Assembly (NCBI RefSeq): GCF_001886955.1
Contig: NZ_CP016804.1
Span: 868,001 to 932,000, forward strand
Reading direction: 5' to 3'
DNA from: Halodesulfurarchaeum formicicum
GTDB lineage: Archaea; Halobacteriota; Halobacteria; Halobacteriales; Halobacteriaceae
DNA length: 64,000 bases
Below are positions 1 through 64,000 of this stretch, in pieces. How positions within the stretch are numbered: the first letter of the stretch is position 1; each line of letters begins with the position of its first letter. The notes below the pieces were generated by a model. It was not told the DNA's origin, did not search any database, and saw only the letters and a program-made list of their open reading frames with translations. The position numbers were made by a program, and so were the translations under genes.

Positions 1-1692
1 ACGTTCGAAGGTAACACGATCACGGCTGGCGAACTCGACCTCAAGGTCGACTGGGAGGAGCACTACTACGACGGCAGTAGTGGTCGGGAGTTCGTCTCCT
101 ACAGCGAGCCTGCGGATGGAGACCACGTTGCGCTGCCCGATCCGGAGGATCCCCAGGTGTGGGTCCCTCGTGATGAGTTGGGTGAGTTCATGAACGCGAC
201 AGCCCTGGAGGCGTTCCCCGACCCAGACGGAGACGGGATCCAGGAAATGGAGTACGAAGGGATGGACGGTCTGTGGACCTACGATCCCTGTTCAATGGGT
301 GCGGATACGCCCCAAGACCTCGACCCCAAGATTGCGAACGCTCTTCGGACTGATAATGGGGATACGTACGACGACGGGGCAGGAGAGTACAAACCGCTCA
401 TCGCCCTGGACGACGTCAAGCCGGGTGACTTCGGCGAACTCACCTTCAGCCTTCATCTGTGTGACAACCCAGGATACCTGTGGATGCAGGCGGGGAACGT
501 CACATGGTGGGAAAACGGCACGACTGAGCCCGAGGCTGAGGCAGACGATGAGACTGGTGGGTCAATGCAAAACAACACGGACGGAGCGGACATCGAATTG
601 GCCGACGCCATCAAGACTGTTTGGTGGTACGACGCGCGCGGGGACAACGTCATTCAGGACTGCGGCGAGGAAACGCTCTACCTCACCGACAGTGTCAGTG
701 GTTCGGATACCCCGACGAGGCTCTTTGAAGTCACTCTGACGGGGGGTAACGCCGAGCTAGTTGAGCTCTACGAGGACGATACGGGCAACTTCAACCAGAC
801 TGACGCAATCGCGGCGACGCTCAATGGTGATGCCATCCTCTTCTTCGACAAGAGCTCACACCACCTCGGACGGTACAACATCGGTTCTGATACCTTCGAG
901 GATCTGGGTGAGGTCGACGGGGCAACTGGTGGAATCGTCCTCGCTGGACATTCCCCATCCGGAACACTCTGGGCAGCGTCTCAGGACGACGACAACCTGT
1001 ACACGATCGATCCGTCTGGCCCGTCGATGACTGCGATGGGCGACACCGGGATCGATATCCAGGGTGCGGACCTCGTGTTCGCCGCGGACGGCACGATGTA
1101 CATCTGGACGGCTGCGACTGACGAAGCCGGCCTCTACAAGGTCGATGACCCGGCAAGTGACACGACCGCTGAGCCAGTGGACGAGGCCAACATTGGTGAC
1201 TTCACCGAGACCATCACTGGGCTCGCGATCCGTGGGAGTGGAACGGGTCAACTGGTCGGTTCCGATCGTGAGAACGACGCGATCGTCACCATCGACCGGA
1301 CTGATGGGAGTATCATCGAGAGCTACCCCATGCAGGTGGGGGACGAGGCCTACGATTACGACTACGGTGACATGACTTCGGGCAAGTTCTGTGGCGAAGT
1401 CTTCCACCGTGGAACCCTCGGCGGCGATCTCGCAGCGCTCAGTAACGGCAATGGCATCCCACTGGACGGGAATCGTGCCACGCCGTTCGATGAGATCGAG
1501 GGCGAACCGGCAAGCGACGATCGTGACACGTTCGTCCCGGGTGTGAACCACTACGTCGGATTCGCGTGGTACGTGCCACCCGAAGTCGGCAACGAGATCC
1601 AGACCGACGCCGTCGAATTCGATCTGGGCTTCTACACCGAACAGGCCCGCCACAACGACGGTGCGGGCATGGAGAACGAGAACGAGGCCTGA
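1..1692 (+). CDS. Secreted SipW/TasA-like protein with beta-propeller-like insert (5' partial)
   Basis: The reading frame is open to the left edge, so the N-terminus is missing. The first 18 residues match, almost base for base, the segment after the Tat-type leader of the paralogue at 1988, so an exported surface or extracellular protein is likely. Both share a TasA/camelysin-like frame: an ELDLKVDW strand at the start, a VKPGDFGELTFSLHLCDNPGYLWM block near residues 135-165, and a final VEFDLGFYTEQARHN block. Between the last two blocks this copy carries about 200 extra residues with repeated short strands (TLWAASQDDDNLYTID and TMYIWTAATDEAGLYKVD types), which resemble a beta-propeller. Function is unknown. 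Family frame is fairly sure, propeller reading less so. Confidence 0.8.
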   Translation, partial: TFEGNTITAGELDLKVDWEEHYYDGSSGREFVSYSEPADGDHVALPDPEDPQVWVPRDELGEFMNATALEAFPDPDGDGIQEMEYEGMDGLWTYDPCSMGADTPQDLDPKIANALRTDNGDTYDDGAGEYKPLIALDDVKPGDFGELTFSLHLCDNPGYLWMQAGNVTWWENGTTEPEAEADDETGGSMQNNTDGADIELADAIKTVWWYDARGDNVIQDCGEETLYLTDSVSGSDTPTRLFEVTLTGGNAELVELYEDDTGNFNQTDAIAATLNGDAILFFDKSSHHLGRYNIGSDTFEDLGEVDGATGGIVLAGHSPSGTLWAASQDDDNLYTIDPSGPSMTAMGDTGIDIQGADLVFAADGTMYIWTAATDEAGLYKVDDPASDTTAEPVDEANIGDFTETITGLAIRGSGTGQLVGSDRENDAIVTIDRTDGSIIESYPMQVGDEAYDYDYGDMTSGKFCGEVFHRGTLGGDLAALSNGNGIPLDGNRATPFDEIEGEPASDDRDTFVPGVNHYVGFAWYVPPEVGNEIQTDAVEFDLGFYTEQARHNDGAGMENENEA

Positions 1693-1700
1693 TCGATCCG

Positions 1701-1726
1701 AAACCACGCTGTCCCCAGCGTGGTTT
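1701..1726 (+). terminator. Hairpin terminator
   Basis: A perfect 11-base-pair stem (1701-1711 with 1716-1726) and a 4-base loop lie 9 bases after the stop codon. The 3' arm runs into a short T run, as expected for archaeal termination. Confidence 0.65.
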
Positions 1727-1987
1727 TCGAACCCGTTCCCTTCCGGGCGGTTGACTACAACGGTACGGACGTGATCGAACCCACCCATCCCCTACCCAAG
1801 GCGGTCACGTCAAATCTCGCCGTTGTTGTCTAATTTTCCCCATGATTCAAATCTCGAAAACCGTTATCGCTCCTCAAAACCTGGCTACTGGTACGTTATT
1901 CTTCGTTATTCGGCACTTTGCAAAGGACTCCCACGCTGTAGGTGTGAGTGGACACCTGGGGTGGAACACCGCCCGGGTGTGAGAACA

Positions 1988-3355
1988 ATGTCAGAGGAAA
2001 ACAACTCGTTCGAGATTTCGCGGCGAAAGACACTCGCCGCACTGGGTACCATCGGTGCCGCCTCCGCTGGGGCGGGACTGGGAACGAGCGCCTGGTTCAG
2101 TGATACGGAAACATTCGAAGGTAACACGATCACGGCCGGCGAACTCGACCTCAAAGTCGATTGGCGGCAGACCTACACCGGCCCGAACGGAACGGAGCTG
2201 GTCAACGCCTACCCCGGGGGGAACGGTGAAGGGATGGACTTCGAGTGTAGCGACCTCGAGAGCGGTGACGACCTTCCCGAGGGTGTGTTTGGCGACCAAG
2301 AGCACCTCGTCGAACTCGACGACGTCAAACCTGGCGACGAAGGTGAGATCACCTTCAGCCTGCACCTCTGTGACAACCCAGGGTACCTCTGGATGACCCT
2401 GGAGAACATTGCCCAGGGGCCTGGCGAGACACCGGAACCAGAGCCGGAGCCGGATGAAGGCGAACTTGCCGAGAACCTCTACCTCGAAATCTGGAAGGAA
2501 TCGGACTGCAACAACGAGCTCAATGATGAAGAGCCTGTGATCCTCGGCGAAGGAGATGGCGTCCACACGGATCCTGTTACCCTCGCGCAGGCGAAGGAGG
2601 AACTCGCGTACGAGGATGGCATGATCGTGCTAAGCGGGGACGGGCTCAACGGCTGGAACATTCCGGCCGGTGCCGCCTCCCGCACCTGCTTCGAGGGTGA
2701 TGAACAGCACTGTATCGGCGTTCGCTGGTGGATTCCTGAGACGGTCGGAAACGTCATCCAGGGGGACACCCTCGAGTTCGACCTGGGCTTTTACACCGAG
2801 CAATGCCGGCACAACCAGGGCTGTGCGCCGCGTGACATCGGTCTGAACACGGGCGACGGTGGCTGGGAGATCACTGATGGCCCACAGACTGGTACGGCTA
2901 TGGTCCAGACGCCTCATGCAGAATGGATCGAGCCGTCCGATGAGTGTGCCTGGATCGCGCCGCCGGAGGAAGACGGAAACACTGACGCGAACGGGGATCA
3001 GGACCCACAGGGGACCTACACCTTCGAGACGGACTTCGAAGTGGATCTGCAGGAGACCCCGGCCGGCGATGGGCCCTGCAAGCTCAAGTTCGACGCCGCC
3101 ACGGACAACACTGCAACGTTCTACCTCGATGACCAGGAACTCGGCGAGATCACTGGCCCGAGTTCCGACCCGGACAAGGGCTTCAAGGCCCTGGAAACCT
3201 TCGAGAAGGAGATCACTGCCGGCGAACACACGCTCGTTGCCGAGGTTGAAAACGCCGAAGCTGGTGGCTCCGGCTGGGACAACCCCGTCGGGCTGTTGGT
3301 CTGTGGCGGCGTGGCGTGTGGCTGTGAGGAAGAGAGCTCGGACCAGAATAGCTAA
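1988..3355 (+). CDS. Secreted SipW/TasA-like protein with Tat-type leader
   Basis: 455 residues. The ATG at 1988 was chosen because it directly precedes a leader with SRRKTLAALG, a hydrophobic stretch and the FSDTETFEGN junction typical of haloarchaeal SipW-dependent-type signal regions. Upstream in-frame codons are Cys-rich and unlike the gene. The body has the same TasA/camelysin-like blocks as the preceding gene, without its propeller insert. It adds a C-terminal domain of about 170 residues (from about residue 285) that reads like a beta-sandwich and ends in a Cys-rich LLVCGGVACGCEEESS tail. Likely a cell-surface or extracellular matrix protein; ligand unknown. Confidence 0.8.
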   Translation: MSEENNSFEISRRKTLAALGTIGAASAGAGLGTSAWFSDTETFEGNTITAGELDLKVDWRQTYTGPNGTELVNAYPGGNGEGMDFECSDLESGDDLPEGVFGDQEHLVELDDVKPGDEGEITFSLHLCDNPGYLWMTLENIAQGPGETPEPEPEPDEGELAENLYLEIWKESDCNNELNDEEPVILGEGDGVHTDPVTLAQAKEELAYEDGMIVLSGDGLNGWNIPAGAASRTCFEGDEQHCIGVRWWIPETVGNVIQGDTLEFDLGFYTEQCRHNQGCAPRDIGLNTGDGGWEITDGPQTGTAMVQTPHAEWIEPSDECAWIAPPEEDGNTDANGDQDPQGTYTFETDFEVDLQETPAGDGPCKLKFDAATDNTATFYLDDQELGEITGPSSDPDKGFKALETFEKEITAGEHTLVAEVENAEAGGSGWDNPVGLLVCGGVACGCEEESSDQNS

Positions 3356-3360
3356 TCGAA

Positions 3361-3384
3361 CCAGCCCGAACCCGGGTTCGTTGG
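3361..3384 (+). terminator. Hairpin terminator
   Basis: A 14-base perfect palindrome (3367-3380) with partly paired flanks lies just after the stop of the upstream gene. A GGTTTT run follows about 10 bases later. Confidence 0.5.
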
Positions 3385-3436
3385 TCGTGGTTTTCGACCC
3401 GACCGGTTCCCGGTGATTCCAATTTCGGCCCAACCA

Positions 3437-3586
3437 ATGCCAAGCACCACACGTTCCCTCGACGAAATCGAGTCCTCGCTCGAGCAGGCACTCGAAGAAG
3501 CCGAGGCGCCAGAGACGCGGTACCAGATCCGGGAAAGCCTCCAGCAACTCGAAGTCCTCTGGGAAGCGGATTCCAGGGACCGGTGA
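3437..3586 (+). CDS. Small acidic helical protein
   Basis: 49 residues, starting MPSTTRSLDEIESSLEQALE. It is rich in Glu and Leu with heptad-like spacing, so it is probably one or two helices. Third codon positions are mostly G/C like the neighbours. It sits between the terminator of the SipW-like gene and the convergent DUF7344 gene. No family recognised. Confidence 0.5.
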   Translation: MPSTTRSLDEIESSLEQALEEAEAPETRYQIRESLQQLEVLWEADSRDR

Positions 3587-3628
3587 GTCGCCCCCCAATT
3601 TTCAAGCGGCCAGAAGTGTCCCAACTCG

Positions 3629-4231
3629 CTACCAGGGCAATGCCCCGAGCAGTCCCGAGTTGGACGGCACGTCGAAGACGGCGATGCCCATGAGAACGAT
3701 AACGACGAGAATCGAGACCGCCGCCAGAAGCCGGAACATGAGTGGATCGACGACTGATGGGGCCGACCCGACGGTGAGCATAACCGCGAGCAGGATCGAT
3801 CCGGCGAGCGAGGAACTCGCTCTGAATAACTTCGAATCGGGTTCGACCGAGTCCTCGCGCTTGAGCACCGACAGGAACTCCTCGATGTCCGCCCCCTGCT
3901 CGACAGTCCCGCGGTCCTGATCGTAGACCACGGCCCCCGCGGAGTCGAGTTTCGGCAGGTGACTCTGGTACAGCGAGATGTAGACCCGCTTTCGTTGCTT
4001 CGAGTGCAACTCCGACCGGGTAATGTCGTTCTCGACCGCCGCAACGTGTTCGGCGAGCGTTCCGATATCGGTCGGTGCCTTCTCCTCGTCTAGGTAGCGA
4101 AGGATTAACCGTCGGCGCTGGTTCTGTAGCACGCCGAAAATCTCGTCCAACCGCGGTGGCTGGTCCGCCGTCAGATCGTCGAGTTCTGGTGCTTCCGTCG
4201 TCTCCTCGGTGACTGTTTCGGCGACGGTCAT
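3629..4231 (-). CDS. DUF7344-type winged-helix protein with two membrane segments
   Basis: About 200 residues. An N-terminal DUF7344-like winged helix (RLDEIFGVLQNQRRRLILRYL, then a YISLYQSHLPKLDSAGAV wing) is followed by two hydrophobic segments at the C-terminus, suggesting a membrane-tethered regulator. The ATG at 4231 is preferred over an upstream in-frame ATG at 4318: codons between the two have only about half G/C at the third position, well below the body, and GGTGGTCAGGA precedes the 4231 start. Target genes unknown; the tandem SipW-like genes are the nearest candidates. Confidence 0.75.
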   Translation of the reverse strand: MTVAETVTEETTEAPELDDLTADQPPRLDEIFGVLQNQRRRLILRYLDEEKAPTDIGTLAEHVAAVENDITRSELHSKQRKRVYISLYQSHLPKLDSAGAVVYDQDRGTVEQGADIEEFLSVLKREDSVEPDSKLFRASSSLAGSILLAVMLTVGSAPSVVDPLMFRLLAAVSILVVIVLMGIAVFDVPSNSGLLGALPW

Positions 4232-4657
4232 TTCCTGACCACCAGGGTACCCCAACTGTGTCGCTCCGTCCGTGGTAGATGCAGTAAGTGGGACCTTGCC
4301 GGATTTGCGACCGGCCACGTCCGATTGCCCGCCCGACTGTCCGACGGATGTCTGACTGTCTGTGCTCGATAACCCCCCCTGCGTGTGACCAGTTGCTTGC
4401 TCTCCCCTCTCATGGTTAACCCCCGACTACACAAATTATTGGAGGCACAATAACTCTTTCCCCAATTGGTTATTCTAGCGTTTACGAGGAATAGGCGGCC
4501 TAAGGTGCTTGTTTTGGTTGATTTATACCAGTAGTACATATGTGATTCGGCAGTCTTGATCGCCCGCCACCGAGCGCAGTAATTGATTACCTTTGCGGTG
4601 GCCTTCGGGAGCCCGGATGTGAGCACTCTTAAGGGTCAGGACCGATTTCGAACGCGC
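4232..4657. promoter_or_regulatory. Divergent regulatory gap (DUF7344 / hisC)
   Basis: 426 bases without a convincing gene. They hold an AT-rich block with an inverted repeat TTATTG (4436-4441) / CAATAA (4448-4453), the palindrome CCAATTGG (4462-4469), an ATTTATACC box near 4520 and a TTAAG box near 4629. The last is about 27 bases before the hisC start, as expected for a leaderless message. Confidence 0.5.
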
Positions 4658-5728
4658 ATGGAACCCAGGGATCTCTCCGATCACACCGAGTACGTCGCGG
4701 GACAGGGCATCGAGGAAGTCGCCCGCGAACTGGGGAGAGAGCCCGACGAACTCGTCAAACTCGCCTCGAACGAGAACCCGCATGGACCCAGTCCGGCCGC
4801 GGTCGAGGCGATCCAGGACCTCGCGCCGGCGGTCCACCACTACCCCAAATCAGCCCACACCGACCTCACCGCGGTGCTGGCCGAGAAGTGGGCTGTCGAA
4901 CCACCGCAGATCTGGCTGTCGCCTGGTGGCGACGGGGCCCTGGATTACCTCGCGCGGGCGATGCTCGAACCTGGAGATGCCGTTCTCGTTCCCGACCCAG
5001 GATTTGCCTACTACGAGATGTCCGCTCGCTTTCACCATGGACGGGTCAATCGCTACGAGATCGACGGCGAGGACTTCTCGCTCACGCCCGATACCGTGCT
5101 GGACGCCTACGACGGCGAACGGATCGTCTACCTGACGAGCCCACACAACCCAACTGGGAGTCGGTTCTCGGTGGCGGCAATTCGGGAAATCGCGGACCGA
5201 ACTGACGAGGACACGCTGCTGGTGGTCGACGAGGCGTACGGCGAGTTCGCGACCGGGACGAGTGCACGCACCCTTTTGGGGAACCGGGACGACATCGCCG
5301 TGTTACGAACCTTCTCGAAGGCGTACGGGCTGGCAGGGCTCAGGCTCGGCTATGCTATCGTTCCGGAGGCGTGGGCTTCGGCCTACGCCCGCGTGAACAC
5401 GCCCTTCGCAGCGAGTTCGATCGCCTGTCACGCTGGCTTGGCGGCTCTGGAAGACGACCGGCACGTCGACCGAACGGTCGAGACTGTGGAGTGGGCGCGA
5501 GCGTACATGCGCGCAGAGATCGACGCGCCAGTTCACGAGAGCCACGGGAACTTCGTCATGGTCGAAGTTGGAGACGGGACGACTGTCGCGGACGAGCTTC
5601 GCGAGCGCGGGATCATCATCCGCGATCTGACGAGTTTCGGCCTGCCCGAGTACGTTCGGATCACCGCTGGAACTGAATCGGAGACCAAACAAGCTGTCTC
5701 GGCGCTTAACGAGGTCCTAACCACATGA
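4658..5728 (+). CDS. hisC: Histidinol-phosphate aminotransferase
   Basis: 356 residues, a class I/II PLP aminotransferase converting imidazole acetol phosphate and glutamate to histidinol phosphate in histidine synthesis. Visible features: LASNENPHGPSP near the N-terminus, LSPGGDGALDYLARA, SPHNPTGS, VVDEAYGEF, and RTFSKAYGLAGLRLG with the PLP lysine at about K221, then the C-terminal VRITAGTESE block. The ATG at 4658 starts the family-typical sequence; upstream codons do not fit. The stop overlaps the next gene by 4 bases, so the three genes 4658-6827 form an operon. Confidence 0.92.
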   Translation: MEPRDLSDHTEYVAGQGIEEVARELGREPDELVKLASNENPHGPSPAAVEAIQDLAPAVHHYPKSAHTDLTAVLAEKWAVEPPQIWLSPGGDGALDYLARAMLEPGDAVLVPDPGFAYYEMSARFHHGRVNRYEIDGEDFSLTPDTVLDAYDGERIVYLTSPHNPTGSRFSVAAIREIADRTDEDTLLVVDEAYGEFATGTSARTLLGNRDDIAVLRTFSKAYGLAGLRLGYAIVPEAWASAYARVNTPFAASSIACHAGLAALEDDRHVDRTVETVEWARAYMRAEIDAPVHESHGNFVMVEVGDGTTVADELRERGIIIRDLTSFGLPEYVRITAGTESETKQAVSALNEVLTT

Positions 5729-6231
5729 GAGTGGCCGTGACTGGAACGCCCGGCACGGGCAAGACGACCGCGACAAAGCGTGTCGAGACCGACCTCGATA
5801 TCGTGCACCTCAACGAGGTCATTCGGACCGAGGGCCTTCACGACGGCACGGACGACGACCGTGGCAGCCTGCTGGCTGATTTCGACGCGATCGACGAGTA
5901 TCTCGCGGGGAAGACGGACCTGCTCGTCGAGTCCCACCTGGCCCATCACTTCGACGCGGAGCGTGTCGTCGTCCTTCGGTGTGATCCGGAGACGCTCGAA
6001 GAGCGACTGCGCGAGCGGGGCGAGTCCTCGGCCTCGGCCCGGGAGAACGCGGAAAGCGAAGCCCTTGATGTTATTCTCTCGGAGGCAGTCACCGCCCACG
6101 GCGAGAACGCCGTCTACGAGATCGAGACGACCCACCAGACCCCCGAGGAGACGGCTCGGGCCATCGAAGCAGTGATCGCGGGCGACCGCGAACCGAGTGC
6201 TGGAACGGTCGATTATACGGACTATCTATGA
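5725..6231 (+). CDS. AK6/Fap7-like adenylate kinase family protein
   Basis: 168 residues. A P-loop GTPGTGKTT lies at residues 7-15, with LRCDPETLEERLRERG in the lid region and NAESEALDVILSEA following, as in the archaeal AK6/Fap7 family. Members have adenylate kinase or ATPase activity, and eukaryotic Fap7 works in 18S rRNA maturation; the role in haloarchaea is less clear. It overlaps both hisC and the next gene by 4 bases, implying translational coupling. Confidence 0.85.
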   Translation: MRVAVTGTPGTGKTTATKRVETDLDIVHLNEVIRTEGLHDGTDDDRGSLLADFDAIDEYLAGKTDLLVESHLAHHFDAERVVVLRCDPETLEERLRERGESSASARENAESEALDVILSEAVTAHGENAVYEIETTHQTPEETARAIEAVIAGDREPSAGTVDYTDYL

Positions 6232-6827
6232 CACTCGACCGATTCAGACCGGTCGCGGATCGGCTGCTGGAGCCATTCGTTCGCACGTCGAAGGCTGTGG
6301 GGCTCACCCCCGACGGTATCAGCGCCATCGCCTTCGCCGTGGCGGTGGCGGCGGGCCTCGCTTTTCTCCTCGCCAGGCCGGCCTGGTACGTCGTCGGGGC
6401 ACTGTTCGTCGCGCTCAACGGCTGGCTTGATCTCCTCGATGGCGCGCTCGCACGGGAACTATCGACAGACTCCCCGGCTGGTGACCTTCTCGATCACGTC
6501 CTGGACCGGTACGCCGACGTGGTGATCGTCGCGGGCCTGGCCGGTGGTATCGGGCAGTACGCGCTGGGATTCGCGGCAGTGACCGGCGTGTTGCTCACCT
6601 CCTACCTGGGGACCCAGATCGAAGCCGTGGGGCTCGAACGCGAATACGGCGGGCTCCTCGGGCGGGCCGACAGACTCGCCCTGGTTGGAATCGTCGGGGT
6701 CCTGGCAGCGATCCAGCCGACACTCGGGGGCTACTCGGTGGTCGCGCTGTTGCTCGGGCTCTTTGCCGTGGTGGGGCATTTGACCGCCATCCAGCGGTTC
6801 TACGGCGCGTGGCGCGCGCTCCGGTGA
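6228..6827 (+). CDS. CDP-alcohol phosphatidyltransferase family membrane enzyme
   Basis: 199 residues with several hydrophobic segments. The catalytic signature DLLDGALARE...GDLLDHVLDRYAD gives the D-x2-DG-x2-AR-x8-G-x3-D-x3-D pattern of the family. Such archaeal enzymes condense CDP-archaeol with a polar head group, for example inositol phosphate or glycerol phosphate, at the membrane. The substrate cannot be told here; archaetidylinositol-phosphate synthase is one option. Last gene of the hisC operon. Confidence 0.85.
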   Translation: MTLDRFRPVADRLLEPFVRTSKAVGLTPDGISAIAFAVAVAAGLAFLLARPAWYVVGALFVALNGWLDLLDGALARELSTDSPAGDLLDHVLDRYADVVIVAGLAGGIGQYALGFAAVTGVLLTSYLGTQIEAVGLEREYGGLLGRADRLALVGIVGVLAAIQPTLGGYSVVALLLGLFAVVGHLTAIQRFYGAWRALR

Positions 6828-6837
6828 CGGGGTCGCA

Positions 6838-6847
6838 TCCTTTAAGG
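6838..6847 (+). promoter_or_regulatory. TATA-like box of the MBF1 gene
   Basis: CCTTTAAGG lies about 27 bases before the start codon, the usual spacing for a haloarchaeal leaderless transcript. Confidence 0.55.
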
Positions 6848-6869
6848 CCGGTGGCGAGTAAGCCACGGT

Positions 6870-7391
6870 ATGGTTCAGTGCGAGATGTGCGGCGCCGAGA
6901 CCGCGAGTCCGAAGACGGTCAAAATCGAGGGCGCCGAGTTGCAGGTCTGTGCTGACTGTGCCGAGTTCGGCACGGAGGTCACGACCCAGGACGCCGGCAG
7001 CACCTCGACGAAGTACTCGACCAGCTCGACGGGTAAGAGCGGGTCGAGTTCGGGCGGATCAACGAGTTCCGGCCGCTCTGGCGGTCGCCGTCGGGACCTC
7101 TACGACGAGATGGAGGAACTCGCCGAGGATTACGACACCCGCATCCGGAAGGCCCGCGAGGGCGCGGATCTCACCCAGGAGGAACTCGCCAATGAGATCA
7201 ACGAGAAAGTGAGCCTGATCCGGAAGATCGAGCACGGTGACATCCTCCCCAGCGACGACGTCCAGTCGAAACTCGAGGGCTACCTGGGGATTGTGCTGAC
7301 GGCCGCCGCGGAGGCAAGCGACGAGGACTGGGACTCCGGCGGGGCGGACTCCGGATTGACTCTCGGTGACATGGTCGAACGGAAGGACTGA
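6870..7391 (+). CDS. Multiprotein bridging factor 1 (archaeal MBF1)
   Basis: 173 residues. An N-terminal zinc ribbon (CEMCGAE and CADC) is followed by a low-complexity Ser/Thr/Gly linker (about residues 45-72) and a Cro/C1-type helix-turn-helix ([20 protein letters not shown]) near residues 95-140. This is the domain order of archaeal MBF1, a conserved DNA- or ribosome-associated factor. It stands alone with its own TATA-like box. Confidence 0.9.
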
Positions 7392-7434
7392 TCCAACCAG
7401 CAATCTTTTTCGCGGTCGAACCAGTTCCGCCGGT

Positions 7435-8073
7435 ATGTTCGTCCTCGTCAACCTGAAGGCCTACGACGCCGACCCGGTCGAGGTAGCCAGCGCAGCAGCC
7501 GACGTCGACGCCGAAAGCGACACCGACGTCGCCATTGCGCCCCAGACAGCAGATCTCGCGGCCGTCGCCGACACCGGCGCCGAGACCTGGGCCCAGCACA
7601 CCAGCCCCGTCGAATCGGGCAGTCACACTGGCCAGCCACTCGCGGAGGGGCTGGCGCGAAACGGCGCGGTCGGAACGCTCATCAACCATTCGGAGCGCCG
7701 GCTCTCCCTGGCGGACATCGACGGTGCGATCGCGGCTGCCGAGCGCGCCGGGCTTGAGACGGTCGTCTGTGCGAACAACCCCCATCAGATCGCGGCGGTG
7801 GCCGCGCTCGGCCCGGACGCGGTCGCCATCGAGCCCCCGGAACTCATCGGAACCGGGACGCCGGTCAGTCAGGCCGACCCGGCGATCGTCCGCGACGCCG
7901 TCGAAGCCGCCGAATCGGTCGATCCCGACATCGATGTGTACTGTGGGGCCGGGATCAGCACGGCAGCGGACGTCGAGGCGGCCGCAGACCTCGGTGCTGA
8001 CGGTGTCTTGCTGGCGAGTGGCGTCGCGAAAGCCGACGACCCGGCGACGGCCCTCCAGGAACTCATTCAGTAG
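7435..8073 (+). CDS. tpiA: Triosephosphate isomerase
   Basis: 212 residues, the short archaeal form. It interconverts dihydroxyacetone phosphate and glyceraldehyde 3-phosphate. Catalytic residues are visible: Lys in NLKAY (about K8), His in NHSERR and Glu in [11 protein letters not shown]; the phosphate loop is [12 protein letters not shown]. The ATG at 7435 gives the standard N-terminus and lies about 27 bases after a CTTTTTC box. The 3' end overlaps the convergent dinB gene by 11 bases. Confidence 0.93.
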
Positions 8074-9286
8074 GCTCAGATCGATCGAAGGATTCGATTC
8101 GTGCCTGCCCGCGGATTTCGGTCGAGGAATCCCCCGACTCGTGGGCCGTCCGATCCGTCCACGATGCCAGGTCGGCCTGGTCGTTGTCCGCGAAGCTCAA
8201 ATTCGACACACGAACGCCGAGTTTGCGGACGGATTTCCCTTCGAATTCGTCGAACAGCGTCTGGGCGGTCTCTGCGACCAGTGGCGGTTCGTCGACTGGG
8301 CCACTGAGCGAGCGCTCCCGGGTGTGCAACTCGTAGGGCGGCTCGATGACTTTGATCCCGATCGTGCGGTAGAGCGCGCCTTTTTCGGTGGCACGGGTGG
8401 CGACCGCCCCCGCTAGTTCGTCGATGCGCGCTCGTGCCCGCTCGATGTCCGCAGTTGGCTGGCTGAACGAGGACTCCCGGGAGAGGCTCTTGGGCCGGCC
8501 ACGGGCCTCGACCTCTCGTTCGTCGATTCCCCGGGCCCGGAGGTGAAGTTCTCGCCCCCGTTCGCCGAACTGATCGGTGATCGTCTCCAGATCCGCCGCG
8601 GCCAGATCGCCGATGGTGTCGATCCCCATCTCGTGAAACGTGCTGGCGCTTTTCGGCCCCACACCGTGGAGATCCTCGATCGGGAGCGGATCGAGGAATT
8701 CACGCAATTCCGCTGGCGGAACGACGGTGAGCCCGTCCGGTTTGTCGTGATCAGAGGCGATCTTGGCGGCGCTCATATTCGGGGCGACGCCCACGCTCGC
8801 GGGCACGCCGACTTCCCGGGCGATCCGCTGTTTGACGTGGCGGCCGAATCCCTCGGCGACCTCCCAGGCGGTTCGATCGGTCACGTCCAGGTAGGCCTCG
8901 TCGATGCTGACCTCCCGGACGGCGTCGGCCAGCTCGTGAAGGATCGCCTTCACGTCGGCCGAGACGTCCTCGTAAAACTCCAGATCGACCGGGCGGTAGT
9001 ACCCGACCGGCTCCGTGTCGGGGTTCCTGGCGGTCCGGGGGAGCAAGTCGAGCGCTTTCGAGATCGGCTGGGCGCTCTCGACGCCGTGCTCGCGGGCCTC
9101 GTAACTCGCGGTTGCGACTGCGCCAATCGTCTCCCCCGGCTCGTAGCCCATTCCGACGACGACGGGTTTGCCTTCCAGTTCGGGATTCTGCAATCGCTCG
9201 CAGGCGGCGTAGAAGGCGTCCATATCTACGTGGAGGATAATGGATCGCTCCTCGTGTTCGGTTCCTGGAAGCCGCCCCGCTGGCAT
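8063..9286 (-). CDS. dinB: DNA polymerase IV (Y family)
   Basis: 407 residues, a translesion DNA polymerase. The palm motifs are present: [14 protein letters not shown] near residue 18 and [13 protein letters not shown] near 115, both with the acidic metal ligands. [22 protein letters not shown], the thumb motif [12 protein letters not shown] and a little-finger domain follow. The C-terminus QARIESFD resembles a PCNA-binding peptide (Q-x2-I-x2-F). An ATG at 9286 is preferred over a GTG three codons upstream because leaderless ATG starts are usual here. Confidence 0.92.
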
Positions 9287-9333
9287 ACGAGCCACTCGGA
9301 GCTACGGCCCCTTAACTTGCCGTTTCGACCGAC

Positions 9334-10101
9334 TCAATCGGCCAGAGACCCCTCGACGCGGGTCCCCTCTTCGCGACAGACTTCGAGCCCGTGTTTTGCG
9401 GCCATGCCGGCGTCGTGGGCGGTCGATCCGGCGCCGACCCCGACCTGGAGTGTCACGTTGGCGGTCGATTCGACGTGTTCGATGATGGCCTCGTACTCGG
9501 GGGTTTCGAGTTCCGGACAGACCGCGATGACGTTGTCGCCGCCGACGAAGAAGGCCAGGCCGCCGTACTCGTCGTGGAGATGCCGCATGAGTGTGGCATA
9601 CCCCTGTTCGATATGAATGAACGTGGAGAAAGCATCGAGTTGGTCGGTGTACTTGCCCGTCGCGTCGATCACGTCGAAATGCGCGATCTGTATGTCCTCG
9701 TCGGTGCGTTCGGTTGGATTGAGGGTACTACCCAGCAGGACTTCGCGGCGGTCCTGATCCTGGGCGCTTCCCTGTTCCTGGAGGCGAGTAGTCGCCTCGA
9801 CGAGCGCTTCGGCCGGCGTTTCGCCCAGTCCGATCCCCATACTGATCGTGACCGGATAGCGATTGCCGATGGATTCCTGGATCCGTGCGTGATCCGGGAC
9901 ATCCATCCCGTTGGTCACCGCGATGATGTTGTCAAACCGGGTGAAAAAGGCGTACCCGCCGTGGGCCCCGATCTGCTGGGAGAGGTCGGCGAACAGGCGT
10001 GACTGAAGGGTCTGGAGGTCGGTCTCCCGCCGGGGTGCTGGGGTGACTGTCCACGGGCCGTAATTGTCGATCTGAATCAGGGTGACCTGCGTGTTCGTCA
10101 C
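9334..10101 (-). CDS. gch3: GTP cyclohydrolase III
   Basis: 255 residues. The start (TQVTLIQIDNYGPWTVTPAPRRE) and the YGGLAFFVGGDNVIAV and GGYAFFTRFDNIIAVTNG blocks are hallmarks of the archaeal enzyme also called ArfA. It converts GTP to a formylaminopyrimidine ribotide, the first step of archaeal riboflavin and F420 synthesis. The two repeated blocks reflect the duplicated GGDEF-like fold. Single gene, divergent from the ABC operon. Confidence 0.92.
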   Translation of the reverse strand: MTNTQVTLIQIDNYGPWTVTPAPRRETDLQTLQSRLFADLSQQIGAHGGYAFFTRFDNIIAVTNGMDVPDHARIQESIGNRYPVTISMGIGLGETPAEALVEATTRLQEQGSAQDQDRREVLLGSTLNPTERTDEDIQIAHFDVIDATGKYTDQLDAFSTFIHIEQGYATLMRHLHDEYGGLAFFVGGDNVIAVCPELETPEYEAIIEHVESTANVTLQVGVGAGSTAHDAGMAAKHGLEVCREEGTRVEGSLAD

Positions 10102-10238
10102 AATACGTGTACGTACTCGTGATTGGGGTTAACTTGTACGATATCGATCGCCGTCGAACTGCCGGTTCGCCAGCGGAAGGGCCCTGTATCGTTCACACCG
10201 GCCCGCGCCCCCGGCCTAATGTTACTGAAAGTAGTTAC

Positions 10239-10260
10239 ATACGTGTTCAAGTGAACGTAT
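10239..10260. promoter_or_regulatory. Near-perfect palindrome, candidate operator
   Basis: The arms ATACGTGTTCA and TGAACGTAT match except for one extra base and flank a 2-base centre. The site ends about 10 bases before the TATA-like CGTTTATG box (about 10268-10276) of the ABC operon, so a bound regulator would affect its transcription. Confidence 0.5.
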
Positions 10261-10299
10261 ATCCGTTACGTTTATGGCGAGAACGGCCGAAACTCGGGT

Positions 10300-11328
10300 A
10301 TGATGAAACGGCGTGGATTTCTCGCTGGCCTCGGCGCGGTGGGAAGCGCGGCCGTCGCTGGCTGTACGACATCTGGTGGGACCACTGGGGGAGACACCAC
10401 CCTGAAACTCGCCTACGACGCGGCCCCACCACACTTCCAGGCCATCGTGATGGATCAAAAGGGCTGGTTCGACGCGATGACTGCTACCGTGGACCGCGAG
10501 ACGGCCAGTTGCAAGAGCATCGTCCAGTTGCTCGTTTCCGGGAAGGCCGACGTCGGCATGATCGGAATCATCCCGGCTCTGGTCGCTGCGGATTCGGAGA
10601 CCCCGCTGTCGATCGTCTCCGCGAGTTCCAAAAACGCCTTCGTGGTGTTGATCGAGGAGAGCGTGGCCGATCTGTTCGAGACCGATTCGGGTGGATTCGC
10701 CGAGTTCGCTCAGGAGACGGGCCGGAAGTTCAAGCTCGGCACGTACGCCAAAGGGACCGTTTCGGACATCACGGCCCGGTACTGGATCAGCGAGGTGCGT
10801 GGGGCGTCTCTGGAGGATGTCGAGCTGGTCCCCCTGGATGGCCCCGGTGCGAACCGACAGGCACTCCTCGCGGGCGAGGTCGATGGTTCGGTGATTCCCG
10901 AACCGACCCCGACGCTAATCGAGGAGCGGACCGACGCCCCCTATCGACGCGTCACCCAGGTCGGCTCGTTCATCCCCGGTGAGCCGGCCGGCGTCACCGT
11001 CGTGCGCGACGAGTATGCCGCAGACAATCCCGAGGCCGTCGAGGAATTCGTCACCAGACACGCCGAAGCGACGGCGTTCATCCGGGACGAGCGGGAGCAG
11101 GCCGCGTCGTACATGAGTAATGTTTACGGCGGCGACAATGGGCTGGATGTCTCGACGGCCCGGAAGGCCCTTGATTCACCGGCCACCCAGTACCTCACTG
11201 ACCCCCGGGAAGTCATGGACGGGACCGAGGTTCTGGCCGAGTACGCATCGCGTCTCGGCAAGACCGACTCGGTTCTCGAGGTGACTGACCTCTTCGATAC
11301 CTCCTACTACGAACAGGCGGTGGCGTGA
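10300..11328 (+). CDS. ABC transporter substrate-binding lipoprotein (NitT/TauT type)
   Basis: 342 residues. A Tat lipoprotein leader (KRRGFLAG...AAVAGC) places it on the outer face of the membrane, anchored at the Cys near residue 22. The rest is an NMT1/THI5/SsuA-like periplasmic-binding fold: SGKADVGMIGIIPALVA, KLGTYAKGTVSDI, LLAGEVDGSVIPEPTPTLI. Family members bind nitrate, sulfonates, taurine or pyrimidine precursors; the ligand cannot be told from sequence. First gene of a five-gene operon running to 14248 with 4- to 8-base overlaps. Confidence 0.88.
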   Translation: MMKRRGFLAGLGAVGSAAVAGCTTSGGTTGGDTTLKLAYDAAPPHFQAIVMDQKGWFDAMTATVDRETASCKSIVQLLVSGKADVGMIGIIPALVAADSETPLSIVSASSKNAFVVLIEESVADLFETDSGGFAEFAQETGRKFKLGTYAKGTVSDITARYWISEVRGASLEDVELVPLDGPGANRQALLAGEVDGSVIPEPTPTLIEERTDAPYRRVTQVGSFIPGEPAGVTVVRDEYAADNPEAVEEFVTRHAEATAFIRDEREQAASYMSNVYGGDNGLDVSTARKALDSPATQYLTDPREVMDGTEVLAEYASRLGKTDSVLEVTDLFDTSYYEQAVA

Positions 11329-11588
11329 TCAGGATGAGCGAGGGATCGTGGCTTCCGGACATCGAGTACGACGGACCCCAGCACTGCTGGTGGGAGTCCC
11401 TCGCGAAGGCACTCGTCTATCGGTTTTTCATGATCGTGCTGACGATCCTGGTCGCGTACGCCGTTACCACTGATACGACCGCATCCCTGCAGATCGGGAT
11501 CGCCACGAACGTGATCAAGACCGGCACGTACTACGCGTATGAACGGCTCTGGGACCGCTTGCGCATCGGAGGGCTGATCGATGGCTAG
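11325..11588 (+). CDS. DUF2061 small membrane protein
   Basis: Up to 87 residues. The segment SLAKALVYRFFMIVLTILVAY followed by GIATNVIKTGTYYAYERLWD is the DUF2061 signature, with about two membrane passes. The GTG at 11325 overlaps the upstream stop; an ATG at 11334 is equally possible. DUF2061 proteins are often found near sulfur-assimilation genes, which would fit a sulfonate or sulfate-ester transporter. That link is inference. Confidence 0.8.
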   Translation: MIRMSEGSWLPDIEYDGPQHCWWESLAKALVYRFFMIVLTILVAYAVTTDTTASLQIGIATNVIKTGTYYAYERLWDRLRIGGLIDG

Positions 11589-12417
11589 TCGCGATCTCCA
11601 GGGTGTTCCGACAGTCGCGTTCGGTGTGGATCTGGGCTCGCTTTCGGTTCCCCGACGGGTTCGACGTGGTCTCCTCGGTGCAGCCGCGTTTTGCTTCGGC
11701 TGGTGGCTGCTCGCGGGGACGATGCCGAGCTACCTGCTTCCGACCCCGGTCGCCGTCTTGCACGCTTTCCTCACCGAGTTGACCACGCCCGCCACGCTCA
11801 CGGCCCTGGGTGTCGAAGTGCCGGTGACGGAGCTGTTCCTCGTTCTCATTCAGAGCCTGATGCATTACGTCCCCGGCCTGTTTATGGGCGTGGGACTGGG
11901 GGCCCCGCTGGGGCTTCTCCTGGGGTATTCCACCCAACTCGACGAGTATGTCACGCCCGTCGTGAGTCTCCTGCGACCGATCCCACCGCTCGCGTGGATG
12001 GGCTTCGTAATTGTCTGGGTCGGCATCGGTCACGCAGGGGCGGCGTTCATCGTCGCCATCGGCTCGTTCTGGATCACACTGTTGAGCACCTACGACGGCG
12101 TCGCCGAGTTGCCCACCGAATGGGTCGAAGTCGGCGAGAGCCTGGGCGTCGAACGTGACCTAACGATGCTCCGAAAAGTCGTCGTACCGGGGATCGCCCC
12201 GTCGATTTTCACGGGTATCCGCACGAGCATCGGGCGGAGTTGGATGATCGTCGTCGCGGCGGAACTCTTCGGCGCGCCCGGCATCGGCTACCGGATCATC
12301 CACACGGCCCAGAGTCTCTCGATGGACGTGAGCATGGCCTACATGCTGGCACTGGGCCTCGTGTACCTGGCTTCGGATTTTGGCTTTCGGCATCTCAGAG
12401 GGGTGATCGAACCGTGA
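11581..12417 (+). CDS. ABC transporter permease (NitT/TauT type)
   Basis: 278 residues with about six hydrophobic segments. The EAA-like cytoplasmic loop is visible as EVGESLGVERDLTMLRKVVVPGIAPSIFTGIR near residues 180-215. Domain organisation matches the SsuC/TauC/NrtB permeases. It overlaps the DUF2061 gene by 8 bases and the ATPase gene by 4, so the transporter parts are co-expressed. Confidence 0.9.
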   Translation: MASRDLQGVPTVAFGVDLGSLSVPRRVRRGLLGAAAFCFGWWLLAGTMPSYLLPTPVAVLHAFLTELTTPATLTALGVEVPVTELFLVLIQSLMHYVPGLFMGVGLGAPLGLLLGYSTQLDEYVTPVVSLLRPIPPLAWMGFVIVWVGIGHAGAAFIVAIGSFWITLLSTYDGVAELPTEWVEVGESLGVERDLTMLRKVVVPGIAPSIFTGIRTSIGRSWMIVVAAELFGAPGIGYRIIHTAQSLSMDVSMAYMLALGLVYLASDFGFRHLRGVIEP

Positions 12418-13214
12418 GCCGGGCCTCGATCACCGTCGAGAACGTCTCGAAGCACTACGAGACCGATTCCGGCGTCCAGCACGCCCTCTCGGGGGTCGAT
12501 CTCTCGATCGAAGATGGCGAGTTCGTGAGCATCGTCGGCCCCTCTGGCTGTGGGAAGACGACCCTACTCAGACTGATCGCCGGCCTGGAATCGCCCACGT
12601 CGGGCCGAATTCTCGTGAATGGCGAGATGGTCACTGGCCCAGGTCCGGATCGGGGCCTCGTCTTCCAGGCGGCGACGCTCTATCCCTGGCGGACCGTCGC
12701 GGAGAACGTCCGCTTTGCGCTGGAAGTCGATGACACGAGTTCCGCGGCGGCCGACCGGCGGGTCCAAACCCTGCTCCAGATGGTCGGGTTGACGGACCGG
12801 GCGGCGGCCTATCCGGACGAACTCAGTGGCGGGATGGCAAAGCGAGTGGGTATCGCCCGGGCACTGGCCCCCGATCCCGAGATCCTCCTGCTCGACGAGC
12901 CGTTCTCGGACCTCGACGTGGCGACCCGTGAGTCCCTGCAGGCGGACCTGCTCTCGCTCTGGCGTGATCTCGGGAAGACAGTCGTCCTGGTGACTCACAC
13001 TGTCGGCGAAGCGGTTCGCCTCTCGGATCGGGTCCTCGTGATTCAGGGCCAACCGGGGCAGGTCGGCACGGACCTCGATGTCGACATCGACCGGCCGAGA
13101 GACCCCCAGACGGACAGTTTCAAACCCTACGTCAACGCCATTCGACGCACTATTCGTGCGGACGCTCGTACCGATCAACCAACCACCCAACCGGTTCACA
13201 CGGATCATCCATGA
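12414..13214 (+). CDS. ABC transporter ATP-binding protein
   Basis: 266 residues from a GTG start that overlaps the permease stop. Motifs: Walker A GPSGCGKTT (residues 41-49), Q-loop in LVFQAATLYPWRT, signature LSGGMAKRVGIARAL, Walker B ILLLDEPFSDLD, and the switch His in VLVTHTVGEAV. Together these are a complete ABC ATPase of the nitrate/sulfonate/taurine group that powers the permease encoded just upstream. Confidence 0.92.
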   Translation: MSRASITVENVSKHYETDSGVQHALSGVDLSIEDGEFVSIVGPSGCGKTTLLRLIAGLESPTSGRILVNGEMVTGPGPDRGLVFQAATLYPWRTVAENVRFALEVDDTSSAAADRRVQTLLQMVGLTDRAAAYPDELSGGMAKRVGIARALAPDPEILLLDEPFSDLDVATRESLQADLLSLWRDLGKTVVLVTHTVGEAVRLSDRVLVIQGQPGQVGTDLDVDIDRPRDPQTDSFKPYVNAIRRTIRADARTDQPTTQPVHTDHP

Positions 13215-14248
13215 CCCTTCAGGCACTCGCACTCGCGGCAGACCGATTCGGCGATCGCTCGCTCAGCTACCCCTACTACCGCCTCCAGGAGGCGGGGCAT
13301 TCCGTCGACATCGCCAGCCCCGACGGGGGGCCGGTGACGGGCCTCCACGGCGTCGACTTCGAGGCCGACTTCCCGATTTCGGCGGTGGAGCAGGCGGATT
13401 ACGACCTGCTCGTTCTCCCTGGCGGGTACTCCTCTGAGGCGATCAGGATGCAGGCCCCCGAGGCCATCGACATCGTCCGGGCATTCGACGAGCGTGGCAA
13501 ACCCATCGCGTCGGTCTGTCACGGCGCGCAACTGCTCGTCAGCGCCGGCGTCGTCGATGGTCGGCGACTGGCCTGTCACCCGTCGATCAAGGACGACATC
13601 GAGGCCGCCGGTGGCACCTTCGTGAACGACGCCGGGGTTGTGGACGACAACCTGATCACGGCCCGGGATTACTCCGACGTGGCCGAGTGGCTCGCAGCCG
13701 TCCTCGATGTGGTTGAAACTGCGACTGATGGTGGGGTCGTCGCTTCATCCCAGGATCCCGGTCATTCCGCCGGTTCGACCGTCCAGCCAATCGGGACTAT
13801 TCACTCCCCGTATTCAGAGGAGTCGGGCATGCCGATCCAGGGGGCCTTCTCCGACGCCATGGGCGTCGTCGACCTCGACGAGGCGTACGTCGACGGCCTG
13901 CTCGACATCGAGGGGTTCTCCCATCTCGTCCTGCTCTATCAGTTCCACGCGGCCGAGTCCTATGACCTCCAGCCCCAGCCGTTCATGGAGGACACCACTC
14001 ATGGCGTCTTTGCGACCCGGGCCCCACGCCGCCCGAATTCGATCGGTATGAGCGTCGTCGAACTGGAGAACGTCTCGGATGGAACGCTCTTCGTCTCCGG
14101 CATCGACGTGCTCGACGGCACGCCGCTGCTCGACATCAAGCCCTACGTGCCGGACTTCAACGGGGTCGAGTCGGCCCGGATCGGCTGGCTAGAGGACTCG
14201 ATCGAGAACGAACGCCGCCGGACCGCCGACGATCGGTTCCTCGACTGA
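13211..14248 (+). CDS. DJ-1/PfpI-TrmO fusion protein
   Basis: 345 residues in two domains. Residues 1-170 form a DJ-1/PfpI glutamine-amidotransferase-like fold with the nucleophile elbow ASVCHGAQLLVSAG. Residues 195-345 form a TrmO/TsaA domain (IGTIHSPYSEESGMPIQG, FSHLVLLYQFH, GVFATRAPRRPNSIGMS, DIKPYVPDFN). TrmO methylates N6 of threonylcarbamoyl-A37 in tRNA. The frame is continuous with no stop between domains. The start overlaps the ABC ATPase stop by 4 bases. The DJ-1 part could deglycate or hydrolyse a small molecule; that is open. Confidence 0.87.
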   Translation: MTLQALALAADRFGDRSLSYPYYRLQEAGHSVDIASPDGGPVTGLHGVDFEADFPISAVEQADYDLLVLPGGYSSEAIRMQAPEAIDIVRAFDERGKPIASVCHGAQLLVSAGVVDGRRLACHPSIKDDIEAAGGTFVNDAGVVDDNLITARDYSDVAEWLAAVLDVVETATDGGVVASSQDPGHSAGSTVQPIGTIHSPYSEESGMPIQGAFSDAMGVVDLDEAYVDGLLDIEGFSHLVLLYQFHAAESYDLQPQPFMEDTTHGVFATRAPRRPNSIGMSVVELENVSDGTLFVSGIDVLDGTPLLDIKPYVPDFNGVESARIGWLEDSIENERRRTADDRFLD

Positions 14249-14275
14249 CCGGGAGACGCGGGTTTTTACTCCCGG
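14249..14275 (+). promoter_or_regulatory. Hairpin and TATA-like box before the moeA pair
   Basis: An inverted repeat CCGGGAG (14249-14255) / CTCCCGG (14269-14275) directly follows the upstream stop. Its loop holds GGTTTTTACT, a TATA-like box about 27 bases before the first moeA start. The site may end one transcript and start the next. Confidence 0.45.
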
Positions 14276-14293
14276 CTCGCATTCCTCTCACAC

Positions 14294-15517
14294 ATGGGAG
14301 ACGCCGAGTCAGTACGAGGGTCGGGCTTTGTCGAGCGAACGCGGGTCCGCGAGGCGCTTTCGACGCTCCGTGACGTGACGACAGTCTCGACTGGCACCGA
14401 GACGGTACCGCTCGAGGCGGCAGACGGCCGCGTTCTCGCCGAAACCGTCGAATCACCGCGAAACGTGCCGGACTTTCCGCGCGCGGCCATGGATGGCTAT
14501 GCGGTCCGGGCCGAGGACACGTTCGGTGCGGCCGACCGCTCACCCGCGACGCTGAAAGTCGATGCGGACACAGCCGGGCCCGAACGGGCCACCTGGGTCC
14601 ACACTGGAAGCCCGGTTGCCGAGCCGGCCGACGCCGTCGTCAAGACCGAGTACGCGCGCGAGGTGGGTGATGAAGTCGAGATCAGCAGGGCCGCGGCGGT
14701 CGGCCAGAACGTTAGCGACGTGGGCGAGGACCTGGAGGCCGGCCAGCACCTCTTCGACCCCGGGCACCGCCTTCGACCGTCCGATCTGGCGCTGCTTCGC
14801 TCGGTCGAGGTCGAGACCGTCACCGTCAGGGAGCGCCCCGACGTGGCCGTCATTCCGACCGGGGAGGAACTCGTCGAGAGCGACCCCGATCCGGGCGAAG
14901 CGATCGAAACCAACGGGATCATGGTCTCCTCGCTGGTCGAGCGTTGGGGCGGGGATGCCACCCATCACGAGGTGGTGACCGACGACCGAGAAGCGCTCGC
15001 CCAGGCCATCGAGGCCGATCTGGATGCCGATTTGATCGTGACGACTGGCGGCTCTTCGATCGGGAAACGGGATCTGCTCCCGGCCGTCGTCGAAGATCTA
15101 GGTGAGTTGCTCGTCCACGGTGTCGCTCTCAAGCCCGGCCACCCCGTCGCGCTGGGGCAGGTCGAGGGGACGCCGGTGTTGATGTTGCCGGGCTATCCCG
15201 TGGCCTGCATCGTCAACGCCTGGCAGTTCGTCCGGCCGATTCTCAACTGGACAGCGGACACGGAACCGGACGAACCGGCTCGGGTCGATGCGACACTGAG
15301 TCGGAAGATCCGCAGCGAACCTGGAATCCGGAGCTGTGTCCGGGTCACCGTCGAGGACGGCGAGGACGGGCCGGTCGCCGAACCGGTCCACGAGAGCGGC
15401 GCGAGCATTCTGTCGAGTGTCTCGCTGGCGGACGGCTGGGTCCAGGTTCCCGAATCGATCGAGGGATACGACGCGGGTGACACCGTGACGGTGGAATTCT
15501 GGGAGGCGCTGCCATGA
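14294..15517 (+). CDS. moeA: Molybdopterin molybdenumtransferase (MoeA)
   Basis: 407 residues, the usual MoeA length. It inserts molybdate (or tungstate) into adenylylated molybdopterin. Visible: RAAMDGYAVRAEDTF, HTGSPVAEPADAVVKTEYA, VAVIPTGEELVESD, DLIVTTGGSSIGKRDLLP, GVALKPGHPVALGQ and the C-terminal domain IV barrel. The stop overlaps the second MoeA gene by 4 bases, so the two are translated together. Confidence 0.92.
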   Translation: MGDAESVRGSGFVERTRVREALSTLRDVTTVSTGTETVPLEAADGRVLAETVESPRNVPDFPRAAMDGYAVRAEDTFGAADRSPATLKVDADTAGPERATWVHTGSPVAEPADAVVKTEYAREVGDEVEISRAAAVGQNVSDVGEDLEAGQHLFDPGHRLRPSDLALLRSVEVETVTVRERPDVAVIPTGEELVESDPDPGEAIETNGIMVSSLVERWGGDATHHEVVTDDREALAQAIEADLDADLIVTTGGSSIGKRDLLPAVVEDLGELLVHGVALKPGHPVALGQVEGTPVLMLPGYPVACIVNAWQFVRPILNWTADTEPDEPARVDATLSRKIRSEPGIRSCVRVTVEDGEDGPVAEPVHESGASILSSVSLADGWVQVPESIEGYDAGDTVTVEFWEALP

Positions 15518-17409
15518 GCGAACGCAAACAGTTCCGCGATCTGGCCGAGCCGGCTGAACTGCACGCGGCGATCGACGCCCTCGGGATCGACCCGGGCACG
15601 CAATCAGTGCCGCTGATCGAGGCCGACGGCCGGGTCGCAGCTGAGCGCATCGACGCCGGAATCGACGTCCCGGGATTCGATCGGTCGACGAAGGACGGCT
15701 ATGCGGTCCAGGCCGCGGACACCTTCGACGCCTCGGAGGGCGATCCGTTCGTGGCCGACCTGCTGGGAGTGGTCGAAGCCGGGGACAAACCGAAGACGGA
15801 CGTCGAGTCTGGTGGCGTGGTAAGCGTCGCGACCGGGGCACCGGTCCCACCCGGGGCCGATGCGGTGATTCCGGTGGAGCGAACGACGCGGCTGCAGTCT
15901 GGGGCCGAGCCCCGAATCGAGATCCGGACCGCCGTGGCCCCAGGTGATAACATTATGCACAGCGGCGACGACGTGGCCGCAGGCGATCGAGCGATCGGCC
16001 CGGGAACGGTACTCACGACCCGGGACGTTGGTCTGCTGGCGGCGATCGGCGTCGAGGAAGTGCCAGTCGTGGAACGGCCGACAGTGGGAATCGTCTCGAC
16101 CGGGAACGAACTTGTTCGCCCCGGTGAGCCCCTAGACGACGCGCGCGGCCAGATCTATGATCTCAACACGTACGCGCTGGCAGCGGCGGTCCGGGCGGCG
16201 GGTGGCGAGCCGGAAGTCGTGCCCCACATCGCTGACGACTACGATCGGATGCACGAGACGCTTGAATCCGTTGGCGAACGGTGTGATCTGGTGCTCTCCT
16301 CCGGATCGACCAGTGCGAGCGACGCCGACGTGCTCTATCGGGTGGTCGAGGACCACGGGAGCCTCGATCTGCACGGCGTCGCGGTCAAGCCAGGTCGCCC
16401 GACGATCGTCGGCGAGATCGCCGACACGGCTTACATCGGCCTGCCCGGGAACCCGGTCTCGGCCCTGAGCATCTTCCGGACGTTCGTCGCGCCGGCCATC
16501 CGCGAGGCGGCAGGCCGGCCTCCCGAATCGGCTCCCACACTGGAGGGAGAGATGGTGGCACCCAAGCGCTACACGGAGGGCCGGACTTACCTGCTTCCGG
16601 TGGCGGTCATCGAAGACGAGTCCGGATCCGTGTTGGTCTACCCGGTCGACAAGGGCAGCGGCGCGATCACCAGCCTCACCGAGGCCGACGGCGTCGTAGA
16701 GATGTCTCCGGAGACAGAACTGCTCGAACGTGGTCAGTCGGTCACCGTGGATCTGTTTTCGGGTGACACCCGGCCCCCTTCAGTGCTCGGAATCGGTGAG
16801 TCAGACCCCCTGCTCTCCCGGCTCCTCGACCGAATCGATGGCCCACGCTATCTTTCACATGGCAGCCGCGAGGGGCGGCGACGGTTCCGGGACGGAATCC
16901 CTGATTTCGCCCTGCTGGCCCCCGGCGACGCCGAAGCGGTGGATGGCGAGGTGCTGGGAACGTTCGACCGCGAGTGGGGGCTGATCGTGCCGTCGGGCAA
17001 TCCGGCGAACGTTTCTGAACTCGCCGACCTTCTAGGGGCTGAGTCCTTCTACAACCTTCCGACCGTCTCCGGCCTGCGTTCGGCACTCGACGAGGCACTG
17101 GCCGACTTGGCCGCGGAACGGGACGTCTCGGAAGCCGAACTCGCCGACCGGATTCCCGGCTACGACCGAACCGTGACTGGCGTTCGGAGTCCGGCCAGAC
17201 GGGTTGCACAGGGAACGGCGACGGTCGGTCTGGGGCTCCGGTTCGCGGCGAGTGAACTCGACGTGGACTTCGTTCCACTCGGCACCCAGACACTCACGGT
17301 CGTCGCCGCACCGGACCGCGTCGAGAAACCCGGCGTCAGGGAGCTTCAGACGGTTTTGGAGACCGACCTGGCGGGAGTTATCGACTCGACACCGGGCTAC
17401 GCTCCGTAA
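15514..17409 (+). CDS. MoeA with C-terminal substrate-binding-like domain
   Basis: 631 residues. Residues 1-405 are a second MoeA (RSTKDGYAVQAADTF, ATGAPVPPGADAVIPVE, VGIVSTGNELVRPG, DLVLSSGSTSASDADVLYRV, GVAVKPGRPTIVGEI, GLPGNPVSAL). Note SSGSTSAS in place of the usual TGGxS. Residues 420-631 form a PBP-like domain (ALLAPGDAEAVDG, WGLIVPSGNPANVSELADLL, ATVGLGLRFAASELDVDFVPLG) of the type fused to MoeA in many archaea, which may sense molybdate or a cofactor intermediate. Confidence 0.9.
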   Translation: MSERKQFRDLAEPAELHAAIDALGIDPGTQSVPLIEADGRVAAERIDAGIDVPGFDRSTKDGYAVQAADTFDASEGDPFVADLLGVVEAGDKPKTDVESGGVVSVATGAPVPPGADAVIPVERTTRLQSGAEPRIEIRTAVAPGDNIMHSGDDVAAGDRAIGPGTVLTTRDVGLLAAIGVEEVPVVERPTVGIVSTGNELVRPGEPLDDARGQIYDLNTYALAAAVRAAGGEPEVVPHIADDYDRMHETLESVGERCDLVLSSGSTSASDADVLYRVVEDHGSLDLHGVAVKPGRPTIVGEIADTAYIGLPGNPVSALSIFRTFVAPAIREAAGRPPESAPTLEGEMVAPKRYTEGRTYLLPVAVIEDESGSVLVYPVDKGSGAITSLTEADGVVEMSPETELLERGQSVTVDLFSGDTRPPSVLGIGESDPLLSRLLDRIDGPRYLSHGSREGRRRFRDGIPDFALLAPGDAEAVDGEVLGTFDREWGLIVPSGNPANVSELADLLGAESFYNLPTVSGLRSALDEALADLAAERDVSEAELADRIPGYDRTVTGVRSPARRVAQGTATVGLGLRFAASELDVDFVPLGTQTLTVVAAPDRVEKPGVRELQTVLETDLAGVIDSTPGYAP

Positions 17410-17414
17410 GGAGT

Positions 17415-18077
17415 CTACTCTTCGGCTCCCTGGAACAGGTCGAGGACGTCGTTTACGACCGGGTTATCGGCAGCCACCAGATATCGGCGACCGGCGACGA
17501 TCTTCTCCTCGGCCTGAGCGGCGACGTGGCCGTTGGTCTGTGAGATGATCTGTACGCCTTCGGGGAACTCGATCTCGGAGATCCGCTTGCCCTTGATGGG
17601 GGCGTCGTATCCGACCTGAATGTCCAGGATCTCCAGGTCGCCGGTCACGTCCTCCAGCGTGCGGACGTTGCTTCCACTGATCGCGTTGACGGCCGCCCTG
17701 ATGCTCGCGCGTTCGGGGAAGTAGACCTGGTCGACGAAGTCGGCGTATTCATCGCCACACTCGTCTTCGATCCGGGCCACCGTGCGGAGGTCCGGATCGA
17801 TCTGCTTGGCGACCAGACAGACCGCGAGGTTGGTGTCTTCCCGGTCGGTCAGCGCGGCGATCGTTTCGGTGTCGGGTCGGAGGGCGGCTTCGATAACCGA
17901 GGGCCGGGTCGCGTCCCCCGCGACGAGTTCGAAATCGCGATTAGTCTCGTGTGCCTCGTCCGGATCGCGTTCGATGACGGTGACCGGTCGTCCCCGGTCA
18001 GCGAATCGTTTCGCGACACGGCGTCCGACTCGGCCGCCACCGGCGACGAGTACATGGTCAGTTTTCGTCATGGGCAT
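17415..18077 (-). CDS. TrkA-N/TrkA-C domain protein
   Basis: 220 residues. An NAD-binding Rossmann domain begins VLVAGGGRVGRRVAKRFADRG and ends about residue 125; a TrkA-C (RCK C) domain follows at about 140-215. Such proteins gate K+ transporters by binding NAD(H) or nucleotides. No transporter gene is adjacent, so the partner is unknown. The GGGRVG loop has Arg where many have an extra Gly. ATG at 18071 is an alternative start. Confidence 0.85.
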   Translation of the reverse strand: MPMTKTDHVLVAGGGRVGRRVAKRFADRGRPVTVIERDPDEAHETNRDFELVAGDATRPSVIEAALRPDTETIAALTDREDTNLAVCLVAKQIDPDLRTVARIEDECGDEYADFVDQVYFPERASIRAAVNAISGSNVRTLEDVTGDLEILDIQVGYDAPIKGKRISEIEFPEGVQIISQTNGHVAAQAEEKIVAGRRYLVAADNPVVNDVLDLFQGAEE

Positions 18078-18130
18078 TCATACCGGACGGACCCTCATAA
18101 ACGTTCATTATGGAACGCGGCTTGGGTGCG

Positions 18131-18138
18131 GGTTTATC
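18131..18138 (+). promoter_or_regulatory. TATA-like box of the amphi-Trp gene
   Basis: GGTTTATC ends about 25 bases before the ATG at 18163, typical leaderless spacing. Confidence 0.5.
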
Positions 18139-18162
18139 TACCCAGCGCGCCTTCACAGTTGT

Positions 18163-18450
18163 ATGCCCGAAGAAGTACGCTTCGAATCCGAACAGCACCA
18201 GAGCCGCGAACAGGTCGCAGACGCCCTCTCGGCGGTCGCGTCGAAGTTGCGAGCCGGTGAACCGATAACCCTCCGGACGGGCAACGATTCGTACACTGCC
18301 GATCCGCCGGCCCACCTCACCTTCGAAGTGAAAGCGGAACGAGAAGGGCCGGTGGACGGCCCCGGCGAGCTTAGCGTGGAGTTCGAGTTGGAGTGGCCCG
18401 AGGACGGCGGTGACGGGGCCGAATCGGGCGGCGAGCTCGAAATCGAGTAA
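18163..18450 (+). CDS. Amphi-Trp domain protein
   Basis: 95 residues. The order EVRFESEQHQSREQVADALSAVASKL, then a short hairpin (EPITLRTGNDSYTADPPAHL) and alternating acidic/hydrophobic strands, matches the small haloarchaeal amphi-Trp family. The tail is very acidic. Role unknown; family members are cytoplasmic. The start is fixed by the upstream TATA-like box. Confidence 0.75.
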   Translation: MPEEVRFESEQHQSREQVADALSAVASKLRAGEPITLRTGNDSYTADPPAHLTFEVKAEREGPVDGPGELSVEFELEWPEDGGDGAESGGELEIE

Positions 18451-18561
18451 GGGGGATTTTCACTGGACCGGCTGGAAGAGTTAAGGCCGGGGCGGGAGTA
18501 GCGGGTCCAACCAACGACATGGCCTGTGCTCTCCGGTCGTCGTCGGTCCGCAGGTGGTTGC

Positions 18562-19971
18562 ATGCCTAGCCGAGGCTGGGGGTCTGGGGACGTATTGAGC
18601 AGACGGGTCGGCGCCCACATCGACGAACTCGTCCCGAAAACCATCGGGGACGTCGACTCGGTCCAGTTTACCGGGACTGGCGCCATGCGGAACTGTATTC
18701 TCCCCGAATCTGCAGTCGGCGGTATTATCGAACTTCGTGCCCAGGTTGGGGAACACTCCCAGTTCGAACTGACAGTCACCCAACGGATGCAGAAACGTCG
18801 TGGCGGCTCTGAGGGGGAATCACCGGACTGGACGATCGAGACGACGTTCGCCCGGACCGAACAGTCCGGACACACGAAACTGGATCCGTTTCATTACGCC
18901 GTCGCTGTCAGAGAACAGACTCCCGCGGGGGCAACTTCGGAATCGACTGTTCGCTCTCTCGAAGCGATCGCCACCCACGATGGGTACGGCCACGAGGAGA
19001 GTATCGCTGCGCTTCTCCTGACCGAGATCGTCGCGAATCGGAAAGCCAGCACAGACAGTGAGCGTTCGAGCCGCGTCTCACATGCGGGTTCGCTGGCGAT
19101 GCTGGGATCGTTCAACAGTGCCGTCGATCAGGGCCGAATCCCCTGGGATGAGGGGTCTTTGGACTGGCAGACCGTCGATGAGTTGCTCGGCCCCGACGCG
19201 GAGACGCTGGCTGCCACGGTGAACGTCGAGACGGCCGTTTCCGAGACACAGCGTCGGGCGGCAGCCAAGGGCCGTCATTTCCCAGCGGCGACGGCGGCCG
19301 ATGGAAATTCGGACGCTAACCCAGGGACTACCGAACAGCTGAGTGAACTGCTGGCCGAAATCCAGTCGGTGACCCTGGAGATCGACGGACCGACCATCAC
19401 CGCTTCGTCGGCCACCGTGAAACGTCAGCGGGCGCGTCTCGAATCCATGCTGGAGTCATATCCGGAGCGGTTTTCGGCGGCGCTCCGGGACGGAAACTTC
19501 GGTATCGCCGCCCGGGCTGCGGCGGACGTATCGGAGCCCTACGAGAAGCTGGTTCTCGTCTATGCCTTTGCCGAACTATATCACGCCATCGAGGAGTTAC
19601 AGCGATCCGAGGCGGCCGTCCGGCAGATCGCAGCGGCCATAACTGCCTTCGGGACGGCGATCGATCGGGGCAACGCCGAAATGGCCGAACTGTCGCTGAA
19701 ACGGGCCTCCGATGCCTTCGTCGTCGTCACCAAACAGCTCGTCAACGGCGCGCAACCGAGACTGGACGATCTTAGAGGCGTGCTAACGTACCACGATCTC
19801 GGCGATACGTTCGACCGACACGTCGATCGCCGGGAGGAACTCGGCAGAAGTGCTCGTTCGGAGTACGACGCCGTCGCCGATGGCCTCGTAGCTGCGGCTC
19901 GACGACAGCACGAACGTGCGGAGAAAGCCCGGGAGGCCTTCTACCTGTTCACGAACGAACGCAGTCGCTGA
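18562..19971 (+). CDS. Haloarchaeal protein of unknown function, 469 residues
   Basis: Starts at ATG 18562 (MPSRGWGSGDVLSRRVG); a GTG 12 codons upstream is possible but gives an Arg-rich lead. The N-terminal half is mixed alpha/beta (DSVQFTGTGAMRNCILPESA, HSQFELTVTQRMQ). The C-terminal half, from about residue 260, is mainly helical with coiled-coil-like stretches (ELLAEIQSVTLEID, SESYPERFSAAL-type segments) and ends in Arg/Glu-rich helices. No membrane segment or catalytic motif seen. Base composition is chromosomal, so it is probably a native gene. Confidence 0.7.
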   Translation: MPSRGWGSGDVLSRRVGAHIDELVPKTIGDVDSVQFTGTGAMRNCILPESAVGGIIELRAQVGEHSQFELTVTQRMQKRRGGSEGESPDWTIETTFARTEQSGHTKLDPFHYAVAVREQTPAGATSESTVRSLEAIATHDGYGHEESIAALLLTEIVANRKASTDSERSSRVSHAGSLAMLGSFNSAVDQGRIPWDEGSLDWQTVDELLGPDAETLAATVNVETAVSETQRRAAAKGRHFPAATAADGNSDANPGTTEQLSELLAEIQSVTLEIDGPTITASSATVKRQRARLESMLESYPERFSAALRDGNFGIAARAAADVSEPYEKLVLVYAFAELYHAIEELQRSEAAVRQIAAAITAFGTAIDRGNAEMAELSLKRASDAFVVVTKQLVNGAQPRLDDLRGVLTYHDLGDTFDRHVDRREELGRSARSEYDAVADGLVAAARRQHERAEKAREAFYLFTNERSR

Positions 19972-20011
19972 GTGGTGTGAAAACGTAGTTCGTCCAAATC
20001 GGACGAATCGC

Positions 20012-20206
20012 TTAGTTCCGAACGACGTTCGTGGCGCGCGGGCCCTTGGGAGCCTGCTCGATGTCGAAGTCGACGTCCTGTCCTTCCTCGAGGTCCGGGC
20101 CACCGACGTCCTCCATGTGGAAGAAAACGTCTTCGTCCGCGTCCTCAGTCTCGATGAATCCGTAACCGCCCGTGTCGTTGAAGAAATCAACCGTGCCGTT
20201 TGCCAT
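20012..20206 (-). CDS. cspA: Cold-shock domain protein
   Basis: 64 residues, a single cold-shock domain that binds single-stranded RNA or DNA. The RNP-1 and RNP-2 motifs are GGYGFIETE and DVFFHMED; the N-terminus is ANGTVDFFNDTG. Length and acidity fit haloarchaeal CspA. Its upstream region (to about 20380) holds a GGGTTATCC box and AT-rich repeats. Confidence 0.93.
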   Translation of the reverse strand: MANGTVDFFNDTGGYGFIETEDADEDVFFHMEDVGGPDLEEGQDVDFDIEQAPKGPRATNVVRN

Positions 20207-20714
20207 TGCAAATTAACACAGGCCCGACACTCGGATAACCCTTCCGAGGGTCACGGTACCACGAGGGGGAGCCAATGCTTCGAGTTGTGTGGTAAAGTGC
20301 CGCATAATCCGCGTGTCTGCTCGAAGCACTCGATTAATCCGAGTTAATCCGCAATTACTCGAATTTAATTCGAATTGACTGTCGGCACCATTCATATGCA
20401 CGCCGCGTTCAGTAACGTGTGCCCCTGGAGGCCGCCCGGGGGGTGGGTCAGGCCGCCCACCAAGGGGGAGCCTTCAGGGTACGGGGAGAGGGGGATCCGG
20501 CCCGCCGCCCACACTACCGCCACCACCCACCCGAGTCACCTTGCTGGTCCCGTAGCACCTGACCAGTCGAGGGGCGTGGATTTCCTGTACTCACTTCCAA
20601 TTCCGGGACCAAAAACTGAGTGGGCAGTGGTCTCACGCCGAGGTATGACCTCGAGATCGACGGCGGCGGGTTGCTCTACGTGCTCGGGGTCGGTTTTGCG
20701 TTCGCTGCGCTGGC
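20207..20714. other. 508-base gap with AT-rich repeats and a GC-rich block
   Basis: No convincing intact gene. 20334-20380 holds the direct repeat TTAATCCG (twice) and a perfect palindrome TCGAAT-TTA-ATTCGA (20359-20373), candidate control sites for cspA. 20420-20600 is very G/C-rich with C and G runs and no coding bias; I could not match it to SRP RNA or RNase P RNA. 20641-20715 looks coding (next entry). Confidence 0.4.
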
Positions 20715-20718
20715 TCAC
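20641..20718 (+). pseudogene. Possible remnant of a small membrane-protein gene
   Basis: In the frame starting at 20641 the codons have strong G/C third positions and give DLEIDGGGLLYVLGVGFAF, an acidic lead into a membrane helix. There is no good in-frame ATG close by, and the frame runs into the 3' end of the convergent lipoprotein gene. It reads like the broken end of a gene, or a short gene with an unusual start. Confidence 0.25.
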
Positions 20719-21086
20719 CCGACCCGGACCGTTCCGTCATTGGAAATCCCGATATTTGTCACGTGGATCGCGTCGTCGGTTGACTCGAAGGTGTGGGTTA
20801 TGGTGGTGGAATTTCCGTCGACGGTCACTTTGACATCAAATTCGCCAGTTTGGTTAAACTCTGCCAAATTGAGATCGGTTTCTGCCTCAATAGTTCGTCC
20901 GTCAGAGTAGACGAGTCCAGTCTCATCCGAGATTTCCACGACGACCGCGTGATCCGTATTATCCTGGTTGACGAGTTTCAGCTCCCGACTCGTGTCAGTG
21001 TCACTAAGGGGCCCCGAACAGCCGGCAGTGACGACGAGCAACCCGACAAAAACACTCAGGACGACGTATCGGTATCTCTGAGGCAC
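20715..21086 (-). CDS. Small lipoprotein
   Basis: 123 residues. A hydrophobic leader ends in the lipobox LLVVTAGC (Cys about 23), so the protein is anchored on the outer face of the membrane. The mature part is one beta-rich domain (ELKLVNQDNTDHAVVVEIS, GEFDVKVTVDGNSTTITHTF), similar to many haloarchaeal Ig-like lipoproteins. Ligand unknown. Confidence 0.75.
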   Translation of the reverse strand: MPQRYRYVVLSVFVGLLVVTAGCSGPLSDTDTSRELKLVNQDNTDHAVVVEISDETGLVYSDGRTIEAETDLNLAEFNQTGEFDVKVTVDGNSTTITHTFESTDDAIHVTNIGISNDGTVRVG

Positions 21087-21300
21087 ATTGAAGGCTAGTC
21101 GCCAGTTCCTGAAAAATCCCTGGCACGGTCAGACTCCTCTTTTAGCCTTCCCGGATACTACAAGCAGACATTTGTCAGACTCATGGTCAACTTGGAACCA
21201 TTTCGGAACCAAATCCTTCGGAAAATATGCTAACTCCTCCATTTTCGTCCCACCAGATGAAGCCGCCATTACTCAGAATGGCGATTTGGGGAGTACGAAG

Positions 21301-21328
21301 AAGGGAGTGGGGCCGGAGGGATTTGAAC
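21301..21328. repeat. Copy of the tRNA-Trp 3' end (direct repeat, distal copy)
   Basis: These 28 bases are identical to 21417-21444, the last 21 bases of tRNA-Trp plus 7 flanking bases. The copies start 116 bases apart. A displaced tRNA 3' end is the usual mark left by a tyrosine-integrase element. Confidence 0.75.
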
Positions 21329-21366
21329 CACGGTCGGAGCAAAGCTCCGCTCTGGTTCAAATCCGC
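21329..21366. repeat. Hairpin-containing motif shared with 31163-31200
   Basis: CACGGTCGGAGC and a self-complementary GGAGC-AAA-GCTCC core are followed by a T-loop-like GTTCAAATC. The same string, with one change and one extra base, lies beside the integrase at 31294. Confidence 0.6.
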
Positions 21367-21423
21367 AACCCACACAGAATTGACCTCTCGCTCGGCGCCG
21401 TTGCGCCTCGGGAGTGAAGGGAG

Positions 21424-21596
21424 TGGGGCCGGAGGGATTTGAACCCCCGATCGACTGATATCCCCGGTACGCCTCGGCACTCCAGAGGGTCGTCATCGCG
21501 AACGAGGGCCAGTCGAACGCTCGGTATACCAGTCTGGAGTGTCGTCGTCGGCAAACCTCTGGAGTCAGTCGCCATTCCTGGCTTGGCCACAGCCCC
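21424..21596 (-). tRNA. tRNA-Trp (CCA) with a 99-base intron
   Basis: Read on the minus strand. The 5' acceptor half GGGGCTG begins at 21596 and pairs with CGGCCCC ending at 21425; A at 21424 is the discriminator. D-arm GCCA/TGGC and anticodon stem ACTGA/TCAGT pair well. The anticodon CCA is at 21562-21560. The intron runs 21558-21460 after position 37 and its ends can form the archaeal bulge-helix-bulge. The T-arm is GGGGGTTCAAATCCC-like. In Haloferax the equivalent intron acts as a box C/D guide for methylation of the same tRNA; a GATGA box-C-like element is present here too. Confidence 0.92.
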
Positions 21597-21642
21597 GTAC
21601 CCCCTGATTGTCGGGTACGGCTAAAGGGCGTTACGATTCGAG

Positions 21643-22518
21643 TCAAACCCAGGGGGCCCGATCTTCCTCGCCCTCCCCCGGGTAGCCGTACTGATCCTTG
21701 GTCTCCTCGTCGGTGGTCGTGACACCGTCCGATCCGCCGTCGGTCGAGGTCGGGGTCCGGGGCGTGAGCGTCTCGGTTGCGGACTCCTCGGACTCGTCCG
21801 TCGGGTCGATCGCCAGGAGCGCGGCCATGGCGAACACCGGCAGCGGGGCTTCGGTGGGCACGAGCCCGATGATCGAGAGCGCGAGTGTCCCCAGTGCGAC
21901 CGCGCTGCCGAAGCGGAAGCGGTCGATATCGACCATGTGCTCGATCCGCGGGCGAAGCAGGACCAGGAGCAGGGCGAAGCCGACGCCCGTGCCACCGGCG
22001 GCCATCGCCCGGGCCACGAGTTCGAGATCCGTCGTGACCGCGACGGAGAAGGCTCCGGGGTTGAGGCTGGCGATGGCACCCAGGCCGATGATCACACTCG
22101 CGCGCGGCAGATATTCCCCGATGGTCGAACTGGCGGTCTTCGCGGCGATCGCCACGATGACGATGGCCGCAAAGCGCTCGAAGATGACCACGTCGATGAT
22201 ACTCGCGATAGTCGGGGCCATCGCGGCTTCCAGGCCCGCGATCAGGATCAACGGGATCCCGACCATGAGGACCTCCTTTGACTGCTGGATCGGATCGGCC
22301 TCCATCTCGACGAGGACGACGGCCACGGTGGCACTGCCACCGAAGACCAGCAATCCAACCTGGAGGATCCCAACCGTACTCGAGAGCGCGTCTGCCAGGA
22401 CGAGCGCCGGGAAGATCCCGTCGATGAGCGGGAGGAGCATGACCGTCGCCAGGAGCTTGGTGGCACCGCCCACCTGCTGCTCCAGGCGAAGCGCGATCGG
22501 GTGGCGAGAGCTACTCAT
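21643..22518 (-). CDS. DUF5794 membrane protein
   Basis: 291 residues with about seven hydrophobic segments between residues 20 and 235, then a Thr/Glu-rich cytoplasmic tail ending DQYGYPGEGEEDRAPWV. Family recognised from the LLPLIDGIFPALVLADALSS and IGEYLPRASVIIGLGAIASLNPGAF blocks. Function unknown. Single gene next to tRNA-Trp. Confidence 0.8.
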   Translation of the reverse strand: MSSSRHPIALRLEQQVGGATKLLATVMLLPLIDGIFPALVLADALSSTVGILQVGLLVFGGSATVAVVLVEMEADPIQQSKEVLMVGIPLILIAGLEAAMAPTIASIIDVVIFERFAAIVIVAIAAKTASSTIGEYLPRASVIIGLGAIASLNPGAFSVAVTTDLELVARAMAAGGTGVGFALLLVLLRPRIEHMVDIDRFRFGSAVALGTLALSIIGLVPTEAPLPVFAMAALLAIDPTDESEESATETLTPRTPTSTDGGSDGVTTTDEETKDQYGYPGEGEEDRAPWV

Positions 22519-22521
22519 CGA

Positions 22522-22707
22522 CTAGGCTGGGTGCCCGTAACCATGTGGGTGCTGGCGATGTATGCGGTGATGCCTGCGACCGTCGGCCCGCATGAGCCAG
22601 ACCGAATTCCCCGCGTTCACATTCTGTTTGCCGAAAAATGTGTTGTCGCCGGTGGCGAGAGGCTGTTCGCCGGCGATGCATTCGGCAATGGAACTGACGG
22701 GGTCCAT
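22522..22707 (-). CDS. Small conserved-looking protein, 61 residues
   Basis: Starts MDPVSSIAECIAGEQPLATG and ends in a His/Arg-rich tail. It ends 3 bases before the DUF5794 start. A TATATTTATG box on the minus strand (22735-22745) lies about 28 bases before the ATG, which supports a real leaderless gene. Product unknown. Confidence 0.6.
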   Translation of the reverse strand: MDPVSSIAECIAGEQPLATGDNTFFGKQNVNAGNSVWLMRADGRRHHRIHRQHPHGYGHPA

Positions 22708-22732
22708 ACACGTATGTCGGTCGGGTTCCCTC

Positions 22733-22745
22733 ATAAATATAGCGT
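22733..22745 (-). promoter_or_regulatory. TATA-like box
   Basis: CTATATTTATG on the minus strand, correctly spaced for the 61-residue gene starting at 22707. Confidence 0.5.
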
Positions 22746-22825
22746 GAGAGGCGGGCACACGGTGCGCACGGCGTTCGGTTTTCGTTTCTCGCAACCCTTT
22801 TGACCCAGCAGTTGTTGCGTACTAC

Positions 22826-24328
22826 ATGGCGAAGGATTCTCCCCCGGCAGGGACGTTCACCGAGAAGCTGCAGGTCCCGGAGGCACTCACGTTCGACGAC
22901 GTACTGTTGCGACCGGCCGAGAGTCGTGTCGAGCCCGACGAGGCAGACGTGAGCACCAGGGTCTCGAAGAACATCGAACTCCAGATTCCCATTCTCTCGG
23001 CGGCGATGGACACCGTCACCGAGGCCGAAATGGCGATCGGGATGGCTCGAGAGGGTGGGCTCGGCGTGCTCCACCAGAACATGAGCACTGAACAGGCCGT
23101 CGCGGAGGTCGAGCAGGTCAAGCGAGCGGACGAGACCATCATCCGCCGCGAGAACGTCGTCACGGCTGCCCCCGACCAGACGGTCAGCGAGGTCGATGCG
23201 ATGATGAGTGCCGAGGGCGTGAGCGGCGCCCCGGTCGTCGACGAGGACGACTCGGTGCTTGGCATCATCTCCGGGACGGACATCCGTCCGTACCTGGAAG
23301 TCGGGGACTACGACGCGGTTCGCGAGGCCATGACCGACGAGGTCATCACGGCCGGCGCTGATGTTACCCCGCGGGAAGCGCTGGAGCTCATGTACGAGCA
23401 CAAGATCGAGCGGGTCCCCATCGTGGACGAGGACGATCGCCTGGTCGGCCTGGTCACGATGCAGGGGATCCTCGCCCGGCGCGAACACGAACAGGCTGTT
23501 CGTGACGATCAGGGCCGGCTTCGGGTCGGTGTAGCCGTCGGTCCGTTCGAACAGGATCGAGCCGTGGCCGTGGACGAGGCCGGAGCCGACGCCATTTTCA
23601 TCGACACCGCTCACGCGCACAACCTCAACGTCGTCGACAGCGCGCGCGAGATCAAGGACATGGTCGACGCCGATGTCATCGTCGGTAACATCGGGACCGA
23701 AGAGGCCGCCCGTGACATCGTGGACTTCGCTGATGGCCTCAAGGTCGGGATCGGCCCGGGGAGCATCTGTACCACGCGGGTGGTTAGCGGGGCCGGAATG
23801 CCCCAGGTCACTGCCGTCGCCGAGGTAGCAGATGTCGCCGCCGAGGAGGACGTGCCGGTGATCGCCGACGGCGGTATTCGGTACTCCGGGGACGCCGCCA
23901 AGGCACTCGCAGCAGGGGCCGATGCAGTGATGCTGGGATCGTACTTCGCTGGAACCGACGAAGCGCCCGGCCGGGTGATTACGATCCAGGGCAAGAAGTA
24001 CAAGCAGTACCGCGGCATGGGCAGTGTTGGTGCGATGCAGTCCGGCGGTGGCGAACGCTATCTCAAAGAGGAGACAGAGGACGAGGACGACTACGTGCCG
24101 GAAGGTGTCGAAGCCGCGACCCCGTACAAGGGCCCGCTTGCGAACGAACTCCACCAGCTCGTCGGCGGCATCCAGTCCGGGATGGGCTATGCCGGGGCTC
24201 ACAGCGTGACCGACCTGAAGGAGAAGGCTCGATTCGTCCGGGTCTCACAGGCCGGCCAGCAGGAGAGCCACCCCCACGACGTGATGATTACCGACGAGGC
24301 GCCGAACTACAAGCCTCAGCGGGACTGA
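22826..24328 (+). CDS. guaB: IMP dehydrogenase
   Basis: 500 residues. It oxidises IMP to XMP with NAD+, the committed step to GMP. Catalytic Cys in [10 protein letters not shown] is at about 315. Two CBS domains sit at about residues 100-220 ([23 protein letters not shown] and [20 protein letters not shown]). The phosphate loop [21 protein letters not shown] and the [14 protein letters not shown] flap are present. A CTTTTGA box lies about 27 bases before the ATG. Confidence 0.95.
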
Positions 24329-24340
24329 GTTTGCCCGCTC

Positions 24341-24520
24341 TCAGTTGAGGTACAGCTTTCCGAGCCGGTAGACCCCGTATATCGAGACGAGCACGAGCAG
24401 GAGCGCGACGACGGCGAACGTGATCTGCCCTGTTTCCAGCCAGCCGCCGGTGAAGACGATGGCCCCCAGGAAAAACAGGATCGGCACCAGAACGTCAGCC
24501 AGGAGGTTTGCGTCTTTCAT
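24341..24520 (-). CDS. Small two-helix membrane protein
   Basis: 59 residues from ATG 24520 (MKDANLLADVLVPILFFLGA). Two membrane segments at about 10-28 and 36-54, then a short basic end. No family recognised. The longer in-frame extension upstream has poor codon bias and is not used. Confidence 0.6.
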   Translation of the reverse strand: MKDANLLADVLVPILFFLGAIVFTGGWLETGQITFAVVALLLVLVSIYGVYRLGKLYLN

Positions 24521-24687
24521 ACGGAATGGGTCCGATCGTGGTACGACGCTTTCGTGTGCATACTGTTGACTGACCGATTCTGGCCTGTTGGTCTTCAAGA
24601 TTCCCAAAATACGTGACCGGTGGGACCTGCCGAAACTCGGAACCGTGAACGCGTTGCTGCTCGTTCGGTCCGATCCGTTTTTGTTAC

Positions 24688-24942
24688 TTACTTCGAGGCA
24701 TTTTCAGCACCAGCGCCAGCACCCTGGCCCGCCGCGCCAGCATGTTCACTTCCGCCAGGGGTCAGTTCGCTGATGGTCTCACCCAGTCCATCCTCGCCCG
24801 TCGAGTTTCGAACTGTGTCCAGCAATTCAGTGACGAAGTCGGGCACCTGTGCGGGCAGGTCACTCGGCGGGCCGGCCTGCAGCAGCGTCTGTCCCGCGTC
24901 GGTCGCGACCGTCAAGATCGTAAGTGGGTCTGCTTCGATCAT
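24688..24942 (-). CDS. Small acidic protein, 84 residues
   Basis: Starts MIEADPLTILTVATDAGQTL. A central helix (DFVTELLDTVRNSTGEDGLGE) is followed by a Gly/Ala-rich tail. No motif or membrane segment. Codon bias is chromosomal. Product unknown. Confidence 0.5.
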   Translation of the reverse strand: MIEADPLTILTVATDAGQTLLQAGPPSDLPAQVPDFVTELLDTVRNSTGEDGLGETISELTPGGSEHAGAAGQGAGAGAENASK

Positions 24943-25148
24943 CGCGACTGAGCGTATTCGACTGGGACACAAAAGGGGGGAACGCCCTGAACTCGATTTC
25001 AAACGGATTGGTCCCGATTTGGAAATCGGTTGTCGCCGTTCTATCCCAGTACGTGGCGGTCGACGGGATTTCAGTCGGATTCATCGAAACGTTGGGTTTT
25101 CTCGCTTCTGCGCGTTCCGCGCCTGGGTCTAAGTGTAGTCCCCAAAAC

Positions 25149-26003
25149 TCACCCTGCCAGTGCGATGTCCAGATAGATCATGATGATGACGCCGGCCAGC
25201 AGTCCGAGGGTCGCCACACGTTCGTACCCGCTCCGGTGTGTCTCGGGGATGATTTCATCGGAGATCACGAACAGCATCGCGCCCGCGGCAAAGCCCATGG
25301 CGTAGGGGAGCAGGGGCTCGACAGTCGAGACGGCGAGGGCTCCAAGCACCGCGAGTGGAATCTCCACCGCTCCGGCACGAATTCCCGCTATCGCTGCGTA
25401 GAGTCGCCGATCCAGGCCGGCGTTGATCGCAGCGACCGATACGGCCAGTCCTTCGGGGATGTTCTGCAACCCGATCGCGAACATCAGGGACAGCGCGCCA
25501 CCGAGTTGGTCGACCGCTCCCCCAGCGGCCCCGAATCCCACTCCCACGGCCAGTCCTTCGGGCATGTTGTGCAGCGTAATCGCCAGAATGAAAAGCACCA
25601 ACCCGGACAGTCGATCCTCGGAGATGGGATGTGTCTGGCCCTGTTTCGCCGCGTCCGATCGTGGTCGTCCGGTCAGCAGGTAGTGTGCGTGGGGAACAAG
25701 TTTGTCCGCCCGATCGAGGAAGAGTGCACCGAGGCCCACTCCAATGAGTGTCGGAATCGGGTTCCCACCGGAGTACTGCTCGATTCCCGGGATGATGAGG
25801 CTGGTGAACGCCGCAGCGAGCATCACGCCGGCCGCGAATCCCAACATTCCGTCGAGTGCTCTCTCGGAGGGGTTCCGCCAGACGAGAACGAGCGAGGCCC
25901 CGAGCAGGTTCATGAACGCGATGACGAGGCCGCCAGCGAGCGCCTGAATCACTGGGGAGTGGCCGACGAGTCGGACGAAGGCCTCGCTGAGTTCGATCGC
26001 CAT
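25149..26003 (-). CDS. ZIP family metal transporter
   Basis: 284 residues, about eight membrane segments. The metal-site motifs are TLHNMPEGLAVGVGFG and LQNIPEGLAVSVA (H/N-x3-E), both typical of ZIP transporters. A His-containing loop (YLLTGRPRSDAAKQGQTHPIS) separates the two halves. Likely imports Zn2+, Fe2+ or another divalent metal. Single gene, last ordinary chromosomal gene before the accessory region. Confidence 0.9.
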   Translation of the reverse strand: MAIELSEAFVRLVGHSPVIQALAGGLVIAFMNLLGASLVLVWRNPSERALDGMLGFAAGVMLAAAFTSLIIPGIEQYSGGNPIPTLIGVGLGALFLDRADKLVPHAHYLLTGRPRSDAAKQGQTHPISEDRLSGLVLFILAITLHNMPEGLAVGVGFGAAGGAVDQLGGALSLMFAIGLQNIPEGLAVSVAAINAGLDRRLYAAIAGIRAGAVEIPLAVLGALAVSTVEPLLPYAMGFAAGAMLFVISDEIIPETHRSGYERVATLGLLAGVIIMIYLDIALAG

Positions 26004-26038
26004 TCCCTACCGGGTAGTTACTGTCGATCGGCTTAAGA

Positions 26039-26470
26039 TTACGCGTTGTTTTGGAGCTGATCGAGCAACGGCCGACGCCGCTTTTCAATGCGATGGCGGA
26101 GTCGTTGCCGTCGCTGGTCGAGGTGGACTTTGTCGGAGTGCGGTTCGTTAGTTTCAATCGAGGGATTCACGCGCGTAGCGACGTCTTCCAGCGGCCAGCG
26201 GGGTTCAACCCCCAGGTGATCCCACCGGTCCGAATCTGGTGGGGTGACCGGCTCGATGGCCACTACGAAGCCTTGTGATACTCAATGAGGGCAGGTATGC
26301 CGCAGCTGTCTCGGAGATCTCGACAGGCCGCTCGCTTGCCCGTTTCGAAGAAGACGACCGACGGATGGTGGTTCCATCCGACTTTTTTGCCCAGCTCTTT
26401 CTGGTTTACTGACACTCGATCGGGGCAGCCGGCACCGAAAAAGGCATGGAAAGCTACGGCCTTTCGACGG
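26039..26470 (-). pseudogene. Decayed tyrosine integrase, related to 31294-32364
   Basis: The DNA aligns with the intact integrase to the right from its 3' end inward. RWPLEDVATRVNPSIET and EKRRRPLLDQLQN match PPEDVAARVNASVET and EKRRRPLLDQLQN. The frame is broken: EYHKAS and FETGKRAACRDL appear in another frame, and parts are missing. The catalytic Tyr context EQHYDKADL has become EPHSDKVHL, and the HxxR box is lost. This is a dead copy from an earlier integration. Confidence 0.8.
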
Positions 26471-26627
26471 TTCCAAAATGAATTCTGATTATTAATTTCG
26501 GCCGTCAGTATAACAAAACTCCTTGGTATATCAGGTAACACCTAAAGCTGTGGAATACCACTCACTAGTTGAAACAACGAGGTATCGGTCGCCAATTGTC
26601 AATGATCTAAACGAAACAAGCAAACTA

Positions 26628-28115
26628 ATGAATGGTAACAATACCCAACGCAGCGTCGAGTTGATCCACTCGGGCATCCCGGAACTCGACGATTTGCTAC
26701 GAGGTGGGTATCAACGCGGCCGTGTCTATCTTGTTCAGGGCGTATCCGGCTCGGGAAAAACGCTGATCGGACAGCATTTCCTCGAAGCAGGCCTTGAAAA
26801 CGACGAGACCGTCGTCTACATTCACGGCGAGGAGTCCCAACGCGATATCCTCGCCAATTCACACCAGGTGGGTCTGGAGATCGGGGACGCGGAGTTTCTC
26901 GATATCGGCCCCGGGACTGATTTTTTCGCGGATGACGTCGCTTACGACCTGGTCGAGACGAGCGAGATCGATGCCGAGCGGTTCACCGAGGACATCCACG
27001 CCGTCATCAAGGAAACGGACCCCTCGCGGGTGTTGCTCGATCCGATCACGCAGTTGCAGTACGTGGAGCGTGACGAGTATCAGTACCGGAAACGCCTCCA
27101 GTCGTTCATTCGATTTCTGAAAGACCGGGACATTACCATCCTCGTCACCCGGACGATCCGCTCCGATCTGAACCGGGGTGGGACAGTCCAAACTGATATC
27201 GCATCCCTGAGTGACGGGATCATCTCGCTTCACCTGGATGAGGGCGAACGACGAATTGGGATCCAGAAACACCGGGGAATCGGCCAGCGTGACGGCACCC
27301 ACGGCCTGGAAATCCGAGATCACGGTGTCGAAGTGTTTCCCCAGCTGATTCCGGACCATAGCGAGCGGACCTTCGAACCGCAACTGAACTCCACCGGCCA
27401 CGACGGACTGGACGGGCTGCTCGAGGGCGGGTTGGAACAGGGGTCCATCACGTTCGTTAGCGGGCCGACAGGCATCGGCAAATCCACGATCGGCGCCCAG
27501 TTGCTCGAAGGCGCGCTCAGAAGTGAGGGCAACGCGCTCGGCTATCTCTTCGAGGAGTCAGTCGACCAATTCAGGTATCGCGCCGACAATCTCGGCATTC
27601 CGGTGTCGGAGTACCTCGAACAGGACGAGTTCCGCCTCAAAGAAATCGAGCCACTCGTTCTGTCGGCCGAGGAATTCACCAGAATCGTGCTGCAGGACGT
27701 CGCCGAGATGGACGCCAACATGGTGTTGATCGACGGGTTGTCCGGGTTCAAGATCTCTCTGCAAGGGGACAAACAGCGGCTGGTCCGTCGGCTCCACGCA
27801 CTCACTCGCGAACTGAAGAACAAGGGGGTGTCCGTGGTCATTACGGACGAGAACCAACAGCTCACCGGCAATCACAACCCGACGAGCGAAAACACCAGCT
27901 ATCTGGCGGACAACATTCTCTTTCTCTCCTACATCGAGTTGCAAGGCGAGTTGCACCGGACGATCGGCGTGTTGAAGAAGCGATTGGGGAGTTTCGACAG
28001 GCGGTTTCACCGGTTTTCGATCGTCGAGGACGAGGGTGTCGTCATCGAGTCCCCGTTCGACGACGTGCAGGGAATCCTACAGGGACGACCAACACACGTC
28101 ACGGACAATGAGTGA
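26628..28115 (+). CDS. KaiC-like double RecA-domain ATPase
   Basis: 495 residues, two tandem KaiC/RecA domains. Domain 1 (residues 10-245) has Walker A VSGSGKTL and IHGEESQRDIL; domain 2 (250-490) has Walker A GPTGIGKST and YLFEESVDQF, with MVLIDGLSGF as Walker B. Haloarchaeal KaiC-like proteins without KaiA/KaiB are thought to act in signalling. Its stop overlaps the start of a sensor kinase gene, so the two probably work together. The start at 26628 directly precedes the family-typical ELIHSGIPELDDLLRGG; earlier in-frame Met codons are less likely. Confidence 0.88.
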   Translation: MNGNNTQRSVELIHSGIPELDDLLRGGYQRGRVYLVQGVSGSGKTLIGQHFLEAGLENDETVVYIHGEESQRDILANSHQVGLEIGDAEFLDIGPGTDFFADDVAYDLVETSEIDAERFTEDIHAVIKETDPSRVLLDPITQLQYVERDEYQYRKRLQSFIRFLKDRDITILVTRTIRSDLNRGGTVQTDIASLSDGIISLHLDEGERRIGIQKHRGIGQRDGTHGLEIRDHGVEVFPQLIPDHSERTFEPQLNSTGHDGLDGLLEGGLEQGSITFVSGPTGIGKSTIGAQLLEGALRSEGNALGYLFEESVDQFRYRADNLGIPVSEYLEQDEFRLKEIEPLVLSAEEFTRIVLQDVAEMDANMVLIDGLSGFKISLQGDKQRLVRRLHALTRELKNKGVSVVITDENQQLTGNHNPTSENTSYLADNILFLSYIELQGELHRTIGVLKKRLGSFDRRFHRFSIVEDEGVVIESPFDDVQGILQGRPTHVTDNE

Positions 28116-31100
28116 CGACGGCGGCAGTAACGAAAGCCGGGCAACGATTCAACTGGTGGTCAACGAGCGGGGCGACGAGCAAGCGTTGACCCACCTCCTG
28201 CGAGATCGGTACGAAGTCATCGTCGATGAGACACTCCAGTCGGCTGATTGCTACGTCGTCGACATCGCCAAGTTGCCGACGTATTCCGAGGCCCTTCGGG
28301 ACCAAAAATCCAGTGCCGATCCGGCCTTTCTCCCGACGCTGTTGATCCAGCGTCCATCCTCGTCCATCGACGTGGACCCCTTCGAATCCGGGGCCGACGG
28401 CGTGGCCCTCGTGGACGAATCCATTCAGGCGCCAGTCGGGAAGGCAACCCTCGAACGCCGGCTGGACAATCTTCTCACACGCCGCGACCAGTCGCTGGCT
28501 CTGCAAAGCGAATTTCAGACCGTCCAGACCAAGTTTCGGCGACTCTTCGAGAGCATCCGCGATGCGATCGTCGTCGTCAATACTGATCGTGAGATAGTCA
28601 ATTGCAACCAGGCGTTTACCGACTTGTTCGACTACCAGTTCTCGGAGATCGAGGGCCAACCCGTCCACCGAATTTTTGAAACGGCCCGCGAGTACCAGGA
28701 TCTGGTCGCAGAATTCGAGGGGCAAGTAGACGATTCCGGTGTCGTGCCGGCAGTTTCGTACGAAACCAAATCCGGGGCGGTGTTTCCCGGCGAAACTCGG
28801 GTCTCACGTCTCCGAGACGAGTTCGGCGCCGGGCAGGGTTACATCGCGATCATTCGGGACGTCTCGGAGCGCCTGGAACGACAACGCGAACTGAAACGGT
28901 ACGAAGCCGCGGTCGAGGGGTCGAGTGACATGCTCGTTGCGCTGGATCGGGAGGGAGCGGTAGTCTTTGCGAACGAACAGTATCGGAACCTTCTCGGGGT
29001 GAGCGACGACATCGCCGGCACGCATCTTCGTGAGATTCTGGGGGAGGACATCTACGAGACGGCTGAAACTTACCTCCAGCAGGCCCTGGATGGTGAGTCT
29101 GTGGCATACGATCGCGTACAGCCCGACCGGAACGGCGACCCTCGAACACTGAGCGTCCACTATTACCCCCTTCGTGAAGGTCAGACCGAGGAGATAACCG
29201 GCGTGTTCGCCTCGATCCGTGACATTTCGGAACGGGAAAAGCGAGAACAGAAACTCCGCAAGTTCAAGCAAGCCGTGGACGCCGCCGGACATGCCGTGTA
29301 TATGACTGATCCGGACGGCGACATCACGTACGCGAACGCGGCCTTCGAGGACATTACGGGCTACTCACCGACGGACGCGATCGGGCGGAATCCACGCATC
29401 CTCAAGTCCGGCGAGATGTCCGAGGACTACTACGAGGCCCTCTGGAACACTGTGACCGAGGGGGCGATCTGGGAAGAGGAAGTCCGCAACAAAACGAAGG
29501 GTGGTGACACGTATCATGCGCATCAGACGATTGCACCGGTGACAGATCAGGACGGAGATATCGAGGGATACGTGGCGATCCAGACGGACATCAGCGAGCA
29601 AAAGGCGAACGCCGAAGAGATACGACAGCTTTCCGAGGTGCGGCGAATTTCCTCGGAGGTAAATCAACTCATCGCGAGAATGGGGCCGCGGGAGGAGGTT
29701 CTTCCACAGATCCTTGACAGCATCGCGTCGAGTGACCGGTTCGGCTGCACGTTTTTTGCCGAACTGGACGCGGGCGCGGTGGACTTCCGGTGTGAATCCG
29801 GCTCCGAACTGGACCGAGTGGCCGTCGGACAGTTCCACACTGATAGGTACGTCAAAGCGGTGACGGACGCTGGGGTATATCACATTAAAGACGTTACCAC
29901 TGGGCCCTTTCAGCAGCATGTCGAGCCAGGGCCCCCTCACGAGGGCTATGGTATCGAAGTCGCCCACGACGAGTACACGTATGGCGTCTTGACCGTTCAC
30001 TTTCCCCCGGACGAACCCGCGAGTGACGAGGAGATCCAGTTGCTCACCGACCTGGCCGACGATATCGGGCTCTATCTCCACGCCAAGGAAACCGAGGAGG
30101 AACGGCAAACCTTCGCGGAAATCGTCCAGCAGATCGACGATCCGATCATGTTGCAGGGTCTCGACGGGAAATTCGAGGTGATCAATCCGGCGGTCGTTCG
30201 CCACGCCGATCTTCCGAAGGAGGAACTCCTCGGCCGAGACGAATTCGCATTTATGGAACCGGCGGATGCAACCGAGATATCGAGGCAGAAAGACCGGGTT
30301 CTGAAGCATGAAGCAGCCATGGAGTACGAGATGCAGGTATCGCTACCGGAGACGGGCGAGCGCGTCTTTAGCACGACGCGCTATCCCCACTACGATCTCG
30401 ACGGGGAGTTAGACGGCACGATAGCGATCTGCCGGGACGTCACGGATCTGAAAACCCGAGAGGAACACCTCCGAGTCATTGACCGGCTTCTCAGACACAA
30501 TCTGAACAACGACATGACCGTGATACTCGGCAACGCCGAGCAGATCCGAGCGGACCCCGAAGCGGATGTGTCCCAGCTTGCAGAGCGGATCATTGATACT
30601 GGCACCGGGTTGGTGGAGTTAGCGAAGAAGGAACGACAGATCGTCGAAATTCTCTCGGAGTCGAAGACACCAGCGAAGATTTCCCTCTCGCGACTCGTGA
30701 CTCAGATCCGGCAGCGACTCAATGATCAATATCCGAACGGCACCGTCGTCGTAGAGGGATCTCTTGACTCGGCAATCCAGGCAGTCCCGCAAATCGAACA
30801 GGCGCTTTGCGAATTGCTGGAAAATGGCCTGAAACATCACGACGACGAGCGACCGGTGGTGACGGTAGCGACAGAGCGGGACGGGGATCATCTTTCCATT
30901 CACATCAAAGATCAGGGCCCTGGAATTCCCAAAATGGAACGGCAGATAATCGAAGGCGACGCCGAGCGAACCGCACTCCTGCACGGGAGCGGCCTGGGAT
31001 TATGGCTCGTCAAACACATCGTCACCCAATCGAACGGGTCGCTGGAGTTCGAGGAAAACGAACCCCGGGGGAGTGTCATCACGGTCCGGGTGCCGCTCTG

Positions 31101-31119
31101 GCGTTCCCAAGCACCTTGA
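28108..31119 (+). CDS. Multi-PAS sensor histidine kinase
   Basis: 1003 residues, cytoplasmic, no clear membrane segment. Order: a degenerate receiver-like domain (about 10-130), PAS domains at about 145-265, 270-385 and 390-510, a GAF-like domain (about 530-670), another PAS (675-790), then a His box LLRHNLNNDMTVILGNAEQ and an ATPase domain (ELLENGLKHHD, KDQGPGIP, HGSGLGLWLVKHI). The start ATG overlaps the KaiC-like stop. It likely signals through autophosphorylation; no response regulator gene is adjacent, so the output may pass through the KaiC-like partner. Confidence 0.88.
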   Translation: MSDDGGSNESRATIQLVVNERGDEQALTHLLRDRYEVIVDETLQSADCYVVDIAKLPTYSEALRDQKSSADPAFLPTLLIQRPSSSIDVDPFESGADGVALVDESIQAPVGKATLERRLDNLLTRRDQSLALQSEFQTVQTKFRRLFESIRDAIVVVNTDREIVNCNQAFTDLFDYQFSEIEGQPVHRIFETAREYQDLVAEFEGQVDDSGVVPAVSYETKSGAVFPGETRVSRLRDEFGAGQGYIAIIRDVSERLERQRELKRYEAAVEGSSDMLVALDREGAVVFANEQYRNLLGVSDDIAGTHLREILGEDIYETAETYLQQALDGESVAYDRVQPDRNGDPRTLSVHYYPLREGQTEEITGVFASIRDISEREKREQKLRKFKQAVDAAGHAVYMTDPDGDITYANAAFEDITGYSPTDAIGRNPRILKSGEMSEDYYEALWNTVTEGAIWEEEVRNKTKGGDTYHAHQTIAPVTDQDGDIEGYVAIQTDISEQKANAEEIRQLSEVRRISSEVNQLIARMGPREEVLPQILDSIASSDRFGCTFFAELDAGAVDFRCESGSELDRVAVGQFHTDRYVKAVTDAGVYHIKDVTTGPFQQHVEPGPPHEGYGIEVAHDEYTYGVLTVHFPPDEPASDEEIQLLTDLADDIGLYLHAKETEEERQTFAEIVQQIDDPIMLQGLDGKFEVINPAVVRHADLPKEELLGRDEFAFMEPADATEISRQKDRVLKHEAAMEYEMQVSLPETGERVFSTTRYPHYDLDGELDGTIAICRDVTDLKTREEHLRVIDRLLRHNLNNDMTVILGNAEQIRADPEADVSQLAERIIDTGTGLVELAKKERQIVEILSESKTPAKISLSRLVTQIRQRLNDQYPNGTVVVEGSLDSAIQAVPQIEQALCELLENGLKHHDDERPVVTVATERDGDHLSIHIKDQGPGIPKMERQIIEGDAERTALLHGSGLGLWLVKHIVTQSNGSLEFEENEPRGSVITVRVPLWRSQAP

Positions 31120-31162
31120 ATACGCAGCGAGTTATCCAGACGGGTCGGTTCGATCGTGAACA

Positions 31163-31200
31163 CACGGTCGGAGCGAAGCTCCGCTCTGCGTTCAAATCGC
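31163..31200. repeat. Motif shared with the tRNA-Trp scar
   Basis: CACGGTCGGAGC, a GGAGC-GAA-GCTCC hairpin and CGTTCAAATCGC, matching 21329-21366 almost exactly. The end GCGTTCAAATCGC is repeated inverted at about 31274-31286. It sits about 95 bases past the integrase stop, where an att site would be expected. Confidence 0.55.
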
Positions 31201-31293
31201 TTGCCGCGTTGCTCCTCACCGTCGTTCGTCACAAAAGCGGGCCGGGCGCGATTCTATTATTCGGAAGCCTTCGGGCGATTTGAACGTCAGTTG

Positions 31294-32364
31294 TCATTGG
31301 TTTTCCTCCTTGTTTTGGAGCTGATCGAGCAGGGGGCGACGGCGCTTTTCCATCCGCTGGCGCTGTCGTTTCCGCCGCTGATCGAGGTCGGCTTTGTCGT
31401 AGTGCTGTTCGATGGTCTCAACCGATGCGTTCACCCGCGCAGCGACGTCTTCTGGCGGCCAACCCCGGTTCAGCATCCAGGTGATCGCGCCCGTCCGAAT
31501 CTGATGCGGTGACCGGCTCGATGGACACTGCGAAGCCTTGTGGTAGTCGACGAACGGGCAGGTGTCCCGTGATCGACTGTGGGGACACGGCTGATGCTCG
31601 CAGGGAATCGTGACCCGGTAACTCCAGGCCCGAAGCGTCTGAGGAGATGGTCTTCCTCGAGTCGTCGTGAGAAACGGCGATCTCTGATGGTCGTCGACCT
31701 TCTTGTGCCGGTGGACTCGAACGTAGGTCCGAAGCACGTCGGCGACGGTCTCGGAGATCCCGACAGGCCGTTCGCCCGCTCGTTTGTTCTTCAATGGAGT
31801 CCCACTCCCCGGTCGGTGTCGAAAGTTCACCGTCGGGTCGTCTTCCAGCTCGACGTCCTGGAGATCGAGCCCCCGGATGCCGCCCTGCCTGGCGCCGGTA
31901 TGCCAGAGAAGCTCGAAAAACGCATGCCGTCGCGTTCCGTACAGCGTCTCGTTGCTCCGGTAGTAATCTAACAGCGCGAGCGCCGCGTCCGCGTGTAGCT
32001 TGATGTCGCTGGATCGATCTTCCGGGTCAAGGTCCGGAATCCGGACCGAGTCGGCCAGCCCATCTTCGACGGCACCGATGTCCTCGAGGAACGAAACGAA
32101 GCCGTGCAGCGTCCACATCTCGCCCTCGAGTGTGACTGGCTTGATCTCGGCACTCCGATGCTCGTAGTATTCGTCGAGATCGTAGCGACGAAGCTCGCCG
32201 ACCTGCTCGATCCCGACCTCGTCGAGCCACTCGCGGAACAGCTTGAGCCGGTACTTCCAGCCCTGAATACTCCGGTCGGTCGAATCGGGCCGTCGACGAC
32301 GAAGGTATCGCTCGATCGCGTCCTCCGGAGCGAGTTCCTCGGGTGAGGGTCGCTCCCGACTCAC
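31294..32364 (-). CDS. Tyrosine recombinase / integrase
   Basis: 356 residues. An N-terminal SAM-like core-binding domain (DAIERYLRRRRPDSTDRSIQGWKYRLKLF) precedes the catalytic domain with R in HTGARQGGIRGL, HxxR in SPHQIRTGAIT and the nucleophile Tyr in VETIEQHYDKADL. A Cys/His segment (CEHQPCPHSRSRDTCPF) before HxxR may bind zinc, as in several haloarchaeal integrases. The GTG start overlaps the upstream zinc-finger gene stop, so it ends a micro-gene operon read from 33565. Confidence 0.9.
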   Translation of the reverse strand: MSRERPSPEELAPEDAIERYLRRRRPDSTDRSIQGWKYRLKLFREWLDEVGIEQVGELRRYDLDEYYEHRSAEIKPVTLEGEMWTLHGFVSFLEDIGAVEDGLADSVRIPDLDPEDRSSDIKLHADAALALLDYYRSNETLYGTRRHAFFELLWHTGARQGGIRGLDLQDVELEDDPTVNFRHRPGSGTPLKNKRAGERPVGISETVADVLRTYVRVHRHKKVDDHQRSPFLTTTRGRPSPQTLRAWSYRVTIPCEHQPCPHSRSRDTCPFVDYHKASQCPSSRSPHQIRTGAITWMLNRGWPPEDVAARVNASVETIEQHYDKADLDQRRKRQRQRMEKRRRPLLDQLQNKEENQ

Positions 32365-32558
32365 GCCTCGGTCACCTCGTCGTACAGGTGCAACGCCCCG
32401 AGTTCTGCGGAGAGCTCTTTGGCGCAGTCCTCGCAGACGTGAAGATCGGGCCAGGTCTCGCCGTCGAGGGTCACAACCAGGGAGTGCAGGTTCTCTCCTG
32501 GATTCACGAGCGGCCGGAACCCACACCGCCAGCAGGTGGGCGGGCCGGAATCACTCAT
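32361..32558 (-). CDS. Small zinc-finger protein
   Basis: 65 residues, start MSDSGPPTCWRCGFRPLVNP. Two CxxC pairs (CWRC and CEDC) about 35 residues apart make one zinc-binding site. Overlaps the integrase by 4 bases and the next micro-gene by 8. Confidence 0.7.
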   Translation of the reverse strand: MSDSGPPTCWRCGFRPLVNPGENLHSLVVTLDGETWPDLHVCEDCAKELSAELGALHLYDEVTEA

Positions 32559-32694
32559 ATTCTTGAACCTCCTCGTGACGACAGTCCGGGCAGATCCGCC
32601 GGGCGTCGTAGGTTTTCCGGTCACAGAACCGGCAGTCGTAGGGTTCGGGCTCGGTCTGCGGCCCGACCGGGTCGGGATCGTTCCCCAGACTCAT
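32551..32694 (-). CDS. Small zinc-ribbon protein
   Basis: 47 residues, start MSLGNDPDPVGPQTEP. CRFC and CPDC pairs 16 residues apart form a zinc ribbon. Overlaps both neighbours by a few bases, which supports it as a real coupled gene. Confidence 0.65.
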   Translation of the reverse strand: MSLGNDPDPVGPQTEPEPYDCRFCDRKTYDARRICPDCRHEEVQEYE

Positions 32695-32795
32695 GCCTCG
32701 CCCTCGCTGCGCCACTCCTGGACATCCTCGACGGTGAGATACGGATCGGATTCGATCTTCTCGATCTCCGACTCGGTGAGCTCGGCCTCACTCAT
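32691..32795 (-). CDS. Very small acidic protein
   Basis: 34 residues, start MSEAELTESEIEKIESDP. Mostly helical and acidic. The start and stop overlap the neighbouring genes by 4-8 bases. Function unknown. Confidence 0.5.
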   Translation of the reverse strand: MSEAELTESEIEKIESDPYLTVEDVQEWRSEGEA

Positions 32796-33090
32796 CGAAT
32801 GTCTCATCCCGTTCGAGGCTGGCGTACAGCTCGCGAAGCTCGGGAATGGAAAATTCGGGCAACGACCGGGACTCGTCGAGTTCTGGGTGAACGCGTCGAA
32901 TCCGAATCACCACTTCCCGACGGTACCCGGAGGAATCGACACCGAGTCGATCGGCCATGGGTTTGACGACACTCGCATCCAGACGGGTGTAGTCGTACAT
33001 TTCCAGCCCGAGAAACTCCGTAATGCGTTGGCAGAGGTCCTCGACGGGGTCGTCGTAGGTGATCGCGAGCGGGTCAGTAGAGATACTCAT
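32788..33090 (-). CDS. Small protein of the integrase operon, 100 residues
   Basis: Start MSISTDPLAITYDDPVEDL. Mixed helices, including LGVDSSGYRREVVIRIRRVHPEL. No Cys, no membrane segment. Overlaps neighbours on both sides. No family recognised. Confidence 0.65.
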   Translation of the reverse strand: MSISTDPLAITYDDPVEDLCQRITEFLGLEMYDYTRLDASVVKPMADRLGVDSSGYRREVVIRIRRVHPELDESRSLPEFSIPELRELYASLERDETFDE

Positions 33091-33335
33091 CGCTCCACCT
33101 CGTCTCGCTGGATCGCGGGCATCTGAAGCGCCTCGCGGATGTGTTTCCGGACCGCGCTGCTCTCGGTCTTCTCCAAAGCGGCCTCGAGATGATCCTCGCA
33201 ATCCCAGTGACGGCCGAGGTCCTGGCCGCCGTCCGTCGCGACGGCTTGTTCCTCGTGCATGTGCGCGCAGTTGATACGCTCGCGCTGGCACTGCGGGCAC
33301 CAGGTGGCCTCGTCGGGTGACTCCCACACGCTCAT
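33087..33335 (-). CDS. Small zinc-finger protein
   Basis: 82 residues. An N-terminal CPQC with CAHMH and a later WDCEDH offer zinc ligands; the C-terminal half is helical. Fourth member of the overlapping micro-gene chain. Confidence 0.65.
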   Translation of the reverse strand: MSVWESPDEATWCPQCQRERINCAHMHEEQAVATDGGQDLGRHWDCEDHLEAALEKTESSAVRKHIREALQMPAIQRDEVER

Positions 33336-33565
33336 GCGAGATCACCGTCGGTAGCGACGTGATTCATCGGTGCCTCGAATCGAGGGACGGCACGGGAATA
33401 ACTCGCCAATAGGCCCTTCCGGAACTTCCGGACCGCAAACCCGAAACGGCTCAGTCGCTCGGCAAATCCATCGAGCGTTCGTTTCGACCACTTCCGGACT
33501 GTCTTCCGATCCTGTTCGCCATCGGCATGCGGGAATTTTTCATCCCGTCGCGCGTACTCATACAT
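33332..33565 (-). CDS. Small basic protein, first gene of the integrase operon
   Basis: 77 residues from ATG 33565 (MYEYARRDEKFPHADGEQ). Rich in Lys/Arg (KTVRKWSKRTLDGFAERLSRFGFAVRKF), so it probably binds nucleic acid. No family recognised. A strong inverted repeat lies about 31 bases upstream. Confidence 0.6.
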   Translation of the reverse strand: MYEYARRDEKFPHADGEQDRKTVRKWSKRTLDGFAERLSRFGFAVRKFRKGLLASYSRAVPRFEAPMNHVATDGDLA

Positions 33566-33595
33566 GGCTATCGTGCTTGTGTCACGAGAGCCCGC

Positions 33596-33626
33596 GCGGG
33601 TCCGCTGCTGTATCAGCGGGACCCGC
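33596..33626. promoter_or_regulatory. Long inverted repeat, candidate operator
   Basis: GCGGGTCC-GCTG and CAGCGGGACCCGC pair over 12 bases with one bulged base and a loop of about 6. It lies where the promoter of the integrase operon should be. The divergent winged-helix gene at 33800 is the obvious candidate to bind it. Confidence 0.55.
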
Positions 33627-33799
33627 AACTTCTAACGACCGATCACCGCACGACGACCAGTCGTGTATGCCCTCGCTACTACCACCTTCTAGGTGCATCC
33701 CACTTATACTTACTCGTATCAGTAACTACACCAACTTATTTGGAGTTCGGCATCAAATCTTTCGGTGTGAATTTACATGAGTGTTGAGACAGATCAGTT

Positions 33800-34066
33800 A
33801 TGCGTCCGAGGGTGTCGTGGATGACCAACGCCGACAATATGATACTTGAGTTCTTCGAGGAAAACCTTCTTGCACTACCTCCTTCGGTGGTGTCTTACCA
33901 TCTTGATTTTTCAAGAACACACATTCGAAACCGAATGCGAAAACTCGAATCAGAAGGACTTCTGAATAAGGTTCACGAACAACGGGGCTACTATGAGATC
34001 ACTCAGAAGGGCCTCGACTACCTTGCAGGCGAACTCAAAGCCGAAGATCTTGAGTTCGACGACTGA
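33800..34066 (+). CDS. Winged-helix repressor, PhiH1-repressor-like
   Basis: 88 residues: WMTNADNMILEFFEENLLALPPSVVSYHLDFSRTHIRNRM, then a wing GLLNKVHEQRGYYEITQKG. This is the small single-domain winged helix common in haloarchaeal viruses and proviruses, such as the phage PhiH repressor. It faces the integrase operon across a 234-base gap with the inverted repeat, a classic lysogeny-switch layout. Codon use is AT-richer than the zinc-finger operon. Confidence 0.78.
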   Translation: MRPRVSWMTNADNMILEFFEENLLALPPSVVSYHLDFSRTHIRNRMRKLESEGLLNKVHEQRGYYEITQKGLDYLAGELKAEDLEFDD

Positions 34067-34108
34067 CCGTTGCTATCAATAAGTACCCGGCGTTCCCAGG
34101 TAATGATG

Positions 34109-34154
34109 AGTCGGGCCTGACCACCCGACTGGTGTATGCCCTTACCCACTTTTT
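34109..34154 (+). terminator. Hairpin plus T run
   Basis: A perfect 7-base-pair stem AGTCGGG/CCCGACT (34109-34130) and a T run at about 34149-34154 lie between the convergent repressor and rhomboid genes. Confidence 0.5.
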
Positions 34155-34197
34155 TGAGGCGTCGAAATTCCATGTGCCAAGATTGTGTAATTTCCAG

Positions 34198-34830
34198 CTA
34201 CACGAATCCGCCAAGGATCAAACCCACCAAGAACCCAAGCAAATGGCCAGTCTCCGATACAGGTCCCAGACCGATTGTAAGGGTTGAAATTGCTATCGAG
34301 GCGAGAAGTGCTAAAAGGTATACCCCATACCAAATGTGAAAGGAGGTCGCTCTGCTCGTCCCAACGAGTAGTTGTCTTATATCTCGCAGATACAGACTGA
34401 TCGTAGCGCCTAAGAGGGCCAATGGAAGATCGGACGCGCCGGCTATGACTGGCAATTCTCCTATGTTTGAATAAATCAGCCATAGCCCTGACGCGGTAAC
34501 TATGGGCGTCCCAAGCATACCGGCGACCATCACGATACGATACGACCGAACATCAACTGTCCACACTGCATACCCATAGAGAGCGAGACCCGTGACCACT
34601 AACCAACTCACATTGGCCCAGAGATGGGCCGCGGAAATATGCCCAAAGAGACGTCCATAAATTGCAATAACTGATGGAGAGCTGAGGTCCAGGACGATCC
34701 ACTTGGTTGGAATGATAGCTGAATATTGGAGCCCAAGTATCGCGAGCGGGAGTGCCAGCAGGATTGAAAAATCAATCGCAACATCACTCCAACCGAAAGA
34801 AATCTCCGAGGCCCTTTCTGCGCTACTCAT
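34198..34830 (-). CDS. Rhomboid family membrane protease
   Basis: 210 residues, about six membrane segments. Rhomboid marks: FGHISAAHLWANVSW (H-x3-H-x3-N), the Ser motif as GASDLPLALLGA, and the catalytic His in ETGHLLGFLVG. The Ser motif has Asp where GxSG is usual, so activity needs proof. The start is the ATG at 34830; a TTG two codons earlier is less likely. Composition is AT-richer than the chromosome. Confidence 0.8.
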   Translation of the reverse strand: MSSAERASEISFGWSDVAIDFSILLALPLAILGLQYSAIIPTKWIVLDLSSPSVIAIYGRLFGHISAAHLWANVSWLVVTGLALYGYAVWTVDVRSYRIVMVAGMLGTPIVTASGLWLIYSNIGELPVIAGASDLPLALLGATISLYLRDIRQLLVGTSRATSFHIWYGVYLLALLASIAISTLTIGLGPVSETGHLLGFLVGLILGGFV

Positions 34831-34883
34831 CTCCAAGTCACCGAATCGATGTCCAGCACCGGAAGGAATCTGTCGGTTCGAAC

Positions 34884-35147
34884 TTAATCCGGTCGTTCTG
34901 AAAGCCGGTCGAACTGATCGTTTACAGACTCTTTGCGCCGCTTGGATTCTTCGGCGTCAAACTCGATTTCTCGTATTTCATCCCCCTCACGCACTATCCG
35001 AAGGATGGCGTCCACCCTGTCTCCATCACCAGGAAGATCCGTTCGTGGCAGCACGACTTCGTCCACTGTTTCACCATCTGCTTCGAGGAGTATCACAGCT
35101 TGATCCCCCTCAAATCGGTCAACGACACCCGTGAATTCCTCACCCAT
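34884..35147 (-). CDS. DUF3006-like small protein
   Basis: 87 residues. GVVDRFEGDQAVILLEADG followed by a second short beta repeat and a charged helix is the DUF3006 pattern. Such proteins often accompany ComEC-like beta-lactamase-fold proteins, as here, with an 8-base overlap with the upstream gene. Confidence 0.75.
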   Translation of the reverse strand: MGEEFTGVVDRFEGDQAVILLEADGETVDEVVLPRTDLPGDGDRVDAILRIVREGDEIREIEFDAEESKRRKESVNDQFDRLSERPD

Positions 35148-36588
35148 TGTAGCTCTCCTCGGTTATGATTGATCCATTGTCATCACGAACTATGACTGTA
35201 TCCCCGCCGTTGTTCCAGATTGCCGATTCGGAACCCCAGTAGAGTTCGGACTCTGTGTCATCGCCGCTTCCAGTCCGAAGCGTAAGATCGGTACCCGGAT
35301 CGAGTGTAACTCCTTCCGGAACGGTGTACGTGGTCCCGACTTCATCGGTGACTGTCCAGCCGGACAGATCGAGACTTGAATCTCCTGTGTTCGAGAAAAC
35401 CACGTATTCATCATTCAGGTTTTCTCGGTCGTCGCCTTCAGCATCCGCGTGAATTGTGGCAACTGCTAGCTCTCCTGTAGAGCCGCTTCCCGACTCCGTC
35501 GTCGTAGATTCGGTTTCGCCACCATCCGCGATGATCTTCGATTCGCCGCCAGACGAGACGTCAAGCACAAACCGATCGGTCAGCGTCGAATAGGGGCCGG
35601 CTGTGGTGCCCTCTCCATCCCGAAGCTGGAGTGGCTCTGTCGGACCGTCATACTCCGTTGCGACTCGGAGATGGGTTCCATTTGAAGTCAGTTTGGTCGT
35701 ACCATGCGTCCCCGTCCAATAGGTACGAACCTCTTGGGCGGCCAGCCGCTGAAGGGTTTGCTCGTTTGGATGACCGTATTGGGAGTCGTATGCGCTGGTG
35801 ATCGTCGCGATACGAGGGTCTACTGATTCCAGGAACGATTCGGTCGAACTCGATGCACTCCCGTGATGACCTGGAACCAGTACCGTAGAATTCAGCTGCT
35901 CGCCGTACTCGTCGACGAGATACGATTCACTGTCGGATTCGGCATCACCCGGAATCAGCACACTCGTTCCGCCATGGGCGATGTGGAGGACGAGACTGTT
36001 CTCGTTTCGATCTTCGTTGTCCACGTAGCCCTCAGGTGGGCCAAGAATCTGGACGGTTGCATCCTCCAGAGGAATTGTATCGCCAGCGAAGGATTTGTAG
36101 AGAGTGACATCGTGTGCCTCGATCGCGTCCAGGTAGTCCTGATAGGTCTGCGAGGTCGAGGTAATGCCGGGATCATACACGACGCCAACCCCCTCTCCCT
36201 CGGTTTCGAGATGGTTGATTATCTCGGCATGGCCACCGATGTGGTCTGCATCCGGGTGAGAGGTCACCAGGTAGTCGATTCGCTCGATTCCAAGCTGGTC
36301 GAGCGTATTGAGCACAGTTTCACCCTCGGCTCGCCAATCACCTGAGTCAACTAAAAGGGTCTCTCCGGTTGGCCCAACTACTAGAATACTCGCTCCTTGG
36401 CCGACATTCAGAACGTAGACCGTGAGTGTTCCATTCCCTCCCGAACTTGTCAGGGTCTGTGTTTCCTCCGTCGTTGGTGCTTCAGTCGTCGGTGACTGGG
36501 TCGAGTCAGTCGCTGGCGTACCCGAGCATCCCGCGACGAGAACCATTCCTCCGACAAAGAGAACCAGAAGTATTTGGCGCCGTGACAT
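35140..36588 (-). CDS. ComEC-like metallo-beta-lactamase lipoprotein with lamin-tail domain
   Basis: 482 residues. A lipobox leader (GGMVLVAGC) anchors it outside. Residues 50-340 are a metallo-beta-lactamase fold like the detached ComEC hydrolase: LNVGQGASILVVGP, TSHPDADHIGGH as the metal motif, VLVPGHHGSASS. After a Thr/Ser linker, residues 385-482 form a lamin-tail domain (DEYVVFSNTGDSSLDLSGWTV). The ComEC nuclease degrades one DNA strand in competence; this secreted form may hydrolyse extracellular DNA or nucleotides. Confidence 0.85.
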   Translation of the reverse strand: MSRRQILLVLFVGGMVLVAGCSGTPATDSTQSPTTEAPTTEETQTLTSSGGNGTLTVYVLNVGQGASILVVGPTGETLLVDSGDWRAEGETVLNTLDQLGIERIDYLVTSHPDADHIGGHAEIINHLETEGEGVGVVYDPGITSTSQTYQDYLDAIEAHDVTLYKSFAGDTIPLEDATVQILGPPEGYVDNEDRNENSLVLHIAHGGTSVLIPGDAESDSESYLVDEYGEQLNSTVLVPGHHGSASSSTESFLESVDPRIATITSAYDSQYGHPNEQTLQRLAAQEVRTYWTGTHGTTKLTSNGTHLRVATEYDGPTEPLQLRDGEGTTAGPYSTLTDRFVLDVSSGGESKIIADGGETESTTTESGSGSTGELAVATIHADAEGDDRENLNDEYVVFSNTGDSSLDLSGWTVTDEVGTTYTVPEGVTLDPGTDLTLRTGSGDDTESELYWGSESAIWNNGGDTVIVRDDNGSIITEESYNG

Positions 36589-37117
36589 TGGACAGTCTAA
36601 ACGACGTTTGTTCTCGAGAAGGATTTACCGATTGTATAACCTGGTTAGAACTGATAAGAGCCACACATTCATTCCGACTTTCTATCACAGATAGTTGGTT
36701 CCGGTGTCTGTTATATGCCTATTGGGAATTAGATGGGAGGAAATACGCATATATCGAGACAACAGGGCAGGGCTGGGAAACGGGTGGTTGTCCAGAAGAA
36801 TATCAGAACACCGAGGCATATTTATACCAAGTTTAGGATTCGCGAGATTACTTCATACCAAAAAACCTGTGCAAAATACGAGCTCTGGATTCAGCATGGC
36901 TCCAAGAACATATCCCCATTTGAGGATTACAACAGAAACAGTGTACTCTATTCGCCTTTTGATTACGACTGTCATTCTCTCAAGGTAACAGACGCGATTC
37001 TCTAACGTTCACTTCTCCTCGCAGATGTATGGATAAAAGGTGGCCTCGGCACTCACGACTCACAATCTATCCATAGGCCTAGGTGCATCCAGTCGTAATT
37101 GTCTGTTGTGAGACACT
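36589..37117. other. AT-rich gap holding the left boundary repeat
   Basis: 529 bases with no convincing gene; the possible frames lack codon bias. It contains the left copy of the boundary repeat (36941-37055) and the ATAGGCCTAGGTG sequence (37073-37085), then the promoter region of the gene at 37118. Confidence 0.5.
36941..37055. repeat. Boundary direct repeat, left copy
   Basis: About 115 bases, from GTGTACTCTATTCG to GCCTCGGCACTCA, aligned by eye with 44443-44563 in the same orientation at roughly three matches in four, with a few gaps. Confidence 0.65.
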
Positions 37118-37651
37118 ATGAGTGATGAAGAGCCACAGCAGACCGAGTGGGAGACCGAGGTCGGATTGTCCGAAGAGACGGCCTATGTCGCGTTGTACCC
37201 CAGTCGCAAGCACGCCGAAGAGTGGATGGAAGAGGCAGAAGAGCAGGGATACGGGAGTCGGTCGAAGTATATCTACGAACTGATACAAGAGGCCCGCGCT
37301 GCCCGTCAAGAGGGGTTCCTCGCGTACAGTCAGAACGAGTCGAAGGTCGAGGAACTCCAACTGCAAGTCGAGCAGTTACAGGACGACCTCGAAAACGCGC
37401 AGAACTCCGAACCGGGTGAGATCGATATCGAACACGAGGAGTTCGTCACCGCGTTCCTCACCGACCGCTACCAGGAGTTCGAAAGCATTCTCAAGGAAGT
37501 TACTGGGAGCGGCGTCCTCACGGGAATCGTCAAAGACGCCGTCGAGGAGCAACTGTTCGACCTCGCGGAAGAGAACAAGGTCGAATACAAGCAGGGCTAC
37601 GGCTGGCGACTCGCTCACGACGACGCTGATGCGGAGGTGGTTGAGGCATGA
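37118..37651 (+). CDS. Coiled-coil protein preceding integrase
   Basis: 177 residues. An N-terminal ribbon-like region with SRKHAEEWMEEAEEQGYGSRSKYIYELIQEA resembles a DNA-binding RHH-type fold; a coiled coil (VEELQLQVEQLQDDLENA) follows, then a helical C-terminal domain. It overlaps the integrase gene by 4 bases, so it may be a recombination-directionality or accessory factor. Confidence 0.65.
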   Translation: MSDEEPQQTEWETEVGLSEETAYVALYPSRKHAEEWMEEAEEQGYGSRSKYIYELIQEARAARQEGFLAYSQNESKVEELQLQVEQLQDDLENAQNSEPGEIDIEHEEFVTAFLTDRYQEFESILKEVTGSGVLTGIVKDAVEEQLFDLAEENKVEYKQGYGWRLAHDDADAEVVEA

Positions 37652-38595
37652 CGGGCACGACCCGCGAGAAGATTTACGAGAACGAGCACGACGCGGTCAA
37701 CGACTTCATCGAACGTAAGCAGGCGATGGGTCGCAGTCGTCGAACGCTCAACGCCTACTCCCGAACGCTGAAATCGTTCTTTCACGAGGAGTTCCCCGAC
37801 CTCGCGCCCGAAGATGTCGAGGTGCGCCACATCGAGGACTACGTCGGGAAGCTCGCTGCTCGTGACCTCTCGCAGAACACGAAGCGTAGATACCTCGAAT
37901 CGCTGTCGTCGTTCTACGGGTGGACGATGAAGCGCACGCGGTTCGAGAATATCACCGGCAATCCCGCAGCGGTCGTCCTCGAAGAAATCCCGCAGAAGTA
38001 CCGCGAGCGTCCCGATTGTGCGACGTGGGAGAGCGCGAAGAAAATCGTCCACAACATCGCCGACCCGCGGAACAAGGCAATCGCCGTCATTCTCGCAAAG
38101 ACGGGTTGCCGGATTCGTGAGGCACTCGAAATCGAACAGGATGACCTGATGCTCGACGACGGATTCATTCGTCTGCGAGAGCGCAAGGGTGGGAGTCAGA
38201 CGGTCGTCCCTGTGGACGAGGAAGTGAAACACGCCATCAAGCGGTATCGCCTCGTTCGCCCGGACAACGACTCCGAGTACCTGTTCCTGAGCATCCAGGG
38301 CAATCGTGTCCAGACGACACAGGTGCAGCGGGCTGTTCGTGACGCTGCGGTCAGGGCAGGCGTGATGGAAGAAGGCGAGACGCGCTTTCACCGCAAGTTC
38401 ACGCCTCACACGTTCCGGACGGTATTCACGACCCTAATGCGTCAAGAGGAGATGAGTGACCACATCTTGCAGTACATCAGAGGTGACGCCAATAACCGAA
38501 CCATGGACGTGTATACTCGTGTCTCGCGGGACGAGGCAAGGCAGGAATATCTTGAGTGTATCAAGTCTCTCGGTTTGTCTGTCAGTCGACGGTGA
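37648..38595 (+). CDS. Tyrosine recombinase / integrase (second)
   Basis: 315 residues. N-terminal core-binding domain (DAVNDFIERKQAMGRSRRTLNAYSRTLKSFF), catalytic R in LAKTGCRIREAL, HxxR in TPHTFRTVF, Tyr in TMDVYTRVSR. It is not closely similar to the integrase at 31294. It lies at the left end of the cluster bounded by the direct repeats, close to the left repeat, as expected if it moves the cluster. Confidence 0.9.
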   Translation: MTGTTREKIYENEHDAVNDFIERKQAMGRSRRTLNAYSRTLKSFFHEEFPDLAPEDVEVRHIEDYVGKLAARDLSQNTKRRYLESLSSFYGWTMKRTRFENITGNPAAVVLEEIPQKYRERPDCATWESAKKIVHNIADPRNKAIAVILAKTGCRIREALEIEQDDLMLDDGFIRLRERKGGSQTVVPVDEEVKHAIKRYRLVRPDNDSEYLFLSIQGNRVQTTQVQRAVRDAAVRAGVMEEGETRFHRKFTPHTFRTVFTTLMRQEEMSDHILQYIRGDANNRTMDVYTRVSRDEARQEYLECIKSLGLSVSRR

Positions 38596-38604
38596 GGAGA
38601 TCCG

Positions 38605-39096
38605 TCACTTCGTTCTGCAACTCTGTTCGTCCGGCAGCAGCTCCCCGACCGTCGCCGCGAACACCTCCTCGCTATTGACTACGCCGCGGATGAGCGTGTC
38701 CCCGGTCCCAAACGCCGCTACGAGCTCGCGACAATCACCGCACACCGACACCGGCTCCTCCTCTGACACGACAGTCCCCTCGATGATACTGCCGGCACCG
38801 TCCGACAGCGCCGTTTTCACCGCTAGCTCCAGCTCGTGGCTGGTCTGCCGCTGGTCCGGCGTCTCGATCCGGGCCGCTGCATAGATCGCACCACCTGCTG
38901 TCAACACCGCAGCACCGCGGTCCGGGCCGTCGCCGACAGTGTTCGGGGCGACATCCTCGGCCGCCTCCAGCAGTTTCTCCGCACGGCTCTCGCTCTCATC
39001 GGTCAGCGGGATACCGAGATCGTCCAGCGACAGCCGCCGGACCTTCCCCACAGACCGGATACGATTCTGGTCGCCGAGTCGACTCTGGTCACTCAT
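38605..39096 (-). CDS. Cytidine-deaminase-like protein with altered active site
   Basis: 163 residues. The core GAAVLTAGGAIYAAARIET...SVCGDCRELVAAFG aligns with cytidine deaminases (VGAALLT...IENAS, then PCGxCRQ). The zinc-binding Cys pair is C119/C122. The first motif, normally [C/H]-A-E, reads SHELEL (H87, E88, E90), so the usual spacing of ligand and catalytic Glu is lost. It could deaminate a (deoxy)cytidine nucleotide, another base, or be inactive. Last gene of a five-gene operon; overlaps the previous one by 8 bases. Confidence 0.7.
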   Translation of the reverse strand: MSDQSRLGDQNRIRSVGKVRRLSLDDLGIPLTDESESRAEKLLEAAEDVAPNTVGDGPDRGAAVLTAGGAIYAAARIETPDQRQTSHELELAVKTALSDGAGSIIEGTVVSEEEPVSVCGDCRELVAAFGTGDTLIRGVVNSEEVFAATVGELLPDEQSCRTK

Positions 39097-39691
39097 GCTC
39101 TCTGAAATCTTCTGAACCGAGGTCTACCGCGCCCATCTCGTACAGGTGCTGGAACTCGTCCGACGCACGCCCGTAATAAAACTCCTCGCAGAACGCATCG
39201 ACCAGTGTGTTCCCGTCCGGTGCGTGGGCGCTGAACGTGTAGTCTCGGAATAGGAACCCGGCCAACGCCTCAACCGGGATCCGCGTACTATTGCAGAAAT
39301 GGGTACATGCCGGTATCCAATGTTCATCGACAAGCGACCACGTTGCCCCGTGTCCTGATCCGTCGACGTTCGCCACATCCCGGAGCGGAGAGGTGTCGCG
39401 CAGGGAGGATGGCGCGTACGTCCCGGCGACGTTCTCATTGAACCGGAGCGTCGGCCAGTTCGGGTCATCTGCCTCTTTGAACGGGACAAAGTACGGCTTA
39501 TCGCCGTCAGCAACACGAAAAAACGCGTCGAAGAACTCGTTGTACTCGAACTCCAGGCCCGTCGTCCGCCCCTCCTGTCCAGCTTCGCGGACCAAGCACA
39601 AGTACCCCGGGAAGTGGCGGTGGACTGGTAGCTCCACCAGCTCGTCGATGCAGTCGCGGACCGCCTCTTCGGTCAATACGTATTCTGTCAT
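39089..39691 (-). CDS. Unknown protein of the methyltransferase/GHKL cluster, 200 residues
   Basis: Starts MTEYVLTEEAVRDCIDELVE. Alpha/beta, soluble, with conserved-looking blocks (GLEFEYNEFFDAFFRVADG, GATWSLVDEHWIPACTHFC, LFRDYTFSAHAPDGNTLVDAF). No nuclease or other motif I can name with confidence. It follows the methyltransferase gene by 15 bases and overlaps the deaminase-like gene, so it belongs to the operon. A restriction or effector subunit is possible by position only. Confidence 0.6.
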   Translation of the reverse strand: MTEYVLTEEAVRDCIDELVELPVHRHFPGYLCLVREAGQEGRTTGLEFEYNEFFDAFFRVADGDKPYFVPFKEADDPNWPTLRFNENVAGTYAPSSLRDTSPLRDVANVDGSGHGATWSLVDEHWIPACTHFCNSTRIPVEALAGFLFRDYTFSAHAPDGNTLVDAFCEEFYYGRASDEFQHLYEMGAVDLGSEDFREHE

Positions 39692-39706
39692 GGTCTCATG
39701 GGATGA

Positions 39707-41254
39707 CTATCCATCGAAGTGGGAGTCGTCTAGGTCCACGCCGACGGCCCGGTAACCGAGCTCGTCCGCGGCTTCGAGCGTGGTCCCAGACCCCGCAAAC
39801 GGGTCCATCACGAGGCCCGGTAGCTTGTCGACCTCGCAGTCGCAGTCCGTCCATCCCTTTGTCGTCGGCTTCGGGAACGTGAACTCCCGGAAATACCCGC
39901 CGAGGACCTTCTTCGCGTTGTCAGCCAGCTCCTGCACGTCCTCGGCGTTCCGACCGGCGCCGTCCTGGAATTCCTTCGCCTTCCCGGCATCGGAGATGCC
40001 GACCTTCTGGATCGCGTTGAGGTGCTTCTTCTCCAGCTGAACATCATCGATGGCCTCCTCGGCAGCACGTTCCGAATCGTACACCTCCTCGCTCTCCGTG
40101 ATGGTGTCGTCACCGGAGGTCAGTCGCCAGCGGTACTCGCCGTCCTCGTCTTCGTACGCCTCGAAGTTATCCCGGTTTTTGGCCACCTTGTAGATCTCCA
40201 GCGCCCGCCTGGCCTGTGTCCGGGACGTGTCGAGGTTGATCGGGTCGCGCTCCAGCTCCCGGTCGGCGGTGTGGCCGCACTCCGGACAGACGGCTGGCGG
40301 GCAGGCGAGCGTGATAATCCGGCGGACGAGGTCGGTCGGGAACGGCGCCAGGTGGTCGCCGGTGTTCCGGTCGTGCGCGATCTCCCAGACATCGCCACCG
40401 TTCGATCCATTGCCGTACGCCTTCGAGTACCCGTACAGGTCGTAGAAGTAGTCGTGATCGTTGGTCAGATGGAAGATGGCTTCATGTCGGTTCGCCAGTC
40501 GATCCTTCGCTGAAGACGGGATACCGTTCTTTTTCTCCCAGACGATCTCGTTCCGGATGGTCCAGCCGTCGTTCCGAGCTTCCTGCACGAACATCCCCGG
40601 GATGCCGGTGATGCTGCGGCGCTTGTACGTATCCCCGACGTTCAGGAAGATCGAGCCGCCCGGCCGGAGGAACTCCCGCCACTTGTCGAGCGCGGCCACG
40701 AGGTCCTCGACGTACTCCTGTGCCGAGTCCTCCTGTCCCAGCTGGTCCTCGACCCCGTAGTCACGTTTCTGCCAGTACGGTGGCGACGTGATGATCAGAT
40801 CAACGCTGTTCGGTGCGACATCGATCGCGTGCTCGTGGTCAGCGTCTACGTCCGGCTCGATCTTGGTCGCGTCCGCCTGGTGGACGGTAAGTTCCGCGCC
40901 GTCCGGTTTTGTTCCGATCGGTCCCTGCGCCGTCTTCAGTTCATCGAGAGACGGTGGCTCCCGCCGGAGTTCATCGAAGAACTCCTGCAGCTCCTCCAGT
41001 AACCCCTTCGCCTGCTCGGGGTGCTCCTGGAATACTGACTCGATATCATGGACGTCGGATGCACTAGAGACTGACCCCTCGAACCCGCCCAGCTGCATCT
41101 GCTTCTCGATAAGCGCCTTCCGGTCGCCAAGAAGGTTCTCGGATAAAATGTCGCTGAGAGCGTCAATCTCGTCATCAAGGTCGCGTTCCGCTAGTGCCTC
41201 GCTAACCACATCATCGTAGGAAAGTGAAGAGTCGCCAGATGCATCATCACTCAT
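39707..41254 (-). CDS. DNA methyltransferase (amino-methyltransferase, SPPYW type)
   Basis: 515 residues. After an acidic helical N-terminal extension of about 130 residues comes catalytic motif IV (LIITSPPYWQKRDYG), a target-recognition region, then the SAM motif DPFAGSGTTLEAADELG near the C-terminus: the beta-class order. The SPPYW motif suggests N4-cytosine or N6-adenine methylation. A Cys cluster (CPECGHT ... DCDCE) brackets an insert with GAGRNAEDVQELADNAKKV, shared with the methyltransferase at 48158. Third gene of the GHKL operon. Confidence 0.88.
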   Translation of the reverse strand: MSDDASGDSSLSYDDVVSEALAERDLDDEIDALSDILSENLLGDRKALIEKQMQLGGFEGSVSSASDVHDIESVFQEHPEQAKGLLEELQEFFDELRREPPSLDELKTAQGPIGTKPDGAELTVHQADATKIEPDVDADHEHAIDVAPNSVDLIITSPPYWQKRDYGVEDQLGQEDSAQEYVEDLVAALDKWREFLRPGGSIFLNVGDTYKRRSITGIPGMFVQEARNDGWTIRNEIVWEKKNGIPSSAKDRLANRHEAIFHLTNDHDYFYDLYGYSKAYGNGSNGGDVWEIAHDRNTGDHLAPFPTDLVRRIITLACPPAVCPECGHTADRELERDPINLDTSRTQARRALEIYKVAKNRDNFEAYEDEDGEYRWRLTSGDDTITESEEVYDSERAAEEAIDDVQLEKKHLNAIQKVGISDAGKAKEFQDGAGRNAEDVQELADNAKKVLGGYFREFTFPKPTTKGWTDCDCEVDKLPGLVMDPFAGSGTTLEAADELGYRAVGVDLDDSHFDG

Positions 41255-41407
41255 TGTATAATCCTGGGTCCGTCCTCGTACTTAGTGACTTCGACATTCC
41301 GTTCGACGAAGCGAGGCGACATAATGGTTTTGCCGCCACGGGGCCAGTCGACGACCCACTCGACGAAGCAAGCCGATACGTTGACTCGTGGCGGTCCTGG
41401 CATCCGT

Positions 41408-42151
41408 CTATCCTTCTTGCTCTTTGAGCGCTGCCTCTATCTGGGCGTCTTCTGGTATGTTCTCGTCGTTGACCCGACACAGATGGTACGCGTGCCTTAC
41501 GAACTTCACCTTCGAGCTTGGGTCCTCGTACGTTGGGAAGCGGCGGTTGACCTGCGCCGCCACCTCGTCCAGTTCTGGGTTCGGCTTCACGTCCTTCCAG
41601 ACACGGATCTCCCGGTTCATCGGGACGAACCCGACTTGCTGCGCGTTCTCCAACACGCTCCGGGCATCCTCAACGGAGTCGGCGTTGTACTTCAGCTTCC
41701 CGAGCATCGTGACGCGGCCGGTCTCGGGTAGATCCCGGTCGGGAAACAGCTCGTAGATGTTGTTCGCGGTGAGGAGCGTATCACCATCGACATCGTCACG
41801 CGGGATGAGCTCACCGAGCGCCTGGTGTGAATCGTGTTTCAGTTCGCTCACCACGTCCCGTTCGTGAAGGAGTCGTCCGACCTCCCAATGCCACTCAACG
41901 CTCCCCAGTTCGTATTCCTCCGAGATATCATCGACCGCGATCAGGAAGTCGCCGAAGACGTCCGTGAACTCGATACGGGCTTCGTTCTCTTCCTCGCTCT
42001 CGTCGTAGAAATCTTTGCTCCGGTTCAGCGCGAGCTGCTTCTCGGTGTCTCTCCGGACGCGGCGTTCAACGATCTTTACCTCCCAGACTTCCTCTTCGGC
42101 CACCTTGTCGTAGACGAACGAGATGAGTTCGGTGGTGTCCTTTGTGCTCAT
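41408..42151 (-). CDS. Unknown protein of the GHKL cluster, 247 residues
   Basis: Mostly helical and charged. The stretch EYELGSVEWHWEVGRLLHERDVVSEL loosely recalls the N-terminus of DUF1016/YhcG proteins (YWxIGR), but too weakly to assign. A second part (TANNIYELFPDRDLPETGRVTMLGKL, then PNPELDEVAAQVNRRF) is unrecognised. Sits 65 bases after the GHKL ATPase and 153 bases before the methyltransferase. Confidence 0.6.
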   Translation of the reverse strand: MSTKDTTELISFVYDKVAEEEVWEVKIVERRVRRDTEKQLALNRSKDFYDESEEENEARIEFTDVFGDFLIAVDDISEEYELGSVEWHWEVGRLLHERDVVSELKHDSHQALGELIPRDDVDGDTLLTANNIYELFPDRDLPETGRVTMLGKLKYNADSVEDARSVLENAQQVGFVPMNREIRVWKDVKPNPELDEVAAQVNRRFPTYEDPSSKVKFVRHAYHLCRVNDENIPEDAQIEAALKEQEG

Positions 42152-42216
42152 GATGTGGGGGTGTTCCTCCAGTGGTTATGCATCGGTTCGCTACCGACGA
42201 AGTTAGTCATTAGCTT

Positions 42217-44274
42217 CTACCCGACGACGATCTCCTCGACGTGGCTCTCCAGTTCGGCGTAGATCTCCTCATGCTCCTGCCGGATGTCAAACGCCTCGTC
42301 TAGCAGGTCGTTCCGTGTGTCGGCGTCCTCGGCGGCTTCCTCCAGCTGGACGAATTTTAGTTCCTCGATGATGGCGCGGGCGATCTTCTTAGACCCGAAC
42401 TCCTGGTGCTGTTCCTTCCGTTGCTCCTCGCGGCTCGCGGTCTCGTAGATCTCCCGCCACTTCGGGTGCGCCTTGTTCAGGTTCACTGTGAACCCACCGC
42501 CGCCCTCGACGAACGCCTCGGCGAAGATGTGGCTGTCCTGGTCGGCGATCTCGTTGATCTCCTTGAAAATGGTCGCGGACTCGTTCGAGTCCCCGTCTTC
42601 GCCGGTGTCGTCGCCGTCACCGTCGCTGTCGCCGCCGGGGCCGCTGCCCCCCTGGCCGTTACCCTGCGGCGGCTGGTTCCCGCGGGGCTCGACGTCGACC
42701 GGCAGGATGCTCAGGCCCTCGTCGATGACGTCGTCGTCGGTCGGCGTCCAGTCCGCGGGGTCGGTGTCTTCCGGGACGCCGGAGATGGAGGCCGTGATAT
42801 GGTACCAGCCCGGCGTCTCGGCCTCCCAAGTGAAGTCGGCGGTCTGGATCTCGTCCGGGATGGCCGAGACCGGTATCTCGTCGTCCAGATGCAGGGCCGT
42901 GTCGAGTTCATCGCCCCGGACGGTGATGTCATGGATGACGTACTCGTCGACGCTGGGCGTCTCGGGCGGGTACACGCGCGTCTCGATGGGGATGTCGCCA
43001 ACTGACTCGGGGTACTCCTCCGGGTTCAGCTTGAGCAGCGAGCCGTCGTCGTCGGACCGTAGCTGGTCCTCGCTGCCGCCCTCGTCGATGGTGAGTGCGC
43101 CGTGCTCTGCGAGGTTGACGAAGTCTTGGAAGTACTCGTCGTTCAGGCTGTCGACGGCCTGGTTGACGGTGTCGCGCAGGAGCCGGTTGATTTCCTGTTC
43201 GTCGGAGGCGCTCTCCTCCGCGAAGTGGTTGGCGTGGACCTGCTGGGTGACGCTCCGAAGACCAGTCTGCCGGTTCCGGATGTTGAGCTTCTGGTGGGAC
43301 GGGTCTTCGAGTTCGGCGCAGTCATCGATCCGACACCAGGCGATCATCTCCGGGTCGTCGTTGTAGATGGAGGAGACGTGCGGTTCGTAGCTGTCGACCA
43401 TCATGACCGGGCCGTCGAAGTAGTCGTTACCCTTGAAGAAAGCGATGCCGTCCCAGGGGTAGTCGCCGGCAGCCCGGCCGAACACGACGTCCTTGAGGAC
43501 GTACTTGTCGTCGCCGATGGTGAACTCATGCTCATCGATCCGCTTCAGTTCCTCGTCCATCAGTTCGTCGAGCGTCGGGAAGTCCGGCGTATGGCGCTGG
43601 ACTTCGCCGTCCTCCTCCACGAGGTAGACGAACTCGACGTCGTCGCGGCTGAACAACGGCGTGAACAGCTCGGCCAGCACGCGTTCGACCTCATCCCAGT
43701 CGGAGAGCGTGTCGAGCGCGCTCTGTTCGAGGCCGACCAACTTCAGCAGCGTCCCCTCCGGGCCGGCGAGTTGCGGCGCGTCCTGGATGACGTCCTCCTC
43801 GGGGTCGTCCGCGATCTCCCGGGGCGGCACGGGCTCGGGGAGTGTGGTGCCGTCCTCCGGAAAGAGGATGGTGGCGAGGCGCTCGCCGTCAGTGTTCAGC
43901 GTCTCGATGTACAGCTTCTCGGTACTGGCAGCGACGGCGAACAGGCCGCGGCCCTCGGACCCAACGTTCCCGCCACCGGACTTCTGGGACGAGGTGGTGT
44001 CGATCTCGGGGACGACATCGGCCATCACCTCGCGGGACATGCCGCCGGCGTTGTCGGTAATCTCCGCGTACCGTTCGTCGACGTTGACGCGGAACGTGAT
44101 GCGCAGCGTCCGCCCCTCATCGAGCGTACCTGCGTCCATCTGGTTGGCGTACTCGTCCTGCGAGTTCTGAATCGGCTCAACGATGGTCGGTGGGCGGCTA
44201 ACGTCGTAGTTGTCGCGGATGTGTTCGATGAGACGAGGCGTGTTGGTACGGATATCAGTTCGTTCGAGGGACAT
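42217..44274 (-). CDS. GHKL (Hsp90/MutL/MORC-like) ATPase
   Basis: 685 residues from ATG 44274. N-terminal Bergerat ATPase: N-box EPIQNSQDEYA (E33, N37, D40), DNAGGMS (D74-G78) and the lid GGNVGSEGRGLFAVAAS (103-117). A transducer-like region follows, then a beta-rich domain (450-545), a Gly/Asp-rich linker (about 550-580, GGSGPGGDSDGDGDD) and a helical C-terminal domain. Start was chosen because upstream in-frame codons are AT-rich and unrelated. GHKL ATPases of this kind occur in prokaryotic restriction-like systems as ATP-driven DNA clamps. First gene of the five-gene operon. Confidence 0.82.
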   Translation of the reverse strand: MSLERTDIRTNTPRLIEHIRDNYDVSRPPTIVEPIQNSQDEYANQMDAGTLDEGRTLRITFRVNVDERYAEITDNAGGMSREVMADVVPEIDTTSSQKSGGGNVGSEGRGLFAVAASTEKLYIETLNTDGERLATILFPEDGTTLPEPVPPREIADDPEEDVIQDAPQLAGPEGTLLKLVGLEQSALDTLSDWDEVERVLAELFTPLFSRDDVEFVYLVEEDGEVQRHTPDFPTLDELMDEELKRIDEHEFTIGDDKYVLKDVVFGRAAGDYPWDGIAFFKGNDYFDGPVMMVDSYEPHVSSIYNDDPEMIAWCRIDDCAELEDPSHQKLNIRNRQTGLRSVTQQVHANHFAEESASDEQEINRLLRDTVNQAVDSLNDEYFQDFVNLAEHGALTIDEGGSEDQLRSDDDGSLLKLNPEEYPESVGDIPIETRVYPPETPSVDEYVIHDITVRGDELDTALHLDDEIPVSAIPDEIQTADFTWEAETPGWYHITASISGVPEDTDPADWTPTDDDVIDEGLSILPVDVEPRGNQPPQGNGQGGSGPGGDSDGDGDDTGEDGDSNESATIFKEINEIADQDSHIFAEAFVEGGGGFTVNLNKAHPKWREIYETASREEQRKEQHQEFGSKKIARAIIEELKFVQLEEAAEDADTRNDLLDEAFDIRQEHEEIYAELESHVEEIVVG

Positions 44275-44879
44275 ATTCTGTTCGTGAATCACAACAAGGG
44301 CACCATATGGAATAAGGGTTCCCTCAGCGGGGTGGAAGTGAAAAACGAGAGTTGATATCCACATTAACGGTTTCCGAAGAGGAAATCAGTCAGTTATTTA
44401 TCCAAGTAGTAAAGCAATAATAGGCCTATGTGACGCCTCAGAGCGTACTCTATTCGACCTCTAATGACGACTGTCCTTTCTCAGAGGGCAGCAGACGAGA
44501 TTCTATGACGTTCGTTCACTTCTTTCCCGAAATGTATGGATAGAAAGTCGGCCTCGGCACTCATTAGGCCCCTCCCGATTCAGAATCCGATTGCTGAATT
44601 CGCGACTCTGCTGAAACCTATCACCTATTAAGAATTTCAAAAAGACTGGAATTCGATAATTGATTCGAGTGATTTTGCAACTAAGTACACCCAAAAATCG
44701 TGGAAACTGAATGGATTTTGCAATCACTGCCAGAATCTGGGACGGAAATTTGGGCCCCCTCACTGGAGTACGGAAAAGGAATCACAGGACCCGTATCAAA
44801 GCGGGAATATCTTTGGAGAAAAGTCAGCCAAATTCGGATTGCCTAGTGTATTAAGTTCCAAGGGGGCTAACTCATACCT
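44275..44879. other. AT-rich gap holding the right boundary repeat
   Basis: 605 bases with no convincing gene. It holds the promoter of the GHKL operon (read leftward), ATAGGCCTATGTG (44420-44432), the right boundary repeat (44443-44563) and, near 44845-44865, AGTGTATTAAG, a possible TATA-like box for the next cassette. Confidence 0.5.
44443..44563. repeat. Boundary direct repeat, right copy
   Basis: About 121 bases, GCGTACTCTATTCG to GCCTCGGCACTCA, matching 36941-37055. With it, ATAGGCCTANGTG occurs on the inner side of both copies (37073-37085 and 44420-44432). Confidence 0.65.
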
Positions 44880-45107
44880 ATGAGCCAGGTCAGGGAAGAA
44901 TGGGATGACGAGGATATCGAAAAAGTGGAGCAACAAATAATTACTGAACTTTCTAGTGGTAGAAGGCTCACATTTGAAGAGCTAAATGATCGTCTTGAGG
45001 GAATACCTGAGCCTATGATTGAGGATGCAGTTCGGAATCTACTTCAGACTCAGCGGCTTGCAGAGACTGGGGATTGGAGCTATTACGCCACTAAGGCAAC
45101 AGCCTAA
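44880..45107 (+). CDS. Small winged-helix-like protein of the dGTPase cassette
   Basis: 75 residues: EVEQQIITELSSGRRLTFEELNDRLEG-type helices, then EDAVRNLLQTQRLAETGDWSYYATK, which reads as a compact winged helix. AT-rich codons unlike the halophile core. It precedes the hydrolase by 14 bases and may regulate the cassette. Confidence 0.6.
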   Translation: MSQVREEWDDEDIEKVEQQIITELSSGRRLTFEELNDRLEGIPEPMIEDAVRNLLQTQRLAETGDWSYYATKATA

Positions 45108-45121
45108 TTTGGAGACATTTA

Positions 45122-46600
45122 ATGGCGGGGTCTCCAAAAGAAAGTGATCGATTGTATAGTATTCACATAGGGGATTATATATCAGGTCCTTTTCAAGAAT
45201 GGGGAAGAGCTCCTTTTGAACGGGATTTGGATCGGGTGAAATATACTAGGGCTTTTCGAAGACTAAAAGATGTTACTCAGGTGGCAAGATCCGGTGAGTC
45301 TTACTTATATCATGACCGTCTTTCGCACTCTCTCAAAGTTGGTCAGGTGGGACGAAGAATTGCAGAATTGGCGCTGCGAAGGCGAGAGAAGGGCTTTATT
45401 AACGACGATGAACTCACGACAAATACATCTCCAAGATATCCCCTCAACGAAATTCTATTTCCGCCTTCAGTTGAAGCGGCTTGTTTGGCACACGATATAG
45501 GCCATCCCCCTTTTGGGCATATTTCAGAGGATCTCCTTAACGAACTGCTGAATGACAGCACAAACGGAGACATTGGTTATGAGGGCAATGCTCAGTCCTT
45601 CCGGATTGTGACAAGACTTGCTGACGGGAATCATTCTCCTAATGATGATGGAATTGATGGAATGGGTCTGGGCCTAACGAGATCAACTCTAAATGGGATG
45701 CTGAAATATCCATGGGGTGAGAATGATAACAGAAAATCTGAAAAGGAAAAATGGGGCTATTACCCTACAGAAAAGGCCGCATTTGAATTTGCCCGGGAGA
45801 CTACTCCAAGCGGGAGAGAAAGGTCGCTTTCCGCAGAAATCATGGATTATGCTGATGACTTAACTTATGCAATCCACGATGTAACTGATTTTTACAAAGC
45901 CGGCCTAATACCTCTTGATCAATTACTCAGAGAGGCTAAAAAGGGCTATACTGGCCCGAAACCAGCAATTAATGAGTTTGCCTCATATCTTGATTCAAAA
46001 AAACGTGAATTAGTGTATACCTCGGTCAAACAGTTTTTCAGAATGTTGGGGAACAGAGTGGGACAATACACCGTGGATGGGTCTTTGATGTTTTCTCCTT
46101 TCAACGGGACTCCCACTGAACGAAGAACTGTGGATGGTTTTACATCTATGCTAATCGGAAGGTATATTAGTGGGAATGCAACGCAAAAGCCAGAGTTACT
46201 AAAAATTGAATGGGGACCTAATGGCTATCATCTCCAGATTTCACAGGAAGCTGAAGAACAAATTTGGCTATTACGTCAACTAACAGATTACTATGTGATT
46301 AAAGACTCCTCCTTAATGGCTCAACAAAGGGGCCAAAAGAAGATCATCAAAAATCTCTTTGAGGAACTCCTATCCGAAACGGCCATGGATGACCTGGATC
46401 AATCTGCGATTCCTGAACCGTACCGCTCATGGCTAGGGGAGGACAGCCAGCGTGCAGGTGAATTTTCGAAGGAAAAAAATCAAAGAGCCAGGGTGGTTGC
46501 AGATATGATAACTACAATGACGGAACCCCAAGCGATTGAGCTACACGATCGGTTATTGGGTTATAATCCGGGAGCACTCCAGAACCATATAATCCGTTGA
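45122..46600 (+). CDS. dGTPase-like HD-domain deoxynucleotide triphosphohydrolase
   Basis: 492 residues. HD-domain metal motifs: HDRLSHSLKVGQVGRRIA (first His), ACLAHDIGHPPFGHISED (HD plus following His) and EIMDYADDLTYAIHDV (third Asp). RVKYTRAFRRLKDVTQV at the front is also typical of dGTPases. Family members hydrolyse dGTP or other dNTPs to deoxynucleoside and triphosphate; some are phage-defence enzymes that starve replication. Codons are strongly A/T-ending, so the gene was acquired. Together with the next gene it forms a probable defence pair. Confidence 0.88.
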   Translation: MAGSPKESDRLYSIHIGDYISGPFQEWGRAPFERDLDRVKYTRAFRRLKDVTQVARSGESYLYHDRLSHSLKVGQVGRRIAELALRRREKGFINDDELTTNTSPRYPLNEILFPPSVEAACLAHDIGHPPFGHISEDLLNELLNDSTNGDIGYEGNAQSFRIVTRLADGNHSPNDDGIDGMGLGLTRSTLNGMLKYPWGENDNRKSEKEKWGYYPTEKAAFEFARETTPSGRERSLSAEIMDYADDLTYAIHDVTDFYKAGLIPLDQLLREAKKGYTGPKPAINEFASYLDSKKRELVYTSVKQFFRMLGNRVGQYTVDGSLMFSPFNGTPTERRTVDGFTSMLIGRYISGNATQKPELLKIEWGPNGYHLQISQEAEEQIWLLRQLTDYYVIKDSSLMAQQRGQKKIIKNLFEELLSETAMDDLDQSAIPEPYRSWLGEDSQRAGEFSKEKNQRARVVADMITTMTEPQAIELHDRLLGYNPGALQNHIIR

Positions 46601-46628
46601 AAGCGTAGTGAACGAAGCAAGTCTTACA

Positions 46629-47075
46629 ATGTCTCCTGCAGTAGCATACTACCGTCCAGACCCGACACTTGAAGAGCGGTTCGATGAAATTAACAGCGAA
46701 GTACAAAACGCGGCCGGAGCAATTGCACAGAACACTCGAGACAAGATTCTGAACTTTTTCTTGGTAGCCCACGCAATAATTGAGGAACATTCTGCGAAGC
46801 TCATCTGGTCTGAGATATTCAATTCAGGGGCCCAAACCCAGGAATCACTAGACTACGTTATGGAAGATATGAATCAATCGCATCGAGAAGATTTACTATT
46901 CGCCTCCGAGGTTATCAACGGCTCCCTATATACAAAGCTTCAGCAAACTCGTGGAGCACGAAACGAATTGGCACATAATTATGGACAACCGCTAAAATGG
47001 AACGGCGATTTGAAGCAGAAGGCAAAGACGGCGATTGAAGGATTCGACGAGCTTCACGCTCGATGTGTCCCTTAA
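46629..47075 (+). CDS. HEPN-like protein (candidate RNase)
   Basis: 148 residues from ATG 46629; a GTG seven codons earlier is possible. All-helical, with RGARNELAHNYG near residues 108-118: R111-x4-H116 is the HEPN catalytic signature. HEPN proteins act as RNases in toxin-antitoxin and other defence systems. It follows the dGTPase-like gene by 28 bases in the same AT-rich DNA. Without structure prediction the HEPN call rests on the motif, length and helix pattern. Confidence 0.65.
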   Translation: MSPAVAYYRPDPTLEERFDEINSEVQNAAGAIAQNTRDKILNFFLVAHAIIEEHSAKLIWSEIFNSGAQTQESLDYVMEDMNQSHREDLLFASEVINGSLYTKLQQTRGARNELAHNYGQPLKWNGDLKQKAKTAIEGFDELHARCVP

Positions 47076-47201
47076 CCCTGTTGAGTTATTAAGGTAAGGG
47101 AACACCCCTCAATCGTGCCAAATACACACTTTGAATTCAGCAGTTTGCCTATTTCAAAAATACGGATGACCGGCCCCAATATGGCGTAGTTTTCTCTTTT
47201 T

Positions 47202-47459
47202 CTACCGCTGCTTGAACTGGAACTCGTGGGGCTCGTACTCAAGCGACCAGTGCCGCGTCTCGACCTGCTCCGCGATCTCTTGGGCGACCTTCGGCGAGAT
47301 CTCCTCGTGACCGAGTACGTCTTCCAGCTCCTCAAGGAGCGACCCCACTGCATCCGCACTCAGTAGCACGGCCCGGGTCTTGTTCACGTCGAGCCGCTCC
47401 GCAGCGCTGTCGATCACGTCCTCGCGATGGCTGTAATCGCCGTCAGTGCGTATTCTCAT
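47202..47459 (-). CDS. Small haloarchaeal mobile-element protein (DUF7692-like)
   Basis: 85 residues, start MRIRTDGDYSHREDVIDSAAERLDVNKTRAVL. A ribbon-like start and helical middle suggest DNA binding. The N-terminal pattern HREDVIDSAAERLDVNKTRA is one seen in small proteins of haloarchaeal plasmids and viruses; the DUF assignment is from memory. Divergent from the membrane protein at 47517. Confidence 0.6.
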   Translation of the reverse strand: MRIRTDGDYSHREDVIDSAAERLDVNKTRAVLLSADAVGSLLEELEDVLGHEEISPKVAQEIAEQVETRHWSLEYEPHEFQFKQR

Positions 47460-47483
47460 AGTTTCTTGTTGGTTTTATCGAGT

Positions 47484-47492
47484 TCTTTAAAC
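47484..47492 (+). promoter_or_regulatory. TATA-like box
   Basis: TCTTTAAAC, about 26-32 bases before the ATG at 47517. Confidence 0.5.
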
Positions 47493-47516
47493 GATAAGGC
47501 TTTGACCAAATCAAAT

Positions 47517-47744
47517 ATGAGCAATCCTGCAAAGGTGCTCGTCGGAATGGTGGCAACCGCAATCATACTGTTCGTTGGAATATACGCCGCTTCAGTAATT
47601 CTGAGTGCTGGTCCAAATATCGGACCGGGCGATCCAATGTACTCAACACTATTCTCATTCATTGATTCTTGGTCCTTGGCACTGAAACTAGCAGCTCCAA
47701 CCGGGTTCCTCGTTGTAATATCAGCACTCTATTTCTGGGAATGA
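47517..47744 (+). CDS. Small two-helix membrane protein
   Basis: 75 residues, start MSNPAKVLVGMVATAIILFV. Membrane segments at about 8-30 and 52-72, separated by a Gly/Pro-rich loop. Own TATA-like box. Function unknown; could be a virus or plasmid membrane protein. Confidence 0.65.
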   Translation: MSNPAKVLVGMVATAIILFVGIYAASVILSAGPNIGPGDPMYSTLFSFIDSWSLALKLAAPTGFLVVISALYFWE

Positions 47745-47757
47745 TTCCCAGCATCGT

Positions 47758-48018
47758 TCACACGACCTCCTGAGAGTGGCAAAACTCGACTGACTGAACA
47801 CCACTCCCGTATATAAAGTTCATATACCCCCGAGAACGCACCCGCATCCGGGTGGGTCCCGATCGCGACCGCGACCCCCCGCTCGTACACACGGCCGCTC
47901 GAGTGCTCGTGTGCATATCGGGGATCTCGATTCTCGTCGAGAAAAACCGGGAGCGGTCACGTCGAGATCGGCTTCTCCGGTGACAGAGTGCGCGGGCAAG
48001 TTGTTCATTCCGAGTCAT
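47758..48018 (-). CDS. Possible last gene of the early operon, 86 residues
   Basis: Start MTRNEQLARALCHRRSRSRR, very Arg/Ser-rich. The ATG overlaps the stop of the upstream zinc-ribbon gene (ATGA), which argues for translation. The Arg-rich sequence could also be an artefact of G/C-rich DNA, so this is tentative. Confidence 0.35.
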   Translation of the reverse strand: MTRNEQLARALCHRRSRSRRDRSRFFSTRIEIPDMHTSTRAAVCTSGGSRSRSGPTRMRVRSRGYMNFIYGSGVQSVEFCHSQEVV

Positions 48019-48161
48019 AGCTGACACCCCGGGCAAACGTGTTTGAAGTCGGGATAGTATTGGTCCTCAGCGGACGCATCCCAGGTTTCGCAGTTCTCGG
48101 GCGAAACCATATCTCCGCAGTTTTCACACTGGACCATGTCCAAATCGTCAGGTGTCGTCAC
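48015..48161 (-). CDS. Small zinc-ribbon protein
   Basis: 48 residues from a GTG that overlaps the methyltransferase stop. CENCGD and CPGC pairs, about 33 residues apart, make a zinc ribbon. The GTGA and ATGA overlaps at both ends support coupling in the operon. Confidence 0.6.
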   Translation of the reverse strand: MTTPDDLDMVQCENCGDMVSPENCETWDASAEDQYYPDFKHVCPGCQL

Positions 48162-49558
48162 GCCTCTCCACCTCCGTCTGCGAAGGCCACCAGAGACGTT
48201 TCGTCCTCCTCCAGGAGACGTCTGGGCTCGTCGACGTCGATGCCCACCCGTCGCTGGGCAATCGCCACGTAATCCGGATTCAGTTCGATACCGATGAACC
48301 GGCGGCCCAGCCGCTTCGCGACGAGGGGCGTCGTCCCCGCGCCAGCGAACGGATCGAGAACGATCCCCGGCTCGGTCTCGTCAGTTTCACAGTCGCAGGC
48401 CTGCTCGAACTCCCCCACATCTGACGATGTCATGGTGAACTCGCGGAAGTAACCGCCGAGGACCTCTTTTGCCTCCTCGGCGAGTTGCTCGACGTCGTCG
48501 GTGTTGCGACCGGCGCCGGTCTGTTGCTTCCCTGCGGCCGCATCGGAGAAGCCCTTCGACCGAACGGCCTCGAGATGCTCCTCGGTTAGGTCTGACTCGT
48601 CGAACCGCACCAGTGCCCTCCGGAGCTGCTCGCGCTCGATCTCCTCGCGATCACGCTCCCAGACCGGAACGTCGGCAGTGGCCCGTTCGTAGGGCGCCCC
48701 ACAATCAGCGCAAACCTTCGGCGGCGCCGAAGCCTTGATGGGTGTCTCGATAAGTTCGGGCGGGTAGACGGCGAAGTGTGCCTCCGGGAACGGTTTAACC
48801 GAGACGTCGAAGATGTCTCCCGGATTCTTTCCCTCTGGATGCAGTGCATCCTCGGGTTCCGTTCCGATGTGCTCCGGATCGTCCTCGCGAGGAGCGGTTT
48901 CACTTCCCCGGCCAGACGCTTCAAACGAGGACTCGGTCCGATCGAGTGAACTCTCAGCATGAGGCTCCCGGATCGCGTCCAGGTCGAACCAGTAATCCGG
49001 TTCGGGCGTCAGGTGGAAGACGAACTCCTTGTCCTCGCGAAGCCGGTCTTTGACTGGGTGCGGCATCGGGTTCGGCTTCGTCCAGACCGCGTCTGAGCGA
49101 ACGATCCAACCCTCGTCCTCGAGGGCGATCGCGACGCGGTGAGGCACGAGCATCTTCGACTTTCGGCGCAGGGTCGCGTTCCGTGCTGGGTTCTTGTTCG
49201 GGTGGTCGTGCTGAGGGATGTTGTTCGACGTCTCGTCCTTTGACTGAGCGCCCCACGAGCCCGCGTAGGTGTCACCGAGGTTGAGCCACCAGGATCCATC
49301 GTCCCGAAGGACCCGCCGCAGCTCGTCGGCGAAATCGACGATCGTGGCGACGTACTCGTCAAGAGAGTCTTCGAGGCCGATCTGCTCCTCGACGCCGTAG
49401 TCTCGGAGGCCGTAGTACGGGGGCGACGTGACGACGGTGTGCACCGAGGATTCCGGCATCTCCTGGAGCGTCTCGACGACGTCTCCCTGGTGAATGTCGT
49501 TCACCCAATGCAAAAGACCCGCATCACCGTCTTCGCGGGCTTGTTCGTCACTCGGCAT
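48158..49558 (-). CDS. DNA methyltransferase (second, SPPYY type)
   Basis: 466 residues. Motif IV is VVTSPPYYGLRDYG near residue 45; the SAM motif DPFAGAGTTPLVAKRLG is near the C-terminus, giving the beta-class order. Between them is a Cys cluster (CADCGAPYER ... ACDCE) around GAGRNTDDVEQLAEEAKEV. It shares this insert and the GGYFREFT block with the methyltransferase at 39707, so the two are paralogues. It probably methylates cytosine N4 or adenine N6 and may protect the element. Overlaps the PP-loop gene by 11 bases. Confidence 0.88.
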   Translation of the reverse strand: MPSDEQAREDGDAGLLHWVNDIHQGDVVETLQEMPESSVHTVVTSPPYYGLRDYGVEEQIGLEDSLDEYVATIVDFADELRRVLRDDGSWWLNLGDTYAGSWGAQSKDETSNNIPQHDHPNKNPARNATLRRKSKMLVPHRVAIALEDEGWIVRSDAVWTKPNPMPHPVKDRLREDKEFVFHLTPEPDYWFDLDAIREPHAESSLDRTESSFEASGRGSETAPREDDPEHIGTEPEDALHPEGKNPGDIFDVSVKPFPEAHFAVYPPELIETPIKASAPPKVCADCGAPYERATADVPVWERDREEIEREQLRRALVRFDESDLTEEHLEAVRSKGFSDAAAGKQQTGAGRNTDDVEQLAEEAKEVLGGYFREFTMTSSDVGEFEQACDCETDETEPGIVLDPFAGAGTTPLVAKRLGRRFIGIELNPDYVAIAQRRVGIDVDEPRRLLEEDETSLVAFADGGGEA

Positions 49559-50357
49559 CTGTGACACCTCCGTCAGCCGCCAGGCCGCAGTGGCTGCAAA
49601 GTGTCTTCTGTAGATCGTCCTCAGCGGCCCAATCCGACTTGTCCCAGTTGTAGCCGCCCCACTTTTGTTGCTCTCTCGGAGCGTCCTCCGGCGTCTCCAA
49701 CGACCGGAGCCACTCGGCATGTTCCTCAAAGCCCGCAGCCTCCAGGTCAATCAGCTCGGAACGGTCTCCAAAGGCTCCGCACCAGCAGTCAACCGACCGA
49801 CCCATCTCTTGCACGACCGGCGCGGGTTCCAAATCGAAGGCGTCGAGATAGTCCTCGACGCGATCGTCAGTCCAGTCGACGAGCGGGCTCCGCCAGTACC
49901 ATCGACCGTCGCCACGTTCGCCCTCGGGCTCGGCAACGGCCATCCGCTGGTCGCTCTCGAACTTGCGAATCCCGGTCCAGCAGTGTAGGACCCCTTCAGC
50001 CTGTTTGCGCCGCTCGTCGATCGGCCGGTCCTTGAGTCGGCGGTACATAAGTCCGTGCTGTGACGGGCCCGGGTAACCATGCTCCTCGACGATCTCCTCG
50101 TAAGAAACGGGCGCGTCAACGACCCGAAACGGCCAGTCGTTTGAGTCGCACCAGTCTCGTAACCAGTCGATCGTCGCGTCGATCGCACTGTAGGCGTCTT
50201 CGGGGTCCGTTCGGGTGTGCAGGAATACCACCTCCTCGGCAGGTCCGAAGGTCATCGCTGCGTGGGTCGCTGCAACCGAATCCTTTCCGCCTGAACAGAG
50301 GGCGACGTGGGTCTCCTTGCGTTCAACTCCCGCATCGTCTGGAGCGTCAGATGACAC
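49548..50357 (-). CDS. PAPS-reductase-family PP-loop ATPase
   Basis: 269 residues from a GTG with GGAGGTGAGG upstream. The PP-loop is CSGGKDSVAATHA (about 21-33). Later Cys groups, CWCG (about 197) and CSHCG (about 256), could hold a metal or Fe-S cluster. The family activates a substrate with ATP for sulfur or amino transfer; DndC, which puts sulfur into DNA, belongs to it. The usual C-terminal catalytic ECG-LH motif of true PAPS reductase is absent. Placed directly before a DNA methyltransferase, so a DNA- or tRNA-modifying role is plausible. Confidence 0.78.
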   Translation of the reverse strand: MSSDAPDDAGVERKETHVALCSGGKDSVAATHAAMTFGPAEEVVFLHTRTDPEDAYSAIDATIDWLRDWCDSNDWPFRVVDAPVSYEEIVEEHGYPGPSQHGLMYRRLKDRPIDERRKQAEGVLHCWTGIRKFESDQRMAVAEPEGERGDGRWYWRSPLVDWTDDRVEDYLDAFDLEPAPVVQEMGRSVDCWCGAFGDRSELIDLEAAGFEEHAEWLRSLETPEDAPREQQKWGGYNWDKSDWAAEDDLQKTLCSHCGLAADGGVTDAE

Positions 50358-50559
50358 GTTCCTCACCTCCGTCCTTGTATACCGCCCAAATTGAGAATCC
50401 GTGGCAAGCGGTTCCATCGTCGATGTGATCGGCGAACTCGTTTTCGAGGCGATCGTACTCCTCCATTGAGCCGCCAGCAGTCTCCTCACGGCCACAGCTC
50501 TCGCACTTCGCTCGGTGACGAGTCACCACATCGCTGTCAGAGACGGTAGGGTCACTCAT
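50347..50559 (-). CDS. Small zinc-finger-like protein
   Basis: 70 residues, start MSDPTVSDSDVVTRHRAKCES. CESCGREE is one half of a zinc site, with TACHGF further on. Overlaps the PP-loop gene by 11 bases and the 19-residue frame upstream. Confidence 0.6.
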   Translation of the reverse strand: MSDPTVSDSDVVTRHRAKCESCGREETAGGSMEEYDRLENEFADHIDDGTACHGFSIWAVYKDGGEERVI

Positions 50560-50611
50560 CGAACATCGCCTCCTCGGCCTCCACGATACCTCCGTCAACT
50601 TCCTCACTCAT
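50552..50611 (-). CDS. Micro-protein of the early operon, 19 residues
   Basis: MSEEVDGGIVEAEEAMFDE. The ATG overlaps the AbrB-like gene and the stop overlaps the next start. Very short, so it may only couple translation of its neighbours. Confidence 0.3.
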   Translation of the reverse strand: MSEEVDGGIVEAEEAMFDE

Positions 50612-50825
50612 CGCCAGTCACCTGCAGATCGATCACGACGCGGCCGTCGTCGTAAACGGTCACGAAGACCTGCTGAGTAGTGTCGACCTCACCGTCCTCG
50701 AGGAGACCCAGATCTCGCATAGCCTCGCGAGGCATGGAGATCCCGGGATCGCCCCGGCTAAGGTCTCGCAGCGAGCGATGCCCGGCCGCCAACATCCGGC
50801 CCGATTTTTCGAGGGCTTGTGGCAT
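50604..50825 (-). CDS. AbrB-like small regulator
   Basis: 73 residues. RSLRDLSRGDPGISMPREAMRDLGLLEDGEV with a final beta-hairpin (QQVFVTVYDDGRVVIDL) resembles the swapped-hairpin AbrB/SpoVT fold. First gene of the leftward early operon, opposite the late operon, so it may control the switch between them. Confidence 0.6.
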   Translation of the reverse strand: MPQALEKSGRMLAAGHRSLRDLSRGDPGISMPREAMRDLGLLEDGEVDTTQQVFVTVYDDGRVVIDLQVTGDE

Positions 50826-50845
50826 ATATCAACATTCTAGAACTG

Positions 50846-50858
50846 CCTATATATTGAT
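50846..50858 (-). promoter_or_regulatory. TATA-like box of the early operon
   Basis: ATATATAGG on the minus strand lies about 24-30 bases before the ATG at 50825. The neighbouring GCTGGTAAC and repeated CAAGCTG sequences may be operator parts. Confidence 0.5.
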
Positions 50859-51190
50859 AGCAACAAGCTGGTAACAAGCTGAAAACAATCTGTTTTTCCG
50901 CGTTTAAACCTCCTGTAAGTGGCTTTTGAGTACGTGAGCGGCACTGCTGAAATCTTGGACTGCCGGCCGCGGAGTCGCAGCCGCTCCCAAACACGCATGA
51001 AAACAAACCCCTGGGACACTGGCCGTCGGAGGGATTGCTTGTGACCGACCGCGACGACCTTCCAGACCTCGAGGGCATCGTCGCGACTGAGGAATTTCGG
51101 CGATACGTTCGCGATCTCCGGCAGACCTGGGTACCGTCAGATAACACCGCCGTCTCTCAGGCGAAAACTGAGAACTCAACGACTCAGAAT

Positions 51191-52789
51191 ATGTCTACGA
51201 ACCCCGACAGCAACAGCACAGAGATCGACCAGCAGATGATGACCCGGCGCGGCGTCATGAAAGCCGGCGCAGCTGCCACGGCGACAGCGGTCGCGATCGG
51301 CGCGGGAGCCGGCTCGGTCGGTGCCGTTTCCGGCCTCGACGTCGACGGCGACTACGTGCAGGCGCCGTTCATCAAGGCGGCGGTAACAGTCGCCAATCAC
51401 GAATCGGACTTCGCTCCGCTGGACTTCACCGACGACTCCGGCGAGCGCGACTCGCTCTCGAACTACGGCGCGGAGATCGCACCCCGCGACGAGGAAGACA
51501 CGCCGCACAACCCGATCACCCTCATGGCGTCGGCTTTCGACGCTGAGGACTACCAGGCGTTCCCTCGCGAGGAGACGTTCGAGAACGCAGACGGCGACGA
51601 AGAAGCCGTCACGGCCCTCGATGCAACTCACTGGACCGTCGACGAGGCCAACACCGCCGGCTCGATGACTGTCGAAGACGACACCAGCCCGGCAGACGGC
51701 CCGGCACTCCACGTCTCGACATCGAGCCAGGGATCGGGCGATACCGCCGTGGCGACCTTCGACAGCTCCTACGTCGACATCACGAGCGGCGAGGATCGCA
51801 AGCTTTTCCAGCTGGTCTTCGACGCGAATACAGTCGAGTCGGGCGTGGTCGTCACGTTCCGATTCATCGACGAGGACGGCGACGTTCGCGAGGCCATCAT
51901 CGATCCGGCCGGTGACACGGCCAACGACGGCACGATCGCGACGACCACGGTCGAGAGCGGGGTCTACCAGGCCCGTCTCGGCGACCTGCCGCAGACGGAC
52001 AACGGCGATGGGACGTTTAACAACCTCTCGGAAGTCGAGATCGAGGTCGCCGAGGCCAACGCAGACCTGTCGATCTACGGCTTCAACCTCGAGCGCGAGA
52101 GCGAGTGGGTTTTCGGAACTGAGGAGTTCACCAACGCAGACGACGAACTCGACACCCAGGAGATCACGGAGCCGACTGGCTCCTTCTCGATCACCGGCCT
52201 GGACACGATCAACGAGCCCCTCGCATCCGCGGCCATCGCCGACGTCGAGTACGACATCGAGCTGGTCGCGAGCAAACTCCCGGACGATCATGTCGAGTAC
52301 GAGTGGTCAGAAGCGGAGCGCTACGACCACCCGTATCGGCTCCAGATGGTCTACAACTTCGAGGAGCTAACGGCCTACGACCTGGACTGGACGCTCGAAG
52401 GCCTCTACGATGAAGTGCTGTTCCCCGCGTCGCGGTTTGTCGAGGCCGGACTCGCGACCGGACAGAGTGACATGGTCGAACTCGCCGAGATCGACGACGA
52501 CGAGGTTTCCCTGACGGACCGGACTTCGGCCTACGGCGATGCGTCGCTCGACGAGGAGATCGAACTCTCCACGGCCATCCAGCCGGGGGATTTCGATGCG
52601 ATTTACATGGACATCCTATACACCGAGGATGAGCGTTCCAGCGCGGAAGACGAGGCGGCAGCTGGCCCGATCGACGGTGAGTCGAGCGGCCCGCTGGACT
52701 ACCTGTTCAGCCTGCCCGGCATGGCGATCTCGGCGATCGTGGGCTACCTAGGCCTGTCGAGCCTGGGATTCATCGGCGGGTCGAGGTGA
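51191..52789 (+). CDS. Tat-secreted spike-like surface protein
   Basis: 532 residues from ATG 51191. The leader has twin Arg at 19-20 (MMTRRGVMKAG) and a hydrophobic stretch ending GSVGAVSG. A large acidic beta-rich ectodomain follows. The C-terminal helix LDYLFSLPGMAISAIVGYLG anchors it. Tat leader, about 530 residues and a C-terminal anchor match pleolipovirus spike (VP4) proteins. An in-frame GTG at 51041 with a good GGAGGG site would add 50 codon-biased residues. First gene of the late operon. Confidence 0.7.
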   Translation: MSTNPDSNSTEIDQQMMTRRGVMKAGAAATATAVAIGAGAGSVGAVSGLDVDGDYVQAPFIKAAVTVANHESDFAPLDFTDDSGERDSLSNYGAEIAPRDEEDTPHNPITLMASAFDAEDYQAFPREETFENADGDEEAVTALDATHWTVDEANTAGSMTVEDDTSPADGPALHVSTSSQGSGDTAVATFDSSYVDITSGEDRKLFQLVFDANTVESGVVVTFRFIDEDGDVREAIIDPAGDTANDGTIATTTVESGVYQARLGDLPQTDNGDGTFNNLSEVEIEVAEANADLSIYGFNLERESEWVFGTEEFTNADDELDTQEITEPTGSFSITGLDTINEPLASAAIADVEYDIELVASKLPDDHVEYEWSEAERYDHPYRLQMVYNFEELTAYDLDWTLEGLYDEVLFPASRFVEAGLATGQSDMVELAEIDDDEVSLTDRTSAYGDASLDEEIELSTAIQPGDFDAIYMDILYTEDERSSAEDEAAAGPIDGESSGPLDYLFSLPGMAISAIVGYLGLSSLGFIGGSR

Positions 52790-52795
52790 TCGTCG

Positions 52796-53173
52796 ATGGC
52801 CGCTGAAGACTGGATCGAGCGGGCTCAGGGCCTCAACCCTGCCGAAGCGACGAGCCAGGGTATTTCAGCCCTGATCCTGGCGATTTTCGGGATCGCAATC
52901 ACGATCTCGGAGGCCTTCTCGGACGGCCTCGCCAGGGTGCTGGGAGTCATGGCTGACTTCCGGGACTTCGTCGCGGCCTTCTTCCAGAGCCCGATCACGA
53001 TCCTAAATGAGACGGCAGATTTCACGGCATTCTCGCTCACACAGGGGGACTGGGCGTTCTTCGGACCAGGAACCTGGGCCGTGGGCGTGGCCTCGATCGT
53101 GTTCGGATTCTATGTGTGGACCGTCCTGGACCCCGACATTCCGATCATCGACAACCTGCTCCCGTGGAGGTAG
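52796..53173 (+). CDS. Small membrane protein (VP3-like position)
   Basis: 125 residues with membrane segments at about 20-42 and 95-115. A Shine-Dalgarno GAGGTGATC overlaps the upstream stop. In pleolipoviruses a small membrane protein lies beside the spike gene; here it is on the other side. No sequence match can be claimed. Confidence 0.7.
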   Translation: MAAEDWIERAQGLNPAEATSQGISALILAIFGIAITISEAFSDGLARVLGVMADFRDFVAAFFQSPITILNETADFTAFSLTQGDWAFFGPGTWAVGVASIVFGFYVWTVLDPDIPIIDNLLPWR

Positions 53174-53193
53174 CCACCATGATCGCCCCGCTC

Positions 53194-53205
53194 AAGGAGG
53201 TGATC
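53194..53205 (+). promoter_or_regulatory. Perfect Shine-Dalgarno site
   Basis: AAGGAGGTGATC is fully complementary to the 3' end of 16S rRNA and precedes the GTG at 53210 by 4 bases. It fixes that start. A 13-codon frame from ATG 53179 overlaps it. Confidence 0.7.
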
Positions 53206-53209
53206 GCCC

Positions 53210-53557
53210 GTGGTGGATAGCGCCGAGTACGTCGACGGGGATTCCATCAAGTGGGCAGCTCTCGCCGGGACGCTGGTTTCGAGTTACGTCCTGGTAGCGC
53301 TCGATGGCCTGACGAACTTCCTGTTCGAGCTTCTCACGGTTCCGGCGACGCTCCTCGAGAGTGCGTTGACCTGGTTGGGGGAAACCCTCGGCCTGGGCTT
53401 TACTGTTCCAGCTGGAACCATCGAGCAAGCTTGGGCAGTCGTCGCCGACCAGTTCCCGATAGCGGGGCCGTTTGACTGGATTCTCGGTGTCGTCGTGCTC
53501 GCGGTGTTCTTCATCGCGGTGAACTGGATGGTCGATCGCGTAAGGGAGGGACTCTGA
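53210..53557 (+). CDS. Small membrane protein
   Basis: 115 residues, start VVDSAEYVDGDSIKWAALAG. Three hydrophobic segments (about 14-35, 40-55 and 88-108). GTG start chosen from the Shine-Dalgarno site. Its stop overlaps the next ATG by one base. Confidence 0.7.
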   Translation: MVDSAEYVDGDSIKWAALAGTLVSSYVLVALDGLTNFLFELLTVPATLLESALTWLGETLGLGFTVPAGTIEQAWAVVADQFPIAGPFDWILGVVVLAVFFIAVNWMVDRVREGL

Positions 53558-53994
53558 TGGCCGAAGATACTGAAACCACATGGGGCGCGATCAGTGGGGT
53601 TCCCGGATGGATCAGCGATCCGCCCCAGATCCTCACTGACCCGCGAGCGTTCCTCGCGACGGTCGTCGTCGGCTGGATCTTCGACCTCTGGAGCCAGGTG
53701 CTCGGCTACATCGAGTCGCTCTGGACGACGCTCGCGAACATCCCCCAGGTGGCGATCATCGAGCCGGTACTGACGGCCTTCGGGATGCCCGGAGACGCAC
53801 TGCAAGAACTGTGGCGCGATATCGGGCAGATGGCCGTTGAGGTAGCAGAACCAGCCGGCGTCTTCGCCCCGATCGTGTTGGTGGGGGTCTGGCTAATTCC
53901 GGCACTAATCGCGATCACGCTGCTGTACATGATCTGGGGCTTCCTCGAGACGTACCTCCCGGTCGACAGCATCCCATTCGTGAGGAAACTATGA
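53557..53994 (+). CDS. Small membrane protein
   Basis: 145 residues; hydrophobic segments at about 28-50 and 108-135. Between them is an amphipathic helix (FGMPGDALQELWRDIGQMAVEV). Overlaps neighbours by 1-4 bases. Function unknown. Confidence 0.7.
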   Translation: MAEDTETTWGAISGVPGWISDPPQILTDPRAFLATVVVGWIFDLWSQVLGYIESLWTTLANIPQVAIIEPVLTAFGMPGDALQELWRDIGQMAVEVAEPAGVFAPIVLVGVWLIPALIAITLLYMIWGFLETYLPVDSIPFVRKL

Positions 53995-54269
53995 ACGACT
54001 GGAAAGACGGGCTGCTCGGCGGGGGCGCCTTGGGCGTGCTGGCAGACGTGACGCTGAACGGCGCCGACCTGATCTTCGGAAGCTTCGACCTGGTGATGGG
54101 CTCGGTCGATCTCCTATACCCCGCGATGGCTGTACTGGCACGAATCGCCCCGGACGTGGGATGGCTCGACCAGGCTCTCGTGACTGATCTCCTGGTCGTG
54201 ATCGCGATCCTGTACCTCGTCCATCTCATCAACCGACTCCGACAACGACTGAAAAATGACAGAGCATAA
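53991..54269 (+). CDS. Small membrane protein
   Basis: 92 residues with hydrophobic stretches at about 20-45 and 65-82, ending in a basic tail (HLINRLRQRLKNDRA). Overlaps the previous gene by 4 bases. Confidence 0.65.
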   Translation: MNDWKDGLLGGGALGVLADVTLNGADLIFGSFDLVMGSVDLLYPAMAVLARIAPDVGWLDQALVTDLLVVIAILYLVHLINRLRQRLKNDRA

Positions 54270-54345
54270 CACGACACGACCGTATCGAGCCCGGTCCTCG
54301 AGGCCGGGAATCACAGACGGGGGTGAGTCATGGACCGTCGCGTAA
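54256..54345 (+). CDS. Possible micro-gene, 29 residues
   Basis: MTEHNTTRPYRARSSRPGIT, hydrophilic and basic. It fills the gap between two late genes and overlaps both. No other support. Confidence 0.25.
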   Translation: MTEHNTTRPYRARSSRPGITDGGESWTVA

Positions 54346-54992
54346 CCCTCTCGGCCGCTGTCTTCCTGGCGGTGACTGTAATCGGCTGGCAGTCCTTCAA
54401 CCTCGATTTGAAGGTCCTAATCCCGGCAGCAGCGGTCCTCTCGGGCTTGTCGCTGATCGGAGAATCCGCAGCTCGGAGAAAATCGGTTTCTGCAAAGGGG
54501 CTCGCCGGGTCGACCGCAAGCATCATCCAGGCCTTCGCGATGGTGCTGGCAGTGTGGGCGATCTGGGAGTACGTCGAGGACCCGATCACAGTCGCAAAGG
54601 CCAACTGGTGGCTCGCCGTGCTGATCGTCGTTGGCCTGTTTGCCTACTGGTACCTCCAGCATCGTCGTGAGGTATCAAATGCGAAGACCGCTATTAATCG
54701 AACGCAGCAAACGGCCAAGCGTTCGATCTCCAGCTGGACGGAGCTTATCATCGGAATCGGCGTGCTGGCCCTGACAGGTGCCTTCGCGGTCGCTTCTGGC
54801 ATGTTGGAAGCCCTGGGACCGTATGCGGGCGAGTTGGGCTACCTGTTCACGGTCTTCATCGGCTACGTACAGCTCGGCGGAGATGCCGGTGGCACAGTCG
54901 CCTCGCTGATTCCCAGCCTGGAGCCGATGCAGTGGGTCGGGGTGACCCTGTTCATCGCGGCCATGGCCTACTACATTCGCTATCAATCATGA
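54330..54992 (+). CDS. Polytopic membrane protein, 220 residues
   Basis: About six hydrophobic segments: near 5-22, 28-45, 55-80, 88-105, 130-152 and 195-215. GGGGGTGAG precedes the ATG. No family recognised. Part of the run of membrane proteins after the spike gene. Confidence 0.7.
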   Translation: MDRRVTLSAAVFLAVTVIGWQSFNLDLKVLIPAAAVLSGLSLIGESAARRKSVSAKGLAGSTASIIQAFAMVLAVWAIWEYVEDPITVAKANWWLAVLIVVGLFAYWYLQHRREVSNAKTAINRTQQTAKRSISSWTELIIGIGVLALTGAFAVASGMLEALGPYAGELGYLFTVFIGYVQLGGDAGGTVASLIPSLEPMQWVGVTLFIAAMAYYIRYQS

Positions 54993-56626
54993 AGGCACGA
55001 ACGTTCATCGCAGCGCTGTTCGCGGTCCTGCTGCTCGGCTCGATGCTGGCGGTCCCGGCCGTCGCCCAGGACGTCGACGAACAAGACTACACACTATCGG
55101 AGCTGAAAAGCGGTGGCACGCAACTCCCGAACAGCCCGGACTCAGTCAGATCCGCAGATGGCCGTATGTACTGGGCTATTCACTGGCCGGCCGACGCCAT
55201 GCTCGCAAATCCTGGCGACTCGGAAGACGACGACTGGAAATTCCTATCTCCAGGAGAGACCGTCGAACGGAACGCGATCTACCTGCGGACGATCCTCCAG
55301 GACGAAGCCAGCGAGGAAATGACGGTCAAAGTCGCGTACTGGCGTGAGGGCGAGCGGGAGGTTCAGCAGGGCAACGAAACGGTCGCAGAACCCTATGTGA
55401 AGGACCTCGTCGTCGACACGCACGAGGTCAGCTTCGAGAAAGGTTGGGCGATGCAGGAGATCTCCCTCCGGAAGTCCCAGGAACCCCGCCAGGTGACGGT
55501 CTGGGCGGAAGGTCACGAAGACGACCTGCGATGGACGTTCACGCATGAATCAGTCGCGACCAGTCAGGCAGCCGGGATTCAAACAGAGGGCGATTACCTG
55601 ACCCGAGCGAGCTTCGAGTTCGTCCTCCCGATCATCGTCGGTGTGTTCCTCGTTGGCAGCCTGGTGGCCGGAGCGCTACGGCGGGCGGGAAAAGGACCGG
55701 GCTGGGGCTACGTGAAATGGGCTTTCACGCTGGCGATCGGCTCGGCACTGATCCTGGCGACGCAGTTCTCCAGCGTGACGGAAATCCTGGTGAACGCCCC
55801 ACGAATCCTGGCGGCGCTGGTCGTCGCGATCGTCGGAATCGTGATGCTCGAAACCTACACGACGAACGTCTCGCACACGGCGTTCTTCCGGCCAGTCCTC
55901 GACAAAGCCACCTCGCCAAGTGGTGAGGAGGCCGTCGACATCATCGACCTCGAGGAACGCGAGGAGAAGACCGTCAAGATGCCCGACGGCTCGACAGCAG
56001 TGGTTCGAGACGGGCTGATCCCCTTCCTGGCCCGGATCTTCGGCGGGGCAGCTCGCCTCGAACGCTCCGAGGAACTCAAGACCCGGATGGAGCTGACGGA
56101 CTCGCCGATCGACGAGATGGTCTGGGTGCATCCGGACGCCGAGGAGATCTTGGACTATCAGCCGGAAGGCTGGGGCCTGGAACTCCCCGAACCGGAGACT
56201 CGAGGCGACTGGCTCACGGTTCTCGTGGGTGGCGCCGTCCTCCTGGCTGTCGCCCAGATGGCGTCGGCCACCTTCGGGGGTGGAATCGGGATGCTGGCGT
56301 TCCTCGGTGCCGTGGCAGTCGCGACTGTCCGCCCGCAGGATGGGCACGCCCGGGTCGAGCCCGCACCCGCACACCTACGCTCCGCCTGGGCGTCGATGCT
56401 GTACCTCAGCGTCGAGGCCGAAGACGCAGACACGATCGAGGACGCTCGCGACACGATCGTCTCGCTCCAGGCCCGCTCGGAGAAAGATGTCCAAGAGGCG
56501 CTCCAGGAGCAGGACTCCACCCTGATCGAGGAGATGTTCTCCGAGGATGTCGACCGCAGCGGCGACCTGATCGACCCACTCCCCGAACGGGAAACGGACG
56601 AAACGGAGGACGATACCGATGAGTAA
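54989..56626 (+). CDS. Secreted/membrane protein with signal peptide, 545 residues
   Basis: Sec-type signal peptide MKARTFIAALFAVLLLGSMLAVPAVAQ. An outside domain (about 28-205) is followed by three membrane segments (about 212-235, 243-262, 272-290), an inside domain (about 300-405), two more segments (413-430, 435-452) and an acidic C-terminal tail. It looks like an envelope or vesicle scaffold crossing the membrane several times. Overlaps neighbours by 4-8 bases. No family recognised. Confidence 0.7.
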   Translation: MKARTFIAALFAVLLLGSMLAVPAVAQDVDEQDYTLSELKSGGTQLPNSPDSVRSADGRMYWAIHWPADAMLANPGDSEDDDWKFLSPGETVERNAIYLRTILQDEASEEMTVKVAYWREGEREVQQGNETVAEPYVKDLVVDTHEVSFEKGWAMQEISLRKSQEPRQVTVWAEGHEDDLRWTFTHESVATSQAAGIQTEGDYLTRASFEFVLPIIVGVFLVGSLVAGALRRAGKGPGWGYVKWAFTLAIGSALILATQFSSVTEILVNAPRILAALVVAIVGIVMLETYTTNVSHTAFFRPVLDKATSPSGEEAVDIIDLEEREEKTVKMPDGSTAVVRDGLIPFLARIFGGAARLERSEELKTRMELTDSPIDEMVWVHPDAEEILDYQPEGWGLELPEPETRGDWLTVLVGGAVLLAVAQMASATFGGGIGMLAFLGAVAVATVRPQDGHARVEPAPAHLRSAWASMLYLSVEAEDADTIEDARDTIVSLQARSEKDVQEALQEQDSTLIEEMFSEDVDRSGDLIDPLPERETDETEDDTDE

Positions 56627-57434
56627 GACCGACGTGCAACAGTCCCGACGCCCGTCGCTCCGGAAACTCCGGATCGACGTGCAGGAGATGCGCACCGAGC
56701 TCGAAGCGGGCTTTGACTCACCTCGCGAGGCGTTGGCCTGGTTCCAGCGCCTGACAGTCCGAACCCGTGGCGAGATCCCCCAGCGTCGGTATCAACAGAT
56801 CGCCGAGGAGTTCCCACCGACGCCAGGCCACGATCGAGGGCCGTTCCTCGAGGCGCTGCTCGCCGATCATGCCGCGCCCGACACGGCCTACGATAGCCAG
56901 GAAGTGCGGCGGTACTTCTGGGCGTGGTCGGTGCTCCCGGCGTTCCACCGGGCACTCAGACAGCTCCGAAAGGATGCTGGCAGCTACGTCGGCGAGACAA
57001 AAGAGGCCCAAGACGTGAGCCGGATGCGGTATATCGCGATGCGCCCGGCGATCGACGAGATCGATCGCGACCAGGCAGGAGTCCTCGAGGCGTTCCTCGA
57101 TGGCTTCGACGAACCGGCGGACGTTCTCAACTGGGGCGAACGCCTTCAGTTGGCGACCCACGGCGAGCCCGTCCAGCCGGATCTCCCTGGTGGATTCGCG
57201 ACTCGGCTCTACACCGAGGGCGTGGCGGCAGACGTGCTCCCGGAGACCTCGAATACCGCGATGCTCACTCGAACGGACGACACTCACACGCGGGCTCGCG
57301 AGTGGCTGGCTGCGAAACTCCTCCTCCCCGCGTTCAATCGTGGGGTGCGTGACCTGGCGGGCCGGGCTGGCGAGGAAGCCGATACAGCTGGCGATGAGAT
57401 CGGCGATGCCCCCTCGTGGGAGGTGGGACGATGA
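56619..57434 (+). CDS. Soluble helical protein preceding ATPase, 271 residues
   Basis: Arg-rich, mainly helical, no membrane segment or catalytic motif. Two similar halves seem present (TELEAGFDSPREALAWFQRL and AFLDGFDEPADVLNWGERL), each followed by a TRGEIPQRR / THGEPVQPDLP-type loop, so it is probably an internal duplication. Overlaps the ATPase by 4 bases and may be its partner. Confidence 0.65.
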   Translation: MSKTDVQQSRRPSLRKLRIDVQEMRTELEAGFDSPREALAWFQRLTVRTRGEIPQRRYQQIAEEFPPTPGHDRGPFLEALLADHAAPDTAYDSQEVRRYFWAWSVLPAFHRALRQLRKDAGSYVGETKEAQDVSRMRYIAMRPAIDEIDRDQAGVLEAFLDGFDEPADVLNWGERLQLATHGEPVQPDLPGGFATRLYTEGVAADVLPETSNTAMLTRTDDTHTRAREWLAAKLLLPAFNRGVRDLAGRAGEEADTAGDEIGDAPSWEVGR

Positions 57435-58789
57435 GCGTGATCGGCACGCAAGCGGACAGCCAAGACGAGATCCGCAAGCAACTCGAGCGAGTCACCGAGC
57501 CACACGAGACCTCGGCCCAGGCGATCGGCGATCCGGAAGCCCAGAACCATAACGACGGGCAGCACATCCGCAAACGGTACAGCTACCCGCCGTTCCACAA
57601 GTGGCTCGCGAAGGCCGATCGGCATGGCGCCAGCGTGGCGCGTTTCCCGCAGGCGTTCGTCGATCCGCTGCTCTACACCACGGATCGCGACCGAACGCTT
57701 CTCCGGCAGCTCGCCGGCGAAGTCGACTACGACTTCCGGGACCCACACCCGTCTCACGAGGCGCTCGAACGCTACCACCCTGAACGGGCGAAGGTGTTCG
57801 AGTGGCTGGCCGACGACCCCTCACGAGCCCAGGCGATCCGGGCAGTCAAGGGGACGGACTTCCTTATGCACGGCGAACCGGGCGGCGGGAAGAGTTCGCT
57901 CGCGCTCTCGCTCGCAGCCTGGCGGATGGAGGTCAACAACGAGACGGTGATCTGGGCGGAGACAGTCGACGAGTCCGGGACGAACGAGCGGACTGAATGG
58001 CTGCCCTTCGCGCCATTTGCGACGCTGGCAATCCCTGCAGGCCTGGACACTCGTGTCCGGATCGTCCCGGAGGATGTCTCGATTCAGCCCTTCGAGGTGG
58101 ATATCGAGACGATCGCCCGTGATGTGATTCGCTACGAGTCCATCCAGGACCTCACCGACCAGCTGATACCTGGTCAGTTCTACGTGGTGTTCCCCGACCC
58201 GCTTCATCGCGGTGCCGAGGAAGTCTCACACTTCAACTACTGGAACTACCGCCAGGTAACTCCGAAAGGCGAGGACGGCCCGGATGAGCCGACTGACGCC
58301 GACCAGTGGTGGTTTGCGTTCATCGCCCACCGGATCAGCGGCGACACGTTCCCCCACCCGACGTTCATCAATCTCGACGAGGCGGGCAACATCCTGGATG
58401 CTGACGCCTCGAAGGACGTTCACCAGCACTACCAGAAGATCCGCTGGTTCCGGGACAAGTACGCCGACGCTCGGAAGAAGGGTGTGACCTTCGCCTATCA
58501 GGCACACGCCCTCTCGGAGATCCACAAATTCGCTCGCCAAAAAATTCGCTGGCGAGTGACCATGCCGGGGAATTCCCCACCACTCGGCCGGAAACTCCCG
58601 GGTGATCGTCGGTGTCCGCTCGAGGCCGACATCACCTCGCGGCGGAAGATCGAGGATGGCGCCGAGATCTGGAAGGCGCCGAACTTCGCGACGGTGACTT
58701 GGATGGATTTGAAGGGAAAAATCGAGCTGGACGCAGAGGTTTCGATCGACTTTCTCGACTGGCAGCGAGCTCTCGGGGGGTCGAAATGA
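57431..58789 (+). CDS. FtsK/HerA-superfamily-like ATPase (VP8-like)
   Basis: 452 residues. Walker A GEPGGGKSS at about 148-156, Walker B TFINLDEAGNIL with D316-E317, then a sensor-like TFAYQAHALSEIH about 40 residues later. Arrangement recalls the additional P-loop NTPases of pleolipoviruses (VP8) and plasmid-mobilisation or packaging ATPases. The N-terminal 140 residues hold no motif. Likely drives assembly, DNA loading or membrane remodelling. The family call is from motif order. Confidence 0.75.
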   Translation: MSVIGTQADSQDEIRKQLERVTEPHETSAQAIGDPEAQNHNDGQHIRKRYSYPPFHKWLAKADRHGASVARFPQAFVDPLLYTTDRDRTLLRQLAGEVDYDFRDPHPSHEALERYHPERAKVFEWLADDPSRAQAIRAVKGTDFLMHGEPGGGKSSLALSLAAWRMEVNNETVIWAETVDESGTNERTEWLPFAPFATLAIPAGLDTRVRIVPEDVSIQPFEVDIETIARDVIRYESIQDLTDQLIPGQFYVVFPDPLHRGAEEVSHFNYWNYRQVTPKGEDGPDEPTDADQWWFAFIAHRISGDTFPHPTFINLDEAGNILDADASKDVHQHYQKIRWFRDKYADARKKGVTFAYQAHALSEIHKFARQKIRWRVTMPGNSPPLGRKLPGDRRCPLEADITSRRKIEDGAEIWKAPNFATVTWMDLKGKIELDAEVSIDFLDWQRALGGSK

Positions 58790-59004
58790 ACTCTACGAAC
58801 AAATCGATCATGAAAACAAAAGAAAAAAGAAAAAACTTCGACCACGATCGGCCGCATCGACCCTGGGGTTCAGAGCCGGAAAACCGCCGGTCGAGCTCCG
58901 GAAACTCTCGACCCTCACACGCGCGCGTATCTCGACTCACACAGGCGGGGGTGCCCCCGTGTGCGTGGGAGCGCTCGCGGGCACGAGGTGATTGCGATGT
59001 CTGA
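58786..59004 (+). CDS. Small basic protein, 72 residues
   Basis: Start MNSTNKSIMKTKEKRKNFDH, strongly basic with Ser/Arg/Pro-rich end. The ATG overlaps the ATPase stop (ATGA). A DNA-condensing role is possible from charge alone. Confidence 0.45.
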   Translation: MNSTNKSIMKTKEKRKNFDHDRPHRPWGSEPENRRSSSGNSRPSHARVSRLTQAGVPPCAWERSRARGDCDV

Positions 59005-59239
59005 TGTGTCGAGCGGCCCTGGCGAGGCTCTTGGAAAGGCCATCTCGAACGCGCCCGAGGCGGCGAAGCAGGGCCTTGAGCGAGCGCGGAATATGGCCCA
59101 GGAGATGGTGCAGGCAATGGTGCAGAACACAAACCAGGTCATGGACAGCACGGGCGACTTCGTCCGAGAGATGGCCGGCCAGGCGGCAGGAACGATCGTT
59201 CCCGAAGCTATCGGCCACCTGCCGGAGGTGTGGCTATGA
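58997..59239 (+). CDS. Small amphipathic helical protein, 80 residues
   Basis: Start MSDVSSGPGEALGKAISNAP. One long amphipathic helix (EAAKQGLERARNMAQEMVQAMVQNTNQVMD) with coiled-coil character. Overlaps the giant surface-protein gene by 4 bases. Confidence 0.6.
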   Translation: MSDVSSGPGEALGKAISNAPEAAKQGLERARNMAQEMVQAMVQNTNQVMDSTGDFVREMAGQAAGTIVPEAIGHLPEVWL

Positions 59240-62200
59240 AAGCCCGAGCGATTTTCCTCTCGGCGCTGCTGGTCCTCTCAGTCGTCGCGGGCTCGGTCGC
59301 GCTCGCCGGCAGCGCCGCGGCCGCCCCGAGCGGGATGGTCGGGATCTCGGGCGAAAACATCCAAGACGTGCGATCCTCCACGGGACCGCTCTCCGCGGAG
59401 GACCTGACGGTCTACACTGACGCCCACGCCGACTCGACCGAGGTCTCGATCGTCACGGAGTCCCAGGCTCATGCAGTCGGATCGGGGACGCCACTCCCGG
59501 ATGTCGCCCACGAAGCGATCTGCGACAATCCCGGCCAGGCTGCGGACAAAAACCCGAACGTCGACTGTGAAGAAGACACGACGCCTTCGCTTGTGCTCTC
59601 AGACGATCGGCACCACGAGGGCCGAACCGTCGCGATCGAGGCGGGCGACCTCGAGGCAGCACTCGGCGAGATCCCCAGCTTCGTGAACATCCAGAACTCC
59701 GAGTCTGGCGAGGAGTACCGCCAACCGACCCGCGAAGAGGACGGCTGGGTTCTTATCGATGTCCCGCACTTCTCAGATAACGCAGTCACTTGGGGCGGCG
59801 AGGTTCAGATTGGGGATACGTTTACTGACAATTCCCAGGTTCAGTACCCTCTTGAGAGCCTCGACTCCGCTTCGGATGTGACGGTAAACTTGACGGGCAA
59901 GACGAGCACGGAGAACGATACGAAATCCGGGTCGTTCTCCTCGAATCAGACGGTCACGGTTTCGGTAAGCAGTGACCAAACTCCCACGGGGGAAGTTGAC
60001 GGACTACCTAAATTGGAATTAACAGGCCATGACATCAATATTAGCGAGTATACGGGTGGGGGAGATGACCTACAAAATCATTTGGTCGGTAAGACCCACG
60101 ACGGGTATGATAGACATGGAGAGGTTCAAATAGATAATGAGAATGGTTTCTCTCGGGTTGATGGAATATGGCTAAACTTGGGCGAAAATACTGCATCCGA
60201 ATCCCCAACTTTCAATGTATCTGTGGCGGAAGAACCAACTGACGGAGATTTCTCGGACGGTACACAAGTGTCAACAGAGGCAACCTTATCCTCTGATGGA
60301 TTGGATCCAGGTTGGTACTATTTAGAGTTTCAGAATCCGTATGAAGCGTCTGGCACACCGACTACTTTGACGGTGAATTTTGAGCTTATTAGTTCCCAAT
60401 CTCCATCTGATACGGAAGTTCTTTTGCGCAATGATCTTTCCGGTTCATCAAAATTTTACTCTAGTCATTACGACGGCATTGGGGTTCCTTCGGCGAAGTT
60501 AGTCCACCCATCCGTTGATGTATCTGTGTCTGGGCCAAACAACACCGTTTCGGAATCACATTTATCAGATGGAGAAACGGCAACCGGCGCACTTGATCTC
60601 TCTACTGGAGAGAACGAGGTGATGCTTAATCTGACGGGCGGAACGGTGGATTACTCACTCACCTATACCGAGTACACCGACACGCAAGACGTCGGTGTTG
60701 AACTGAACACCGGCAACTGGGCGAATCACACCGGCACGCTGGCCGATGGCGAGACAGTCACCAAAACGATAGATCAATCCGCCCTCCAGGAGGGAACGAA
60801 CACCCTCAATGTCTCGATGCCGGAGCTCTCGGCGGACGCCCCAGCGATGCAGGTCGAGGCCGAGATCTCCCACGACGCTCGCGATATCCAGAACGTGAGC
60901 TACGAGGCCGAGAAATTCAGCGAGCGGTACTCGGTCTCGAAGACCTACTCCTCGGACCGGAAAGACCCGACGCTGACCATCCCCTTCGCCGACACGGCAA
61001 TCTCGATCCGAGAGGCCGAGTATAGCCTCAACGGCGGCGACTGGCAGGCGGCGGATAACTGGGTCGTCGAGAACACGACTGGCGAGATCTCGCTGCCGGA
61101 CATGCAGGCCAACGACACGGTCGACGTTCGGGTAACCGCGACGAAAGTGGCCGTCGATAACGGGGCGATCGAGGTCTTGGAGCCCACGCCGGTAGCGGAT
61201 GATCTGAACTCGAAGATCGAGATCACCGAGCACCGACCCGAGTTCGAGATGTTGGTCTCGGGCGCCGACGACGATCGTGTGATCTACGCCGAAGAGAAGT
61301 CTTGGTCTGAGGCGAACGACACCTCGCTGATCGATGCCTCTGGATCGCAAACGGTGAGATTCCCGGAGGCAGGCGTTGGATCGACAGCCACACTCCGACA
61401 GGCTCCGCTCTGGGCCGAACCGGAAAACGACGTCGCGATCTCGGTGAACTCCGGAAGCGAGCCCCGCTTCGAGATCGGCCCCGGTGAATCTGAGGGCGAC
61501 ATGGTGACGCTCGAATACGCCGATACAGTCTCCGGCGAGACCTACGAGCTGCGTCGAGTCGACGGCGACTACGATCGGCAAATCGACACGGACACGGCCG
61601 AGAGTCCGGTCTATCTCGAAACGATCGACCAAGCAGCCACCTACATCATCGGCATCGCCGAAAGTACGAGCGTTCAGCAGCCAGTCGGCCCGGTCGAGAC
61701 TGAGCAGTCCGGGACTGATCCCGTAATGATCCTGCTCGCGGTCGTGGCGGCACTCGGTGGGCTGTTCCTGGTCGTCAGAAGTGTCGGCGGTTCGCGAATC
61801 AGCCGTGGCCGGTCTTCCAGCCTCTCGATCCCGGTCATCGACCGTTCACTGTCGCTCCCGTCGCTGCCGACCCTCCAGTCGACGACCTCCCGAACCGGAG
61901 ACTCGACCTCGAGGACGATCGTGATCGGCGGGCTGGTCATCATCGCACTCGTCGCGATGGAGTTCGCGACGCCAGAGCCACTCCTCCAGGTCGCGACCTC
62001 CGCGGTAAGTTCCGGAGCGGCACCCTTCGGAGAGCTGCTCACGATCATCGCAGGCGTGGGCGCACTCCTGGGGATCTGGTATCTCGACCAGCGCACTTCG
62101 GAATCGATTCCGACCTGGCTGATGGGCGTGGCGGCAGTCGTGACGGTCACGTACCTGCTCGAAACCCTACAGCCGGGTGTGCTGCTGGGTCCGATCTCGG

Positions 62201-62337
62201 AGGGCTTCGAGACGGTCTCGCCTCTGTTCTGGATCGTCTTGATCGGAGGCGGGGCCTACTTAATCTACGGCTGGATTCAGACGCGCCGCTCGCCTGATAC
62301 TCGCGTGACGCTTCAACTCAGCGGGAAAGACAAATAG
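59236..62337 (+). CDS. Giant mosaic surface protein, 1033 residues
   Basis: A Sec signal peptide (MKARAIFLSALLVLSVVAGS...AAAA) precedes an ectodomain of about 800 residues, beta-rich and Thr/Ser-rich. About five C-terminal membrane segments follow (about 832-852, 895-913, 930-948, 957-985, 996-1016). The DNA for about residues 190-475 (59800-60660) is AT-rich with non-halophile codons, while both sides are G/C-rich, so a domain was exchanged. Likely a receptor-binding or adhesion protein. Ends 2 bases before the last late gene. Confidence 0.7.
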   Translation: MKARAIFLSALLVLSVVAGSVALAGSAAAAPSGMVGISGENIQDVRSSTGPLSAEDLTVYTDAHADSTEVSIVTESQAHAVGSGTPLPDVAHEAICDNPGQAADKNPNVDCEEDTTPSLVLSDDRHHEGRTVAIEAGDLEAALGEIPSFVNIQNSESGEEYRQPTREEDGWVLIDVPHFSDNAVTWGGEVQIGDTFTDNSQVQYPLESLDSASDVTVNLTGKTSTENDTKSGSFSSNQTVTVSVSSDQTPTGEVDGLPKLELTGHDINISEYTGGGDDLQNHLVGKTHDGYDRHGEVQIDNENGFSRVDGIWLNLGENTASESPTFNVSVAEEPTDGDFSDGTQVSTEATLSSDGLDPGWYYLEFQNPYEASGTPTTLTVNFELISSQSPSDTEVLLRNDLSGSSKFYSSHYDGIGVPSAKLVHPSVDVSVSGPNNTVSESHLSDGETATGALDLSTGENEVMLNLTGGTVDYSLTYTEYTDTQDVGVELNTGNWANHTGTLADGETVTKTIDQSALQEGTNTLNVSMPELSADAPAMQVEAEISHDARDIQNVSYEAEKFSERYSVSKTYSSDRKDPTLTIPFADTAISIREAEYSLNGGDWQAADNWVVENTTGEISLPDMQANDTVDVRVTATKVAVDNGAIEVLEPTPVADDLNSKIEITEHRPEFEMLVSGADDDRVIYAEEKSWSEANDTSLIDASGSQTVRFPEAGVGSTATLRQAPLWAEPENDVAISVNSGSEPRFEIGPGESEGDMVTLEYADTVSGETYELRRVDGDYDRQIDTDTAESPVYLETIDQAATYIIGIAESTSVQQPVGPVETEQSGTDPVMILLAVVAALGGLFLVVRSVGGSRISRGRSSSLSIPVIDRSLSLPSLPTLQSTTSRTGDSTSRTIVIGGLVIIALVAMEFATPEPLLQVATSAVSSGAAPFGELLTIIAGVGALLGIWYLDQRTSESIPTWLMGVAAVVTVTYLLETLQPGVLLGPISEGFETVSPLFWIVLIGGGAYLIYGWIQTRRSPDTRVTLQLSGKDK

Positions 62338-62339
62338 CC

Positions 62340-62633
62340 ATGTTCTTCGACTTCCTCGAATCGTTCGGCGTCGAGCTCGGAACGTGGGCCATGCTGTTCG
62401 TGATCGCATGGTATCTCTTCCGGGGCGCTCGAGCCGGTCGACGAGCCACGTCGGTCCTCGGACGGGCAGTGACGTACGCGGTGCTGATCCTCGTGAGCTT
62501 CGGCGCTGCGGCAGCTCTCGGATACGCCGACCTCCACCTCTCGACGTTCATGGGTGACGTTGGCGCTGTCGTGAAGTGGGCGCTCGACGAGGGACTGGTG
62601 ATGGTCGAGCAGCTCCTCCGGGGCCTGTTCTGA
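62340..62633 (+). CDS. Small membrane protein, last late gene
   Basis: 97 residues, start MFFDFLESFGVELGTWAMLF. Hydrophobic segments at about 15-30 and 40-60, then an amphipathic C-terminal helix. A hairpin follows its stop. Confidence 0.65.
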   Translation: MFFDFLESFGVELGTWAMLFVIAWYLFRGARAGRRATSVLGRAVTYAVLILVSFGAAAALGYADLHLSTFMGDVGAVVKWALDEGLVMVEQLLRGLF

Positions 62634-63117
62634 CTGCCCGGGCGGTTCGGGCACACCTGGACATACGTATCTACACGCACACACCAACACCCAGGGCCGG
62701 GTGCGCACGACCCCGGCCGGGGCCGGGCGCACACGCCCGAGTGTATGCTCGCCCAGCAGAGCATTATGCGCTGACGGGCGCACACACGAGCCCCCGCGTT
62801 CGATAGCGCGATCACGCAGGTGCTCACACAGCGCGCACGAGGCGCCGGCGCACGTAATGAAGACCTCCGTTTCATCTGTTTCGGGTGGAAATTTTGCGCT
62901 AGCGGTACGGAGTGTTTTGAGACCGTGGCCTTAGCCACACGTCTAACGGGATACCTAACCCCTCGGGTGAGGGTTCAAAACCAGTTGGAGCAACCTCTCG
63001 AACTGGTAGCTACCCAAAAAGGAGCTGGTAACTAAACTCAGGTTGTACTAACTGCCCAAAATGCCCAAGTGAGCTTGAAAAACAGGCCGGGATCGGCGGC
63101 GATGCCTCTACTCGCGA
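62634..63117. other. 484-base gap after the late operon
   Basis: No gene supported. The first half is G/C-rich with repeated CACAC and CCGGCC strings. The second holds a GTGGC-CTTA-GCCAC hairpin (62926-62939), an inverted repeat ACCAGTT (62980-62986) / AACTGGT (63001-63007) and further CTGGTA copies. A GCTGGTAAC like that near 50870 is at 63024-63032. An origin or transcription-end region is possible. Confidence 0.4.
62635..62653 (+). terminator. Hairpin after late operon
   Basis: TGCCCG (62635-62640) pairs with CGGGCA (62648-62653), just past the stop at 62633. Confidence 0.45.
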
Positions 63118-64000
63118 TCAGGCTTCAATGTAGTAGCGAGCCGTCGATGCCATTCGCGGACCGAGGTCGATCTTCGCGTTCAGGTATTCAATGGGGTCGT
63201 TGTTCGCCTCAGTCCAGAGTTCGAAGCCCTGGCGGATCTTCCGACGCTGCTCCTCATTCGACAAACCTTCCATCCGCAACACGAGTCGGGCTTCGTCGCG
63301 GTTCTGAACGTCGATGCCGTGTTTCGCCGCCCAGGCAACGAATGCACTCTGACCGGCCTCGAGGCCGCGATCGGCAGCTTCCTTCGCGGATGCAACTGCG
63401 TCGAACGCTCGTTCGTTCGTCTGCTTCGCCCGCTGAACAGCATCGAGAACCAGCTCGGCAACGTGCTCGTTCTTGAGCGCGATCTGATTGTACGCTCGAT
63501 CGAGGAGGTCGTCGATCTCGGCCAGCGCCCGATAGACACTGTTGATGTGCCGATCGTGTTCCTCGGCGACGTCTGCAGGGGAAACAACGCCACCGTCTGA
63601 AACGGCTGTCTCTAAAGTCTCCCACTGCACCGGAGACAAGCCATCAGCCAGCTGACGCACGGTGACGCTCTCGCTTTCCTGGCGAATACGGGTAAGGTCG
63701 AGATCGATCGGATTGGCACCGGCCTCGGATGTTTCGATCTCCCAGTAGGCGTCTTCGACGAAAGGCCCGTCTCCTTCTTGGGGTGCGATGTCGAGCCCGG
63801 CATCGGCAGCAACTGACAACACAATCCGATCGAGTTCGCGCTCGAGCTGGGTGAGTTCCTCGTCGGTCACACCGATCTTTTCATCCCACCGATTCACCTG
63901 ATACGATGCGCCCAGCTTCGGGTTACTCAGTGGGTGAGAGTCCGAAAAGCTCTCCGGGTTTCTTGTGTAGTAATGCTTGACCTCGACGGGCAACTCGTGG
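63118..64000 (-). CDS. Haloarchaeal plasmid/virus protein, 5' partial
   Basis: The frame is open to the right edge, so the N-terminus is missing; at least 290 residues are seen. A segment PADVAEEHDRHINSVYRALAEIDDLLDRAYNQI reads as a winged helix, followed by a long helical stretch (ELVLDAVQRAKQTNERAFDAVASAKEAADRG). It resembles the DUF7845-type proteins found on haloarchaeal plasmids, a recollection I cannot check. DNA binding is likely. Confidence 0.6.
   Translation of the reverse strand, partial: HELPVEVKHYYTRNPESFSDSHPLSNPKLGASYQVNRWDEKIGVTDEELTQLERELDRIVLSVAADAGLDIAPQEGDGPFVEDAYWEIETSEAGANPIDLDLTRIRQESESVTVRQLADGLSPVQWETLETAVSDGGVVSPADVAEEHDRHINSVYRALAEIDDLLDRAYNQIALKNEHVAELVLDAVQRAKQTNERAFDAVASAKEAADRGLEAGQSAFVAWAAKHGIDVQNRDEARLVLRMEGLSNEEQRRKIRQGFELWTEANNDPIEYLNAKIDLGPRMASTARYYIEA

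Follow-up and report, generated by a model that had tools for sequence, protein, structure and literature searches.

A three-gene AT-rich insertion in a mobile region

Within the 64,000-nt stretch of the Halodesulfurarchaeum formicicum genome that we analysed (the window), three AT-rich open reading frames lie at 44880-47075, all on the + strand (Table 1). A 14-nt gap separates the 75-aa gene from the dGTPase gene. The original prediction described these genes as A/T-rich in a G/C-rich setting, and their foreign composition was borne out: the GC contents of the 75-aa, 492-aa and HEPN-motif genes are 46, 44 and 47%, against 60% for the window, and their GC3 is ~0.4 (0.38-0.46), against ~0.8 (0.76-0.88) in flanking genes.

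Table 1. Features of the cassette, in window coordinates
Feature	Position	Strand	Evidence or remark
Small acidic single winged-helix protein (predicted), 75 aa	44880..45107	+	AlphaFold2, leave-one-out HMM
dGTPase-family HD triphosphohydrolase, 492 aa	45122..46600	+	TIGR01353, PADLOC dGTPase, Pfam HD and HD_assoc
HEPN-motif protein; 148 aa from ATG 46629, 155 aa from GTG 46608	46608..47075	+	RNELAH motif
GGAG, candidate ribosome-binding site of dGTPase	45111..45114	+	by eye; 7 nt before ATG 45122
TATTAAG, possible archaeal TATA-like element	44849..44855	+	by eye, weak; 25-31 nt before first ATG
AT-rich inserted block, ~2.9 kb: 3 genes and 560-bp AT-rich upstream region	44317..47207	.	identity breaks, GC

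Two breaks in sequence identity delimit the cassette. Positions 38625-44316 are 93% identical to the Salarchaeum japonicum plasmid NZ_CP085325.1, with the match ending at 44316, and identity to a same-genus genome (G001) returns at 47208, at 95%. GC is 42-48% over most of the block in between. Because plasmid identity stops and same-genus identity resumes at these two points, we read the block as an insertion. No Rfam match was found inside it, and promoter-like and terminator-like sites in the window were no more frequent than expected by chance.

The wider region 34168-47207 is a cargo hot spot: G001 shares both of its flanks, with only ~1.7 kb between them and one 523-aa lipoprotein-like gene. 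An integrase gene lies at 37648-38592. At 38608-44274 are five genes on the - strand, 93% identical to the S. japonicum plasmid, that encode a deaminase-like protein, an unknown protein, an N6/N4 methyltransferase with DUF1508, a second unknown protein and a 685-aa GHKL-ATPase-like protein; this mobile methyltransferase and GHKL cassette is possibly an undescribed defence system. A metallo-beta-lactamase (MBL) and a lamin-tail-domain lipoprotein at 35143-36588 gave weak PADLOC matches to LmuA and RT-associated MBL, which probably reflect the MBL fold only. On the other side of the cassette, a run of membrane and large proteins almost without family matches (51035-62633) probably represents the backbone of an element that has integrated; over 50589-52962, identity to G001 is 99%.

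The dGTPase and the HEPN-motif protein

As originally predicted, the 492-aa protein is, judged by its sequence, a dGTPase-family HD hydrolase with its catalytic residues intact. It scored 232.3 bits against TIGR01353 (curated cut-off 152.35), matched the PADLOC dGTPase profile over residues 28-486 (1.1e-79), and matched PF13286 (3e-11) as well as Pfam HD and HD_assoc. The metal motifs, said to be complete, are indeed so: H69, H124-D125, H133, E136 and the aspartates of IMDYADD are invariant in an alignment of 14 haloarchaeal relatives. Hydrolysis of dGTP would be the expected activity. Both the dGTPase family and its part in defence are already known. Within the family, the window enzyme falls in a divergent subfamily, since on a profile of its clade solved dGTPases all score at most 193 bits, compared with ~385-658 bits for intact clade members. 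The dNTP triphosphohydrolase chains 9p8s-9p8v, which we take to be the CloA enzyme of the Clover system, scored 152-161 bits on this profile. Against NF041026, the NCBI antiphage_dGTPase exception family, the window enzyme reached 193.6 of the 400 bits required.

Relatives of the dGTPase occur in just 17 of 392 genomes of the class, in 15 of 86 genera. Clade members are patchy in distribution, AT-rich and often adjoin integrases, and the neighbours of other members include integrases, a resolvase, AlpA, an Eco57I-type methylase, a Schlafen-AlbA gene and a CBASS cyclase. Such a neighbourhood is typical of defence cargo, short of proof of defence. Together, the family and this mobile, defence-type context support the earlier suggestion that the enzyme is likely antiviral.

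The 148-aa protein had been described as HEPN-like with an R-x4-H motif. This motif, RNELAH at residues 111-116, conforms to RNxxxH, and R111, N112 and H116 are the sole positions that stay invariant when 11 very divergent relatives are aligned. The relatives also gave weak matches to several Pfam HEPN families (RiboL-PSP-HEPN at 1.3e-5, Cthe_2314, MAE_28990, AbiU2 and HepT). Because the RNxxxH residues are the only invariant ones and the relatives match several HEPN families, the protein likely belongs to HEPN. By itself it stayed under every curated HEPN cut-off of Pfam and NCBIfam (HepT in Pfam, E=0.085, 13 of 23.5 bits required; HepT in NCBIfam, E=0.0044, 16.9 of 60 bits required). The best match of the HEPN profile to solved structures was a stretch of CRISPR-associated proteins (E 0.003), and the fold from a single-sequence model, all-helical but with a pLDDT of 50, is of no value. 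Relatives were found in 39 of the 392 class genomes, at ~20-35% identity, and none in viral contigs. Four stand-alone haloarchaeal HEPN-motif proteins of ~167 aa (L003, with L002, L004 and L005 at 45-68% identity to it) have no partner gene in common. The window protein thus shares RNxxxH with the HEPN toxins HepT, RiboL-PSP-HEPN, AbiU2 and MAE_28990, families that its relatives match; it differs in its scores below the cut-offs and in having no MNT or other antitoxin partner beside it.

The original prediction joined the dGTPase and the HEPN-motif protein in one system, where nucleotide depletion and RNA cleavage by a HEPN RNase would act jointly and the small protein would regulate both. The layout in the window fits this idea, with three co-directional, tightly spaced genes in one insert bordered by two relatives, a HEPN start just 7-28 nt past the dGTPase stop, and an intact RNxxxH. 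The distribution of homologues argues strongly against it. We surveyed dGTPase neighbours in the 392 class genomes plus at least 80 bacterial and 33 viral loci, 130 dGTPase loci in all, with ~13 kb fetched around each dGTPase relative as far as the contig reached. Among the matches listed, the HEPN profile had a single match near the 130 dGTPases, and this was the window's own; conversely, none of 15 loci of HEPN relatives (each ~12 kb) contained a dGTPase within ~6 kb. In most other members, the gene 3' of the dGTPase either runs on the other strand or lies over 80 nt away, and in many it is convergent, so that the operon there ends at the dGTPase. The HEPN relatives, for their part, are distant and without a common partner. 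Since homologues of the two genes in the loci listed never co-occur outside the window, an outcome that the original prediction itself had named as fatal to it, dGTPase and HEPN as a conserved system is refuted, and HEPN is ruled out as a conserved partner of the dGTPase; that the two nevertheless act jointly we regard as very improbable. The HEPN-motif gene is probably independent toxin-like cargo or a local add-on, unrelated to the conserved pair. No description of a HEPN-dGTPase system was found in the literature searched, which had few subscription journals.

A small winged-helix gene upstream of one dGTPase clade

Wherever the sequence upstream of a haloarchaeal relative could be read, an ORF of 64-97 aa lies on the same strand, 6-47 nt 5' of the dGTPase; BLASTP detected no similarity between these ORFs and the window's 75-aa protein. 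Among the matches listed, a small upstream ORF was also present in 11 bacterial or proviral members of the dGTPase clade (Altererythrobacter, Martelella, Novosphingobium, Pseudomarimonas, Tabrizicola, a contig labelled Paceibacterota and five IMG/VR contigs). Over haloarchaea, Proteobacteria and proviruses, 28 of the 30 testable clade dGTPases had a small winged-helix ORF directly upstream, and 0 of ~98 dGTPases outside the clade had one, both counts being among the matches listed; L069, whose upstream sequence was not readable, was left out of the testable members. Small-protein profiles run on the 10,984 ORFs of the 130 listed loci gave 28 matches, each directly 5' of a clade dGTPase, of which 25 came from the training set, one (L063) is a near copy, and two (L083 and L074) are independent. 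The small gene is not indispensable, because two clade members, L079 and L082, and the near relative L080 are without it. No winged helix-dGTPase fusion was found among the loci listed; the long ORF of L082 was considered as one and rejected, its N-terminal extension not being winged-helix.

The small proteins are short, and their sequences diverge, with a mean identity of 19-26%. Nevertheless, hhalign matched the haloarchaeal and bacterial profiles at 94% and E 1e-7 (a single comparison), and a leave-one-out HMM recovered all 25 small proteins, the window's 75-aa protein at 2.6e-9. On the dGTPase tree, which does not include L081, the linked enzymes form one side of a branch, with 1 label change versus 20 in shuffles; SH-aLRT support is 99 for the haloarchaeal group and 100 for the bacterial group, but only 48 for the branch that joins them. 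Small-protein and dGTPase distances correlate (Mantel r of 0.68 in haloarchaea and 0.73 in bacteria, the latter with p 0.0002; p<=0.0004 for both), which indicates long joint inheritance. We conclude that what is conserved is an operon of two genes, with the small winged-helix protein first and a dGTPase of a distinct subfamily second. The original prediction had mentioned the small winged-helix gene but made nothing further of it; this gene, and not the HEPN-motif gene, is the partner that is conserved.

Some loci carry damaged copies of the pair. In L074 (6006-6410), a haloarchaeal dGTPase is truncated to 134 aa and the small winged-helix gene upstream is still intact. A Salinirubellus salinus plasmid (L054 / L063) carries two winged-helix-dGTPase pairs. 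In one of them the dGTPase is broken into two reading frames; the other is intact and has a CBASS cyclase at a distance of ~2 kb.

The small protein had been called winged-helix-like, and this agrees with its predicted structure. AlphaFold2 (alignment A6, 12 sequences) modelled the 75-aa protein as a canonical winged helix (H1-H2-H3-wing; elements H10-24, H32-38, H44-56, E60-62 and E67-70) with a pLDDT of 83 and without a dimerisation segment. Foldseek returned fold-level matches only, all at E>0.001, including the archaeal Rpa2 WH, a Sulfolobus DNA-binding protein and ZBP1 Z-alpha domains. The best match of the small-protein profile to solved structures was the DNA-binding domain of a penicillinase (BlaI-type) repressor, at 3e-4; PHROGs held no family for it, NCBIfam nothing convincing and Pfam nothing above its cut-off. 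The haloarchaeal small proteins are acidic, as proteins of halophiles generally are, and the bacterial ones have a pI of 4.5 to 11. Upstream of the small gene we found no consistent inverted repeat or shared palindromic operator, which weakens simple autorepression and has no bearing on direct binding. A winged-helix partner of a dGTPase seems undescribed so far, as no paper on one was found in the literature searched, with subscription journals mostly outside it.

Regulation of the dGTPase and comparison with known systems

We consider it probable that the pair forms a mobile antiviral module for dNTP depletion, composed of a dGTPase and a dedicated winged-helix regulator. A small single winged-helix protein (60-80 aa) would be translated first and the distinct-subfamily dGTPase after it. 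The winged-helix protein would silence the operon or the enzyme as long as the cell is healthy and permit action on infection; the dGTPase would then cleave triphosphate off dGTP (or related dNTPs), which would stop viral DNA replication. Plasmids, proviruses and islands would carry the module as cargo. In this account the pair itself, its conservation and clade specificity, the co-divergence, the intact catalytic residues and the mobile context are observed and the winged-helix fold is predicted, whereas dGTP hydrolysis, the antiviral role and how, and in which direction, regulation works are inferred. The strict clade coupling, the joint divergence and the failure to find an operator give a slight lean to control at the protein level: the winged-helix protein may regulate the enzyme directly, as partner or inhibitor, which we place just above even, and weighed against this, a classical autorepressor of the promoter comes just below even. 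More tentatively, and with the chances against it, the protein could be physically part of the enzyme, as a subunit that keeps the dGTPase inactive and detects infection through nucleic acid of the virus or an intermediate of replication.

If the small protein were instead an ordinary autorepressor, the dGTPase would be a stand-alone defence enzyme of known kind. A dGTPase of this sort is already known to serve in defence as a single gene (PADLOC and DefenseFinder models; PMC9090908), and the regulator-effector gene order, the winged-helix fold and the BlaI domain as nearest solved profile relative would all be expected. However, no shared palindromic operator lies upstream, the model has no segment for dimerisation, and the strict tie to one dGTPase clade, from archaea to bacteria, exceeds what is usual for swappable repressors. 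The strong acidity of many of the small proteins also counts against an autorepressor, with the reservation that this is general in halophiles. Taken as a whole, we find this account unlikely.

We are similarly doubtful of a toxin-antitoxin-like arrangement, in which the winged-helix protein would bind and neutralise a toxic dGTPase until lost or inactivated on infection. The small gene comes first, spacing is tight or overlapping, and the pair co-diverges; dGTPases of the CloA type are toxic when their partner is missing (PMC12265719), and L074 retains its intact small gene beside a truncated dGTPase. Yet the clade dGTPases of L079 and L082 persist without the small gene. Outside defence, the dGTPase might act on dNTP pools in the service of mobile elements' replication, or damage the host pool in competition. 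dGTPases have housekeeping roles too, several members lie on IMG/VR contigs and plasmids, and the region in the window, too, is an integrated element and encodes an integrase. Many members, though, lie outside any recognised virus, defence genes are among the neighbours and the distribution is patchy, and we judge a role of this kind quite improbable.

The regulated dNTP-depletion module that we favour has counterparts among described systems. With the single-gene defence dGTPase (Tal et al. 2022; 'dGTPase' in PADLOC and DefenseFinder; Shewanella SpdGTPase), the window enzyme shares the HD-hydrolase family, the catalytic residues and a mobile, patchy distribution; it differs in its divergent subfamily and its coupled winged-helix partner. 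The winged-helix/WYL regulators BrxR and CapW (PMC9122589, PMC9122588) are likewise small regulators of DNA-binding type encoded with a defence operon, whereas the partner here consists of a single winged helix of 60-75 aa, lacks a sensor domain and keeps to one dGTPase clade.

Clover pairs a dGTPase, CloA, with a nucleotidyltransferase, CloB, and is activated by dTTP and inhibited by p3diT (PMC12265719). CloA is toxic without CloB, so that defence dGTPases need restraint, and before Clover was described, the way in which antiviral dNTPases are kept harmless ahead of infection had been called unknown (PMC12265719). The same two-gene logic, a dGTPase with a dedicated regulator, applies here, and the HD motif and H/E dyad are shared, CloA H126/E129 matching H133/E136 of the window enzyme by motif spacing. 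The partner there is a nucleotidyltransferase, whereas here it is a 75-aa winged helix and the cassette holds no CloB-like gene: its genes contain no nucleotidyltransferase domain, and a crude motif scan of the clade neighbourhoods gave no candidate beside a dGTPase. Without an adjacent CloB-type nucleotidyltransferase, membership in Clover is ruled out.

Adjacent defence-like genes need not form one system, as the HEPN-motif gene cautions. The winged-helix-dGTPase pair would give archaea a dNTP-depletion defence that is regulated, of which we found no description in the literature searched. As a second, unrelated partner, genetically tied to a single dGTPase clade that spans haloarchaea and Proteobacteria, the winged-helix protein offers a small, two-gene and directly testable answer to the question of restraint. 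Should it prove to be a subunit of the enzyme that senses infection, antiviral dNTP depletion would have, in archaea and bacteria, a protein-based switch, unlike the nucleotide-signal control of Clover.
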